Shown: one piece after another, positions 1 to 64,000 of the stretch
Layout of the letters: every line of letters begins with the position of its first letter
How positions within the stretch are numbered: the first letter of the stretch is position 1
Origin: Haematococcus lacustris
Lineage: Eukaryota; Chlorophyta; Chlorophyceae; Chlamydomonadales; Haematococcaceae
Reading direction: 5' to 3'
Assembly: GCA_030144725.1 (NCBI GenBank)
Contig: JASKMD010000008.1
Coordinates: forward strand, 18,566,676 to 18,630,675
Length of the DNA stretch: 64,000 nt
Notes under the pieces: model-generated
What the model was told of the DNA's origin: nothing
The model's input: only the letters and a program-made list of their open reading frames with translations
Databases searched by the model: none
Position numbers and translations under genes: made by a program

Positions 1-3000
1 GTCAGGTCAGGTCAGGTCAGGTCAGGTCAGGTCAGGTCAGGTCAGGTCAGGTCAGGTCAGGTCAGGTCAGGTCAGGTCAGGTCAGGTCAGGTCAGGTCAG
101 GTCAGGTCAGGTCAGGTCAGGTCAGGTCAGGTCAGGTCAGGTCAGGTCAGGTCAGGTCAGGTCAGGTCAGGTCAGGTCAGGTCAGGTCAGGTCAGGTCAG
201 GTCAGGTCAGGTCAGGTCAGGTCAGGTCAGGTCAGGTCAGGTCAGGTCAGGTCAGGTCAGGTCAGGTCAGGTCAGGTCAGGTCAGGTCAGGTCAGGTCAG
301 GTCAGGTCAGGTCAGGTCAGGTCAGGTCAGGTCAGGTCAGGTCAGGTCAGGTCAGGTCAGGTCAGGTCAGGTCAGGTCAGGTCAGGTCAGGTCAGGTCAG
401 GTCAGGTCAGGTCAGGTCAGGTCAGGTCAGGTCAGGTCAGGTCAGGTCAGGTCAGGTCAGGTCAGGTCAGGTCAGGTCAGGTCAGGTCAGGTCAGGTCAG
501 GTCAGGTCAGGTCAGGTCAGGTCAGGTCAGGTCAGGTCAGGTCAGGTCAGGTCAGGTCAGGTCAGGTCAGGTCAGGTCAGGTCAGGTCAGGTCAGGTCAG
601 GTCAGGTCAGGTCAGGTCAGGTCAGGTCAGGTCAGGTCAGGTCAGGTCAGGTCAGGTCAGGTCAGGTCAGGTCAGGTCAGGTCAGGTCAGGTCAGGTCAG
701 GTCAGGTCAGGTCAGGTCAGGTCAGGTCAGGTCAGGTCAGGTCAGGTCAGGTCAGGTCAGGTCAGGTCAGGTCAGGTCAGGTCAGGTCAGGTCAGGTCAG
801 GTCAGGTCAGGTCAGGTCAGGTCAGGTCAGGTCAGGTCAGGTCAGGTCAGGTCAGGTCAGGTCAGGTCAGGTCAGGTCAGGTCAGGTCAGGTCAGGTCAG
901 GTCAGGTCAGGTCAGGTCAGGTCAGGTCAGGTCAGGTCAGGTCAGGTCAGGTCAGGTCAGGTCAGGTCAGGTCAGGTCAGGTCAGGTCAGGTCAGGTCAG
1001 GTCAGGTCAGGTCAGGTCAGGTCAGGTCAGGTCAGGTCAGGTCAGGTCAGGTCAGGTCAGGTCAGGTCAGGTCAGGTCAGGTCAGGTCAGGTCAGGTCAG
1101 GTCAGGTCAGGTCAGGTCAGGTCAGGTCAGGTCAGGTCAGGTCAGGTCAGGTCAGGTCAGGTCAGGTCAGGTCAGGTCAGGTCAGGTCAGGTCAGGTCAG
1201 GTCAGGTCAGGTCAGGTCAGGTCAGGTCAGGTCAGGTCAGGTCAGGTCAGGTCAGGTCAGGTCAGGTCAGGTCAGGTCAGGTCAGGTCAGGTCAGGTCAG
1301 GTCAGGTCAGGTCAGGTCAGGTCAGGTCAGGTCAGGTCAGGTCAGGTCAGGTCAGGTCAGGTCAGGTCAGGTCAGGTCAGGTCAGGTCAGGTCAGGTCAG
1401 GTCAGGTCAGGTCAGGTCAGGTCAGGTCAGGTCAGGTCAGGTCAGGTCAGGTCAGGTCAGGTCAGGTCAGGTCAGGTCAGGTCAGGTCAGGTCAGGTCAG
1501 GTCAGGTCAGGTCAGGTCAGGTCAGGTCAGGTCAGGTCAGGTCAGGTCAGGTCAGGTCAGGTCAGGTCAGGTCAGGTCAGGTCAGGTCAGGTCAGGTCAG
1601 GTCAGGTCAGGTCAGGTCAGGTCAGGTCAGGTCAGGTCAGGTCAGGTCAGGTCAGGTCAGGTCAGGTCAGGTCAGGTCAGGTCAGGTCAGGTCAGGTCAG
1701 GTCAGGTCAGGTCAGGTCAGGTCAGGTCAGGTCAGGTCAGGTCAGGTCAGGTCAGGTCAGGTCAGGTCAGGTCAGGTCAGGTCAGGTCAGGTCAGGTCAG
1801 GTCAGGTCAGGTCAGGTCAGGTCAGGTCAGGTCAGGTCAGGTCAGGTCAGGTCAGGTCAGGTCAGGTCAGGTCAGGTCAGGTCAGGTCAGGTCAGGTCAG
1901 GTCAGGTCAGGTCAGGTCAGGTCAGGTCAGGTCAGGTCAGGTCAGGTCAGGTCAGGTCAGGTCAGGTCAGGTCAGGTCAGGTCAGGTCAGGTCAGGTCAG
2001 GTCAGGTCAGGTCAGGTCAGGTCAGGTCAGGTCAGGTCAGGTCAGGTCAGGTCAGGTCAGGTCAGGTCAGGTCAGGTCAGGTCAGGTCAGGTCAGGTCAG
2101 GTCAGGTCAGGTCAGGTCAGGTCAGGTCAGGTCAGGTCAGGTCAGGTCAGGTCAGGTCAGGTCAGGTCAGGTCAGGTCAGGTCAGGTCAGGTCAGGTCAG
2201 GTCAGGTCAGGTCAGGTCAGGTCAGGTCAGGTCAGGTCAGGTCAGGTCAGGTCAGGTCAGGTCAGGTCAGGTCAGGTCAGGTCAGGTCAGGTCAGGTCAG
2301 GTCAGGTCAGGTCAGGTCAGGTCAGGTCAGGTCAGGTCAGGTCAGGTCAGGTCAGGTCAGGTCAGGTCAGGTCAGGTCAGGTCAGGTCAGGTCAGGTCAG
2401 GTCAGGTCAGGTCAGGTCAGGTCAGGTCAGGTCAGGTCAGGTCAGGTCAGGTCAGGTCAGGTCAGGTCAGGTCAGGTCAGGTCAGGTCAGGTCAGGTCAG
2501 GTCAGGTCAGGTCAGGTCAGGTCAGGTCAGGTCAGGTCAGGTCAGGTCAGGTCAGGTCAGGTCAGGTCAGGTCAGGTCAGGTCAGGTCAGGTCAGGTCAG
2601 GTCAGGTCAGGTCAGGTCAGGTCAGGTCAGGTCAGGTCAGGTCAGGTCAGGTCAGGTCAGGTCAGGTCAGGTCAGGTCAGGTCAGGTCAGGTCAGGTCAG
2701 GTCAGGTCAGGTCAGGTCAGGTCAGGTCAGGTCAGGTCAGGTCAGGTCAGGTCAGGTCAGGTCAGGGTCAGGTCAGGTCAGGTCAGGTCAGGTCAGGTCA
2801 GGTCAGGTCAGGTCAGGTCAGGTCAGGTCAGGTCAGGTCAGGTCAGGTCAGGTCAGGTCAGGTCAGGTCAGGTCAGGTCAGGTCAGGTCAGGTCAGGTCA
2901 GGTCAGGTCAGGTCAGGTCAGGTCAGGTCAGGTCAGGTCAGGTCAGGTCAGGTCAGGTCAGGTCAGGTCAGGTCAGGTCAGGTCAGGTCAGGTCAGGTCA

Positions 3001-4721
3001 GGTCAGGTCAGGTCAGGTCAGGTCAGGTCAGGTCAGGTCAGGTCAGGTCAGGTCAGGTCAGGTCAGGTCAGGTCAGGTCAGGTCAGGTCAGGTCAGGTCA
3101 GGTCAGGTCAGGTCAGGTCAGGTCAGGTCAGGTCAGGTCAGGTCAGGTCAGGTCAGGTCAGGTCAGGTCAGGTCAGGTCAGGTCAGGTCAGGTCAGGTCA
3201 GGTCAGGTCAGGTCAGGTCAGGTCAGGTCAGGTCAGGTCAGGTCAGGTCAGGTCAGGTCAGGTCAGGTCAGGTCAGGTCAGGTCAGGTCAGGTCAGGTCA
3301 GGTCAGGTCAGGTCAGGTCAGGTCAGGTCAGGTCAGGTCAGGTCAGGTCAGGTCAGGTCAGGTCAGGTCAGGTCAGGTCAGGTCAGGTCAGGTCAGGTCA
3401 GGTCAGGTCAGGTCAGGTCAGGTCAGGTCAGGTCAGGTCAGGTCAGGTCAGGTCAGGTCAGGTCAGGTCAGGTCAGGTCAGGTCAGGTCAGGTCAGGTCA
3501 GGTCAGGTCAGGTCAGGTCAGGTCAGGTCAGGTCAGGTCAGGTCAGGTCAGGTCAGGTCAGGTCAGGTCAGGTCAGGTCAGGTCAGGTCAGGTCAGGTCA
3601 GGTCAGGTCAGGTCAGGTCAGGTCAGGTCAGGTCAGGTCAGGTCAGGTCAGGTCAGGTCAGGTCAGGTCAGGTCAGGTCAGGGTCAGGTCAGGTCAGGTC
3701 AGGTCAGGTCAGGTCAGGTCAGGTCAGGTCAGGTCAGGTCAGGTCAGGTCAGGTCAGGTCAGGTCAGGTCAGGTCAGGTCAGGTCAGGTCAGGTCAGGTC
3801 AGGTCAGGTCAGGTCAGGTCAGGTCAGGTCAGGTCAGGTCAGGTCAGGTCAGGTCAGGTCAGGTAGGTCAGGTCAGGTCAGGTCAGGTCAGGTCAGGTCA
3901 GGTCAGGTCAGGTCAGGTCAGGTCAGGTCAGGTCAGGTCAGGTCAGGTCAGGTCAGGTCAGGTCAGGTCAGGTCAGGTCAGGTCAGGTCAGGTCAGGTCA
4001 GGTCAGGTCAGGTCAGGTCAGGTCAGGTCAGGTCAGGTCAGGTCAGGTCAGGTCAGGTCAGGTCAGGTCAGGTCAGGTCAGGTCAGGTCAGGTCAGGTCA
4101 GGTCAGGTCAGGTCAGGTCAGGTCAGGTCAGGTCAGGTCAGGTCAGGTCAGGTCAGGTCAGGTCAGGTCAGGTCAGGTCAGGTCAGGTCAGGTCAGGTCA
4201 GGTCAGGTCAGGTCAGGTCAGGTCAGGTCAGGTCAGGTCAGGTCAGGTCAGGTCAGGTCAGGTCAGGTCAGGTCAGGTCAGGTCAGGTCAGGTCAGGTCA
4301 GGTCAGGTCAGGTCAGGTCAGGTCAGGTCAGGTCAGGTCAGGTCAGGTCAGGTCAGGTCAGGTCAGGTCAGGTCAGGTCAGGTCAGGTCAGGTCAGGTCA
4401 GGTCAGGTCAGGTCAGGTCAGGTCAGGTCAGGTCAGGTCAGGTCAGGTCAGGTCAGGTCAGGTCAGGTCAGGTCAGGTCAGGTCAGGTCAGGTCAGGTCA
4501 GGTCAGGTCAGGTCAGGTCAGGTCAGGTCAGGTCAGGTCAGGTCAGGTCAGGTCAGGTCAGGTCAGGTCAGGTCAGGTCAGGTCAGGTCAGGTCAGGTCA
4601 GGTCAGGTCAGGTCAGGTCAGGTCAGGTCAGGTCAGGTCAGGTCAGGTCAGGTCAGGTCAGGTCAGGTCAGGTCAGGTCAGGTCAGGTCAGGTCAGGTCA
4701 GGTCAGGTCAGGTCAGGTCAG
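1..4721. repeat. (GTCAG)n pentanucleotide array, 4.7 kb
   Basis: About 944 head-to-tail copies of GTCAG fill the start of the window and continue beyond its left edge. I see only three irregularities, all phase shifts: an extra G near 2766, an extra G near 3681 and a lost C near 3865. Long uniform blocks between them suggest recent expansion or homogenisation. On the minus strand the unit reads CTGAC, matching the plant and algal branch-point consensus CTNAC. The array abuts the 5' coding part of a minus-strand Fanzor-like gene at 4722, in the place where the longer copy at 29.5-34.7 kb has an intron holding the same repeat. It is therefore probably intronic or post-exonic sequence of that element. 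Assembly length of such an array is unreliable. Confidence 0.98.
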
Positions 4722-5446
4722 GTTGGTTGCAGAAGTCCTTGAGCTGCCTCAGCATCGCTGGGTCCTCGCAGTCAAGGGGCAAGGGAGGGCCAGTGGGTGC
4801 TGCGGGTGCAAAGGCTGCCAGGCGGGCGCTGCAGCGCCTTTGGGGGGGTTGCGTGACTGGCTCGGGTTCTGACTCTGACTCCGAGTCAGACTGTGGCTCT
4901 GGCTCTGAGTCACAGTCCGACTTGGAGTCAGAGTCAGTATCAAACTCCATGCTGGCAGGCTGGGCATGGGCAGGCTGGGCAGGGGCCCGTGGGGGTAGGG
5001 TGGGTAGGGGGGGAGCATCAGGGGGTTGGGGGGGCTGCACGGCTGGAGGCTGAAGTGCGCGTGGGAGTGGATTTCATCCCGCAGCCGGAGGTGCTCCCGC
5101 CTCGTGCGCCTCGTCTTCTTGCAGCCGCGCAGCACTGCGCCCTCGGGGACCTTGATGACCTGCAGCCAATCAAAGTTGCCATTTTGACAGGCCAAGACAC
5201 AAGGCGGGGTCAACACAAACAGTGCGGGGACACATAAGGCGGGGCCGTCACCTGACGTCTGGTCGTGGCCCAGCCATCCCGACGATCCTGTCGTTGCTTG
5301 CCTCGGGCGGAACGAGACGCTGCGATGGAACCAACCGGAGCGACGGGTTATCACACAGCGCGTAGCCCACAGTAGCCCACAGTCGGCTAGGGTCACGCAC
5401 CTTTCTGTTTCTTTCCCGGGTCCTTTATGTGCTTCTTCTTAGCCAT
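4722..5446 (-). pseudogene. Fanzor-like element copy A1, 5' part, broken
   Basis: The minus strand carries the N-terminal part of the family A Fanzor-like protein that is better preserved at 33584-34419. A first exon at 5446-5401 starts with ATG and encodes MAKKKHIKDPGKKQK, a lysine-rich stretch that could be a nuclear localisation signal, followed by a GTGCGT donor. A later exon, after a CTGCAG acceptor near 5172, encodes VIKVPEGAVLRG and a basic helix, then a Pro-rich and a Ser/Asp/Glu-rich linker. Conserved parts fall in two frames (the basic segment in one, CEDPAMLRQLKDFC in another), so there is at least one frameshift. The exon stops abruptly after LKDFC and runs straight into the CTGAC array, losing the rest of the domain seen in copy A2. 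The remainder, if present, lies left of the window. Confidence 0.65.
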
Positions 5447-5577
5447 CACGCGATGCGCAGTGCGACGGGCGGTGCCCTCTTCAAGCAACTTGGGTTTCCC
5501 GTGAAAAATACACGTGTGTATCCAGTCTCACTATTTCCACTTCAGCTTATTCTAAGCTGAGCATGGGACAAGCACAG

Positions 5578-5734
5578 GACATTACGGACACTACGGATCG
5601 TCCCGACCCATCTAACGTTAGACTAGATTAGACGGTTCTAACGTTAGATTGGCTTATTAGATCTAATCTAACAATCTAACCTAACGTTATATCTACGTAG
5701 ATCTACGTAGATGGGACGATCCCTGGACATTACG
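5578..5734. mobile_element. Short palindromic element (MITE-like) with flanking direct repeat
   Basis: GGATCGTCCC (5595-5604) and its reverse complement GGGACGATCC (5713-5722) bound an AT-rich interior full of TAACGTTAG and ATCTACGTAGAT palindromes. Just outside, GGACATTACG occurs at 5578-5587 and again at 5725-5734, which could be a target-site duplication with a few extra bases. There is no ORF. It lies in the 1.1-kb gap between Fanzor copy A1 and the HAD gene; I see no other feature in that gap. Confidence 0.6.
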
Positions 5735-6557
5735 CATACACGCGAGAAGGTTGCATACGAAAAGTCGATGCCACTTGGTAGACATTTTTTGTAGAACGTT
5801 ATGCATGGATTGATGAACATTGTGTGTGGGTGGCGGTGGCGTCGCACTGTTATGTTTACTACTGCTGCACTATTATGTATACCCCTGTGCTGGGCTGGCC
5901 TATCAGGCATTTGAGTGGCGCATTCATGACTGGGATAATGTTGGTTGTGGGTCCTGAAGGTGCTGCATTGTTATGCCATGTCCTCGCACTGGTCTTAGTG
6001 ACAATCCTCGACTTGGTAGCCCCTTAATTTACACAACCACACAATGACCAATCTGTTCAAGACTCAGATGTCACTCTGTACATTGCAGGTCCAAGCACCT
6101 CTGGCACCCTCTGGGCCATTTACCTTGTTCCACCACACCCCACACCCCTTCTTGTAAAGAATCACATGCTCCACCCCACTCCAACATTCACACCAAACAA
6201 ATGAGTGCTACAACCCTGTATGGTACATTCGCATGCACAGCTGTTGTACATCAGCAGGCCCATTGCCTACAGCCACACCAACCCACACAGACAACGCCTG
6301 TAGTGATCACAGTTCCTAATACTCCTCATCACAACTGACTCTCCACCCACTCCCGTCATGACACCCTCACAGTTGATGCGCCTCTCACCTCTCACCGCCC
6401 CTCAAATGTGTGTTGCCTGCTCAGGTAGCTGTCATGCACATCTGACCGATCCACGACCACATAGCAAGCTATTGCTCACACCTTCCGTCCTGCTGCAGTG
6501 GGTGAGTGTAAGGGATGCTCACAAGCCATTGTGCCCGGCCATCTGTCAACACTCGTG

Positions 6558-7888
6558 CTACAAACTATGGAAGGCACCTGCTGACAAGGCGTATGGCTCA
6601 AACATGTCCAGCTCTGGGTCATCCACTTCTGAGCTGTCCTCCTCTCCATCCTCCTCCAAGGACCGGGGAGGGCAGGCATTCTCCACGCTAAAGAGGCGCT
6701 TCATGTTGAAGAGGGTGATTTGTGACATGTTCCGCACGACGAGGTCGGCTGACACGAAATCAAATACTGGCTTGCAGCCAGTGACAATGACTGACTTCAT
6801 GCCCAGCTCGTGAGCTGCTTCCACAGACGTGTTGGACTCTCCAACAACCACACAGCGCATGGATGGACGTCCTATAAGCTGCGCTGCATAGCTGTAGTAG
6901 TATTCAACCTCAGGGGCACCGCTGTCCTCAGCTGTGACCACGGCGTCAAAGAACTGCGCCAAGTTGTATCGCTTGAGGTCCTCTCGCACACGTGCGCCTG
7001 GCAAACTGCAGGCCAGGGCGATAGGGATGTTGTATCTGCAACAGGAGGGCATCAGCACACACTCTGTAATCATGACCGCAGCTCATAAATATCTATGTGA
7101 GTTGCTTCGTCTCTCGTTGCGCACCCACCGCTGCAGGGTTTCAAGGAACTGACGAGCTTCCAGGATCTCTGCGGGGTGCCTGCCACCCATGAGCTCCTCA
7201 TACACCGCCTGCTTTCTTCGGGCTATTTGCTTGGTCTCCGTGGGATTTTGCGTCCACTTCAGGATACGACTGACCACAAGGTCATCCCGGCAACCCTTGA
7301 ATCGTCTGCAAAAGAGAATCAGCGCATCAAGAGCGAGCAACAGTAATCACCATCCATCGCTCCAGAACAGCTCCCACCTAAACAAATGTCCCAGGGGGCG
7401 TGGGAAGCCGAACTCTGCAGCGACCTTCAGCCACGCCTGGCTGTGCACTTCGAATGTATCCTGCACGAGGACGCCCTCCCACTCCATGATGACGCCAAAC
7501 CAGCTGGTACTAAGGCGCTCAGCGCGCTTCAGCGGGTTTGCGAGAGAGACGTCATCAACTGCAGGAGCACGCCGTGTACCACGTTGCGCCACGGGTTGCT
7601 ACCATGTTGCTGCCATAACGTGGGTAGAAGATCCTGTTGGGTATAACCCTAGCAGAGGCAAAGTACAAGAGCGTGTTTCCCACCTGGATGCTCCATGGGC
7701 GGGAGCGCCAGCAGCTCAAGCTCCACCGGCTTCTCCACTATTCGGCTGGTGACCGCAGAGGTGCTGGCGTAGCAAACGAAGCGGCATGGCATTCGTGACG
7801 GAGACAAAGCTGCAACACGGCTGAGCAGAACTGGGCTCTGCTTTTGAGGAGCGGGCAGGCGCGAGCACGTCGACATGCGGACAAGCAT
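6558..7888 (-). CDS. HAD-superfamily hydrolase, PYRP2-like, probably plastid targeted
   Basis: Four exons splice in phase with GT-AG borders: 7888-7684, 7558-7378, 7305-7129 and 7035-6558, giving 346 residues. Residues 1-65 are rich in Ser, Arg and Ala with few acidic residues, as in a chloroplast transit peptide. The rest aligns by eye, as I remember it, with the plant HAD protein At4g11570 (PYRP2, 5-amino-6-(5-phospho-ribitylamino)uracil phosphatase of riboflavin synthesis): GVIMEWEG near residue 90, a Lys/Arg-rich cap helix, NIPIALACS, AAEDS-like VTAEDSG, GESNTSVEAAHELGMKSV and ADLVVR. The usual HAD nucleophile motif DxDG reads EWEG here, so catalysis cannot be taken for granted. The C-terminal 40 residues are acidic. 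The first ATG after the upstream stop was chosen. Family membership is firm; the substrate is inferred. Confidence 0.85.
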
Positions 7889-8648
7889 TGTCAGTACTTG
7901 TTGTGCTGCTACTATCAAGTACGCGCGCGGTGGATGTCAGAACTGCTGACTTGGCCGGTGCCTTGAATTTCGAAACAAAACAACTTCGCACTTTTTGCTG
8001 AAAATGAATCAAAACAAATCCATCGTACAAGCTATCGCTGTGTCCTGTTTCATGATGCTATTACTGTGGAAATGGTGTGCAGCAAATACATGATATACAT
8101 AGGGGCTCGTGCAGGCGGCACTTCTGCTTCATGCTATCACAGGCTTACACAGGCTCATAGGCTGTTGGCAAATGGTTATGCGAGCGTCCATACGCGACTA
8201 TGGTCGCCTCATAAAGACCAGTGGGCACCACCCATGAGGACATTGCGCCGGTGGGACTTGTATCAGAAAATTGTATGTCGCGACTGCGAATTTTGCAAAA
8301 CGTCGACAACCGACGGCAGCAGCAGGGCAGGAGCAATGACCAGAGACATGTTGTGAGCAGTAGCATAGTAGCAGGGGCAGCAGTATGGTCAGGTCAGCAG
8401 AAGTGCAGCAGTCCGAGGGCAGTTAATGAGCAAATCTCAATGGATAATTGCGAGTGCGTCCCGTTCCGCATGCAGCTTTTTGGAGGGCCAGCTGCGGAGC
8501 CGGATAGTCCGAGAAGAGAGGAAAAAGGTGTTGCTTAAGGCCAAGCTATCAGACGATGCTTCAGACACAGAGGTGAAGATATTGACCTGTCCCTTTGGTG
8601 TAGTCTAGGATTGGAGCAACCATTGCTTCCATGGCTGCCTAATCTATC
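7889..8648. other. Intergenic region, no supported gene
   Basis: I see no convincing exon or repeat. It should contain the promoter of the minus-strand HAD gene and possibly of the plus-strand gene to the right. Confidence 0.5.
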
Positions 8649-9861
8649 ATGTCAGAGCTGTGTACACCTTTTGGTGATGATGCAGGACGTGGACCTGTCC
8701 AGCTTACAGGATGCGGAGAAAGATTCTGCAGAAATGGATCCTCCACCACAGCACATCAACTGCCACGTGTTGCAGCCAGCCCAAGAGGTCAGGCCACACC
8801 TTTTTCCTGGTTACTTCCATGTGCACAGCACGTCAGCTGCAAGTTGCAACACCAATGCTTTATTGCCACTCAGGACCATGATGGTGTAACATCTGAGCTG
8901 GGAGTGCTCCAGTGGCATGAGGAAGATGGGCCAGACGCTATCACTGCACCCGAGCCTGCATACCAGCAGCTGCTGCAGCTGGGGCTGGTGCTGGAGCACC
9001 AGGGTGCCCGGAAAGAGGTCCTGAAGCTGTTATTCTTGTGAGTGGCCCCAGGGGGCAGCAGCTTCCACCCAGCTTCTCACCATCCATGTGCATTTGCTGG
9101 GCAGTTGACGCCCCAGGCAGCCTCCACTACAGCACATCAACAGTCATGTCTTGCAGCAAGCCCCTCAGGTTAGGGTGTGCATGACGGCACCGTGCAATGC
9201 CCTGGCCCTCCACACTGCTGAGCTGAGTAGCTGACCCTGGCTCAGCAGCAGCTGGCCTGGTGCAGAGAGCAGCAGGTCTCCGCACCCACCAGCCTCAGTC
9301 TGACCATGCGGGGAGGGGGCAGCGAGGCAGTGGGAGGGGAAAGAGGGCATTGCTTACACCTTTGCTTGCCCTCAGCGGGCTGATGCAGCACCACCCTTGG
9401 CGTTCATCCCTTACCTTGCCCACCGCCGTATTGGTGGGGTGGCTGTATCCTAGAGTGCCAATTAAGTGGCGCTCAATGCGGCACCTGCATGCAGTGCTTA
9501 GGGTGGGTGGGGCTGGCAGGATACTGGCGTCATGCGTGGTCCTGACTTGCGTGGTCCTAACCCTTTTGGGACTGCCGCTGACGTGGACGCAGCACTGTCT
9601 GGAGGGGCCAAGGGGCCGCACCTGCCTTGGCCGCTGCTCAGCTCATGACATACTATGAGCAGCTGCCAGAGACTGGAGGTGAGCGGTGTGGCTGACACGC
9701 TTTGGGCAGATGGACTACTGCCAGCTCAGAGACTAAGCTCAAGACTGGCCACTCCATGCCACCCTGTGGGCACAAAGCCTACTCACACCTCGCCCAGGGG
9801 CCTGACACTCGGCCCTGACCCAACCATCATCCTTACCACCATCACCAGCCTGCAGCCTGGG

Positions 9862-10004
9862 CCCTGACCCTAACCCTGACACTAACTCAGGCCCTGACTC
9901 TGACACTGACTCAGACACTGACCATGACCCAGGCCCTGACCCTGATGCTGGCCCTGGCCCTAACCCTGACCCTACCCCTTACCTTGACCTTGACCCTGAC
10001 CCTG
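9862..10004 (+). repeat. CCCTGAC-rich imperfect repeat at an intron 3' end
   Basis: A 140-bp run of CCCTGA/CCCTAA/ACTCTGA units ends in CTGCAG at 10004, followed by an apparent exon. Read as protein it would give a Pro/Asp dipeptide tract, but its position just before an acceptor and its CTGAC content fit a pyrimidine-rich intron tail with repeated branch-point-like units. It resembles a short version of the large CTGAC arrays elsewhere in the window. Confidence 0.6.
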
Positions 10005-11145
10005 CAGAGGCTCTCTGGGTTCCCACCCTGGCTGACATGCTGGAAGCCCTGGTGGCTCTGGGATACCGTGACCCCAGCCTTACCACCCGCACCAGCCCTG
10101 GTCAGGCCGCTGCTGCCACCCACACTCGCACCCAGGCTCCCTGCACCAGACATCCCCAGGCAGCAGCAGTGCCTGAGCACCCCTGTCCAGCCAGCTCCCC
10201 TCGAGCCTCCTTAAGAAGGAGTCAGCGGGGTTCGGCGGCTACAGCTGTTGGCAATGACCTCAGCCCTGCGTCCAAACAGCCTCAGCTACCCGCATCATCA
10301 GGCCAGCGGGCGGCTCTGCTGCTGCCGCGTGAGGGGTCAGGCAGCGGGGCTAGCAGCGATGCCCAGGCCTTACTGGGTGCGGGGCCAGCTGGGGCACAGC
10401 TCTCCGCCTGCCAGCTGCAGAGGCTGCAGCAGCTGCTGGGCTGCCTCGCTCGCTTGTGTGGCGTGCACTGCCGCAGACGGCTGCTGAGCCTTGCTGGCGC
10501 TGAAGCAGTGGGTGGGAAGGGGGCAGAGGGCCAGGGGACGGTGGTGCAGGGCGTGTGGAGCCCCATGCTGCAGAGGGGCAGGGGGTGACATTCTCTATAT
10601 GTGTGAAGAATACTGTGTCATGCGCATGGCTCTCTCCTCTGCATGGCATTGCTTGGGCTGCCCTCCCGTGTGTTGGAGCTTCTTGCAGGGAGTGCCTTCA
10701 GATAGGCACTCTAGGTCATACCCCCTACCCTGAGGGACTTCCTTGCCCCAGCATCCACTGTCCACCCTTGCCTCTGCCATGCGTCAGCCTGGCCTTGCAT
10801 GCCAGCATGGGGCATGGCCAGCCAAGCACACTGCAGGCTGCACCCCTGCCGTTGCGCCCGCTGTCCCTGACCTGACGTGATGAAGGATGTGTGATGATGA
10901 GAATGAGGGCGAGGGCGAGGGGTTGTATCAGGGGAGCAGCATTCTATCAGCACAGTTGCTCCCCTACTATTACTACAGGGCAGGGGCTGTGTTATCTGTA
11001 ATCCGGTTTGTTTGCATGCAGCAAGCATCCGGTACCACTACGTGATTCACTACCCCAACCCGCTTGCGAAGGCCAGGCAATCTATGTTGGCATGAAACAC
11101 ATGCTCTTATGAAAGCTACAGCTTCAGCATTGCCTAGTGGACATG

Positions 11146-11379
11146 CTACTGTGGTACAGGCTGCTGGTCTTGGGCCTTGGGGGCTCGCTCTCGCAGCATC
11201 TTGAAGCCCAGTGCTGGGTATTCCTTAAGCGCCCTCCCTCGTGGCGATACGGGGCCTACCCAGCCCAGGTCGTCAGGCTTGCCCTTGGGCTTTGGTTTAG
11301 GCTGCTTGGGGTTGGGCTGTTTGGGCTCTTCCGCGCCCTTGCGCTTCTTGCCCTTCATCGCGCTCTGTATTATCTCCAC
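11146..11379 (-). pseudogene. Fanzor family A relic (A5), C-terminal tail only
   Basis: The minus strand encodes a Lys/Pro/Gln-rich linker followed by RALKEYPALGFKMLRERAPK, which matches the C-terminal tail of the family A copies (GKEYPGLGYKRLRDKPPK). The RuvC-III block DRDCNAALN and the stretch after it, present in other copies, are missing between linker and tail, so the copy is internally deleted. It ends in CAG-TAG like copies A3 and A4. It lies in a presumed intron of the unidentified plus-strand gene, antisense to it. Confidence 0.6.
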
Positions 11380-11507
11380 TTACACTCGCTCTCGACCCTC
11401 TCGACCCTCACTCTCGAGACTTCATTGGTAACAGTTACATTGGCAACATTGGCATTCTATCAGCATGCTACCATTCTGCCTGCTGACTTTGTGCCTGCTG
11501 CCCCCTG

Positions 11508-11682
11508 CCCTGCCATGTCCCAGGGCCTAGCATTCATGCTGCTCTATTGGCCTCCCCACCCCCTACCTCCCGGCGGTCAGCACTCTACCATTCTGTCTGC
11601 TGCCTGCTGGTCCTCCCTACCCTCTACCTCTCACCCCCTGCTGCCTCCCTCCCTCCCTGACCCGCCCCTACCATGCCCCTGT
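11508..11682 (+). repeat. Left arm of a 175-bp inverted duplication
   Basis: This stretch (from CCCAGGGCCTAGCATTC to the CCCGCCCCTACCATGCCCC region) is repeated in reverse orientation at about 14217-14392 with roughly nine of ten bases identical by eye. Both arms lie in presumed introns of the plus-strand gene and are 2.5 kb apart. The arm shows no coding signs of its own. Confidence 0.75.
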
Positions 11683-12689
11683 CGGCCCTGTTGCCAACTG
11701 CCCCTGCTGCCAACCTCCCCCTGTCCCCCTGTTGCCAACCTCGTCCATCAGCCCCCAGGCCCCTCAGTGGCTTGCCTCTCTGGCTGCAGGCTGCCGGCTC
11801 CCTGCTGAAAGCCCTGCTGCTGCTGCTGTCCAGCCCCGTTGGGGGGGGTCCCCTGCTGCTGGAACTAAGTCAGGCACTGAGTGCCCTGGTGGCGGCCTGG
11901 GGAGCCGAGGGGAGGGCGGCAGCAGGCAGGGACCCTGAGGGGGTCGCCTGGAGGGCGGCAGCAGCTGCGGTGAGTTGACTCCTGCTTACCGGCCCTGAGG
12001 CCATCTTCATGCTGGCTGGCTGGTTGGCTGGCCATCGAGATGGCAAAGTGCTGCTTTGGCTAAGGTTGCTGATTGAAGAGATGTGGAGATGCTGCCCTAT
12101 GGGCACGTTGCTACTCCTGCTGCTGTTGGAGGACAACAAGGCCTATGACGTTTGGCATTTGAAGGCCACTGGTATCACTGCAGCTGCTACTGCTCCACCT
12201 GGCCCAGCCCCTGGGTGCCTGCTGCTGCCACATGTGCTGCCCCCGGCTGGCCCTCCTCCCACTGCCCCTGCTGCTGCTGCTGCCCCCGCTGCCCCTGCCA
12301 CTGCTGCACCCGCTGCCCTCTGGCCCTGATGCAGGCAGCCGTCACCGTGTCCAGGGCTGGTCCCAGCTACCAGGCAGGCCTGCGCATCATTCAGGCCCTG
12401 CCCCCCACCTCGCCCCAGCTGGTGCAGCTCAAGCAGGAGTGTGCGCTCAGCCTGCTGCAGCAGCTGTGCAGGCAGGTGCGTGCCACCCCTGCCAGCCTGC
12501 ATGTCATGCTCTTCATCTCCACTTGATGCACAGGATGATGGTGGGTTTACACCGTTGTTGCCGTCAGCACCTTGGCCCTCAACCTAGAGCCTTCATTGCA
12601 GTGGCACACTAAGTGTGGACCTCTACAAAGCGGTGTTTCTGTCTGTGTGGGGTTTCCATGCACATGGCATACACATGGCATTTCCATGG

Positions 12690-13450
12690 AATACACATGG
12701 TCATGATCACCTACCACCTACACTATTGCCTGACCCCGGAGGGCGATGATGTAGAGTTGGCATGACAAACATGCGCTAAGTGTAAGCTGATGACAGCTCA
12801 AGAGGGGGGGCACACACTACTGTGCCGCAGCGGGCTGGGTCTTGGGTGGCTTGTCTCGCACCCGCTTGTACCCCAGGCCTGGGTACTCATTGCCCTTGGC
12901 TGGCAGAGCTGTCTGCTCTGGCCAGTAGCACAGCTCCAGCGGGCGCCACTTGCTCTCCCCAATGCGCTGCATGTTCAACGCTGCATTGCAGTTCCTGTCC
13001 AGCCACTTGACTGGCTGTGGTGCTGGCTTTGCCTTGGCAGCCTTGCCGTGGGCCTTCCCTTTGCCCCTAGTGGGCTGGCTGGGCTCAGCTGCCTGCTCAG
13101 CCTTGGTGCGCTTGCTGCGCTTGGCTGGCGGGGGATTGCTGGGCCCAGGCTCTGAGGCTGCTGGCTGTGTGGCTGACTGGCTGCTGCCTGGGGCTTGTGT
13201 GGGCTTGCGTGGGGCCCCTACCGGGCACCACATCATGCCCCTCACTGGCTGGTCACGCTGCTGGCTCCAGGCTGGGCGCAGCAGGCGGAGGTCCACCTGC
13301 CCTGCTGGGGGCTTCCAGTCTGCTCGCCTGGTGGCCCTGCGTTTGTTCAGCTGCCTCTCACCCCAATCTGAGTGGCCCTCAATGCCCACCCCAATCTGAG
13401 TGGGCTCATACCAGCGTGTTACTCCGCCACATCACTCTCGCACCTCCAAA
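12690..13450 (-). pseudogene. Fanzor family A relic (A3), internally deleted, catalytic residues altered
   Basis: The minus-strand ORF (stop at 12817) encodes the family A Pro-rich region, a Lys-rich linker and the RuvC-III block with tail (NCNAALNMQRIGESKWRP, LELCYWPEQ). The RuvC-III motif reads DRNCNAAL instead of DRDCNAAL, so the Asp preceding xNAA is Asn. Upstream, near 13390, the RuvC-I segment QIGVGID appears as QIGVGIE and is tandemly duplicated, joined directly to the C-terminal region by deletion of everything between. Downstream, 12690-12816 matches the 3' non-coding block of copies A2 and A4. It cannot encode an active nuclease. It lies antisense in the presumed intron region of the plus-strand gene. 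Confidence 0.75.
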
Positions 13451-14037
13451 GGGCACCTCCAAAGGGTCAAAGGTCTGCACAAGACGTTGAAGGGTTGCAC
13501 AAGAGAGGTGGATGCTAGTTATCAGGCATATTATGGCACCTTGATGACTGGGTCAATGCTGGCTGTGGAGGGTCCTTAAGGTGCTGCATTGCTATGCCCT
13601 ATCCTTGCACTGGTAGCTGGGAGTAGATTTCCGCACGTTGTTACCGTCAGCATGCTACAGCTGCTTGGGCATGGAAACCTGCTCAGGGACTTGCTTGCAG
13701 GGGGGCCATAGTGGGCAGCTTGTCGGTGAGGAGTGTGACTATGGAGGTCGTGGGCAGGCGGGCGGGCTGGTGGGCAGGTGGTGGCACGGCAGTATGGTAG
13801 CATCATTATCGTTGCCATCGTAGTCCATCAGCATTCATTAGCACACATTGCTACATGGCATGCGCCAATCAGCAGTCCAGTGCAGCAACCATCCCGGCAG
13901 GCTGCTCTCAGTAGGTGCCAGAAAGGCAGTTACCTCAGGGGCAGGAGGCCAGGGGGCAGGCCCATGCCCAGTAGGCTATCATCACCACCCTTAGCTGCCC
14001 AACACGCCCTCTGGCCCCCAACCACTGCACCGCAGGC
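13451..14037 (+). other. Presumed intron sequence, nothing recognised
   Basis: No supported exon, RNA gene or mobile element end was found here. It separates Fanzor relic A3 from the next plus-strand exon, which has an acceptor ACCGCAG near 14036. Confidence 0.4.
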
Positions 14038-15896
14038 CCCCCCTAGTGGTGCCCCAGACCCCAGTGGCGGCAGCAGGCTGGGTGGCAGACCTAAGGAGGC
14101 GTCCATCAACCTGACCATGGCCAGGCATGTCCTGGACCTGCTGGAGGGGGTTGCCAAGAACCCACTGAAGCTGGTGTACCACGTGGATGATCTAGAGTGT
14201 AAGGGTGAGATGGGGGGTGGGGGGGCATGGTAGGGGCGGGTCAGGGAGGGAGGGAGGCAGCAGGAGGTGTGAGGGGGAGGGTAGGAAGGACCAGAAGACA
14301 GCAGGCAGAATGGTAGAGTGCTGACAGCCGGGGGGCAGGGGGTGGGGAGGCCAATAGAGCAGCATGAATGCTAGGCCCTGGGACAGGGGAGGGGAGGGCA
14401 GGGACGTCCCTGGAGCGGTTAACAAGACGGCTTAGCCAGGCAGGCGGCAGGCAGGCAGGCAGCAGGCAGGCAGATGACTATGAGACAGGCAGGCAGGCAG
14501 GCACATTACACGACAGTACAAAGGGAGGTCGGCTTGGCCTAATGCTGCTGCTCAGATGCTAAATGCGTGATCAAGCTCAGTCACAGCCGACTCTGCCCCA
14601 GCGCGTATCCTGACCTGAGCGTGACCATGACCGCCACCCTGCCCTTGCACCCTGGCACCTGGTCACCACTCAGGGTCAGGCCCTCCCTGGCCAAGTGTCC
14701 CGCCCAGCGCCCTCCTGACCTCCCTTCCCCCATCCCATCGTTTTTTATAGGTAACCCCAGGTCTCCTGATGAAGGCAAGGCCAGGGCTGTGGCTGGTGCT
14801 AGCTACTACCGCGCAATGGCCATGCTGGAGTGTGCGCTGGCCGTGCTGTGGCCGCTGCTGACTGCCAGCCCCAACCAGGGTGAGGCAAGCAGCCCGGCAC
14901 CCGGTCACCTCCCCTCAGCCTCACCCACTCCCAGACCTGTGTCGTGCAGCAGGGCTGACAGGTTTTTGACATGTGGTGGGGGTTGGAATGGAGATGGTGG
15001 TGGTGATGGTGGTGGTGGTGATGACGATGGTGTTGATAATGGTGATGACGCCACATGCACACATGGGGGTTTGTGCTGCAAGGCAAGCCACACAAGCAAT
15101 GCACAGCAAAAGAGCTAGACACTAACATGGTGGCGTGAGGAAAACATTAACCCATGTATAGCCAGGGGCCGTAGGCCACCAGGTTTACCACCACCCTCCA
15201 CCCCCCAAACCCACCTCTCAATTCACGGAGCCCCTTGCCTGCCTAGCAGCCATGGGTCATCCATGCAGGCCTGTCCACTGTCATCCACGCTGATTGCGCC
15301 CTGACTAAGGGTGGTGGGTGAGGTGCCTACCAGGTTGCCTCACGCTCACACAACTTTTGTTGCCATAGTTGGCAAGGGGCGAGGCCCACTGCCTTACCGC
15401 TTTGGCAGCTGTACTGCTCCTGCTCCTGCTCTGCTGCTGGGCTAGCGCCAGGGCTGGTGGGGTGAGGGGTGTTAGCAACCCCAGCCGTCACAATGCAGCA
15501 CATGACCCTCGTCATCACCATGGTCCTATGTACTTGTTGCGTGCTCACACGTAAAGTGTGACAACTAGGGGAGCCCCCACCCTACCTGGACTCTGCTGAT
15601 GGTGGTGGGGAGAGCAGCAGAGCAGCAGTGCAGCAGCAGGAGGAGCAGCAGGGGCAGCTGCAGCAGCAGGTCAGCAGCGGAAGGTGCAGCAGAAGTGCCG
15701 CTGGCTCAGCCCCCATGCTGTGCTGGGTGGCTGCCCTGCAGATGGCATTGCAGTGTGCAGCCAGTTCCTGCAGTACCTTCAAGGCGTCAACAACACCCCG
15801 CCGCGGATGAAGGACCCGGCATCCATGAGCTTCTTGGCAAAGGTCAGCAAAATGGTGAACCGAGTGCAGCACATGCTCGGTGAGGCGAACTCCTGA
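14038..15896 (+). CDS. Unidentified multi-exon gene, 3' exons (helical protein)
   Basis: Three exons splice in phase: about 14038-14203 (ends ECK plus one base; donor GTGAGA), 14751-14879 (begins GNPRSPDEGK, ends TASPNQ plus one base; donor GTGAGG) and about 15737-15896 (begins DGIAVCSQFL, stop TGA at 15894-15896). An additional exon near 15369 is possible but would open a stop. The predicted C-terminus is mostly alpha-helical (SINLTMARHVLDLLEGVAKN, YYRAMAMLECALAVLWPLL, SFLAKVSKMVNRVQHML). I do not recognise the family and assign no function. The candidate exons at 8649-12526 probably supply the N-terminal part. Introns contain Fanzor relics and an inverted duplication. Confidence 0.5.
14217..14392 (-). 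repeat. Right arm of the inverted duplication
   Basis: This is the reverse-complement partner of 11508-11682, starting directly after the donor of the 14038 exon. Together the arms could form a long hairpin in the pre-mRNA. Confidence 0.75.
14990..15055 (+). repeat. GGTGAT/GGT microsatellite in an intron
   Basis: An imperfect run of GGT, GAT and GAC triplets lies in the intron after the exon ending at 14879. The antisense strand would read as poly-His/Thr, which I treat as meaningless. Confidence 0.7.
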
Positions 15897-16971
15897 CCAA
15901 GCCCATCGAGAGCTGGGCAGGTGGCTGGACCAAGATTGGACATCAGCGATATACCTTGAGCGTAGCCGTAGAAGCGTGGAGCGGCTCCTGAGCTCGAATT
16001 GAAACTCGGCGCTGCAGCTGCAGCCTACCCAGGAGAGTGTGGAGCAGCCCCTGGAGCCGGGCTACTGGCCACACCGGTCTGGTCAGACTGGCCGCCCAGT
16101 CAAGACCTGCCAATGGCCAAGGCAATCTGCTCAAGGCTACGCTCAAGGTACATCGCTGATGCTCAAGGCACACTGCTTGGTGACACAGGACTGGATCAGG
16201 ACAGGGACGGAGATGATAGCTAGACACAACAGAAAGGAGGGTCTCTGGCCTGTCGGCCTTCACTGGGCATGGCCTGGTGCGTGAAAGCACCCCTGCTCCT
16301 TCCTGTGCTTGCCATGCTCGGGTTTGCATGCCAGCAAGGCCAGCATCATGCGCACCAAATGTTTTGCCTCATCACCCTTGTGTTTTATTGTCACGTGCGT
16401 GCCATCGCTTCGCGTCTTGCAACGGTGTGTGCCCACGCTGGCTGCGGCCCCAGTAGGTGTGTACCCACGCTGGCTCCCAGTCTCACGCTAACCCCTCCCT
16501 GCTAACCCAAGTCTTGTAGCACCTATAATAAGGACGGCCTTCAAAACAATGTCTTATCTATTTGAAATAAGGCTTGAGAAGGAGGACGTCATTTGCAGCT
16601 AATGAATCGGTGCACTGAAGCGGTGCAGACCAAAGAGTGACCACTGTCTTTCTCATCAACAACAAAACGCTAACTCATGACCATCTCGACCATGCACTTC
16701 AGTAACAACCAGCACACGATGTATCGCACCATCATCAACGCCACCCAAGCCCCTACGTCCTATAACAACGCGGCAACAGAGATCTGCAGTAATCTGAATG
16801 ATGGGATGCCGTTCAACGCCGTATGTGGCCCAACACCAGCCCTCCAGGCATTGAGCATCTCCTTGTTGCCAGCAACTCATCATTTTCGCTGGCATGGGTG
16901 GACCCCAGCTCTGGTAGTCCAGTGCTCCGATGCTGCCATGCTGGACGTTCTGGTGAGCAGGATGGCGGCCA
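15897..16971. other. Convergent intergenic region, no supported gene
   Basis: It lies between the stop of the plus-strand gene and the stop of the minus-strand Tpt1 gene, so both 3' untranslated regions should be here. Short ORFs on both strands look random, and no RNA gene is evident. Confidence 0.5.
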
Positions 16972-18258
16972 TTAGCCAGCAGTTGTGGACCTGCTGCTGG
17001 CAGATGTGGGTGACCGGGATTTGATCCCAGACTGCCACTCTGGCGGCAACTCCTCACGGGTGACAAGGGCAAGCAGGCTGGTGGGCAGGGGCCCCTCACA
17101 CAGCAACACCTGATTGGTGGACAAGCCAAACTGCAGCCCTGTGGCCAGTGCAGCCTGCAAATCAGCGGGGCAGTGTTGTGAATAAGCTTGTGATCAACTG
17201 TGGAGCTGGAGCAGCAATTGGAATCAGAAAAAAACATTGGAATAAAGAAAGGCATGTGTCTCCCTGCTGCCTATCCTTTCACCCTGTACCCTTACAGCCC
17301 AGTACCTGCAAGTCCAGTCGCAACAGAACCTGCGCCCAGGAGTTGGTGCGCATGTGGCCTGGCAAGGTGGCAAAGTGGATGTGGGTGCGCCCCATGCGCT
17401 TGATGTAACCGTCCTGCTGGATGGCCGCCCACCTACGCCCAGCACAGGGCGTGTGTGGAAGCGCTGGTCAATGCCTGCCATGGCGCAAGCCTGTCCCGCC
17501 ATGACTGTTTGGGCATCTACTGTGTGGGCTCAGCACGCATATGGGAATGGGGATGCGGCACATGTCCATCCTCTTTGCCCCATCCACAGATGTACGGTAG
17601 CTTGCATGTAGGAGCGGGCATGCTATGTGCACGAGGTGAGAAGCATACACAGGGGTTGGGCATTTGTGGTGATGCCATCCTCCACTTGATTTTTAACCCC
17701 TCACACCCACGGCTTGAAGCACCAGCTCCTGAAAGCTGTGTGGCAGCTTCCATGGCTTAATGGCGTTTGGCTGACGCCTTAACACCAGGCAGCTCTCGGT
17801 TGCAGCTGCTGCGCTGAACGCACCCTTGGTGGCTGGTGACGTGGATGGCAAGAGGCACTTGCTCATGATTTGTGACCCATGTCAGGATTGGGTCCTCCAG
17901 CTGTACGGAGTGGCCCTGGGCTGCGCGAATCCGAGGTGGGTCAGTAGCGTCGTCGAGTACAAACCGTTTCTGCATGCAGAGATAGTTAGGAAAGCTGGGG
18001 CAGCACCTAGGCGCACTGGACGGTCAGCTGTGCTGCAATCCATTGAACCTTGTCGTTGCAGTCAACTACTCGCCGAACTTGCTCCGCAGTCACGTTCCTC
18101 CCAAGGTGCTGTAACAGTAGTGGCAGCGGGACCCATCCCTGTGCGTCCATGGCGCCTGGTGGCGGGCTGTGGCGAAGGATACGGGACATAGCCTTGCTGA
18201 TGCGCACATCATGGTCGTCGACGCGGACCCGCTTGGCACCCGGCTGTACGCCTTTCAT
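16972..18258 (-). CDS. RNA 2'-phosphotransferase, Tpt1/KptA family
   Basis: Four exons close in phase: 18258-18049, 17969-17824, 17432-17306 and 17154-16972, giving 221 residues. Known role of the family: transfer of the splice-junction 2'-phosphate of tRNA to NAD+. Visible family blocks, in order: RISKAMSRILRHSP, AQGWVPLPLLLQHL, CNDKKRFVLDD, IRAAQGHSVQLED, a degenerate HVTSHQGWAAI where the family has HGT, GRTHIHFATLPGHMRTN, and GLQFGLSTNQVLLCEGPLP. The first donor (GTTCAA) is weak. The domain is nearly the whole protein, the usual size for Tpt1. The canonical HGT and SGMR signatures are altered, so activity is uncertain. The ATG lies exactly at the edge of the 712-bp duplicated segment starting at 18257. 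That segment must supply its 5' untranslated region and promoter. Confidence 0.85.
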
Positions 18259-18968
18259 CGAATAGAGGTCACGAAGGTGGCATGATTCACTCTGTTGCAT
18301 GGACTGCCTGGGGTTCAGGAGTTGCATTGCCCCATGTGTCCATGCAGGTGGCTGCGGCCAGTGAAAAGCATGGCAAAGCGTTCCCAAGTCCGGGGCCTGA
18401 TGTGCTCAACAAGCATCAACAACATCACCAGGTAAGCACAGACCCAATCCTACAAATGTGCATGACATGAACATATCCCACATGACATGACACATGAATT
18501 GACGTCATGCATCCCCCACACCCATGTGCAGGTTCTATGACCGGGACGTGTCAGCCGCGCTGAACATCCGCCGCTGTGCAGTCGGCCCAGGGCCACGTCC
18601 CACTGAGCTGTGCTACTGGACTTACCGCCCAGCCATGCCAAAGCCAGGCGAGCCAGGCCAGGAGTGGGTGGAGATACCCAACAAGCCCCTGTTGCGCAAG
18701 TGGCAGCGCCAGCTGCAGCAATAGCCAGCTACAGCTCAAGACAATCCCAAGCAAAAAAAACAATGAACCCCTTACAAAGGGGATGTGTGTGGCGCAGGCA
18801 CAGGCACTGGCACAGGCACACACACTAGAAGGCTGAGCTGAAGTGGGCATTAGGCACACTGTCAGTAGCCTTTACAATGATGAGCTCGCAGCCCGGTTCG
18901 ATTCCAACTCATGCTTTATTTGGGAGTAGCATGGTACGAAAAGGATATTTAAACATAAACACCCGCCT
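18257..18968. repeat. 712-bp segment, left copy (flanks the retroelement)
   Basis: This segment recurs at 28725-29436 in the same orientation and looks identical by eye. It begins inside the Tpt1 start codon and ends at CCCGCCT, where the retroelement terminal repeat starts. It contains the Tpt1 5' flank and the C-terminal end of a family B Fanzor-like gene. With the right copy it forms a target-duplication-like frame around the retroelement, far longer than the 4-6 bp expected of an LTR integrase. Confidence 0.93.
18348..18724 (+). pseudogene. Fanzor-like family B fragment (B1), RuvC-III end
   Basis: Two exons, 18348-18431 and 18532-18724 (acceptors CATGCAG and GTGCAG, donor GTAAGC), encode WLRPVKSMAKRSQVRGLMCS and RFYDRDVSAALNIRRC, then ELCYWTYRPAMPKPG and a basic end with stop TAG. 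DRDVSAALNI is the RuvC-III motif of TnpB/Fanzor proteins (DRDxNAAxNI, here Ser for Asn). The exons upstream that copy B3 (37823) still has are missing, so this is a truncated copy. Shared non-coding sequence continues to 18920 and includes a GGTTCGATTCC stretch resembling a tRNA B box. Confidence 0.7.
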
Positions 18969-19726
18969 GTCATGTCCTAATGCGTGTGTCATCATAATGC
19001 GTAACGACAATGAATCCTGTTGATATGGTTGACAACTAGGTAGCGGTTAAAGGTGTTGATCGACGACGTTAGGAGTTGCGTGTTTTCTTATCTTGCATGG
19101 GCGGCTTGCATAGCCGCGCGTGACCGTTGGTATGCCGCTGCATGTGCTTCACCTGTGCGCTGCCTGCGCGTTGCTGTGCCGCCGAAGCGCTGATGGTTGC
19201 ATGATTGATGCGTCCGTAGGACTGTAGGTATTTAGGGTTACACTCAAGCTGCATCGTCAGCTTGAGATTCCTCAACGCAGTGCTCTGCTAGGTGTTAGTA
19301 GTTGTGCTGGAGGCATCGACAGCTCAAATCGTGTAAGGGAACCGCGGTGATTGCGCCCGTGACTTTCCTGTTCAGTGGCAGCCGTGCTCCTGCAGCATTG
19401 CCTGCTTGCCACTGACGAAAACCTTCTAATCTCAAGCTGCTTCCTCGTCGTTCCGAGCGCCTCCGCGGCCCGCGTCGGGTTCGGGTCGAAGGCACCTTCC
19501 AGTTCCAGGACAACCTCGCGTTTGAGGGCGAAGAGGGCTCACATCCTGCGGACGTCCCTCTGCCGGACAACGACGCCCTCGAGGGCCTCTCACCGCACAT
19601 GGCAGCTCCTGCCCCTTCCCGCCAGGGTTTTGTCATTCAGCACCAGCTGCCCTCAGCCGGCAGCGTGCTTGCACCTCATGAGTTGGAGCGTGCTTTGCAG
19701 TGTGTCAGCAGCTTCCTCACAGTCCT
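18967..19726 (+). repeat. Terminal direct repeat of the retroelement, left (760 bp)
   Basis: It starts TGTCATGTCC and ends CTCACAGTCCT, and is repeated at 27964-28723 with one difference noticed (ATGAATCC versus ATTAATCC). It would serve as a 5' LTR, but it extends 128 bp past the gag-pol ATG at 19599. Either the LTR includes the start of the ORF, or the true LTR is shorter and the right copy is the truncated 5' end of a second, tandem element. I could not find a clear tRNA primer-binding site. The start also lacks a short target duplication. Confidence 0.88.
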
Positions 19727-22700
19727 GTGTGATGACCTATCTGATGATGTGCTTCCCCGTGCACTTGCCAAGCTGCCACAGCGGGCAGCTGCCTATGGTG
19801 CATTTGCTGACGGTTGCGCTAAGCCTTCTGTTGTGCAGGCCTACAGCGCAGCCTACACAGCCCTTTCTGAAACCCAAAGCAAAGACTCAGAGCGCTGCAT
19901 CAACCTCCTCCTCGACCTTGTGCGCCAGGATCTGTCTGATCCCGTGCTTCTCAAGGCACAGGTCATGAGCCTACGGCTTGGTGATGTGGGTGAGGGTGGC
20001 CGTGCTGAGACCCCTGCAGCCTTGCACCAGCGCTTGTCACCGCAGCTCATCAGCCTTGCCAAGGAGGGCAGTGTCAGCAAGCTAGAGGCCCTAGGCATCT
20101 ACTTCACTGCCCTTGATGCCCACAGCCGCCACGTGTTGCATACACAAGCGGCACAGTTCATGCGGCGCAGCAAGGAAGGGTTTCTGCGGGCGGCCACACC
20201 CGCAGATGACTCTGTTGAGGCTGCTCTGTTGCGTGCCTCAGCTGCCTCCACACAGGTCTTCAACGAGCTGGTGGGGCTGCTGAAGCTAGAGCAGTCCACA
20301 GCCAGGCCCCTTGGCTCAACCAGCAAGACTGTCAACACCGGGGACCTTGTCGCCAAAGTCCAGGGAGGTGATGTCATGGCAGTCAGGACTGCACAGCGTG
20401 TCGTCAAGCAGCTCAGCACCGCGCTGCAGCCTGCCCCCACCTTGCCTGTACACACACCGGCACGGCCTGGTCTGCAGTGGTGTGATCATCACAAGCGCAT
20501 GGTGTCACATAGCACTGCCGAGTGCCGGCTGGCTGTGGCAGCACCAGCCTCTCGCCCTGTGCCTGCAGCCTCACGCCCACTGCCATCAGCTGCAGCCCTG
20601 CCTGATGCGCACTCCAGTCTGCCCGCCATGGATGCTGCCACCCATGCGCAATGGCAGCAGTTTCAGCAGTTTCTGGCCATGCAAGCATCCCACTCACATG
20701 CTGCTGCTGCCCCTGTGCTCCGCGCACACACAGCCGCTCCTCGCCCCCGCTGCCTCCACTGTGGCAAGGAGGGCCAAAATGAGGATCGCTGCTTCATCAA
20801 GCATCCTGAGCTGCGCCCAACGCAATGGGGCCCTACGCGCACCATGGCCCTTTCCACTGTGCCAGAAGAAGAGATAAGTCACAGCTTCAGCGGCTGCCTT
20901 GCTGGCAGTGTTGGGTTCACTGACCAGGGCAGCAGCCAGCCTGCGCATGCCCATGCAGCAGCTGCTGATCGTCCACTGTCCTTCACACCAGGCAGTGCTA
21001 CCGTGCCACGCACCCCTGCCCGTGCACCAGAGCCAGCTGAGCAGCCCTGCCTAGCCAGCCTGGCTACTGCTGTCGCCACAATCAGCAATCAGCTTGCAGA
21101 GCTAAAGCAGCTGTCACTCATCACCACAGAGCACGTGGCACAGTTGCAGGCTCAGATGCCACTGGCCTTGGCTGTCAAAGCTAGTGCAAGCCCTTCCATG
21201 GCAGCCAGCAGCACTGTGCCATGCATCGTGGGTCCTGACCTGAAATCCAACCTGCCATATGCTCTACCTTTTGCAGCCAATCCCTCAGTGGCTGCAGGGC
21301 TGTCACTGGCAGATCTGCATGGCACACACCACGTCGTGCCCGGTGTCATGCTAGACTCAGGGTCCGCTGCCACTATGCTCACTACCACCCTCACTCAGCA
21401 GTTGCAGCTGCATCAGATGCCCTGCCAGCAGCGTATCATCCAGTCAGGGGGGGTGGCATTCCAGGTCCTGGGTGCTGTCATGGTGGAGGTGGGGTTGGGT
21501 GTAGGAGGCACACATCCTGCTCGGTCCCGTCACCGTGCATTGGTGGTTGCGGACACACCCAGCCTGCCATATAACGCCCTCATTGGCACCGATGTCTTCT
21601 ACAAGCACGGTGTGCAACTGGACTTGCCTGGCAGGTTGCTGAGCTACGCCCCACGCTTGGCCAGCCACCGTGAGCCGCAGCCCCGCCACACCATGCCTCT
21701 CTTCTTTGAGTTCCCTGCAACCTCCAGCACCGAGCTGCTAAGCCTCAGCGCCACCCCATTGTGGGCATGTGCAACCCTCCCCGAGCCAGCCAGCGACGGG
21801 GGTGCGGACAGCGGCAGCGGTCATACCAGCGCGAGCTACCTGGGGGCTCCAGGGGTAGCGCCAATGGCGACCAGCGCCACCCCTGGTTGCAGCCACGCCC
21901 CCAGTGTTGCGGAGGATCAGCCGGGGGCGGAAGTCAGGGGTCTTCCCCCGGCCCCTCGCAGCAAGCCCGGCCGCGGCATGGACAGACCGCAGCTGCCTAC
22001 CCGTACCCCCAAGCACCAGCGGCTCGGGGCAGCGGCAGCACGGCGCCGCAGCAAGCGGGAGTCACCCTCTCCCTCCTTCCGCCAGCAGCTGGCCGTCATG
22101 TTCAGTAAGGGTGTCAGCATGCGCACTCTGTGCCACACCCTACTGCTGTTGCTGTGCACTCTGGTGCATGGCACCCTGCCTAGTGCCTTGCCACCGGCCA
22201 CCTCCCTGTTCAGCGGCTCAACCATCAGCAGCACCCTCCCTGACGGCCAGCAGCACCTGCCCCCTGATGTGCGCTTCACAAAGCACGCAAAGGGAATGCT
22301 GTTTGGCAACCACCCTGGCATGCTGGCCACACAGCGTGCTGCCTTGCAGTCCCTGGTGGAGGCTCATGACAATGCCTTCTCCTACAGCTTGTCTGACCTA
22401 CCAGGGTACCATGGCCCACGCCCTCCATTCACTATCCCCCTCACCACAACTGAGCCTGTGCGCAGCCCCCCACGCCGCTACAGCCCCATCGAGCGTCAGA
22501 TCTGCACTGACAAGACTGCTGAGCTGCAGGCAGCTGGCATTGTGTCCCCGGTGGAAGGCCCATGCAACTACGCTGCTGCACCCGTCCTACCGGCAAAGAA
22601 GGATGTGCATGGCAATTGGACTGAGAAGCGGTTCGCCATCGACTTCCGGCAGCTCAATGCCGCCACACAGCCTGACATCTACGGCCTGCCCCGCCCTGAG

Positions 22701-25700
22701 GAAATGTTCAGTGAGTTGGGGGACTGCTGCTTTTTCAGCAAGTTGGACATGCGCAGTGGCTTCTTTCAGCTGCATATTGCACCAGCTGACCGCATCAAGA
22801 CAGCTTTCTGGTGTGGCAACAAACTGTATCAGTTCAACCGAATGCCATTTGGCCTGCGCAACGCCCCAGCTGAGTACCAGCGTGTCATGGACCGCTGCAT
22901 TGCTGATGCCAGCCTCACCCACTGCTGCAAGGCCTACATTGACGACCTGCTGGTGCACAGCTCTTCCGCTGAGCAACACTTGCAGGATGTTGCAGCAGCC
23001 CTACGGATGCTCCAGGCCAACGGGCTCAAGGCTCACCCAGACAAGAGCCTGTTTGGGGCTGATGTGGTGGAGTATCTGGGCCACAATGTCAGTGCTCACG
23101 GCTTGTCACCCACTGAAGCCAAAGTGGCAGCCATCCGTGCCCTGCCTAGCCCCACCAACCTGCATGAGTTGCGCCAGATCATGGGCTTTCTCAACTACTA
23201 TCGTTGCTTTGTGCCCAACTACTCTGCCATCGCAGCGCCGATCATCCGCCTCACCGGCAAGGGTGTGCCCTGGCAGTGGGAGGAGCAGCAGCAACAGGCC
23301 TTCGCCACCCTTAAGGCAGCCCTGTGCACCCCTGGTCTGGTGTTGCGTCGTGCTGACCCCTCACGACCCTATCTGTTGCACACGGACTGGTCAGCCCTGG
23401 GCTGTGGGGCAGTTTTGGGGCAGGTTGATTCAGCAGGGCAGGAGTACATGGTGGCGTGCATCAGCCGCAGCAATAACAAGCATGAGCGGCAGTACAGCTC
23501 TTACCAGGGAGAGATGCTCAGTGCAGTGTGGGCAGTCAAAACTCTACGCGCTTACCTCCATGGCGCTGAGTTCACCCTCATCACTGACCACCAACCCTTG
23601 ACCTGGCTGATGACCAATCCCAACCTCACAGGCCACCATGCGCGCTGGGCTCTCAGCCTGCAAGACTACTCCTTCGTCATCCAGCACCGCCCTGGCATCA
23701 AGCACCAGAATGCTGACGTGCTATCCCGCTGGCCGTTACCATGTGACGACGACGGCACCGGCGCTCGCTTGGACCCTGACCAGCCAGCGGCAGCCCTGGC
23801 TTCCTTCCCACCTACGGCTGCGCCTCTTGACTCTGTGGTACAGTCCTGCGCGAGCTACTGGCCCTTTGATGCTGACTATGCTACGCACCCTGCTGACCTG
23901 CTGTTGGGCAACCTTGGGGGCGAACTGGATGCCACCTGCCATGCTCCAGCTCCCATCACCACCTATGCTACCGCAGCGCTGCAACAATTGCAACACACAG
24001 CAGCTGCCATGCTCAGTCGTGCAGCTAGCAGCCTGGCCTGCCTCACACCTGCTGTCACTTGCCTGGGGCTAGCATCAGGCCCTCGAGACACCTTTGGAGT
24101 CGCCCGCCCCGTGCGCCTCAACACCAACCTGGTTGCCAACTCCTTCTTCCCTGCCATTTGCCACAAGGGCGTGGTGCTGCTAGAGCTGTTCGGTGGGCTG
24201 TGTGCTGGTTTGGACATGTGCTTGCGCAATGGCATCAACGTTCACCAGTACATCTACTGTGACACTGACCCAGCGGCTCAGCGTGTTGCGCACCACCGCT
24301 TGGCACACCTGTCTGCCCAATACCCAGCTCAGCTGCCCCCATGCGCCTACGCTGCTGCGTTCACCACCCTTCCATCTGATGTGCGCCATGTCACCACCAA
24401 GCAGCTTGTGCACTGTGGTGCCACAGCTGGCAGGCAGTGGTTAGTGGTGGCAGGCTGGGAATGCCAAGACCTGTCACCTGCTGGCTCCCAGGCCGGCATG
24501 CATGGCCCGCACTCCTCCACTCACACCGCTTGCTTGCGCATCGTGGGCGCACTCCAGCAGCTGCAGCGTAGCCTGCCCCCTGCCTACATGTTTGAAAATG
24601 CTGCTGTACAACACAACTTCATCAGCTCGGCAGTGCGTGGGCAGCTGCAACCACTGTGCCACATGTTTGGCGAACCGCTGTGCTTTGACGCAGCCATGGT
24701 GGGCTCCTATGCCCACCGTGTGCGCAACTACTGGACCAACTTGTGCGACACAGCTGCTGCCGCTTGTGTGCTGGCTCATGCCACCCGTGGTCCCATTCAG
24801 GTGCAGGACATCCTGGATCCTGGTCGCACAGCTCCTCGTGCAACCACGTGGCCCCCCCCACCAGCCTGCCAATGTGAGACTGTGGGCCAGCCACTGCGGG
24901 CACTACCCACCCTGGTGGCCACTCCTGGGTCATACGCCTTCCGATCCGGTGGGCCCGGCCTCATGCTTAACTCTGACGGCACCACCAGTGAGCCTACAGT
25001 GGGTGAGCGTGAGCGTGCGCTTGGGTACGGCACAGGTGCCACAGCTGCTGCCAGGGTAACTCATGCCCAACGCTTCGCCATCCTTGGCCGCTGCATGGAT
25101 GCCTATGCCATGCAGTCCTTGCTGGCAGTAGCACATGCCTTGCATCATCCGCCTGCTGCTGCGGCTCTCGCACAACTCCCACCCAGCCCTGCCTCCTGTG
25201 CTTGCATGCTGGGGGGAAGCTCTGATACCTTGACCACTGAGCATGCAACCCCTGTCGGCAGTGCAGCCTCACCAGCCTGCCTAGCTGCAGCCCTTACCGC
25301 AGCCGCAGAGGAGACGAGTGACATCCACACGGACACGGCAACATTTCACCTCCTGCGCACTGGAGCACACCAGTCAGGCCTTTCAGCCACCGAGCTTCGC
25401 CGTGTGCTGCGCCGCGCCAAAGCCTACCGGTGGGAAGGGGATCAGTTGCGTCGTGTCATGGCTGATGGCAGCACAAAGCTTGTCCCCCCACCTGCTGCCC
25501 GTGACCAGCTTATCACAGCGGTGCACGGCAGCAATGGCCACTTTGGGGTTAGGCGCACCACTTCCATGTTGTTGTACAGCTACTGGTGGCCCGGTGTGCA
25601 CTCTGATGTGGCTCGTGTCCTCAAGTCCTGTCACGTTTGTGATAGGGCCCGGGCCAGCTTCAACTTGCGCGCTGCTCAGCTGTCCCCTCTCCCAGTGGCA

Positions 25701-27197
25701 GGTCTCTTCTACCGTTGGGGTGTGGACCTGGCTGGGCCGCTGCCCCGCACCCATAGAGGCAACGAGTACCTCATGGTGTGCATTGAGCACCTCACCAAGC
25801 ACGTGGAGCTCGTCCCCATCCCTGACCGCCTGGCCAGCACCACGGCGTACCACTTCAACCACCAGGTTCTTGGCCGTTTTGGCGCCAGCGCCGAGGTTGT
25901 GACAGATGGGGGGAGGGAGTTTAAGGGCGAGTTTGCTGATCTGCTCCTGCGCAACCTGATCGATCACCGGGTCACCTCCCCTCATCACCCTCAGGCAGAT
26001 GGGTTAGCAGAGCGGGCGGTGCAAACCTTCAAGAAAGCTCTGCGCAAGCATATTGCTGTGGCTGGTGACCCAGCTGCCTGGGATGAGGCTCTGCCTGCCA
26101 TAGCCTTGGGGTACAGGGTCTCACCCCAGCAAGCCACGCGCTGCAGCCCCTACTCTCTGCTGTATGGTCGTGCACCTGTGCTGCCCCCTGCGGTAGTAGA
26201 GCGCATAGCCTGCCCTGTCAGCTTTGACGACCCAGCGCTGGCAGCAGCTAGTCTCTTGCAGCGCTCAGCTGTGCTCAGCCGTGAAACAGCTGTTGCCATG
26301 GGGAACATCCGCACTGCCCAACATCGTGACACCTTGCGCTACGCCCTAACTCACAACGGCAGTTACAAACCAGCTGCTCGGCAGTTGCACCCAGGCATGT
26401 TTGTGTGGACTCAGCGCCCACAGAGCAGCACCCTGCAGCTCAGCGCTCGGCCAGAGATCTTCCGGGTGGTGTCAGTGAATAGCAACGGGGTGGCTCGCCT
26501 CATGGGCAGGTGTGGGCGGGTCATGGCAGAAAATGTGTGCAACCTTGCCCCCTGCCACCTGCCTGACATTGACCCAACCATTGACCACACCTTGGCTCGC
26601 CCAGCTGCTGACTTCCCCTGCTCAATCTGCAAGTCACCCGCTGACGCCGACCGCTTGCTGCTGTGCGATGGTTGCGGCACTGGCTACCATACCTTCTGCC
26701 TTACCCCGCCGCTGGCTGCTGTGCCTGAGGGCACATGGTTGTGCCCAGCCTGCCATGCTAAGGGCATCAGTGTGCAGCATGTGCAGCAGCGCACCGAAGC
26801 CGTCACCCAACAACCCACGCCTACGCCACTCAGGGAAGTGTTCACAGCCAAGCAAGGCCGGGACAGGGCTGCGTCAGCTCAGCAGTTGCACGGTCGGGTG
26901 GTGTATCAGCCTGCCAGCAAATTGTGGGGGGTTGTGCGCTTCCGGGGCCATCAGTTCCACCCCCATTACTTTGCCGTAGATTGGGTGGATGGCACAGTTA
27001 CCGATGCTGTCAGCCCCACCGTGCTGCGCAACCGCGGCTGGCTGCAGCCGGAAGGCACTGTTCTCTATGCTACACCCACAGCTCAACACCCTGTCCCTGC
27101 TTTACACCCTAATGTGGCTGGCCATGTGCCCAGGCGGTCCTCACGCACCGGGCGAGCCCGGGATACCTCTCAAGGGGATGTCGCCCCTCCGACCTAA
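19599..27197 (+). CDS. Ty3/gypsy-class gag-pol polyprotein with DNA methyltransferase and PHD finger
   Basis: One uninterrupted 2532-residue frame. Gag: a zinc knuckle at C385-x2-C388-x4-Q393-x4-C398 (Gln in place of His). Protease: DSG at 586-588. Reverse transcriptase about 945-1180 with YIDD at 1113-1116. RNase H about 1258-1375 with D1263. Cytosine-5 DNA methyltransferase about 1515-1850: motif I ELFGG at 1529-1533, motif IV WECQD with C1622 as the putative nucleophile, motif VI ENA at 1666-1668, motif VIII RVR at 1707-1709, motif X-like ALGYGTG. Integrase: H1976, H1981, C2011, C2014, then D2043-x59-D2103-x34-E2138. PHD finger (C4HC3) about 2341-2385, CSIC to CPAC, then a possible SH3-like fold. 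The frame is open for about 60 codons upstream of the ATG without another Met. The protease, reverse transcriptase, RNase H, integrase order is Metaviridae-like. Integrity and near-identical termini suggest recent activity. Confidence 0.95.
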   Translation: MAAPAPSRQGFVIQHQLPSAGSVLAPHELERALQCVSSFLTVLCDDLSDDVLPRALAKLPQRAAAYGAFADGCAKPSVVQAYSAAYTALSETQSKDSERCINLLLDLVRQDLSDPVLLKAQVMSLRLGDVGEGGRAETPAALHQRLSPQLISLAKEGSVSKLEALGIYFTALDAHSRHVLHTQAAQFMRRSKEGFLRAATPADDSVEAALLRASAASTQVFNELVGLLKLEQSTARPLGSTSKTVNTGDLVAKVQGGDVMAVRTAQRVVKQLSTALQPAPTLPVHTPARPGLQWCDHHKRMVSHSTAECRLAVAAPASRPVPAASRPLPSAAALPDAHSSLPAMDAATHAQWQQFQQFLAMQASHSHAAAAPVLRAHTAAPRPRCLHCGKEGQNEDRCFIKHPELRPTQWGPTRTMALSTVPEEEISHSFSGCLAGSVGFTDQGSSQPAHAHAAAADRPLSFTPGSATVPRTPARAPEPAEQPCLASLATAVATISNQLAELKQLSLITTEHVAQLQAQMPLALAVKASASPSMAASSTVPCIVGPDLKSNLPYALPFAANPSVAAGLSLADLHGTHHVVPGVMLDSGSAATMLTTTLTQQLQLHQMPCQQRIIQSGGVAFQVLGAVMVEVGLGVGGTHPARSRHRALVVADTPSLPYNALIGTDVFYKHGVQLDLPGRLLSYAPRLASHREPQPRHTMPLFFEFPATSSTELLSLSATPLWACATLPEPASDGGADSGSGHTSASYLGAPGVAPMATSATPGCSHAPSVAEDQPGAEVRGLPPAPRSKPGRGMDRPQLPTRTPKHQRLGAAAARRRSKRESPSPSFRQQLAVMFSKGVSMRTLCHTLLLLLCTLVHGTLPSALPPATSLFSGSTISSTLPDGQQHLPPDVRFTKHAKGMLFGNHPGMLATQRAALQSLVEAHDNAFSYSLSDLPGYHGPRPPFTIPLTTTEPVRSPPRRYSPIERQICTDKTAELQAAGIVSPVEGPCNYAAAPVLPAKKDVHGNWTEKRFAIDFRQLNAATQPDIYGLPRPEEMFSELGDCCFFSKLDMRSGFFQLHIAPADRIKTAFWCGNKLYQFNRMPFGLRNAPAEYQRVMDRCIADASLTHCCKAYIDDLLVHSSSAEQHLQDVAAALRMLQANGLKAHPDKSLFGADVVEYLGHNVSAHGLSPTEAKVAAIRALPSPTNLHELRQIMGFLNYYRCFVPNYSAIAAPIIRLTGKGVPWQWEEQQQQAFATLKAALCTPGLVLRRADPSRPYLLHTDWSALGCGAVLGQVDSAGQEYMVACISRSNNKHERQYSSYQGEMLSAVWAVKTLRAYLHGAEFTLITDHQPLTWLMTNPNLTGHHARWALSLQDYSFVIQHRPGIKHQNADVLSRWPLPCDDDGTGARLDPDQPAAALASFPPTAAPLDSVVQSCASYWPFDADYATHPADLLLGNLGGELDATCHAPAPITTYATAALQQLQHTAAAMLSRAASSLACLTPAVTCLGLASGPRDTFGVARPVRLNTNLVANSFFPAICHKGVVLLELFGGLCAGLDMCLRNGINVHQYIYCDTDPAAQRVAHHRLAHLSAQYPAQLPPCAYAAAFTTLPSDVRHVTTKQLVHCGATAGRQWLVVAGWECQDLSPAGSQAGMHGPHSSTHTACLRIVGALQQLQRSLPPAYMFENAAVQHNFISSAVRGQLQPLCHMFGEPLCFDAAMVGSYAHRVRNYWTNLCDTAAAACVLAHATRGPIQVQDILDPGRTAPRATTWPPPPACQCETVGQPLRALPTLVATPGSYAFRSGGPGLMLNSDGTTSEPTVGERERALGYGTGATAAARVTHAQRFAILGRCMDAYAMQSLLAVAHALHHPPAAAALAQLPPSPASCACMLGGSSDTLTTEHATPVGSAASPACLAAALTAAAEETSDIHTDTATFHLLRTGAHQSGLSATELRRVLRRAKAYRWEGDQLRRVMADGSTKLVPPPAARDQLITAVHGSNGHFGVRRTTSMLLYSYWWPGVHSDVARVLKSCHVCDRARASFNLRAAQLSPLPVAGLFYRWGVDLAGPLPRTHRGNEYLMVCIEHLTKHVELVPIPDRLASTTAYHFNHQVLGRFGASAEVVTDGGREFKGEFADLLLRNLIDHRVTSPHHPQADGLAERAVQTFKKALRKHIAVAGDPAAWDEALPAIALGYRVSPQQATRCSPYSLLYGRAPVLPPAVVERIACPVSFDDPALAAASLLQRSAVLSRETAVAMGNIRTAQHRDTLRYALTHNGSYKPAARQLHPGMFVWTQRPQSSTLQLSARPEIFRVVSVNSNGVARLMGRCGRVMAENVCNLAPCHLPDIDPTIDHTLARPAADFPCSICKSPADADRLLLCDGCGTGYHTFCLTPPLAAVPEGTWLCPACHAKGISVQHVQQRTEAVTQQPTPTPLREVFTAKQGRDRAASAQQLHGRVVYQPASKLWGVVRFRGHQFHPHYFAVDWVDGTVTDAVSPTVLRNRGWLQPEGTVLYATPTAQHPVPALHPNVAGHVPRRSSRTGRARDTSQGDVAPPT

Positions 27198-27963
27198 TGG
27201 GCGACTCTCAGCGTGAGTGCCGTTCCAGCAGCCTGAGGTGTACCGTGCTCATGCACTTCCTTGCCTTGCTGCCAGGACATGGTGCATCCGGAGGTGGCTG
27301 CTGGCCTGGAGCTGGCCTGGAGCTGACTTGGCGTGGCACCCCACTACCACATTCTCCGCTTCTCTTCTGATTCCTAGCGCACATCAGCGCCGCCATTTTC
27401 TACCATTGGTGGCACCGGCATGGAGCTTGCTCCTAACCGGCACTGGGGTCGATAAACCCTGGTGACCTCACCTAGGCCTTGCCTTCAGGCCGTACCCCCA
27501 ACACAGCGACAGCCGGGTGGGTGAGGGAAGGCCAGCAGTCTCTGGTCAGCTGGTGAGGGTTTAGTTGGTTTACCCACCAGCCCGGCGGCATGGACAGCTG
27601 CCCAGCGCCGGTTGTAGCCGCGGTTCCCATATAGTCATGCCTCCAGCTTTGTGAACACTAGGGTTTAGGGTTGCCTTACTAGGAGATGATGCTTGCTTGT
27701 GCCTGCTGTCTTGTGTGTATGTCTGTTGTTGCCTGCTGACTCATGTTTGCATCATGTTACACATCCATCTGCCTAAAACTCTCATGTTATCATCACATGC
27801 TACGCTGTCATACAACTCCTGCTTGTTCACCATGCATTTGCACATTCTGATCATCATGCTGTGCCCATGCTGCTTCATTTAGTGCACTGATCGGTGAGAA
27901 CCACCATCTCGTGCACTGGGGGGAATATGCATCAGGTCACAGCGCAGTTATGAGGCGCGACAG
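27198..27963 (+). other. Retroelement 3' non-coding region
   Basis: This 766-bp stretch lies between the gag-pol stop and the right terminal repeat. A G-rich run (GGGGGGAA near 27920) could act as a polypurine tract, though it is 40 bp from the repeat. A single TTTAGGG telomere-like unit occurs near 27663. No ORF is convincing. Confidence 0.5.
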
Positions 27964-28723
27964 CTGTCATGTCCTAATGCGTGTGTCATCATAATGCGTA
28001 ACGACAATTAATCCTGTTGATATGGTTGACAACTAGGTAGCGGTTAAAGGTGTTGATCGACGACGTTAGGAGTTGCGTGTTTTCTTATCTTGCATGGGCG
28101 GCTTGCATAGCCGCGCGTGACCGTTGGTATGCCGCTGCATGTGCTTCACCTGTGCGCTGCCTGCGCGTTGCTGTGCCGCCGAAGCGCTGATGGTTGCATG
28201 ATTGATGCGTCCGTAGGACTGTAGGTATTTAGGGTTACACTCAAGCTGCATCGTCAGCTTGAGATTCCTCAACGCAGTGCTCTGCTAGGTGTTAGTAGTT
28301 GTGCTGGAGGCATCGACAGCTCAAATCGTGTAAGGGAACCGCGGTGATTGCGCCCGTGACTTTCCTGTTCAGTGGCAGCCGTGCTCCTGCAGCATTGCCT
28401 GCTTGCCACTGACGAAAACCTTCTAATCTCAAGCTGCTTCCTCGTCGTTCCGAGCGCCTCCGCGGCCCGCGTCGGGTTCGGGTCGAAGGCACCTTCCAGT
28501 TCCAGGACAACCTCGCGTTTGAGGGCGAAGAGGGCTCACATCCTGCGGACGTCCCTCTGCCGGACAACGACGCCCTCGAGGGCCTCTCACCGCACATGGC
28601 AGCTCCTGCCCCTTCCCGCCAGGGTTTTGTCATTCAGCACCAGCTGCCCTCAGCCGGCAGCGTGCTTGCACCTCATGAGTTGGAGCGTGCTTTGCAGTGT
28701 GTCAGCAGCTTCCTCACAGTCCT
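27964..28723 (+). repeat. Terminal direct repeat of the retroelement, right (760 bp)
   Basis: Right copy of 18967-19726, almost identical, including the first 42 codons of gag. It ends at CAGTCCT and is followed by one A and then the right copy of the 712-bp segment. Confidence 0.88.
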
Positions 28724-28724
28724 A

Positions 28725-29436
28725 ATCGAATAGAGGTCACGAAGGTGGCATGATTCACTCTGTTGCATGGACTGCCTGGGGTTCAGGAGTTGCATTGCCC
28801 CATGTGTCCATGCAGGTGGCTGCGGCCAGTGAAAAGCATGGCAAAGCGTTCCCAAGTCCGGGGCCTGATGTGCTCAACAAGCATCAACAACATCACCAGG
28901 TAAGCACAGACCCAATCCTACAAATGTGCATGACATGAACATATCCCACATGACATGACACATGAATTGACGTCATGCATCCCCCACACCCATGTGCAGG
29001 TTCTATGACCGGGACGTGTCAGCCGCGCTGAACATCCGCCGCTGTGCAGTCGGCCCAGGGCCACGTCCCACTGAGCTGTGCTACTGGACTTACCGCCCAG
29101 CCATGCCAAAGCCAGGCGAGCCAGGCCAGGAGTGGGTGGAGATACCCAACAAGCCCCTGTTGCGCAAGTGGCAGCGCCAGCTGCAGCAATAGCCAGCTAC
29201 AGCTCAAGACAATCCCAAGCAAAAAAAACAATGAACCCCTTACAAAGGGGATGTGTGTGGCGCAGGCACAGGCACTGGCACAGGCACACACACTAGAAGG
29301 CTGAGCTGAAGTGGGCATTAGGCACACTGTCAGTAGCCTTTACAATGATGAGCTCGCAGCCCGGTTCGATTCCAACTCATGCTTTATTTGGGAGTAGCAT
29401 GGTACGAAAAGGATATTTAAACATAAACACCCGCCT
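28725..29436. repeat. 712-bp segment, right copy
   Basis: Duplicate of 18257-18968. Here it carries the Tpt1 5' flank without Tpt1, because the retroelement terminal repeat precedes it. After CCCGCCT the sequence becomes unique (AAAGGCATATTG), which should be the original right flank of the insertion site. Confidence 0.93.
28816..29192 (+). pseudogene. Fanzor-like family B fragment (B2)
   Basis: This is the same two C-terminal exons as B1 (28816-28899 and 29000-29192), with RFYDRDVSAALNI and the stop intact. It exists because the 712-bp segment was duplicated and is not an independent insertion. Confidence 0.7.
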
Positions 29437-29560
29437 AAAGGCATATTGTCACCAAATACCAGGCCTAGTGTCATCACAGTGCCATTGCGTCATCAGCTAT
29501 AGGGTTGTTACATCATTAATCACCCACTCTAGCCCACCCACGCCTGCCGCCAGTGTCTCC

Positions 29561-29816
29561 AGCCCCCTCGTCCCGCACTAGGGCTTCCATTTGAGCCGGA
29601 CCAATAGTGGCCACTAGCAGCCACTAGTGGGAATACTAGAGACCAATAGTGGCCCGACGCAAACGGTGTTATTGGGCTGTGTGGAGTAAACCCAGTGCAC
29701 ATGGCACATGAGCGCCTACCACCTACACTATTGCCTGACCCGTTAGGGCTATTGTGTAGAGTTGGCATGACAAAACATGCACTAATGTAAGCTGATGACA
29801 GCTCAAGAATGGGGCA
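29561..29816 (-). ncRNA. Conserved 3' block of Fanzor copy A2, candidate guide-RNA region
   Basis: This block directly follows the family A stop codon on the minus strand and is conserved in copy A4 (39206-39463) and partly in A3 (12690-12816), although it does not code. It contains inverted repeats around CCAATAGTGG, GGCCACTAGC and CCACTAGTGG (29608-29655) and the constant string CCTACCACCTACACTATTGCCTG-like segment near 29716. Known biology: the guide RNAs of Fanzor and TnpB nucleases overlap the 3' end and downstream flank of their genes. Assigning that role here is inference. It could instead be only the 3' untranslated region and transposon end. Confidence 0.35.
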
Positions 29817-32012
29817 TACACTACTGTGCCAAGCAGGCTGCTGCTCCTGGGCCTTGGGTGGCTTGTCTCGCAGCCGCTTGTACCCCAGGCCTGGGTACTC
29901 CTTGCCCTTGGCTGGCAGCTTCCCCTGCTCTGGCCAGTAGCACAGCTCCAGTGGGCGCCACTTGCTCTCCCCAATACGCTGCATGTTCAGCGCTGCATTG
30001 CAGTCCCTGTCCAGCCACCTGCCTGGCTGTGGTGCTGGCTTGCCCTCGCCCTTGCCCTTGCCCTTGGTGGGCTGGGTGGGCTCAGCTGCCTGCCCAGCCT
30101 CCATGCGCTTGCTGCGCTTGGCTGGAGGGGGATTGCTGGGCCCAGGCTATGAGGCTGCTAGCTGTGTGGCTGCCTGGCCTAGGGCCTGTGGGGGCTTGCG
30201 TGGGGCCACTGCCGGGCACCACATCATGCCCCTCACTGGCTGGTCACGCCGCTGGCTCCATGCTGGGCGCACAAGGTGCTGTTCCACCTGCCCTGCTGGT
30301 GGCTTCCAGCCTGCTGGCCTTGTGGCACTGAGTGTGTTCAGCTCCTCCTCACATGGCTGCTTGCCATTCACTGCTGAGCTGACCCGGCTGGTGCGGTGCT
30401 CATCCACAAGCACCACCCTGCCTCGACACTGGCATGCGCCCCTGGGCCTGCACACCACCTTGCAGCAGGCACACAACACCGCAGTTCCTCTAAGGCGTCA
30501 ACAACACAGCGGCACATGGCGTTCGGCTGACATCAGCACCCCACCCTCCCTGGGTGCCAATGCTAGCTGCTCCAAAGAACACCGCCAGCTGCTTGGCATG
30601 CCCATGGCGCTTCATTGACACCTCCGCCATGTCCTCCTCCAACTGCAGCCATGCACACAAGGCACACACATGGTGGCTGACATGGTGGCACCAGGTTAGG
30701 CATTGCACAGTCAACTACTCTTTCACTTCATGCCTAATTCACCACCTCCCAGTCCCTTACCCTCCCTCCCATGGACACCTCCCACCACCTCTCAATCCCT
30801 TACCCTCCCTCCCACCCACCCACCCTCGCCTTCTTGAAGAACTGCTCCAGTGCCCGGTCCTGGGCTCCGTACAGCCTCAGCCGCTGCCGTGCCCACTTGG
30901 GGTCCAGGTACACCTCCCACACCGCATCCCAGGTGGCCAGGGTGACGGTGATGTGCTTCAGGTTAGCCACTAGGGAGGTGCCGGCTGAACTTGCTGCTGC
31001 AAAGTGCTGGAGGTGGGGCTTGATTGGTGCTAGCCACCGCTCAGTGTCACGGCGGGCAATGTTCAAGCCGCTGGCATGCATCACCTGGCCCTTGGTCAGC
31101 TTCCACCGGGCCAGCTGGTCAGCTACCAGCAAGCCAGACCTCACGTCCCACACCCCTGAGGCTGCGCTGACTGCCTGGGTGACGCCGGGGTCGATGCCCA
31201 CCCCAATCTGTGTGTCTGGGTCAAACAGGTACTCACGCGTCTCAGGTACGCCCCTGCCTATGTGGGGGAGTCCCACTGCATGGGCCGCTGCTGAAGCTGC
31301 ACTTGGGCGGCTGTTGCTGCTGTTGCTGCTGGCCGCAGGGGGTGGGGCAGGAGGAGGGGGGAGGGGGCGTGTGTAGTGCACGCACACGCCGACACCGTCA
31401 GTGTCCACCGTCCTCTTGAAAGCAAACTCTTTGTTGCGAAGCTTTTTGGTGTCGAACAACCTGGCCCAGTGCTGGCTCAATGCTGGCTCTGAAGTGAATG
31501 CTGCCCGGCTTTCCTTGGTTAGACCCAGCTGCTTGCACACCCCATGCAGCACCCTGCTGTCCACCTTAATGAAGTGAAGGCCCACCCTGGCCATGGGGGT
31601 GAGGGTGAAGGGGGGTTGGGCAGGTCACGGTCCGGGGACCAACCCCACGCCTCTTGCCGCGCTTTGGCTGCCCCGGCACAGGTAGGGTGGGGGGCTGCTG
31701 CCACTGCTCGAGACACCGGTACACATGCACTGCATGGCGCATGCGGCAGGGCAGGGGCAGGGTGTCCTGCAGGGAGCCTTGCTGCTTCATGCCCAGCAGA
31801 CAGTGGTGCTTGTTAGCCTCCTGAACCAAGTCAGCCACAAGCCCCTTGTCCAGGTTGACGGCCTGCGGCTCTGAGCTCTGGGCATTGATGCCATACCCAC
31901 ACGCCATCTTGATGAATAGCTGAGCCTCCTCCCCGCTCCAGCCTAGCCGGGCCCTGGCAGCCTTGGCGTACAGCTTGACAAAGCGCTCTGCAGGTCAGGT
32001 ACAGGTCAGGTA

Positions 32013-32955
32013 TAGGTCAGGTCAGGTCAGGTCAGGTCAGGTCAGGTCAGGTCAGGTCAGGTCAGGTCAGGTCAGGTCAGGTCAGGTCAGGTCAGGTCAG
32101 GTCAGGTCAGGTCAGGTCAGGTCAGGTCAGGTCAGGTCAGGTCAGGTCAGGTCAGGTCAGGTCAGGTCAGGTCAGGTCAGGTCAGGTCAGGTCAGGTCAG
32201 GTCAGGTCAGGTCAGGTCAGGTCAGGTCAGGTCAGGTCAGGTCAGGTCAGGTCAGGTCAGGTCAGGTCAGGTCAGGTCAGGTCAGGTCAGGTCAGGTCAG
32301 GTCAGGTCAGGTCAGGTCAGGTCAGGTCAGGTCAGGTCAGGTCAGGTCAGGTCAGGTCAGGTCAGGTCAGGTCAGGTCAGGTCAGGTCAGGTCAGGTCAG
32401 GTCAGGTCAGGTCAGGTCAGGTCAGGTCAGGTCAGGTCAGGTCAGGTCAGGTCAGGTCAGGTCAGGTCAGGTCAGGTCAGGTCAGGTCAGGTCAGGTCAG
32501 GTCAGGTCAGGTCAGGTCAGGTCAGGTCAGGTCAGGTCAGGTCAGGTCAGGTCAGGTCAGGTCAGGTCAGGTCAGGTCAGGTCAGGTCAGGTCAGGTCAG
32601 GTCAGGTCAGGTCAGGTCAGGTCAGGTCAGGTCAGGTCAGGTCAGGTCAGGTCAGGTCAGGTCAGGTCAGGTCAGGTCAGGTCAGGTCAGGTCAGGTCAG
32701 GTCAGGTCAGGTCAGGTCAGGTCAGGTCAGGTCAGGTCAGGTCAGGTCAGGTCAGGTCAGGTCAGGTCAGGTCAGGTCAGGTCAGGTCAGGTCAGGTCAG
32801 GTCAGGTCAGGTCAGGTCAGGTCAGGTCAGGTCAGGTCAGGTCAGGTCAGGTCAGGTCAGGTCAGGTCAGGTCAGGTCAGGTCAGGTCAGGTCAGGTCAG
32901 GTCAGGTCAGGTCAGGTCAGGTCAGGTCAGGTCAGGTCAGGTCAGGTCAGGTCAG
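32013..32955. repeat. (GTCAG)n array inside the Fanzor A2 intron, 0.94 kb
   Basis: About 188 perfect GTCAG units; the minus strand reads (CTGAC)n. On its exon-3 side (31987-32012) it degrades to GTACAGGTCAGGTATAG before the CTGCAG acceptor, so on the coding strand it occupies the branch-point and polypyrimidine zone of the intron. On the other side it joins a truncated exon duplicate. The plus strand can be read as an endless VRSGQ peptide, which is an artefact. Confidence 0.97.
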
Positions 32956-33445
32956 AGTAGTATTGCTGCATGGCCACCGCCAGCTGCATTGAGTGCGCCC
33001 CAATGGTGTTGTTGTCACCTCCCCTTGGGCCTTGGGGGCCTTGGGCGCCTTGGGGGGGGCTGCGTGACTGGCTCAGGTTCTGACTCTGACTCCGAGTCAG
33101 ACTGTGGCTCTGGCTCGGAGCCACAGTCTGACTCAGAGTCGGAGTCGATGTCACACTCCATGAGGGCAGGCTGGGCAAGTGCTGGCTGGGCAGGGGCCCG
33201 TGGGGGTAGGGGGGGTAGGGGGGGAGCATCAGGGGGTTGGGGGGGCTGGACGGCTGGAGGCTGAGGGGCGCTGGGGAAACCCGGGGTAGGGTAGCCCACC
33301 AGGCAGGTGAAAAAGTGCGCAGTACAAACAATGAAGCGATCAGGCGGAGCTGGGAGTGGATTTCAGCCCGCAGCCAGAGGTGCTCCCGCAGCTTGCGCCT
33401 CGTCTTCTTGCAGCCGCGCAGCACTGCGCCCACGATCATGTGCAT
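32956..33445 (-). pseudogene. Duplicated N-terminal Fanzor exon inside the A2 intron
   Basis: This repeats the A2 N-terminal exon (GAVLRGCKKTRRKLREHL, the Pro/Ser/Gln-rich linker, AHSMQLAVAMQQYY) between two CTGAC arrays. Compared with the exon at 33584-34419 it lacks the CEDPVMLRQL to DTID block and stops within the last codons, where it runs directly into the array. No donor remains. It is therefore a non-functional tandem duplicate within the intron. Confidence 0.7.
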
Positions 33446-33448
33446 GCA

Positions 33449-33571
33449 GGTCAGGTCAGGTCAAGGTCACAGGTAAGGTCTAGGTCAGGTCAGGGTCAGG
33501 TCAGGGTCCAGGTCAAGGTCAGGTACCAGGTCAGGTCATGTCAGGGTCCAGGTCCTAGTCCAGGGTCTATG
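33449..33571. repeat. Degenerate GTCAG array
   Basis: Irregular GGTCA/GGTCAG/GGTCCAG units lie directly after the GC donor of the A2 N-terminal exon (coding strand CCAGGCAAGTG). It looks like an older, unhomogenised version of the perfect arrays and suggests the original intron already had several CTGAC units. Confidence 0.85.
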
Positions 33572-34740
33572 CCCCACCATCACTTGCCTGGGTTGGCAAA
33601 GTGCTGCTGCATGGCGACTGCCAGCTGCATGGAGTGTGCATCGATGGTGTCGGCGTCACCAATCAGGTTGATGTTGCCCAGCTCCTGCAGCTTGGCCAGC
33701 AGCGCCTGGTTGCTGGGGTCTTCAAATACGGGCATGAGCATGGGGTGGCGGCGCTGCTTTGCGCGCACAAGCCGCCGCTGCAGCTGGTTGTAGACAGCCT
33801 TGAAGTTGGGGTTGGCGTAGAACTCACAGAACTCCTTGAGCTGCCTCAGCATCACAGGGTCCTCGCAGTCAAGGGGCACAGGTGGCCCACTGGGTGCTGC
33901 GGGTGCAAGGGCTGCCAGATGGGCGCTGCTGCCTTGGGGTGGGCTGCCTGACTGGCTCAGGCCCTGGCTCCGACTCTGAGTCAGACTGTGACTCCGGCCC
34001 AGATTCACAGTCTGACTCAGAGTCATAGTCACTGTCTGACTCCATGCTGGCAGGCTGGGCAGGGGCAGGCTGGGCAGGGGCGCGTGGGGGGAGTGGGTGT
34101 AAGGGAGGTGCATCAGGGGCTTGGGGGGCTGTACGGCTGGAGGCTCAAGGGCGCTGCGGTACCCCGGGGAGGGGTAGCCCACCAGGCATGTCAAGAAAAT
34201 CCGCAGCACAAAAAGCGACGCAATGACGCGGAGCTGGGTGTGCACCTCAGCCCGCAGCTGGAGGTGCGCCCGTAGCTTGCGCTTGGTCGTTTTGCGCCCG
34301 CGCAGCACAGCGCCCTCCGGGACCTTGATGACCTGCGGACAAGCACAATCAACATTTTGACAGGCCACTTTGACAGGCCAAGACACGATGCGGGACACAA
34401 ACAGTGCGGGGACACACAAGGTGGGGGTGGCCTTTCACCTGACGTCTTTTTGTTCCCCAGCCATCCCGGCGCTCCTGTCGTTGCTTGCCTTGAGGTGAAC
34501 TAGACGCTACAATGAAACCAACAGGAGCGACGGGTTATGACACGGCGCGTAACTCACGTAGCCCACAGTCGGCTAGGCTACACGCACCTTTCGGTTTCTT
34601 TGGCGGGCCCTTCTTGTGCTTGTCGCTGCCCTTCCGCTTCTTCTTAACATCACGCGATTCGCATCAAGTCGGGCGGTGGCCTTCTCAAGCAACTTTGGCT
34701 TCCCGAGAGATTCATGGAGTGATGATCATCCCACCATTTA

Positions 34741-35148
34741 CACATAGTGTCTAGCCTTGGAGGACCTGACCCCAGCCATACCCAGTAGTCTGCGAGTGCA
34801 GCCACACAACGTTTCTCAAGGACTCACTGGTCCGTCCATAAATGTGACTCCTGGCCCCAGCCCTGACTCTAACCCTGGCCCAATTGTCACAGCCACCAAC
34901 ACTGTGCGGAACACCTGATACTATGATGTGGATAAGCAGCTATAACTCAAGGATGCTTGCATGATGCTTGGTGCATGTAAGTGTGCGATAGGCATTAGAT
35001 CCTGTTCATCAGGTGGTGGTAAGAATGTTCCACGCTCCACATCACACAGCTATGCCAATGACAGGCCGCCTCGTCACACATGTATGCGCTCCTCCGGCTT
35101 CCTCTTCCCAGAAATAGATCTGGGCAAGTTCAAGAAGTCGTGGCCTGG
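34741..35148. other. Sequence left of Fanzor A2, nothing recognised
   Basis: I see no supported gene. The family A element appears to end near 34735, judged from the loss of similarity between A2 (ATGGAGTGATGATCATCCCA) and A4 (ATGGAGTGACAATCACCCAT) beyond this point. Confidence 0.4.
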
Positions 35149-36942
35149 TTATTGCCTGCCATGGCGCAAGCCTGTCCCGCCTCGACTGTGTGGGCCTGGC
35201 CTCGAGCTCGGTCCACGTGGAGACCAGTGCGGGGAATGCTGCGCCAAACCATGCGGAGCGAAGGGGTGCAGTGCGGGCAACGGTCCAGCGGGACCCCGAT
35301 CCGGCGAAGCCGGTGTCGCAGACCAAACAGTGGACCACCCCGGGCCTCGTGCGACGCCCCGTATGCCGCCACCACCCCGTTCCCGCCCCCGATCAGTATC
35401 CTGCTCCAAACCGCGGCTCCGCCCTCCCCCCTCCCGCTCGCGCTCCCGATCATGAACCATGAGCACATCACGGTCACGGTTCCTTCCGTGCTCGCGCTCC
35501 CGGTCCCAAAGCGGGCTGCCAGCAGCGCCCAAGACTTCTTGACTGCCACCCATCCCCCTGCGGCTGTGGCCGCCCCCCAAGCTCCCTGTTTGCTGAGGTA
35601 GGGGCAGGGAGCGGTCCACACCAGCCCTGGGACTGCCTATGTGGTGATGCAGCTGCATGGACTCCACACAACCGCTTCCCACCCGCAGGGGTCGCCCCGC
35701 TGGTGAGTGCAAGCCCACAGCCCCATCCATGTCATACGTGTGACCTGAACCCGTGGAGGGCCAGGAGCCTGGCCCGGGGAGCTGAGGGCGGTGCTTGCGG
35801 GCCTTGGGCTGGGCGACGGCGTGGTGGTGGGCTGGGCTGGTGCCAGCGCAGTGCTCGTGGCTGAGCCTAGCACGGCGCACAGCATGGCCTGGGGGCCCGG
35901 GGCCTGGCCAGCGAGTCAAGCGGTTGGTCTGCTCCGCCTCTTCCGACAGCTCGCCTTCCTCACTGCCTGGTGCCTCGCCGCTGCTGCCCCCTGTGCTATG
36001 CTGGCTGCCTGCAGCTGCAGCAGCTGGGGAGGTGGGTAGCGAGGAACACGGGAGTGGGGGCTGACGTGCATCAGCTGGCAAGGTGGTGTGCACGGCTGGG
36101 CAGCTCAGCAAGGGCTGGGCGCTACTGCCGGCATGGGGCATGGTGCCAGGCTGGGCAGGCATGCCTGGTGATGGTGCACGCGCATGGGTGTGAGGCTGGG
36201 CCGCAGAGTTGGCAGGAGGGGGAGTGGAGGAGGAGGTGCCTGCAGGGCTGCCTGAAGTGGTGGGCAGGCCGGCTCGCTGACAGGGCTGGAGCTGAGGGCA
36301 GGAGCTGTGGGCCCCTGCTGCCGCCAGAGCTGCTGACGGTGGCAAAGGGGCTGGCTGGGAACTGGAGGCAGGCTGCGTGTCAGGCTGGGAGGAGCGGGTG
36401 TTGGGACAGCTGCTTACATCGCCAGTATTGGCAGCAGCTGCAAGTGGTTGAGTGGGTAATGAACTGGGAAGAGCCTGACTACAGTTTGGAGCCAGGGTAA
36501 CAGGCACTTGGGCCTGCTGCATGCTGGACTGTTGTGGCAGCTCTAGCATGCTGACTGGCCCTGGATGGACTGCTGGCTCTCCTTGAGGTTGTGGATGAGG
36601 TTGTTGTGTTTGAGTGCAGGTCAAAAGTACTGCAGCTCCTGCTGCTGCTGCAGCTGCTGCTGCTAGGCCATCAGCAGCATCTGAGTCTGCGGAAGCTTTG
36701 GAGGCATCCACCGGTCTACAGCCATCACTGGCTATAGGCCCAGACATTATACTCACAGGCTGGCAACCTAAATGGAGTTTGCTGGCTGAGGGTCCTGCAG
36801 TGGGAGGCCAGAGCTGGAATCTGCCTGGTGAACTCTGCTCGAGGCTGGACTCAGGCAAGGCAGAAGCAGGTGCAGGCTGCACCCTGGCTACCTGCAGTGG
36901 AATTAAGGAGAAGCAGGCCCGGGCAAGTAGTGGAGACACCAC
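35149..36942 (-). CDS. Hypothetical low-complexity protein with Arg/Glu/Asp dipeptides
   Basis: A 597-codon open frame with no recognised domain. The first two thirds are Ser/Pro/Gln/Ala-rich with a poly-Ala stretch. A short acidic element (GSEEGELSEEAEQ) follows, then a C-terminal part with DREREHGRNRDRD and DREREREGGGRSRG repeats like those of RNA-binding or splicing-associated proteins. The last ten codons (GGTGLRHGRQ) lie in a 45-bp sequence that also occurs in an intron of the Tpt1 gene (17465-17510). Composition alone cannot prove coding, since antisense frames are also long in this GC-rich DNA. It may be an exon of a larger gene. Confidence 0.4.
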   Translation of the reverse strand: MVSPLLARACFSLIPLQVARVQPAPASALPESSLEQSSPGRFQLWPPTAGPSASKLHLGCQPVSIMSGPIASDGCRPVDASKASADSDAADGLAAAAAAAAGAAVLLTCTQTQQPHPQPQGEPAVHPGPVSMLELPQQSSMQQAQVPVTLAPNCSQALPSSLPTQPLAAAANTGDVSSCPNTRSSQPDTQPASSSQPAPLPPSAALAAAGAHSSCPQLQPCQRAGLPTTSGSPAGTSSSTPPPANSAAQPHTHARAPSPGMPAQPGTMPHAGSSAQPLLSCPAVHTTLPADARQPPLPCSSLPTSPAAAAAGSQHSTGGSSGEAPGSEEGELSEEAEQTNRLTRWPGPGPPGHAVRRARLSHEHCAGTSPAHHHAVAQPKARKHRPQLPGPGSWPSTGSGHTYDMDGAVGLHSPAGRPLRVGSGCVESMQLHHHIGSPRAGVDRSLPLPQQTGSLGGGHSRRGMGGSQEVLGAAGSPLWDREREHGRNRDRDVLMVHDREREREGGGRSRGLEQDTDRGRERGGGGIRGVARGPGWSTVWSATPASPDRGPAGPLPALHPFAPHGLAQHSPHWSPRGPSSRPGPHSRGGTGLRHGRQ

Positions 36943-37199
36943 TGTAGGCGGTGATGCACTGACAGCTGTCTGGGGTGCGCTGGAGAACGATTAGAAGGAG
37001 TGTTGTAGAAGTGTAACAGAAGGACCCACATGTTGCAGGAGCTGTAGCAAGTGCTCCCTCAACCCAGCCAATGCTGCCAGCTTTGACTGCGCACAACCCA
37101 AGTCAGGGTTGCACACTGTTGCAATGCATGTTGTCACTGAAGTCCCATCGTTGGAGCCTTGCTTGCCTGCATGACCACATGGGCACCCCCAAGCTGTTC

Positions 37200-37330
37200 T
37201 TGCTCTTGTTCTCCCTCCGCGCGTGAGAGGAGCTTGGTGGGCCCCCATCCCTGCGTGTCTATGACATCTGCGCGACTGCGCTTCGCCGCTGAATGCGTGC
37301 CATGCATTGCGTGAGCTGACGGCGGTTCAG
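37200..37330 (-). pseudogene. Tpt1 exon 1 relic, frameshifted
   Basis: The minus strand encodes LTQCMARIQRRSA in one frame and DVIDTQGWGPTKLLSR in the next. Together these parallel the Tpt1 blocks ISKAMSRILRHSP and MDAQGWVPLPLLLQ of the gene at 16972-18258. The frame change between them and the lack of the following RF-L and IRA-QGHS blocks indicate a decayed copy. A 45-bp sequence shared with a Tpt1 intron lies at 35150-35195 in the same relative order and strand, which supports a second, broken Tpt1 locus. Confidence 0.4.
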
Positions 37331-37822
37331 GATTTATTGCCCTCATGCCACAGCCCTCATGCCACACCCACGAGTTGTAATCAAACACAGGCTGCGAGAT
37401 TCTCAACTACGAACTAAAGTTCGTTCCGAGTATAAGAAGTTCAGTAGCCTTACTAAGAAGTTTATCGCAATCTGCGTTACGGCAACCGCATCGATTGGGG
37501 CAGAGTATAAGCACCTGGAGGCAAGCATGTGTTTCTCAACGCATGTCTGTTAGTCTAAAGTGCCCTTTCGTGTCTACTAGTTGCTTTGTTGGTGCTTGTT
37601 GCTTTGTTAATGTCTGTTGTTTTGCAATGCATGGCATGCAATCCTCTCTCCCCGTACTTGCAAGGGGCTTCGTTCTGGGCCAAGGTAAGGCCCAATAACC
37701 CTAACCCACGAGCTAGGCAGCAGCCAACCAAAGTCAGCTCACCTGGCCAGCAGCAGCTGTTGCTGCTGCTATACCTGACCTTACACATGTGTGCTAATGT
37801 GTCTTGCTATATGTGGCTGCAG

Positions 37823-38568
37823 GTCAACACGCAGGCAAAGAAGCTGTGGCCGGACCGCATCCTGGCCCTGGCCTATGGGGCAGCTGGCTTCAAGGGCAGC
37901 GGCACCATTGGCTGCAGGGGTGTCCCTGTCAACCAGATGCAGAAGGAGGCAGTGAAGCAGTTCAGGCCAGAGCGTGTGGTGCTGGTGGATGAGTTCCGCA
38001 CCAGCCGGGTCAGCTCAGCCGACAACACCCCCAGCGAGACCCTCCTTGACACGCCGCCTGAGTCCTTCAGGTGAGGGGGGTGAGGATAGGGCAAGTTGTT
38101 GGCAGTGTTGGGAGGTGGTGGAGTCAGGGTGACTTGGCCGGGTCAAGATGGAAAATCTTACAAATGTGTATTGCCCCATGTGTCCATGCAGGTGGCTGCG
38201 GCCAGTGAAAAGCATGGCAAAGCGTTCCCAAGTCCGGGGCCTGATGTGCTCAACAAGCATCAACAACATCACCAGGTAAGCACAGACCCAATCCTACTCA
38301 TGTGCATGACATGAGCATATCCCACATGACATGACACATGAATTGACGTCATGCATCTCCCACACCCATGTGCAGGTTCTATGACCGGGACGTGTCAGCC
38401 GCGCTGAACATCCGCCGCTGTGCAGTCGGCCCAGGGCCACGTCCCACTGAGCTGTGCTACTGGACTAACCGCCCAGCCATGCCAAAGCCAGGCGAGCCAG
38501 GCCAGGAGTGGGTGGAGATACCCGACAAGCCCCTGTCGCGCAAGTGGCAGCGCCAGCTGCAGCAATAG
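37823..38568 (+). pseudogene. Fanzor-like family B, C-terminal half (B3)
   Basis: Three exons splice in phase (37823-38070, 38192-38275, 38376-38568; donors GTGAGG and GTAAGC, acceptors GCTGCAG, CATGCAG, GTGCAG). They encode KKLWPDRILALAYGAAGFKG, VVLVDEFRTSRVSS, VRGLMCSTSINNIT and RFYDRDVSAALNIRRC to a TAG stop, with no lesion. This is the conserved C-terminal half of algal Fanzor proteins, including the RuvC-III motif. The N-terminal domain and RuvC-I are absent upstream: I find no further exon between 37400 and 37800, so the copy is 5' truncated. Non-coding sequence shared with B1, B2 and 53760-53905 continues to about 38815, 37 bp before the PRKRIP1 start codon. Confidence 0.72.
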
Positions 38569-38851
38569 CCAGCTACAGCTCAAGACAATCCCAAGCAAAA
38601 AAAACAATGAACCCCTTACAAAGGGGATGTGTGTGGCGCAGGCACAGGCACTGGCACAGGCACACACACCAGAAGGCTGAGCTGAAGTGGGCATTAGGCA
38701 CACTGTCAGTAGCCTTTACAATGATGAGCTCGCAGCCCGGTTCGATTCCAACTCATGCTTTATTTTGGTGTAGCATGAGGGCTGTGGGGTTCAAGAGGTG
38801 CAAGGGGGTGTTACGTAAGAAAGAAACTCGACGTGCTACGGAGCAGCGACG

Positions 38852-41800
38852 ATGGGCGACCTCGTCGCGTACAACCCTGGAGGCAGCCTCTCGATTGTCT
38901 CTCACAAGTCAGCTGAGCAGCTCCAGGAGGAGCAAGAGAAACGGAACAAGGACGTGAGATGAGCACAATAATCACAGTGGTTGTTAGCTTGCACACTTGC
39001 TTTTTCTGATGGACCGTCATGGCCAGAGTGCAGGCAGCCATCCTAGAGGAAAAGCTCAAAATCATCAACGAGGAGGTGCCCACACGCGTGTACAACACAT
39101 GCAGCAGCAGTGCAGGCGCAGGCAGCGGAGACTTCCATATGTACAGACTGGTGCGTTGCCACCTAAATTTGACCTAAACTTTACCACCTAGATTTGACAA
39201 ATGCAGCCCCCTTGTCCCTCACTAGGGCCTCCAACTGAGCCGGACCAGTAGTGGCCACTAGCAGTATATACTAGTGACCAATACTGTCCCGACTCAATAT
39301 GGTGTTAATAGGGCTGTGTGGAGTAAAACCAACGCACATGGATATGGTGCACGAGTGCCTACCACCTACACTATTGCCTGGCCGCGAGGGCTATTGTGTA
39401 GAGTTGGCATGAAAAACATGCGCTGATTCTGAGCTGATGGCGGCTCAACAAAGGGGGCACACACTACTGTGCCACAGCAGGCTGCTGCTGCTGCTGCTGC
39501 TCCTGGGCCTTGGGTGGCTTATCTTGCAGCCGCTTGTAGCCCAGGCCTATGTACTCCTTGCCCTTGGCTGGCAGCTTCCCCTGCTCTGGCCAGTAGCACA
39601 GCTCCAACGGGCGCCACCTGCTCTCCCCAATGCGCTGCATGTTCAGCGCTGCATTGCAGTCCCTGTCCAGCCACCTGCCTGGCTGTGGTGCTGGCTGAGC
39701 TTCAGCAGCCTTGCCCTTGGCCTTGCCTTTGCCCCTGGTGGGCTGGGTGGGCTCAGCTGCCTGCTCAGCCTCAGTGCGCTTGCTGCGCTTGGCTGGCGGG
39801 GGAGTGCTGGGCCCAGCCTCTGAGGCTCCTGCCGGTGTGGCTGCCTGGCTGCTGCGTGGGGCCTGTGGGGGCTTGCGTGGGGCCACTACTGGGCACCACA
39901 TCATGCCCCTCACTGGCTGGTCACGCTGCTGGCTCCAGGCTGGGCGCAATAGGCGGAGGTCCACCTGCCCTGCTGGGCGCTTCCAGCCTGCACGCCTGGT
40001 GGGCAGCCCTTGGTTCAGCTCCTCCTCACAGGGCTGCTGGCCATTCACTGCTGAGCTGACCCGGGTGGTGCGGGTAACCATCACGTGATGCACATTGAGA
40101 CGGGCGGTGGCTTCTTTACAGCAACTGGGGTGACATCCATGGAGTGACAATCACCCATTGGTGGAGATGCAGCGGGAATCCTACAGCCGAAGGAGGAGCA
40201 GTGAGACGACAGTAGCGACAATGATGACAAACCACCTGCTCAGGCAGACCTAGATTGACGGCACACAAGTGGGGCGAAGGGTGCGTTGCTGGGTTCTTTT
40301 CTGGGTTCTTTTCTGGTTCTGAAACACTTCTCACTGTTCGCAAGAGCTGATTGACATCACTTTGACTCAATGGGGTTTTTCGTGTTTGACAAATGCAGCC
40401 AGAGCAGGCTGGTCAGCACATCACTTGTCACAGGACACCACATTGTTTGCAACATGCAAATGTGTCACAGCCGGTCTGTCCTCCTGCCAGGCAGTGGTTT
40501 CTGGTGACTGGCTTGGCAGGTCTGCCTCACCCATAAGGTGCTGGGTGTTCTGGGCAGCCACCTCAACCTTGATGCACTCGGTGGGCTGCACCGGTTGGGA
40601 ACTGCTGGTCCCAGGCTCTGAGGCTGCTGGCTGTGCACCTGCCTGGGCTGTGTGCCGACCGCCTGGCTAAGTGGGGGCTGGCTTGGGTGGCACAATCAGG
40701 CAGCACATCAGGGCCGCGACTGGCCTGTCATGCGGCTGGCTCTATGATTGGATGTTTGGATTGGAAATGGCTGAGGTGGCCTGGGCCTGTTCCCCACAAC
40801 AGGATAGAGCAGGCAGTGGGCCACCTCACCTGCTCTGAGCTGCCAGCCTGCGGGCCTTTAGAGCTGCCCGTGGTCCAGCTGCTGCCTACACTGCTGATAG
40901 CCATTCACTGCTTAGCTGCTGTTTGTACTCCCATACCCCAATGCCATGCTTGTAGTCTGAGCCACTGAGCCTACCCACCACCACACCACCACTACCAGCA
41001 CCAGGATTTCATGTCTAAGCATGGGTGGGGGAGAATGGGGTAGGGCCTGCTGCTGCTACTGCTGCTGCACACACCAGGCCAGACTCGATAGATTCTGCAA
41101 AGGCATTTCACTCTTCCTGGTCGGTAGCCGGCACTGTGGTTAAGCTGCCATGAGGTCCAGTGCATCTACCTGCTGCAGAGCCTGTACCTTGCATTACAGA
41201 ACAAGTCATGGCATCTTGCCTGCACCGGCTTTCTGGCAGCTGCCTGGCAGCAGTGCAGCTGGACAGGGCCAATGCATGCCCGCAGAAGAATGATGACTTG
41301 GCACGTGTCACCGGCTACTAAAGCCACAGGTCTCATAGGCTGGGTAACACCCCCATGACAATGAGATCCAGCCCAGTGGTCTTGCTGCTCTGGGCTGTTG
41401 GTGGTTGGCTGGGCTGCACCACTTCCATGCAGGGCCAGACACGGCCTGTGCACAACCGACACTTGCAGGGACTAAAGTAGGAAGGAAAGTGTCGCACCAT
41501 GTTGACTGACAGCTGTCTGGCTTCTTCTCCTTCCCCTTGCCCTTCCCCTCCCTTGCCCTCTCCCCTTCCCCTTCATCACACCTGAGGGCTGAACTGCATC
41601 TGAACCCATCCACATCCGTCACTATCACCCATCATTCACACTTGTCATGAGTTTCATCCAGCACCCCCATCCACCAGTGAGTGCCGTTATCATCCTGTCT
41701 TTGCAATAGCTATCACGAAGGGTGACTAGCCGTGTTCCTCATCATCAGGCGCAACAGTACCACATGCAGTGTGTTGGATCGTAATACTGAAGCTTGGCAG

Positions 41801-42338
41801 CTGGCCAACTACCTAGCTCATGGCCCTTGTGCAACCCTAGGGTAGTGGCTAGAGTGGCGGTGGCGAGGGTGCTGGGGTGGTGGCTATAATTTTGACGGGA
41901 TGGACTCTTGCAGGTGAGGAAGGCAGAGCAAGAACGCTTGCATCGCATTGACATAGCATACAACAAGAAGAAGGAGATGGACGAGTTCGAGGTCAGTTGC
42001 TGCTTTGCCACCATGTTAAGGGGCCTTGTCATAAGCAGTATAGCCTGGATCATGCCACACTGCGTTCCATGGGGCTTGACCCAGTATATGTATGGTCTGA
42101 CATCAACATGTGCATCTTGCTTATTCACACACCCTGGCACTGCATGTAGACGAGACGCAAGAAAATGGAGGAAGAAGCGGCTGAGCGCACAGCGAAAAAG
42201 AGGTTGCAACGGCAGAAGAAGAAACAAAAGAAGAAGAGTAAGGCTTCTGCAACAGCAAACGCTCCTGCGAAGGAGGAGCAGTCAGACGACAGTAGTGACA
42301 ATGATGACAAACCGCCTGCTCAGGCAGACCTAGATTAA
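38852..42338 (+). CDS. PRKRIP1: PRKRIP1 homologue (spliceosome-associated protein)
   Basis: Four exons close exactly in phase 0: 38852-38953, 39034-39150, 41914-41991 and 42150-42338 (161 residues). The signature SSSAGAGSGDFHMYR in exon 2 and the basic coiled region QERLHRIDIAYNKKKEMDEFE, then EEEAAERTAKKRLQRQKKKQKKK, match animal PRKRIP1 (SSAGAGSGEFHVYR and KIAAEEQTAKRRKKRQ, from memory of the family). PRKRIP1 binds the catalytic spliceosome and was first named as a PKR interactor. The C-terminus is acidic (EEQSDDSSDNDD), as in the animal protein. Length is close to the human 184 residues. The second intron is 2.76 kb and contains a Fanzor derivative, an older relic and a copy of the gene's own 3' end. 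The 5' leader abuts the end of Fanzor fragment B3. Confidence 0.92.
39206..40165 (-). mobile_element. Fanzor family A internal-deletion derivative (A4) with intact mini-ORF
   Basis: It lies antisense inside the large PRKRIP1 intron. It keeps the 3' non-coding block (39206-39463) and the element's left end (about 40085-40165), but everything from the second codon of exon 1 to the segment before TSRVSS is gone. The original ATG (40081-40079) is fused in frame, so an uninterrupted 205-residue ORF runs to a TAG at 39464. It reads MVTRTTRVSSAVNGQQ, the Pro-rich region, PPAKRSKR (possible nuclear signal), a Lys-rich linker, RWLDRDCNAALNMQR and a poly-Gln end. RuvC-I is lost, so it cannot be a nuclease by itself. 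The structure is that of a non-autonomous element. Confidence 0.75.
40178..40277 (+). pseudogene. Duplicate of the PRKRIP1 3' end inside its own intron
   Basis: About 100 bp match the last exon of PRKRIP1 and its first 3' untranslated bases (42262-42361), from CGAAGGAGGAGCAGT to GGGGCGAAGGGTG, with about six differences. One creates a stop (GTGAGAC for GTCAGAC) and one changes the stop codon from TAA to TGA. It is in the same orientation as the gene, directly beside the left end of element A4, so host sequence was copied upstream in association with that element. Confidence 0.8.
40500..40930 (-). pseudogene. Older Fanzor family A relic
   Basis: Stretches such as GGTCCCAGGCTCTGAGGCTG near 40609 and TAGCCATTCACTGCTTAGCTG near 40898 resemble the Pro-rich and TSRVSSAVNG parts of A2-A4. 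The similarity is broken by many indels and no frame is open. It is the most diverged family A copy in the window and lies upstream of A4 (on the coding strand of the element) in the same intron. Confidence 0.5.
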
Positions 42339-42660
42339 CGGCACACAAGTGGGGTGAAGGGTGTGCTTCAGCCGGTCCCAGCGGAGAGAGAACCTACCCC
42401 TGGTAATTAAAACGACGCGTGCTCAACCACGTGGTTTTTATTTATGTTTCGCACATCACTGGATAGAGGACTGCGTCAGCTATGCGGTGCAACTTGTATC
42501 ATTAAATACTGTGCAATGTGTTGAGTGCTATGGCGGCTCAAATCTTGACATTCAAATACATGCAAGTTTTGCTCATGCGGACCTCGCCGCGAGAGACCGC
42601 CGCGACCGACGTGGCCCAGGAGCACCTGCAAATAGTGAGGGACAGTCGCCGGGCTTGTGA
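42339..42660 (+). promoter_or_regulatory. PRKRIP1 3' flank
   Basis: Downstream of the PRKRIP1 stop I see no gene. An AT-rich stretch (GGTAATTAAAACG near 42400) is unusual for this window and might mark transcript end processing. I do not see the TGTAA signal typical of green algae. Confidence 0.25.
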
Positions 42661-43103
42661 AAATTGCAGATTTTCATTCAGATTTTCAATGAAAATTTTC
42701 ATCTGAAAATCTGAACGTATTCACTGCACATCTGAAAGTGCCGGGTGCTGCCTCCGGTCAGATCGCAGATCGGGTGTTGCAGAGTGATTGGCTTGGCTGC
42801 GGTAGGCAAGGCTGGCGCCAGCGCGTTACAGCCACAGCGGAAGAAGCGCAAGCCAGAAAACGCCACAGATGGCGGATCCACGGACAGCATGGACGGCTTG
42901 CATCTTTTAAACTGGCTTGCATGTCTGACCTTTGGCAAACTAAGTATTTCTGCAATTTAAACATTGCAGGCCTACAGATAAGCCGCGTTTAAAAGGATAG
43001 GCTGAGAACAAGCGGCACCCGCTCAATTTCACTGACGATGAAACTCTTTCAGTTTTTCATGAAAATCTGAAAAAAACATTGTGAAAACGAAAATCTGATC
43101 TCT
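42661..43103. mobile_element. Possible non-autonomous element with AT-rich terminal inverted repeats
   Basis: The left end contains CAGATTTTCATTCAGATTTTC and GAAAATTTTCATCTGAAAATC. The right end contains TTTTTCATGAAAATCTGAA and GAAAACGAAAATCTGATC. The ends are inverted relative to each other and also internally palindromic. The 320 bp between are GC-rich and non-coding. No target duplication was identified. Confidence 0.45.
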
Positions 43104-43194
43104 ACCTCCTGTGTGCTCAGCTCCGAGCACCACCGATGACCCACACTTGCTCGTGCACGGTGAGCCTTGCTCGGGTCAGCAGCAGTAGCCCGTT

Positions 43195-44520
43195 GTGCTC
43201 CCCTGGGGCCCTGGCCCACCCCCTCCACCAGCTCCAGCTGCCTGGCCGCAGCCACCTCCCCCACCCCCCACCCTGCCATCAGTGCAGCTGGGGCCAAGGC
43301 AGCAGAGCCTCACCCCGCAGCAGGTACCCCACCCCAAGAAGGGCATCCAGGATCACCAACAGCCCTTGTTAGCACAGGCGGGTTTGCATGACCAAAGCCA
43401 GGACCCACCCCAGGACACATCCCAGCTCCTGCCACCGCCGTCAGGCTGGGCTGCAGAGGGAGGTCAGGTGGGGTGGTGTCGAGGTCCTCCGCCCTTCCCA
43501 GCTGGTGCACCCTGGCCGCATGCTCAGCCCCCACTCTGCCAGCACTGGGGCCCTGGCGAGCAGGGGCAGGGGCGGGGCCAAGGCCAGGGACAGGGGCAGG
43601 GGCAGGGCCAAAGCCAGGGGCAAGGCCAGGGGCAGGGCCAAGGCCAGGGGCAGGGGCAGGGGCAGGGGCAGGGGCAGGGGCAGGGGCAGGGGCAGGGGCA
43701 GGGGCAGGGGCAGGGGCAGGGGCAGGGGCAGGGGCAGGGGCAGGGGCAGGGGCAGGGGCAGGGGCAGGGGCAGGGGCAGGGGCAGGGGCAGGGGCAGGGG
43801 CAGGGGCAGGGGCAGGGGCAGGGGCAGGGGCAGGGGCAGGGGCAGGGGCAGGGGCAGGGGCAGGGGCAGGGGCAGGGGCAGGGGCAGGGGCAGGGGCAGG
43901 GGCAGGGGCAGGGGCAGGGGCAGGGGCAGGGGCAGGGGCAGGGGCAGGGGCAGGGGCAGGGGCAGGGGCAGGGGCAGGGGCAGGGGCAGGGGCAGGGGCA
44001 GGGGCAGGGGCAGGGCCAAGGCCAAGGCCAAGGCCAGGGGCGGGGGCGGGGGCGGGGGCAGGGGCGGTCTGTATCACAGCAGCAGTCAGGGGCCCAGCAG
44101 GAACCCTTCAAGTATCAGGCACAACGCCCGCCACCACAGTGGCCACAGCCCCTGCCCCCACTCCCACCCCCACCCCCACCCCTTACCCAGCTTTATCCAC
44201 TGCCCCTATACCAGCATAGGTGTCAGAGTCAGCCCCAACCCCAGCCCCAGCCCCAGCCCCAGCCCCAACTCCAGCCCCAACTCCAGCCCCAGCCCCACCT
44301 CCAGCCCCAGCCCCACCCCCAGCTGCAACCCCAGCTGCAACCCCTGTTGCACCCACCATGCCAGCAGCAGCTGCAGGCTACTCCCCAGCCCCTGCCACAT
44401 GCGTCACACAGCGGCACCTCGCGCCAACCGCACCATCATCCACCTGCCCAGCTGCCGGTCCCCCCAGCCTCCAGCGCTGAGCCTTCCCTGGTGCTCCAAG
44501 AGGAAGTGGCTAAGGGGTGA
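43195..44520 (+). CDS. Possible Gly/Gln-repeat protein across a hexanucleotide repeat
   Basis: A 441-codon frame starts with a Pro-rich segment (QLGPRQQSLTPQQVPHPKKG), passes the (GGGGCA)n tract as Gly-Gln dipeptides, and continues with a Gln/Pro-rich part (LQPQPHPQLQPQLQP) and a C-terminal PPASSAEPSLVLQEEVAKG before TGA. The other two forward frames and two reverse frames are also open because the repeat lacks stops, so an open frame is weak evidence. This frame is favoured only because the sequence on both sides has protein-like composition. It may equally be non-coding. Confidence 0.3.
   Translation: MLPWGPGPPPPPAPAAWPQPPPPPPTLPSVQLGPRQQSLTPQQVPHPKKGIQDHQQPLLAQAGLHDQSQDPPQDTSQLLPPPSGWAAEGGQVGWCRGPPPFPAGAPWPHAQPPLCQHWGPGEQGQGRGQGQGQGQGQGQSQGQGQGQGQGQGQGQGQGQGQGQGQGQGQGQGQGQGQGQGQGQGQGQGQGQGQGQGQGQGQGQGQGQGQGQGQGQGQGQGQGQGQGQGQGQGQGQGQGQGQGQGQGQGQGQGQGQGQGQGQGQGQGQGQGQGQGQGQGQGQGRGRGRGQGRSVSQQQSGAQQEPFKYQAQRPPPQWPQPLPPLPPPPPPLTQLYPLPLYQHRCQSQPQPQPQPQPQPQLQPQLQPQPHLQPQPHPQLQPQLQPLLHPPCQQQLQATPQPLPHASHSGTSRQPHHHPPAQLPVPPASSAEPSLVLQEEVAKG
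43646..44014 (+). repeat. (GGGGCA)n hexanucleotide tract, about 61 units
   Basis: Perfect head-to-tail GGGGCA copies, flanked by less regular GGGCCA/GGGGCG units (43560-43645 and 44015-44070). Runs of four G every six bases can form stacked G-quadruplexes on the plus strand. Confidence 0.95.
44236..44345 (+). repeat. CCCCAG/CCCCAA imperfect hexanucleotide tract
   Basis: About 18 units of CCCCAG with AACTCC variants lie 220 bp after the GGGGCA tract. The opposite strand is G-rich, so the two tracts put G-rich repeats on opposite strands of the same locus. Confidence 0.85.
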
Positions 44521-45448
44521 TGACAGGCAGAAAGGTCAATCCAATGATTATCATCATTGTCGTCAAGGTCCTCATCACTTTGCATGTGCATACCTGTGGC
44601 ATGACGATGACCAGCGTTGCTCTAGCTTGTACCTCAACCGCTTTGCTGATTAAGTATGCTGCCAGGATGTGGACGGAGGTATTGAACCCGGCAACATCGT
44701 ATGATGGACCGCACCAACTATGCCATGACATAGTCGCAGGATGTTTGCCTAGGGGGCCTGGCTAGGGACCTAGGGACCTGGCTAGGGCCTAACTCAACCT
44801 TTTTGCTATAACCTTGAGCGTGAGCGTGAGCCTGTGGCTTCCTTTTCCCTTCCTATGCGAGAGGGCGCAAGGGGAGTGTAGTACAAGGGAGATGAGAAGG
44901 TAGTGCCTGAGGATTGAAGGTGCTTTCTCGCGCAAGGCACGAACGCCTAGATCTGTAACGGCCGTGTGCCATTCAGTTCCATGTGCCATTCAGTTCACGA
45001 GCGACAGCCCTCAGTGACGCTGACACGGCTCGCTGCCACCGCCATAGGCAATGACCGGATTGGACTCCAAGTTGAAGTCGGGAAGCGTGGTAGACTAGAT
45101 CACCTAGTACGACAGAAAACCAAGACCAATTGACAGTTGGACCGGGCCACTCCACACTGGGCTATAAGGGTGGGCAGAGGGCAGAGCTGCAGCCATTCAA
45201 ATGCCAGCCAGCTGTCCATTAAACCCAAATGTAGGGAGCTATCCATTAGACCCATATGTAGGGATGTAAGATGAGTGGTCTTGCATCATGCCTAGCACCA
45301 CGGCGAGTTGGTGGTGGGGCTGATTATCAGCTATGGGTGCATAATCCGCGGGTCGTATGGTTGTTGTTTTTTTAGATTGATTTCAGCCGCTCAATGCTAT
45401 GAAACGACCATTGTGACTCAGCGCACCATGCAACAAAACATATAACGG
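44521..45448. other. Intergenic region before the lipase gene
   Basis: I see no supported gene. It should hold the promoter of the plus-strand PLIP-like gene. A short repeat (GGGACCTGGCTAGGGAC) occurs near 44757-44785. Confidence 0.45.
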
Positions 45449-48400
45449 ATGCCCTCGCACACAACGCACCCACGCCCCACTGCGATGTACATAGGCCAGG
45501 GCGCTCACAAAGTATGCGCTGATGCTACCGCGAGACCAGTTAAACCCGGGCGGAGACTCGTGGCAGGTGTTGAGTGCTTGTGGGGCAAGAAAACAGTGCG
45601 TAAGCCACCAAGCAACGTTGTAGCGCCTCCGCGTGAAAATGTTGCCGTCGGGGATGCCGCGAAGCCGCAATTCATGATGCCTGACCTGCAAGGCATCGTC
45701 AGCTCATTTCCGTGGCCCAGGCCACAGCAGACCTCCGGCCCCGATGTGAGCGTTGCTGTCCCAGGGTAGTTTTGAACACATACGTACCAACAGCGCTGCC
45801 CCAGGCGTGCATACAGCGACACGTCAATGCCACTGCAAACAGGTGTAACGCTTGTGACTTGCTTGTGGTTCTGACGAAGCTGAGCTGACTTCGCAGGGGG
45901 CTGTTGAGTCGACCACGCAGCGTCAGCAACCGCGACAGCCGGCGGACATCAGCCAGTTTTTGGTGGCAGCACCGGTATGGGAGCTGAAGCAGATGCGGCG
46001 CCTGTGCCACCTCACCAGTCTGACCTACAAGATGCACCTAGTCACGGTGGGGCTGCCTGCTTTGCATGGCACACAACCTCCCCGATTACCATACCAGCTG
46101 CTTAACTGACTTTTGTAATCAGCAGTCAGTTGTGTTCACCACTGCTTGCACCAGGCGTGATGGCCTCCATGCTTCCCCTCCTGTACCATGGTCCCACTTG
46201 TTGTTGTTGTGTAACCTCCCATGCAGCCCAGAGCATTGCGGCGCAAGCATGCGTTGGACCTGGTGACTACCTCCTGGGCCTGCGAGGTGCGCACATATGA
46301 GCCCAGCAAAACCGCGATTGAGATAGCGTCAGAGGGAGATGGCATGGCCATGTCAATGAGCGAGGCGTCAGCCCTATACATCCCAGGAGATCCTTCCAGC
46401 CCAGAGCAGCCCAGCACCCCCGCCCCTTCCTCCTCGTCCCCTTCCCTGGGTCTCTATGAGCCAGCGGCAGCGGATGGCCAGGGTAGCGGCCTGTCTCCCA
46501 CCGCGCTGCATCCTGCCACTGCCAGTGCTGACAGCGGTCGGGCCATCCCCTTGTCGTTGCTCCCGGCAGACCCCCCCAGCCCCAGCGGAGCAGATCCCAC
46601 AGCAGCAGACGCAAGTAAGGCCGGGGCGGGGATCGCTCGGCGTTGGCAATCCACTGGTGAGATGGTGACTGCGTTGGTGATGGAGGCGGCATCTGCTGCC
46701 TCCTCTGTGGCTGCGTCGGCCACAGCTGCTGCCACAAGCCCCCTGGCCTCAGCTGCCAGCAGCCTGTATGCGGGGCTGGCCTCCCTGCCCATTGCCTCGG
46801 CCCTGGGGGCAGGACCACTCAGCTCGGCCCCTACCGCTGCTGCAGCTGTCATGGCTGCAGCAGCAAAGGCAGCGGCAGCAGGGGTGGGGGGGGCAGTGGC
46901 TGCCCTGCCTGGCACACCCCCAAGCAGCAAAGGCAATACCGCCAGTGGCGCTGGGGGTGGTGGAGCAGGCAGCTTGGCCACTACAGCCTTGCCAGCTGCA
47001 GCTGCCGCATCGTCCCTGGCAGCCAGCCTGGCAGCCGCCGCAGCAGGGCCCGCTGCCATTGCCGCGGCCCCAGGTAGCACCTCGCGGCTGGCAGCTCCTG
47101 TTCAGTCCACCACGGGCAGCCCGGCCTGCCCCTCTGAATGGTTTGTGTGCGATGACCCCGCCTCAGCTGTGCGCTACTTCGTGATTCAGGGCTCAGACAC
47201 CTTTGACCACTGGTGGGTGGAGGGTGGCCTGGAGTTGGGTGGGCTGGAGTGGGGTGGGCAGGTCGAGGGTGGGTGGGAGGGTGGAGGGTGGGCAGGTGGA
47301 GGGGATGGGGCAGGTACAGGGGGGTTGAAGACGGTTGGGCAGGTGGACGGTTGGGTGGGCTGGAGGGGTGTGGGTTGGTGGACAACAGGCTAGAGGGGCT
47401 CTTATTCTGAGGTCTTGCTGTGCCAGTTTGCATGTGTGCAATCAACTTGCTTTGCCATAAGTGTTAGGCTAGTCACTGGTATGTTGGCCGGATGCTCAGT
47501 GTGTGAGTCAGCATGCTGATGTTGTGCGAAGCTGGCCAGTAGTGCGAGATGAGTCAGGGGAGGTTGTCTAGTGGTGCTGTCCTTTGGTGACCATTGTTGC
47601 TGCAGGAAGCTAAACCTCACTTTTGATCCCGTAATATTCGAGGACCCAGGCTTGGGTGTAAAGGTGAGTATAGCTGGGCTGAGTCCACAGCTGCCAGCAG
47701 TCAGCGTGTGGAGCACTCAGCACTGCCCCTCCACCAAGGGCTGTATTGGAGACTGTCGAGACTGTGCAGATGTGGAGGCTGCCATGGAGGGGTGCCCTAC
47801 CTGTGTTCTGCACCCTTGAACCTTGTCTGCCTGCTTCACAACTCAACTACCTTGGTCTGTGGCGCGCCTAGCCTGCCTGTTCAGTGTGTGCTGTCACTGT
47901 CCCATATATCCACAATGCCACTGCTTTATGCTCAGCTTTGCCTGCTTTGCTGCCATGCAGCGTGTTCTCATGTACGCCTGCTGTTACCAGCACAGCCATC
48001 ACCTTGGCTACCTCACTCTTTGTCACACATCATGCATGTCACCTGTGAAAACCATGTCACAATATACATAAGTCACTCTCCTGACCCCTGCACGTCACTC
48101 ATCGGACCCCTGCAGGTGCACCGAGGTGTGTATGAGGCCGCCCAGATTTTGTACAAGCGCTTCCTGCCCATGGTGTACGAGCACCTGGACTCGTCACCCT
48201 GCGCCAAGGTTTGCTTCACGGTGAGACTTGAGCCACATCGCTGCAATGGCCCTAGTCCCTGACTGAGCCCTGGGCCCTGACGGCTGGATGATTCATTCTT
48301 GCCCTTTGTATCCTCATGTCATGTGTGTGCATGTGCCTGCTGCGCCTGTATGTGTGCAAGAGTCCAGCAATGTGTGCAGTCAGCTTGCCGCTGTGCCTCT

Positions 48401-50958
48401 TTCCCTTCACTTGATCGCTCACCGAGGAAACTGGTGTATGCTGCTGCTCTTGACCCTGTGTCTTTTTACCTCCATTACTTGCCAGCGCTTCACCCACACT
48501 CGTGCCCCTACTCAGCCCTCCACCCCCTGCCGGGTGTGACACACAGGGTCACTCTATTGGCGGCAGCCTCAGCACGCTGCTGGCCTTCATGTACATCAGG
48601 CGTGGGGTGCTGCCCCCTAGCAGCTTGGCCACCATCTACACGTACGGGGCTCCGGCCGTGTTCTGCGAGTTCTCCACACCCTCCCCCAGCAGCCCAGCCA
48701 CCCCTGGCCCCACTCTGCCCACAAGGCCCACTCTGCCCTACCACCCCAAGGAGGTAGGGTTGGCCACATTACCAACCACCCGCCAACCTGCCAACAGCAG
48801 CAGCAGCAGCCGCAGCAGCCAGGGGCTGGCAGGCCTGTCCCCCCTCACACTGTTGACGGTGGAACGCTCCTCAGCGGCACTAGACGTGGATGACCCTCTG
48901 ACCCGCCGCCTGCGCCTACGCCAGCAGCAGCAGCTCCTGCGTTCTCCCCAACCCCTCCCCTCCCTCCCACTTACTCCTACCACCTTGGGGGTGGCCTTGG
49001 CTACCAGCAGCAGCAGCAGCAGCAGCGGGCCTGGCAGCAGCCAGAGCGCTGGGCTGGTCGCTGATCCAGTCTGCCCCTGCTGCTGTGGTGCTGGGGAGGA
49101 GGGTGGGGACGGGGCGGGGCTGCTTGCAAAGCTGGGCTTGCACATGCACAGTGTGCGCAATGTGATCATGGCCCGGGATATTGTGCCCCGCGCCTTTGCC
49201 TGTGACTACTCTCTGGTGGCGGACATCCTCAAGGGCTGGGGTGCAGGGTTCAAATCCCACGGAGGCCTGTTGCGACCTGGAAGGAAGCACTTGTATTCCT
49301 TTATTGGTCAGTTGGGCTGCAAGGCTCACACACACTGCGTGAAACCTGGCACGGCAATAAGGCTTGGGTGAGCATGGGCACATGGGTGATTTCAGGACCA
49401 ATTCAATTGGCTGATGACTTGTGTCATATTTAACCGATTTAATTGAGGGTTCGAAGGTTATGTGGGAGGGGGGTTGGCAGGTGAGGGAGGGTGTAAGGGA
49501 GGGTAGAGAAGAGGCCATGTGCCAGGCCATGCTGCTCCCAGCTGGGTGCACGACACCATGCTGTTGCTGCTGCACCTGCTCTGCACCTCTGCACCTGCCT
49601 CTCCTCCTCCTCTCCTGTTCGCCACCTCATCCAGTGCTGCCACCCTCCTCATCCCCACCCCTGCAGGGCGTTCAATGGTCATGCAGCCTGACCGCTGGCA
49701 CTGGTTCGCTGGCTCTGACACTGACCACCCCCTGCTTCCTCCAGGGCCCAACTTGTGGCTTATCTCCACTCCCCAGCAGCAACAGCAGCAGCAGCAGCAG
49801 CAGCGTGCTAATTCTTATTCTCGCCTGCCCTCCCCCTCCCTGACCCCTATAGGCCTTCAGAAGCCAGGGGTCTCCCAAGGCAGGGGTTGGAGGCAGGCGG
49901 GGCCAAGCCTGTCTTCCCCCTCCCGTGACTCCTTCAACACTTCTGCACACTCCCCGGATGGCTCCCCCTGCCTCCCCCCTACCCCAGCTCCCCCTATTGA
50001 ACCTAGCTGGGTTCATGGGGGGTGGGCAGAGGAAGAAGAGGCAGGCAGCCCCACCCCCTGCCCCCCCGCAGCTGCCTCACACCCTGATCAGCAAGTAAGC
50101 AAGGACAGCAATGACGACAACAGTGATAACTCCTCCTGCCCCTCCTCCACCTCTGCTACCTCTTTTGCCCGAACTCACCAAGACAGCAACCAGACTAGCT
50201 TCCACTCGCATGCCATCAGCGGCAACAGTCAAGACAGCCCAGCACCACAGCCCCGCACCACAGACATAGCTGCAGCAGCACAGCCAGAGCCTAGGGCTAG
50301 CCGGCAGGAGGCCAGCAGGCAGGAGGCAGAAATCCAAGGGGTTGCTAACTTGGCTACCAGTAATGCAGCGCCAAGGTCAGCCCAGGAGGTGATGTGGAGC
50401 CTGATGGATAGCCCACACCCTCTGGATATCTTGGCCGACCCAGGTGAGCAAACGCAGTGGAAGGGCTCGCAGCACATTGGGAGCATTGCAGTGGAGCGGA
50501 AGCACACCATGGTGGCAGCACATGAGTGGGGGGCCAGCCCTGACGCTGACCTTGGCCACCCTGACCCTCAGGTCTGTGTCCTGCTCTGCCCTGTCTTGTG
50601 CCTCCCAGGAGCGTACCTTGAGCGCGGTTCCATCTCTCGCTTCCACAACCCAGACAACTACACAGCAGCGCTGGGGCGCATCATCTATCACCAACGCCAA
50701 GCTGAGGGCAAGGTGCCCAGCTGGGTGCTCAGTGCCTACAGCCGTGGCCTGGGTCTGCTGGCTGCTGAGGAGGCTGCTGAGGCGGAGCTGGGGCAGGGGC
50801 GGGGACAGGGTTGGGCAGGCCAAGGACAGGCAACAGGGCTGGGGAGCTTGCAGCAGGCTGAGGGAGGGGTGTGGGACAGCAGTGATTTTGACATGGCAGC
50901 GTCAGGCCCTGCTGTGTTGAACCCGGTGCGTAGCAGCATGGATGAAGGTCTGGCCTGA
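45449..50958 (+). CDS. PLIP-like class 3 lipase, probably chloroplast
   Basis: Eight exons close in phase: 45449-45745, 45897-46046, 46227-47212, 47606-47663, 48116-48220, 48547-49306, 49667-50443 and 50609-50958, about 1160 residues. The core follows plant PLASTID LIPASE proteins (galacto/phosphatidylglycerol lipases that release fatty acids from thylakoid lipids): LCHLTSLTYK, EWFVCDDPASAVRYFVIQGS, VHRGVYEAAQILYKRFLP, the nucleophile elbow GHSIGGS (Ser about 535), YTYGAPAVF, ARDIVPRAFACDY (Asp about 741), a beta strand HLYSFIG-RSMVMQPD, and SISRFHNPDNYTAAL, the likely His region. Large low-complexity insertions (Ala-rich before the core, Ser/Gln-rich loops between core blocks) make it about twice the plant length. 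The start is the first ATG of an open frame, and targeting is inferred from the family. Exon 1 could extend further upstream. Confidence 0.88.
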
Positions 50959-52259
50959 CGGCCTGGCCTGGCCTGGCCTGGCCTGCCCCAGCTGGTTTTG
51001 GCATGAACACAAGGAGGAAGACAGCTGTAGGGTATGCGCCTCCGGTGCTGCTCGGCCAAGCAGCTCGGTATAAGGAACAGGGTCGTCACAAGCTTTATGC
51101 TGACAAGGGTCCATTGCGCACAGGGGCAAGGCTGCAGCGAGAGAAGGCTTAGAGCAGCGAGGTTGGGCTTCAATGGCATTGTGTAGATAGCACCAGAAGT
51201 TGGAAATGAAAACATGCAGGTGTGCTCAGCAATGAAATGCAGCAGCAAAAGGGTGGAAGGTTTGACGAGAGAATGTGTGGCGTCCACCTGTACAATGATG
51301 GTCGGGGAAGGAGAGGGTACAATATGCTGGCTTGGGGTGGTGCTGGGCTTGAAGTTGCCGGTACAGTCAGTTTGTGGGGGGTATGTGTTGTGTCTGGGTT
51401 AACAGCTTTAAGCAACGCGTTGTTGAGTAAATGATAATGATCCTGGCAAGGTGATGATTCGCGCTCTCGCTCCCGCTTTGCGAACAGCATCACTATACGA
51501 GACATTTACTGTCGTAGATATCTCCTGAATGTGAGACTGCCGGTTTAAATCCTAGGAAAATTGCGTTGTGAGTACACTTCAGCATATTCACTGGCGAGTT
51601 ATGGGACCCAGGCAAAGCCGTCATATATACAGTGGCGCACGAGGCGCAGTCGCAAGCACCCGGCTCCAGGGCGAGCACATCTTCTAACCCTTCGTTAGCT
51701 GATACTTGCCCTAACACGTTCAAGCAACGTGCCTTATCATGGTTGTAGGCCCTCACAAAGGGGATGTGTATGGCACAGGCACTGGCACAGGCACACTCAG
51801 GCGTTCCCCCCTGTGATAGGAGGCCCGTATCTCCGCAGCCAACCAGTCAAAAATACATGTAAACAGTGCTTTAAACAGAGGAGACTCAAAGCTACGAGAT
51901 GGCCGACGCAGCAAAAACTATCTCGCTCTCAGCGGTGCTCAGTGCCTGCCCAAAGATCGACATTTGATTTCATGCGATTTTGCCTCATGCGAGGCGCGCC
52001 ACACTAGCACGCTTCGCCACACCGTTGTTGCTGGCACCTGCAACGCGCAGCAGCAGTCGGAACATGATTTGCTTTTGGCATGTGGACGCGACGACGGCAG
52101 TCGTGACGACTGGATACCACTACTAGCATTTGGAGCTGCTGCTGGCGCAAGTGCATTACCGGCTGCTCTACTACGCTTAACAAGGTGCTAGGTGCAGTAC
52201 GTGGTGTTGTGTCACCATGCTTTGCTGCCCTTGACTTGTTAGCTGCAGGTGCCTCACGC
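50959..52259. other. Intergenic region with a family B tail fragment
   Basis: Just after the lipase stop is a short (GGCCT)5 run. At about 51748-51800 CCTCACAAAGGGGATGTGT and GGCACAGGCACTGGCACAGG match the non-coding tail of the family B Fanzor fragments (18775-18825), a small isolated relic. Nothing else is supported. Confidence 0.5.
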
Positions 52260-53054
52260 TTACGTGACGTGCTTGCCGCTGCCAGCTGTTGCTGATGCTG
52301 AGGGGGTGCACCAGGCTGTTGCTGATGCTGATGCTGATGCTGATGCTGAGGGGGTGCACCAGGCTGTTGCTGATGCTGATGCTGATGCTGTTGCTGTTGC
52401 TGATGCTGAGGGGGTGACACCGGTCTCTAGATGCAACCTGACGGTGCTCAAGCAGTGGTGAGCATTATAGGGTGCAGTCCTGGCTGCTGGCCTCCCCACA
52501 GGGCCCTCTTGAGTTGGAATGAAGATGTCTGCTGGTGAGAGTGCGAGGCTGGCTGGGCTGAGCTGCTCTGCCATGCTGCCCATGGGCCGGCCATGGCTAT
52601 CCAGCCTTGCGTAGCCAGCCTCTGCACACCGCCTCAACACCTCCACTGAGACGGGGTGCTGCTCCAAAACCATCAGCTGCTGCTTCTGCTTGAAGGTGAG
52701 TGGGGAGTGGTGGGGGCGGCGTTTGTGCCGGTAGTTATGCACCTGACACTTGAGGCTGCGTCGAGCAGCCCGTAGGGAATGATTGGTAGCTGCTGTTCTG
52801 GATGCCACCTGCTGCAAAGCCGCATGCTCATCCTGCAGGCGTTGGTGTGCTGCCTGCAGGTCGTCTAGGTCGCCCTGCAACCCATCCACGGTGCCCACTA
52901 GGGACTGCTCCACATCCCGCAGCCGCTGCACCTTAGCATGTGCCCTGCCCACCGCAGCCTTCATGCCACTAGGGCAGTGGCGGTGGCCTGCCTGGGGAGA
53001 GCTATTCAACGCCTTCAGATGGGCACGGAGAGCTTTGCTCGGTCTCTTGCCCAT
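52260..53054 (-). pseudogene. Coiled-coil protein of the GKRPSK family, C-terminally replaced by repeat
   Basis: The frame begins MGKRPSKALRAHLKALNSSP, has a coiled coil (LVGTVDGLQGDLDDLQAAHQ), a basic segment and conserved blocks PVSVEVLRRCAEAGYARLDS, IFIPTQEGPVGRPAARTAPY and HHCLSTVRLHLET. All of these align with the protein at 58636-59785 (GKRPSKTRRQSLQELNASPK, RVSPEVLQRCAEDGYGRPDT, NFIPTQVGRRGKPAARTAAY, QHYLSTARLVLQT). After that the copy runs into a GATGCT repeat read as Ser-Ala-Thr, so its natural C-terminus is gone or lies across an unseen intron. The function is unknown. Paired dispersed copies with a basic coiled-coil start suggest a transposon- or DNA-associated protein, but I do not recognise the family. 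Confidence 0.5.
52283..52414. repeat. GATGCT hexanucleotide repeat with a nested 60-bp unit
   Basis: Runs of GCTGATGCTGATG alternate with GAGGGGGTGCACCAGGCTGTT, which itself occurs at least twice. It forms the 3' end of the minus-strand coiled-coil frame. Confidence 0.85.
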
Positions 53055-53759
53055 GGCTTGCAGGGGCTGGGAGAGAGTGGGAGTGGGTGGGAGGAGGGGA
53101 GGGCTGGAGAGCTGGGATGGGCGGGGATGGGCAAGGAGTAGGGCTAGGTGGACTGGAAGGGGGTGGTGGGAGGGGGTAACTACTCATCATACACCTGCAG
53201 CCAACGATTGATGTGCCTTTGGAGTGGTCCCAATCATTGTGCGTCAATCCAATATCTTTGTTTCTTTGTTCTGGTAATGCACGTAAGAGTCATCTTGGAC
53301 AAGAGTGTAGGGAGTTTGGCTGGAGCTCAGCGGCGGTGGCAAAAAGCAGCAAAGACGTTGGAGGGGGGGTGGATTTGCAAGCTAGGCGCCCACCATTATA
53401 GCGATGTAGCGTTGCCGTCAACACTTAAGGGAATCCTCACATCCTCGCCAAGCGGCCTGCACCATCAGGAAGCTCGCGCAGCCATGTTTGCCGGACTTCG
53501 GTGGTGTGCGCCACCGACATGTCGTGCATCGCTAACGGATAGCCAAGGACGTAGCTTACCAGTGTAGATAACCACGGTCTCTGATTGGGACACATCCGGG
53601 GTCACATGTGGCTGCCCGCATCGACTCCGATGGCAATTCCAGTCGAACATTAAACGCGCAATAGCGCATTGCAGCAGAGGCAGCAAACGTTACATCAAAT
53701 GATGGAGTAGATGGGCCGCAGTTGCATGAAGATTACCAACCCCATGTTTGGAACGCCTC
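53055..53759. other. Intergenic region, nothing recognised
   Basis: G-rich sequence (GGGAGTGGGTGGGAGG) lies 5' of the coiled-coil frame. No supported gene or RNA. Confidence 0.4.
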
Positions 53760-53905
53760 AGGCACACACCAGAAGGCTGAGCTGAAGTGGGCATTAGGCA
53801 CACCGTCAGTAGGCTTTACGATGATGAGCTCGCAGTCATGCTTTATTTAGGTGTAGCATGAGGGCTGTGGGGTTCAGGAGTTGCACGAAGCTTGTGTTAC
53901 ACGCG
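53760..53905 (+). repeat. Family B non-coding tail fragment
   Basis: It matches the 3' tail of family B fragments (18820-18925 and 38668-38815), for example GAAGGCTGAGCTGAAGTGGG and GCATGAGGGCTGTGGGGTTC. It lacks the short GGTTCGATTCC stretch present in the other copies, so that stretch was inserted or deleted as a unit. No coding part remains. Confidence 0.75.
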
Positions 53906-54921
53906 AGAAGTTGTGCATTATGGCCCTACATAACTATTCTGAAAGGACTAAAACACCTACCACAGTCACAAACCGCCACGCTTCAGCAAAGGCATGCTAG
54001 TAGTGCCAGCCTTGGCAAGAGAAAGCCTACACTTCTTCAGTTTAATAGACAGCATGTCATGCATCTATGCTCATGCATCAAAAAGCTGCACCCCCATATG
54101 AGGGTTGCAGGGCAATAAACCATGTATGCACATCTTGGCACAGATGAGCAACATATTGGCAAACAAACCTGCCAACAGCAACACACTCTAGCACTAAGCG
54201 TATAGTTCTCAGAACAATATAGCACAATGCACAGCCACCCATACAGGTCCTCTGTGCATTGAATACCCCCCTCAGCGTACAATTACTGCAGCGACATACG
54301 CTATAGTGCACATCAGTCAGCACCGCCGTGGTATGTAGGCCTCCACACAGCCCCACAGACAAACACCACAGCACCCACTCCCCAGCCTGCCCAGCCCCTC
54401 TGGCACTGACTGGCAGCCACATCAAGCATCTTGGTCAGGCATGGGCAGAGCCGCTGTATGAGAGTGGTGCAGGGTCATACCCACAGGTTGCAACTGCCGA
54501 GCAACTTGCTCTTGTGGAATTCGTGCAAGCTCGCTGCTCATCCACAGACCAGTAGCCATGCGCGGTCAGGTAGCTGGCAGGCTGCTGGGGCCAACTAGCA
54601 GGGGCTGGGGCTGCAAAGTGGTGGGAAGCCCCAGCCACCCCCAACTGAGCTGCCCTGGCTCGCTGCCGCAGTTATGGTCAGGGTTCAAGTCCAGTGTGCT
54701 GGGGTCAGTGGTCAGGCAAAAACAGCACCTCCTGCAGTCAATGTCGTGTCTATACAAATACCCGTCTCGCCCACTCGGCAGGCCGTCCAGGATGGTCAGT
54801 TCGGGTCAAAGGTTATATGTGGTCAAGAGTTGTCTGGTGCTCACATGGCTGAGCCAGAAGCCAGCTGGACGTGGGTCGAGCCGCCTGCTTGTCGCTCTCG
54901 CGAGGGATGCTGGCATGCGCC
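53906..54921. other. Intergenic region downstream of the CAP gene
   Basis: This should be the 3' region of the minus-strand CAP gene. One plus-strand frame (54418-54555, GQAWAEPLYESGAGSYPQ) looks protein-like but has no splice support or family match. Confidence 0.35.
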
Positions 54922-57498
54922 TCATCTCGACGAGCATATGTTGGTGGCGCCTGGCTGCAGCGGCGGAACGTTTGAGCGGAACTGGCCCATCCAGTTGCCG
55001 GTCGCGTCCCACTCACACACCACCTGCGGTGCCAGCGCAACCACTGCTCAGCAAGCTGCCTCTGAACCTTCTGATTAGCGAGGCGCAGAGTAGGTGGTTT
55101 GTTGTGTGCCATCACCCTACGTCACTCCTGTTGCTAGGTGAGGCAACCCTCGTCGCTGCTGCATGTGGGCCACGACTCACCACAGGGCCTCCCCATCGGT
55201 TGCCTTGTGCATCCTGCGACCACCAAGAGCAGCAAGGGCCACACCAGGGTTTGAGCCCAAACCCAGCACAGCTTCTGCACCCAGAGCATGCCTGCTTCCT
55301 CATCCTGGCCGGTCACAAGGTGCATGCAGTGCTAGCCCCCCAACCTCTCACATCACATTGCCACGGTGCCCAACAAGCAGCCAGCAAAGCAGACAGCAAA
55401 GCAGTGTGTGGTGTTCCAGGTGCACTCAAGCTTGTGTGGAGTGGTGCATGCTCCTTGTCCACACAGGTGGTGCATATCTGCAGACTAAGGTTCATAGAGC
55501 TGAATTATGGTATGGCTCAGCTGCACCCATCTGCCCACTGCTGCGGCATGGAAGGAGAGACTGCTCACTCACCGTGCTGCCCATGGGGCAGTTGCCCACA
55601 GCACATCCCACTCTGGCTGTGGATCTCCACACAAGCCTACAGCAGTGCAGGGCAGATGAGGGGCTGTGTGAGGGGCATGGCAACACGAGAAGCCTGTGAA
55701 GGGCAAGGCAGCAGGATGGTCAAATAGCTCCAGGCCTGTAGACCTGCGACAAGGTGTGAGTGTGACGCCTGGTCTGTTCGGGCTTGCAGAGTGGGGTGTG
55801 ATCTCAGCAGCAGGGTGGGCAGGGAGGGTGGGAGGTCGAGAGCAAGGTGTGGCTGGTGCTGCTCTGCCTGAGGCTGCAGAGCTGCACGGTGCTGTGGCCT
55901 GAATGTGGGGTTGGCCTCACTGTGTGAAGTGGCCTGTGTTGGGCGCCCAGCGGGGGTTGGCATAACTGTAGATGCACAGCTCCTCATACCACTGATCAAT
56001 CACCTGTGGGCGGCAGACATGCAGGCGAGCAGGCTGTGAACCTGACAGCAAGGACCAGTGCTGCTGCGCTGAGCAAGACAGGGGTGCAAACAAGCACGTG
56101 GCAGCAGCAAGGTGGCGTCGCTGACCCGAAAGTCGCAAGCCGAAGACCCCGAATCCATCCATTGCTACTTGCCGGCATGAGGCTGCCCAGGCCCAGCGTC
56201 TCCCCGTAGAATCCATTGCTGTGCTCAAAGTAGCAGTTGTCCGCCCATAGCTGCGCATACCTGCGGGTCATACCAGTCTCATCAGCAGGTCAGATGGGCC
56301 ACTGCGAGCTAGAAGGCTGACAACTGCTGTGCAGCTCGCTGTTGTGTAGCGCAGCACCGGCACTCACTGTGTCAAGGTGTTCGACCAGGTCAGTGGCGGT
56401 GAGCCGTGCCGCGCCCTCAGCTCATTGATCTTGGCCACTGCAGCCAGATGAAGCCAGGGGCAAGGACAGCAGATGACGCAACTACCAGCACCCGCAGTTG
56501 TACTAGATGGTATGCTGGGCTGCTTCCCTCCCAACATGAAGACACCCTACTGCTTCCAGCTCCTTCCACATACCCTGCCCTTGCCATCCTTGCCTCTCCC
56601 ACCACAGCCATTGCCTTGCTGTGTACTCACATGCAGCAGCCATGCCAGAGTTGGCAGGCAAGCCACTCAAGGGTGCCACAGGCACAGGCGGAGGGCTGGT
56701 CCTCAGGGGGGGTGGAGGCGACCTTGCCTTGGGTGAGGGTGGTGAGGGCGGTGAGGGTGGTGGCGATGGAGAGGGTGGTGAGGGGGAAGGGGGTGGGAGA
56801 GGGCTTGGGGGAGGGGAAGGGGATGGAGGTGCTTGGTAGCAGAGGGCAGGGGGGCTGGGTGGCTGGGGCATGCTGGCGGCTGAGTCTTCAAACAGAGGGA
56901 AGGGTGGGGGAGGAGGTGGAGGGGGCGGCCTGATGGATCCTCTCAGTGGGCGAGGGGGAGGAGGAGGCACCCTGGGTGAAGGGGGCTGGGGTGATGGAGA
57001 GGTGCAAGGCACCAAGACAGGGTCTGCCAGGGAAGAAGTCTCTGGCACAGGGCTGGATGGAGAGTCACTTGGTTCTGATAGTAAAGTCCTGCAGGCAATG
57101 AGCAAAGTTCAGCAGGGGCGGTCAGCAACCACCCCTCAGCGCACTTCAGCTGAGCTGGCAGGTACAGCAGTACATAGTGACCCACCTTGCGACACTCGAA
57201 CCTAGCAGGCGCCCAGCCCCTGCGCAGTGAAAACGGTAAGAAACCACCGTTAGTTTTGCGAATGTGGCTGGCGGGCTTCTCTGCGAAGAGCGTGCCACGC
57301 ATCACTTGTGTTGAGGTCGTGAGTGCTGGGGTATACCATGGCTGCAACGAGTCCCCTCCGATATGTTTGAAGTTGCTACAGCTTCTCCTCACCGGCAGCT
57401 ATGTCACTGGAAGCGAGTAGCACAGCAAGCATCACCACCCAGCGCAACCAGCGTGCGGGCTGGAGCGGTACTGGCCGGAGGGCGGGATGCTGCACCAT
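54922..57498 (-). CDS. Secreted CAP-domain (PR-1/SCP-like) protein with proline-rich stalk
   Basis: Eight exons close in phase: 57498-57393, 57219-57186, 57088-56631, 56437-56368, 56260-56173, 56003-55921, 55636-55573 and 55023-54922 (334 residues). Residues 1-36 form a signal peptide (WLRWVVMLAVLLASSDIAAG). Residues about 47-199 are a hydroxyproline-type stalk of SPPPSP and PPPPP repeats, as in volvocine wall proteins. The CAP domain follows: INELRARHGSPPLTWSN, YAQLWADNCYFEHS, GFYGETLG, QWYEELCIYSY, GHFTQLVW, RVGCAVGNC and VVCEWDATGNWMGQF, which are the four CAP signatures in order with the His and Glu of the usual cavity. The intron after GLGSLMP starts with GC (CCG/GCAAGT). The protein is likely in the wall or periplasm; its molecular role is unknown. 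Confidence 0.92.
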
Positions 57499-58402
57499 TT
57501 CTGGCGATCGAGGTGCTGGCTGCTTGGCCGCTTTGTTGCAGCTGCCGACCGCTCGGTTAGAAGACAACGAGCTCTGGGCGGCGTGCTTTGGTGTACTGCT
57601 AGAGTGCGGGTTTCTTGCTACTGCAGCACGGCTTGGCAAGCTGATTGAGCGCTGGAAGGCTGGATCGACGTGTATGGGTCGATGGGATGGAGGTACAGCA
57701 TTTGCAACGCCCCACCAGCATGGAGAATTCCGTAACCCACCAAAGTCAGGCGGCCCCAACATGGGGTTGGTAATCTTCATGCAAGTACTCTCTCAAAACT
57801 GCACTGTTCTCTATAGCGTTAATCACATTGGCATTGGCGGTTTAGTCCGCGTAATCTGACCATCAGCGCTAGCCATTGGAGTCTTTGCTCGCGTACTGCC
57901 ACATGTGCCCGCGAACAAATCACATCGGCGAGACGGGTCGCCTTGGCACGGTGAGCCACATCGCTGAGGCTCCATCTACCTAGCGTAGTGAGCTGGTTGT
58001 GCACAAATGGAATGTCCGGCCAACACCCAACGCGATGTCTGCCGGGCGTGCAGGGCACCTTGACGGGGTGATTGAAACATCTGGGCGTATTCGCTTTCGC
58101 CGAATACACCATTTGTGTCGGCGCACACTAAGGTATCACCGGCTTACACCCCCCCCTCATCATCTCTGTCCCCCACTGTGTTGCACCCGCTGCACCCATA
58201 GAAAAAGCGATACGTAATGTTTGTTCTTGACTCATTGCTGCATCTCTTGAAACAAATCGCACATTAAATAGCCCAGGCCTCAATCCGTTTGACTCTTTCA
58301 AAGTTACATCATGTTCCCCAGGCACATTTATACCATGGTATGCATCGACCCACCATGCCCGCCACCCCTCCACCCATCATTGCAGGAGCCCACCTCATTG
58401 AG
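57499..58402. other. Intergenic region, nothing recognised
   Basis: It should contain the CAP gene promoter (minus strand). No supported exon, RNA gene or repeat was seen. Confidence 0.4.
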
Positions 58403-58624
58403 CCTGCCCACCCCCTCCCAGCCCACCCCCTCCCAGCCCACCCCCTCCCAGCCCACCCCCTCCCAGCCCAACCCCTCCCAGGCCCCCCCCTCACAGCCCA
58501 CCCCCTCACCCCCCCCCCCCCCCCCCTTCACAGCCCAACCCCTCACAGCATAACCCCTCACAGGCCCCCCTCCTCCCAGGCCATTCCCTCCCAGCCCTAC
58601 CCCTCCCAGCCTAACCCCCAGCCC
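58403..58624 (+). repeat. C-rich minisatellite (CCCAGCCCACCCCCT)n
   Basis: Four to five clean 15-bp units (58410-58480) decay into related CCCCTCACAGCCCA units and a run of 17 C near 58510. It ends 12 bp before the ATG of the next gene, so it is promoter or leader sequence. The G-rich strand could form quadruplexes. Confidence 0.85.
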
Positions 58625-58635
58625 TAGCAACCACC

Positions 58636-59785
58636 ATGGGGGGTAAGAGGCCTAGCAAGACGCGGCGCCAATCCCTGCAAGAGCTGAATGCCTCACCCAA
58701 GGCAGGGTTTAAGTGCACCCCCAATGGTTTGAAATCTCAAAGGAACAAGGCACAGGTGGAGGCCATGAAATTGCGGGCACAGGTTGAGCAGCTCCACCAG
58801 CAGCTCGGTGATGCGGTGGCAGATTATCAGCTGCTGCAGGCAGACATGGAGCAGCTGCAGGCAGCACACCAAGAGGTGCAGGGTGAGAATGAGTCATTGG
58901 AGCAGCTGGCTGAGGAGCGCACCCATGCAATCCAGCTGCTGGAGCAAGACAAGCGCCGGCTGTCCCTTGCGCTACGCAACGTCCGGCGCTGCCGTCCAAG
59001 TGGCCCCCGGCTCACCCGGCATCAGCGGCAGCTAATGAACATCCTGATGCGGCACCGGGTGTCACCAGAGGTGTTGCAGCGGTGTGCTGAGGATGGCTAT
59101 GGCAGGCCAGACACCCACGGCAACCCCACAGGCAGTGCATCCCAGCAGCCCAGCCCGGCTGGCCCACCCTCGTTGACAACCAACTTCATTCCCACGCAAG
59201 TTGGGCGCCGTGGGAAGCCTGCGGCCAGGACAGCTGCATACCTTGCACAACACTACCTCAGCACAGCCAGGCTGGTGCTGCAGACACAAGTCAGCCGCCG
59301 CAAGCTGGGCATGTGCCGAGAGCTGTTCGTGAATGAGCAGTGCCTGGTGCCCAACCCACACCGATCTGGGCAGAGAACCACTGTGAGGCGGCAGTTGCGT
59401 GTGGTAGCCAAGTACCTGAAGAGCAAGACCCTCGGTGAGGCTGGGCTGGGCTGGGCTGGGCTGGGCTCGGCACATTTATATCCAACAGCCCCCCCCACAG
59501 CAGCCACCCCAGCAGCAGGGCCGGAGCTCGTGGGGCACAGCCCTAGAGGGGCAGATGCTGGCACCCCCCATTGCGTCGCCTCAGGGGCCTATTGCATCAC
59601 CTGATTTACGGCACATGTATCAGCTGGCTCTAGCTGCAATCGCCACCCAAGGGCAGGCTGCTCCGGCTCAAGGTAGTGAGCTAGGTGCAGCAGCGCCGGC
59701 TCCTGGCTTCACGCTACGCAAGCGTACCACACCTGCTGGGTTGGGGCTGCCCAAGACAGCTGCCAAGCGCAAGCGCAAGACTTAG
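58636..59785 (+). CDS. Coiled-coil basic protein of the GKRPSK family
   Basis: From ATG at 58636 (context CCACCATGG) the frame encodes MGGKRPSKTRRQSLQELNAS, a long coiled coil (about residues 35-110, with AQVEQLHQQLGDAVADYQLL), a basic segment (LRNVRRCRPSGPRLTRHQRQ), RVSPEVLQRCAEDGYGRPDT, NFIPTQVGRRGKPAARTAAY, and after a likely intron (donor GTGAGG near 59434 in a GGGCT repeat) a second exon ending LGLPKTAAKRKRKT, a good nuclear localisation signal. Exon phase is not settled: the obvious acceptors leave one base over, so the unspliced frame to 59604 is the alternative. A TGTAA at 59815 fits the green-algal polyadenylation signal. It is a paralogue of 52260-53054. The function is unknown. Confidence 0.6.
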
Positions 59786-59814
59786 TTAGACAGGCCCCCA
59801 GCGCCAACTCAGGT

Positions 59815-59819
59815 TGTAA
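59815..59819 (+). terminator. TGTAA polyadenylation signal
   Basis: TGTAA occurs 29 bp after the stop of the coiled-coil gene. In chlorophytes this pentamer is the usual poly(A) signal, and the position fits. Confidence 0.45.
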
Positions 59820-60204
59820 AGTGCGCAACAAAGGCTGTACCGTCCACCTCCCCCAACCACCTGCCAACCGCCTTCGTGCCACATTTCCGCAACCGTTTTC
59901 CGATCCGACTGCTTCTGCCGATGCGCATGCTCGTGTAGAGCAACCTAAGCGGCGCGAGTGGTCGCAGCGATGACTGCATGCCCCGAACCGGCTCGAATTT
60001 GAATTACTAACTTTGATGCTTTGCTGTGCACGGCCTACTGACTGGATATTTATTTTGGATGGGTGAAAGGTAGCTGGCTGGGTTAGCTACATACTGAGCC
60101 AGCTAGCATTAAATTTGGCGCAGCGAGTGCAGAGTTACAGCCGTCCTACTACCAGGGGTCGGTTTACTGCCATTTTTTGAATGTTGGGGCCGCCTGAACC
60201 AAAG
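59820..60204. other. Intergenic region, nothing recognised
   Basis: Relatively AT-rich sequence without supported features. Confidence 0.4.
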
Positions 60205-61033
60205 CCTTTGGCAAAGATTAGGAGCCGAAGTTGCATCTAGGTTATAAATCCAGTAAGGAGGAGGGCGGTACATTAGTCTAATGGCTGGTCATATGCTTTA
60301 CACCACGCAGCTGCTCCACTAAGATTGGGTGTGGGGCGGGGTGGGGTTTGAAGCGGTGCCTCTACAGGCTAAGCCAGAATCAGGGTGGGGTTTAGGGCGC
60401 GACCGATCATATGACTTGCTGAGGATTTGGTCATATGAGTGAATATTATGCATTAAAGATGCGATATGACCGAGTCCGTAGTCAAGAAGATAATGTGGCA
60501 GATCGCCACACTCACCGACCTGATAATACCACTCTAGTCTCCGCATAGTTAAATCCTGTACTCTCCGCCAAATTACTCTACACTCCTCTACTCTCCGCCA
60601 AATTAAGTTAACTTGCTCGGCTTTGGCCTGATCATATTTCATCATGCTTGATCATATTGGGTCATATCTTAATGATTTTTTCGGGCGTGCCTTAGTGGGG
60701 TGGGGTTTGAAAAGGTGCTCCGTGTGCAAGAGGACAGGTTGGATTCACTTGCATGAGGTTGGTATGTAGCACGAAATCAAACACTTCCCTGCCTCTACAG
60801 GCTAAGCCAGCATCGCACGCAACGACAACCAGCATACATGCGCTTGCTTGCTCACAACGTAAAAGCCTTTGGTCACCCCCGCCATTGGCTGCACCCCCGT
60901 GGCTCAAGAGATACCTTTCTTACTCATTTCTGCACGGATGAGGCCGCCGATTGGTGCGATGAGCTGCTTATGGCCTAACTGGAGTGCAGCCAGCCCCAAC
61001 GATTTGCCGGGTGGCTGGCCCCAACCCGCGACG
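60205..61033 (+). repeat. Duplicated repeat cluster, left copy
   Basis: Two blocks, 60205-60353 (CCTTTGGCAAAGATTAGG to GGGGTTTGAAG) and 60871-61033 (GGTCACCCCCGCCATTGG to CCCGCGACGG), recur in the same order at 61835-61981 and 62039-62201. The spacing differs: 518 bp here, 57 bp there. The first block contains TTATAAAT. No ORF is conserved. A non-autonomous element or segmental duplication with an insertion or deletion would explain it. Confidence 0.8.
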
Positions 61034-61834
61034 GACAATTCAAATTTTCAGGTCAGCACGCGACAGTGCTGCTGCGTCCCAGCACGCATCGAAACCATCT
61101 CCCAAGCTGGGGGCGTGACCGTGACGGCGGATTGCTGATGAACCTGTGCCATGTGCAAGCTGCTGCCAAGTTGCCAATTGCAGGATGCTCTGATCATTGA
61201 TGCCTGCGACTTCCGAGCAACCACGCGCAGCAAGAATTTGTCAAAAATATGTAGAAACTGAGCTGGGAAAAAGTTGACCGCCCACTCATGAAACGGCCCA
61301 AACATGATGACATCGCGCTTCTGTCCTGATTAGACGTCAGAAGCCCACACAAGGAGCAGCACAGAACTGGCAGTTTATCATTTGACGTCCTGGTTGGACT
61401 CTGACAAATTGTCAAGAAAGTAAAAAAACTGACATGGGGTGACGCGACACGAGTTGCACGCTGTTGTGGTGCAAGGGCAGCCCAAAAGCCATACCAGCAC
61501 TCTCAAGCATATCAACAGCACTAGAACACATGTCAAGGGGGGTCCTGCGCCCGACAAGAAATCCTGCGCCCGACAAGAATTTCAAACATTTGAAAAGCTG
61601 GGCCGCTGAGCGCGATAGCTGTTCTCTGACCACAGCCCCACTAAGCAGGCCATTCCCGGCACAATGCGACCAGAATTCCCAACACCCCCGCCCGCCCCGG
61701 CACAGGTGCACATCAGCCCGAGCAGCCCGCTAGCCTCGCGCTCGTGAGCTGCACAGCCCTGCGCAAGAATCGCTGAAAAACTCTTAAAGATCAGTCGGAT
61801 AGTTATCAGGGGTGCAGCCAATGGCGGGGGTGAC
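61034..61834. other. Sequence between the duplicated blocks
   Basis: No supported gene. A short direct repeat, CCTGCGCCCGACAAGAA, occurs twice at about 61543-61579. The phrase CTGACGTTCTGGTTGG/TTTGACGTCCTGGTTGG near 61381 recurs at 62341. Confidence 0.4.
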
Positions 61835-62201
61835 CCTTTGGCAAAGATTAGGAGCCGAAGTTGCATCTAGGTTATAAATCCAGTAAGGAGGAGGCAGTAC
61901 ACACTCTAATGGCTGGCCATTTGCTTTGCACCACGCAGCTGCTCCACTAAGATTGGGTGTGGGGTGGGGTGGGGTTTGAAGAGGGTCACCCTCGCCATTG
62001 GCCGCACCCCTCAGTGCTGTTGCACAGGGAGCACCTCTGGTCACCCCCGCCATTGGCGGACCCCCCATGGCTCAAGAGATAAAGGCTTTCTCATTTCTAC
62101 AAAGATGAGGCCGTCGATTGGTGCGATGAGCTGCTAATGGCCTGACTAGAGTGCAGCCAGCCCCAGCGGTTTGCCGGGTTGCTGGCCCCCAACCTGCGAC
62201 G
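61835..62201 (+). repeat. Duplicated repeat cluster, right copy
   Basis: Compact copy of the cluster at 60205-61033, about nine of ten bases identical in the shared blocks by eye. Confidence 0.8.
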
Positions 62202-62533
62202 TGTTCTGAGCGTCGCGGACAATCTTACCTTAATAGTTTTATTGCGCTCACTGCGAACTCACAAAAGGATCCAATTTCTGGGCAGATGACACATTAGGTT
62301 TCGACACAAGAAACCAACTAAGGCTGGTAGTTTATCGTCTGACGTTCTGGTTGGTCAGTCAAAAAGACAGCAAAAGGCCCAAACTTTGGCATCAAGGGTT
62401 GGCGGGGGTGACCAGCTGCGGCTTCACGTGAGCAAGCCAGGTCTTGGTTGCCTCTGGCTTCAACCGCATGCTCAGGTCAAAGCACAATGCAACTCAATGC
62501 CACTATCCAGCCTTGCGTCACTTGCTAGGCCAC

Positions 62534-63180
62534 TCAATGTGACCTCTCTGCCAAGATCTTGAGCAGATCCTGCCAAGATCTATCGCGGGCAGCCATAGTG
62601 CGGGCAGCCTTCTCCTTCATCGCCCGCCCGCCTGCCTGGGCACGCTTCTGCTGTCGAGCCTCCGCTCCCCCCCACCGGCACGTCGGCAGGCTGTCGCGTA
62701 AGGCGACCCAATCCTTCCAGATGCGAGGTGATACGGGGGGAGGCAAGGGGGAGGGTGGTGGTGGGGGGCTGCCTGTCCAGGTTGAGGCGTGGACGTCAAG
62801 GACAAGGCTGCATGTGGCTACTGCCTCGCTCAAGGGCTGCCGAAAACCCGGCTGAATGCCCACTGAATGCCGACAGAACAAACCGTCGCTAACGGGGGCC
62901 TTCCCGCTTGCAACAGGGCCCATGAAGTAGCCATCGCCGTTCTCTAGCGAGTAATGCTGATCCTCGCCATTGCACCGGAGGTGCACCACACCACCACCTC
63001 CGAGGTTGAAGACGGCGCGGCCCATCAGTGTTGCTCAAAGTGGGCCTGCCACGTGATGATGTCCCGGTAAACTGCCCCGCTCAGAGCGCCCCGCTCTGAG
63101 ACCACGGTACCAGCGGCGCAACGCTCCTCGTGCGACACCGTGGCCATGTTCGTCTTGCTGGTGTCCACGCCCACTCCGCG
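62534..63180 (-). pseudogene. Possible decayed transposon protein with an RNase H-like motif
   Basis: An upstream frame (about 63180-63028) encodes RRGVGVDTSKTNMATVSHEE and SERGALSGAVYRDIITWQA, then TGA. A downstream frame (63025-62534) encodes VFNLGGGGVVHLRCNGEDQH, ENGDGYFMG, and a basic segment WKDWVALRDSLPTCRWGGAE followed by AMKEKAARTMAARDRSW. The first string resembles the beta-strand Asp block of RNase H-fold nucleases (GIDPGKTN in many TnpB-like proteins), and the basic segment resembles the helical part that follows in such families. I could not place it in a family. The two frames are adjacent but shifted, so this is at best a broken copy. Confidence 0.3.
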
Positions 63181-63499
63181 CCGAGATGGGCGAGCGGGTT
63201 GACTGCGCCCATGTGCTGACCTGCCGGCTTCAGCCGCAGAGGATCACACTGGTGGCGACTCCATCCGTGTGCACGAACTGCGCACACTTGCACGCAGGCA
63301 GCACGCCAGGCCCATTCTTTTATTTGCAACGTCTGACTGCACACTTGGTGTGCTGGTAAGACCGCTTCAGCTGGGACACTAGTTGAAGTGCTGAAGTGCT
63401 GCCCCGGCGGTGTCCAGTTGGGACACTAAGCATGGAGCGCTCATGCTACTTTCCGGCCCTAATCGTAGACATACGTCAACAACCTGCAAAACGAAACAA
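63181..63499. promoter_or_regulatory. Upstream region of the IBR5-like gene
   Basis: There is no gene. GGTGTCCAGTTGGGACACTA near 63409 resembles an earlier GCTGGGACACTAGTTG near 63369, a short repeated motif within 130 bp of the start codon. Confidence 0.3.
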
Positions 63500-63986
63500 A
63501 TGTCTAGCAAGCGCCGTCCGAGGGAGGAGGAGTGTGCAATCTGCGGACACTTTCACGACGTAAGCAAAAATCGTGTTGCCGCATGCCTTGGAATTAGCGT
63601 GCAGAGCAGAAACACAGGTTGCGCATTGCAGTACGAGGGGGGAGTACCATGCAACATCTGCGGCCATGTCATGTCTACCCATGAAAACATCAAACCCGAG
63701 GCAGTTATCCCAACAGGCGTCATTCCTGGCACGCTCTACCTTGGCAGCTATGATACAGCTTCTCGGTCAGAGATGTTGAAAGCTATGGGCATCACCCACA
63801 TCCTGAACGTATGCCTGTTCCAAGCACGGCTGTACCATGTCAGCCATGGCAGCAAGCAAGATAGGACCAGTGCTACTTCCCGCACGCAGACCGTGCCCCA
63901 GTGCCAAGCGTTGTTCAGAAATACCTTCACATATCACACAGTAGCTGAAGCCCCACCAGACTTCCAGGAGTGCTGCGACTTTATAG
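63500..63986 (+). CDS. IBR5-like dual-specificity phosphatase, N-terminal part (cut by window edge)
   Basis: Three exons splice in phase: 63500-63559, 63632-63808 and 63902-63986, the last followed by a GTTTGT donor. The gene continues beyond 64000. The protein starts MSSKRRPREEECAICGHFHD, then YEGGVPCNICGHVM. These paired CxxCGH zinc-type motifs are characteristic of plant IBR5 (INDOLE-3-BUTYRIC ACID RESPONSE 5). Next come IPGTLYLGSYDTASRSEMLK and ITHILN, the start of the dual-specificity phosphatase fold, and CQALFRNTFTYHTVAEAPPD, DFQECCDFI. The catalytic HCxxGxxRS loop lies outside the window. In plants IBR5 dephosphorylates a MAP kinase and tunes auxin responses; the algal role is unknown. 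Confidence 0.9.
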
Positions 63987-64000
63987 GTTTGTGCCTGCTG

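What the first reader, a model, noticed from the sequence alone, without database searches (positions are those of the whole stretch)
19599..27197. Retrotransposon polyprotein with built-in DNA methyltransferase and PHD finger
Seen: one intact frame with protease, RT (YIDD), RNase H, then motifs of a cytosine-5 methyltransferase (ELFGG, ECQ with Cys, ENA, RxR, a C-terminal motif X-like block), then a DDE integrase and a C4HC3 PHD finger. Known: DNA methyltransferase capture by Ty3/gypsy and copia elements has been described in a few algae and dinoflagellates, and chromatin-reading chromodomains occur in chromoviruses. Inference: this element may methylate target or own DNA and use the PHD finger to direct integration to particular histone marks. 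Writer plus reader in one polyprotein is unusual.
Basis: partly seen in the sequence, partly recalled or inferred. Interest (0 to 1): 0.93.

Follow-up and report, generated by a model that had tools for sequence, protein, structure and literature searches.

The report
Algal retrotransposon with chromatin-modifying domains
A jumping gene of green algae carries, in one long protein, an enzyme domain of the type that adds methyl marks to DNA together with two domains of types that usually read histone marks, and some relatives, one of them in Chlamydomonas, keep the methyl-enzyme domain without its catalytic residues.

The parts
18967..19726 (+). 5' LTR (or its surviving part); it contains the first 42 codons of the ORF
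   Evidence: 760-bp direct repeat with 27964-28723, 1 mismatch; true ends uncertain
27964..28723 (+). 3' LTR (or its surviving part); a polypurine-like GGGGGG lies about 40 bp upstream (about 27918-27923)
19599..27197 (+). Gag-Pol polyprotein ORF, 2,532 aa
   Evidence: start codon uncertain, since the ATG lies inside the LTR repeat
21354..21368 (+). aspartic protease active-site motif DSG (residues 586-590)
   Evidence: only a weak, sub-cut-off Asp_protease_2 match
22620..23669 (+). reverse transcriptase (YIDD) and RNase H (residues 1008-1357)
   Evidence: Pfam RVT_1 1.2e-26, RT_RNaseH 9.8e-31
24144..25169 (+). DNMT3-like C5-cytosine methyltransferase domain (residues 1516-1857); motif residues Cys1622 (24462-24464), Glu1666, Arg1709
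25485..25991 (+). integrase zinc-binding (H2C2) and DDE core (residues 1963-2131 by Pfam; the Glu lies just behind, in 2136-2142)
26619..26753 (+). C4HC3 PHD finger (residues 2341-2385)
26856..27065 (+). PTM/DIR17-like Tudor domain (confidently modelled part, residues about 2420-2489)
   Evidence: PF21743 matched by 3 of 10 aligned relatives, best 1.6e-7, not by the window's own piece; alignment A6; beta-rich model, pLDDT 84-92
18257..18968 (.). 712-bp flank, duplicated at 100% on the other side of the element
   Evidence: unexplained
28725..29436 (.). second copy of the 712-bp flank

Best explanation
This is a young, apparently intact Ty3/gypsy-type LTR retrotransposon of a green alga, most likely Haematococcus lacustris or a very near relative. 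It belongs to a lineage whose Pol acquired a DNMT3-like methyltransferase between RNase H and integrase and a PHD plus Tudor module behind the integrase. Most likely mechanism: the integrase tail (PHD, then Tudor) holds the pre-integration complex on nucleosomes of a particular state, probably with an unmodified H3K4 tail, and the methyltransferase, delivered in the same complex, methylates cytosines de novo on the new cDNA or at the insertion site, so that the copy settles into and reinforces quiet, methylated chromatin. This is the write-plus-read logic of cellular DNMT3 (catalytic domain plus ADD and PWWP readers; recalled) built from other reader modules. Shown: domain identity, predicted fold, conserved catalytic residues, family-wide co-occurrence, faster divergence where catalysis is lost. 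Inferred: methylation itself, its target, the histone marks read and any targeting.
For: Fold and profile: DNMT3B/3A best. In the set picked by RT and not by MTase, 92 of 120 keep Cys, Glu, Asn and Arg, 111 have an MTase match, 100 a PHD, 95 both. Where catalysis was lost the MTase/RT distance ratio is 4.6 to 5.0, one pair 7.5 (36 pairs of 9 rows), against 1.4 to 2.9 in live rows (146 rows), so live lineages look constrained. PHD: solved PHDs nearest to it include KDM5B, LID, KDM5A and CHD4, with BAZ2, PHF21A, UHRF1 and AIRE below, several of which bind unmodified H3K4 (recalled); the slot two before the zinc-binding His, where trimethyl-lysine readers keep a cage Trp (recalled), is Gly in 145 of 162 family PHDs and Trp in none. 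Tudor family match. Precedent: SymbioDIRS-Dnmt3 domains methylate CG in yeast (PMC5890265 section 10).
Against: The closest published type, KnitGypsy-Dnmt3, gave no methylation in yeast, which its authors call inconclusive because DNMT3B failed too. The Pro of the usual Pro-Cys motif is Glu here and in 100 of 163 live members. The domain is dispensable: absent in two clades and catalytically dead in a third. CpG depletion of the ORF (o/e 0.49) is no stronger than in the window around it (0.35 to 0.51), and the LTR is not depleted (0.92), so there is no element-specific footprint of self-methylation. The PHD list also holds KMT2C/D, DPF, WSTF, ATXR5 and KAT6 fingers, which are not all H3K4me0 readers. 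Other genomic copies and insertion sites could not be seen: the genome search did not complete.
Confidence: 0.6

Rival explanations
1. The methyltransferase fold is a structural or DNA- or SAM-binding module (for example a clamp in the reverse-transcription or integration complex), and methylation is not what selection keeps.
For: A whole clade (9 dead rows plus 1 partial, SH-aLRT 100 on a quick tree) keeps the domain in long polyproteins, 9 of 9 dead rows with a PHD, without motif IV Cys, motif VI or the motif VIII Arg, but with the GG of motif I in 9 of 9. Pro-Cys is Glu-Cys in most live members.
Against: Catalytic residues are kept in 92 of 120 RT-picked relatives and 163 of all 192 proteins; divergence rises sharply once they are lost, which a purely structural role would not predict.
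Confidence: 0.17
2. The enzyme is active, but its benefit is protection of the cDNA or defence against other invaders, not chromatin at the insertion site; PHD and Tudor serve integration separately.
For: Published proposals: cDNA methylation as a self-signal or protection (PMC5890265 passages); antiviral role of transposon methylases (PMC6338049 passages). Five relatives without MTase keep the PHD (P0130, P0137, P0138, P0143, P0156), so the modules are separable.
Against: No direct evidence either way; 95 of 120 RT relatives carry both.
Confidence: 0.18
3. The methyltransferase is a passenger kept by inertia.
For: Absent or dead in at least three clades of the RT tree.
Against: Catalytic residues are conserved at a mean pairwise MTase identity of 46%; an unneeded domain decays, as the dead clade shows.
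Confidence: 0.05

Closest known systems
KnitGypsy-Dnmt3 of Klebsormidium nitens (de Mendoza et al. 2018, PMC5890265)
   Same: Gypsy element with a Dnmt3-type domain inside Pol, conserved key residues, purifying selection reported (passages)
   Different: Charophyte, not chlorophyte; its repeats are described as DIRS-like; PHD is not mentioned ('phd' 0 occurrences in the main text; the figure is not held, so a PHD there is not excluded). No sequence comparison was possible
SymbioDIRS-Dnmt3 and SymbioLINE-Dnmt of dinoflagellates (same paper)
   Same: Retrotransposon-borne C5 methyltransferase; the SymbioDIRS ones methylate CG in yeast
   Different: DIRS elements with a tyrosine recombinase, or LINEs; described as unrelated to the Gypsy case
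Gypsy-10_Ec32 of Ectocarpus (PMC12477816)
   Same: Gypsy element with a C-terminal Tudor domain, called there the first reported TE with one
   Different: Brown alga; 'phd' 0 occurrences and no DNMT for this element in the passages seen
Chromoviruses (chromodomain Ty3/gypsy)
   Same: Reader-type module C-terminal to the integrase
   Different: Chromodomain there (recalled, and listings); PHD plus Tudor here, no chromodomain match in the window's protein
DNMT3A / DNMT3B / DNMT3L
   Same: Catalytic fold, EN, AHRxR and ER..G motifs; a catalytically dead branch recalls DNMT3L (recalled)
   Different: 23% identity over 281 aligned residues; Glu-Cys-Gln where DNMT3A has Pro-Cys-Asn; readers are PHD and Tudor, not ADD and PWWP (recalled)

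Membership tests
Ty3/gypsy LTR retrotransposon | Pol order PR-RT-RNH-INT with a DDE integrase | tested here: met
   MTase sits between RNH and INT; the protease rests on its DSG motif and a sub-cut-off Pfam match
Ty3/gypsy LTR retrotransposon | flanking LTRs | tested here: met
   760-bp direct repeats, 1 mismatch
Ty3/gypsy LTR retrotransposon | short target-site duplication; PBS and PPT abutting the LTRs | tested here: inconclusive
   no short duplication found by eye, a 712-bp flank is duplicated instead; PPT-like run about 40 bp from the repeat edge; no clear PBS
C5-cytosine DNA methyltransferase | class I fold with motifs I, IV (Cys), VI (Glu), VIII (Arg), IX/X | tested here: met
   motif IV is Glu-Cys, not Pro-Cys
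C5-cytosine DNA methyltransferase | methyl transfer to cytosine C5 in DNA | not testable with these tools
   needs expression and bisulfite or nanopore sequencing
DNMT3 family | closer by profile and fold to DNMT3 than to other C5 methyltransferases of known structure | tested here: met
DNMT3 family | one clade with DNMT3 to the exclusion of viral enzymes | tested here: inconclusive
   tree of 16 elements, 22 viral-contig MTases and 1 DNMT3A: clade not found, not rejected (p-AU 0.414); best viral-contig HMM score 64.2 against 62.1 bits for DNMT3A
PHD finger | C4HC3 zinc ligands, Pfam over cut-off | tested here: met
   46 against 24 bits
PTM/DIR17-like Tudor domain | profile match in the window's own protein | tested here: inconclusive
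   none for the window piece, 3 of 10 aligned relatives, best 1.6e-7; 140 of 152 family tails linked by iterated search; not folded alone
KnitGypsy-Dnmt3 lineage | common descent of the MTase capture | not tested
   no K. nitens sequence recognised among the listed hits

The most novel reading that the evidence does not exclude
A green-algal retrotransposon lineage carries a self-contained chromatin writer-reader machine (DNMT3-like enzyme, plus PHD and Tudor on the integrase) that chooses nucleosomes of one histone state and methylates its own insertions there; in a lineage that includes Chlamydomonas the writer has become a DNMT3L-like pseudoenzyme, kept as a fold without catalysis.
Probability: 0.35. 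Interest if true: 0.85.

Novelty: new variant of a known kind. Interest (0 to 1): 0.68.

Why it matters
Why a transposon should carry a DNA methyltransferase, the mark that hosts use to silence it, is open (discussed in PMC5890265, passages). This family offers a natural experiment: related elements with a live writer, a dead writer, or none, most of them with a PHD, one of them in Chlamydomonas reinhardtii, a genetic model. If the readers steer integration and the writer acts on the new copy, it would be a retrotransposon that builds its own chromatin. It also adds a PHD-Tudor pair to the integrase-linked reader modules beyond chromodomains.

Tried and rejected
Copia affiliation: rejected, domain order and integrase fold are gypsy-like. 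MTase as chance motif matches: rejected. CpG-depletion footprint of self-methylation: looked for, not seen. Host or viral origin of the MTase: the tree cannot decide. An alignment for the C-terminus on a short piece (A3) aligned badly and was replaced by A5. PHD and Tudor were not matched by fold: the integrase filled the lists. A PDB profile search with the Tudor family gave no convincing match (13 rows to E 10; the best, a flagellin-type repeat protein, E 6.8e-5, had no stretch passing on its own; KDM4B/4C rows, 3 of 13, at E 0.4 to 2.7). Expanding the dead clade with the Chlamydomonas domain gave 4 proteins, all known already. A DIRS-like reading of the repeats was considered: the order here is flank-LTR-coding-LTR-flank, not A-coding-B-A-B. 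Literature: searches listed no paper whose title or abstract start reports DNMT3 plus PHD (plus Tudor) in one retrotransposon; only three papers were opened. Iyer et al. 2011, cited by PMC5890265 for earlier DNMT-RT links, is not held, so priority is not established. Ka/Ks and copy number of this element: not possible without the genome.

Full report
What is there. The window holds one uninterrupted ORF at 19599-27197 (+), 2,532 codons, between direct repeats 18967-19726 and 27964-28723 that differ at 1 of 760 positions, so the insertion looks young. Pfam finds RT, RNase H, the integrase zinc-binding domain and PHD over their cut-offs; integrase core, protease and C5 methylase stay below them. 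The nearest protein is from Haematococcus lacustris (P0002: 94% in the MTase region; 99% in RT), so the window is probably from that alga or very near it (inference). H. lacustris is a chlorophyte of the Chlamydomonadales.

How general. To avoid choosing relatives by the MTase, I searched with the RT-RNase H region: 338 hits, the best 120 listed. Of these 120, 111 carry an MTase match (E up to 1e-3, fragments included), 100 a PHD, 95 both, 16 MTase only, 5 PHD only, 4 neither. By catalytic residues the same 120 are 92 live (Cys, Glu, Asn and Arg all kept), 11 dead, 8 partial, 9 without domain. Part of the shortfall is truncated contigs or gene models. Five MTase-less members have a spacer of roughly 190 to 220 residues between RNase H and the integrase zinc domain, so loss is real there. 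Named carriers of an MTase match (labels) are Haematococcus lacustris, Chlamydomonas reinhardtii, Pleodorina starrii, Tetrabaena socialis, Monoraphidium neglectum and, by the prefix Chrzof1, probably Chromochloris zofingiensis; one protein is labelled as from a bacterial MAG (P0081), probably a binning error. Most of the others have no host name. The Chara and moth (Cydia) hits have no MTase match; an H. lacustris chromodomain element (P0176) has only a 20-bit fragment.

A dead branch. Over all 192 proteins, 163 have Cys, Glu, Asn and Arg in place, 11 have the domain with these changed, 9 are partial there, 9 have no domain. On an RT-RNase H tree of 80 of 169 usable rows (quick search, where support is less to be trusted), all 9 dead rows present (C. 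reinhardtii, Pleodorina, one Tetrabaena protein and 6 unnamed) plus one partial row form a clade with SH-aLRT 100, joined with two live rows at 98. Two of the 11 dead (P0157, P0175) had too little RT to be placed. All 9 have a PHD. In their alignment motif IV is altered, with a gap right behind it, and motif VI is gone, while the GG of motif I and other blocks remain. The MTase/RT distance ratio is 4.64 (22 pairs), 7.47 (1 pair) and 5.03 (13 pairs) in dead rows by RT-identity bin, against 1.55, 1.91 and 2.91 in the same bins for live rows, and 1.36 to 1.59 for live pairs of 45 to 65% RT identity. Pairs are not independent, but the contrast is large: constraint falls when catalysis goes, which argues that catalysis is what is kept elsewhere. 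That the domain persists as an open frame recalls DNMT3L (recalled).

Mechanism. Most likely the integrase-linked PHD and Tudor place the complex on nucleosomes of a given state, and the DNMT3-like domain methylates the cDNA or the site. Published support for the chemistry is partial: SymbioDIRS-Dnmt3 domains methylate CG in yeast; KnitGypsy-Dnmt3 did not, which the authors call inconclusive (PMC5890265 section 10). In this window CpG is depleted nearly everywhere (o/e 0.49 in the ORF, 0.35 to 0.51 around it) but not in the LTR (0.92), so there is no element-specific footprint.

Origin. DNMT3 likeness is clear, but DNMT3-like enzymes also occur in viral contigs (best 64.2 bits against 62.1 for DNMT3A), and a tree of 16 elements, 22 of these and one DNMT3A neither finds nor rejects a joint clade of elements and DNMT3A (p-AU 0.414). 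The AHRxR form of motif VIII is shared with DNMT3A; the two best viral ORFs printed differ there.

Prior work. DNMT capture by Gypsy (charophyte) and by LINE and DIRS elements (dinoflagellates) is published (PMC5890265; read: parts 1 and 2 of 7, section 10, and passages). Its main text has no 'phd'; its figures are not held. A brown-algal Gypsy element with a Tudor domain was called the first such TE in 2025 (PMC12477816, passages). PMC6338049 (passages) discusses transposon methylases as antiviral. Ten full-text searches, of which I saw listings only apart from these three papers, showed no report of DNMT3 plus PHD in one element; Iyer et al. 2011 could not be read.

Loose ends. The element is flanked by a 712-bp perfect duplication (18257-18968 and 28725-29436) instead of a visible short target-site duplication, with a 98.2% copy of its 611-bp middle at 38167-38777. 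As the flanks are identical and the LTRs nearly so, the duplication seems to date from the insertion. Integrases make duplications of a few bases (recalled), so capture of cDNA by another route or an assembly error are both possible. The genome itself could not be searched.

Noticed in passing
18257-18968 and 28725-29436: A 712-bp flank is repeated at 100% on both sides of the element in place of a short target-site duplication; unusual insertion mode or assembly artefact. Its ORF fragment FYDRDVSAALNIRR... resembles a TnpB/Fanzor C-terminus (recalled; Pfam no hit).
   Followed up: partly
18967-19726: The LTR repeat is CpG-rich (o/e 0.92) in a CpG-poor neighbourhood (0.35-0.51), and the polyprotein's frame begins inside it.
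   Followed up: partly
1-4723 and 31991-32955: Long, nearly perfect arrays of the 5-mer GTCAG/CAGGT (944 and 193 copies).
   Followed up: no
29560-30396, 39204-40073, 12694-13361: A dispersed repeat family about 85% alike; two of the copies follow a copy of the 712-bp flank's middle.
   Followed up: no
relative P0163: One metagenome relative is annotated with MTase, PHD and also a chromodomain (PF00385) in the same polyprotein.
   Followed up: no
relative P0081: A protein of this family is filed under a 'Minisyncoccia bacterium' MAG, probably an algal contig binned wrongly.
   Followed up: no
relatives P0126-P0129 and P0157 (Haematococcus): A second H. lacustris subfamily has a partly eroded MTase region beside a live relative (P0006); whether these are decaying copies or gene-model faults is open.
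   Followed up: partly
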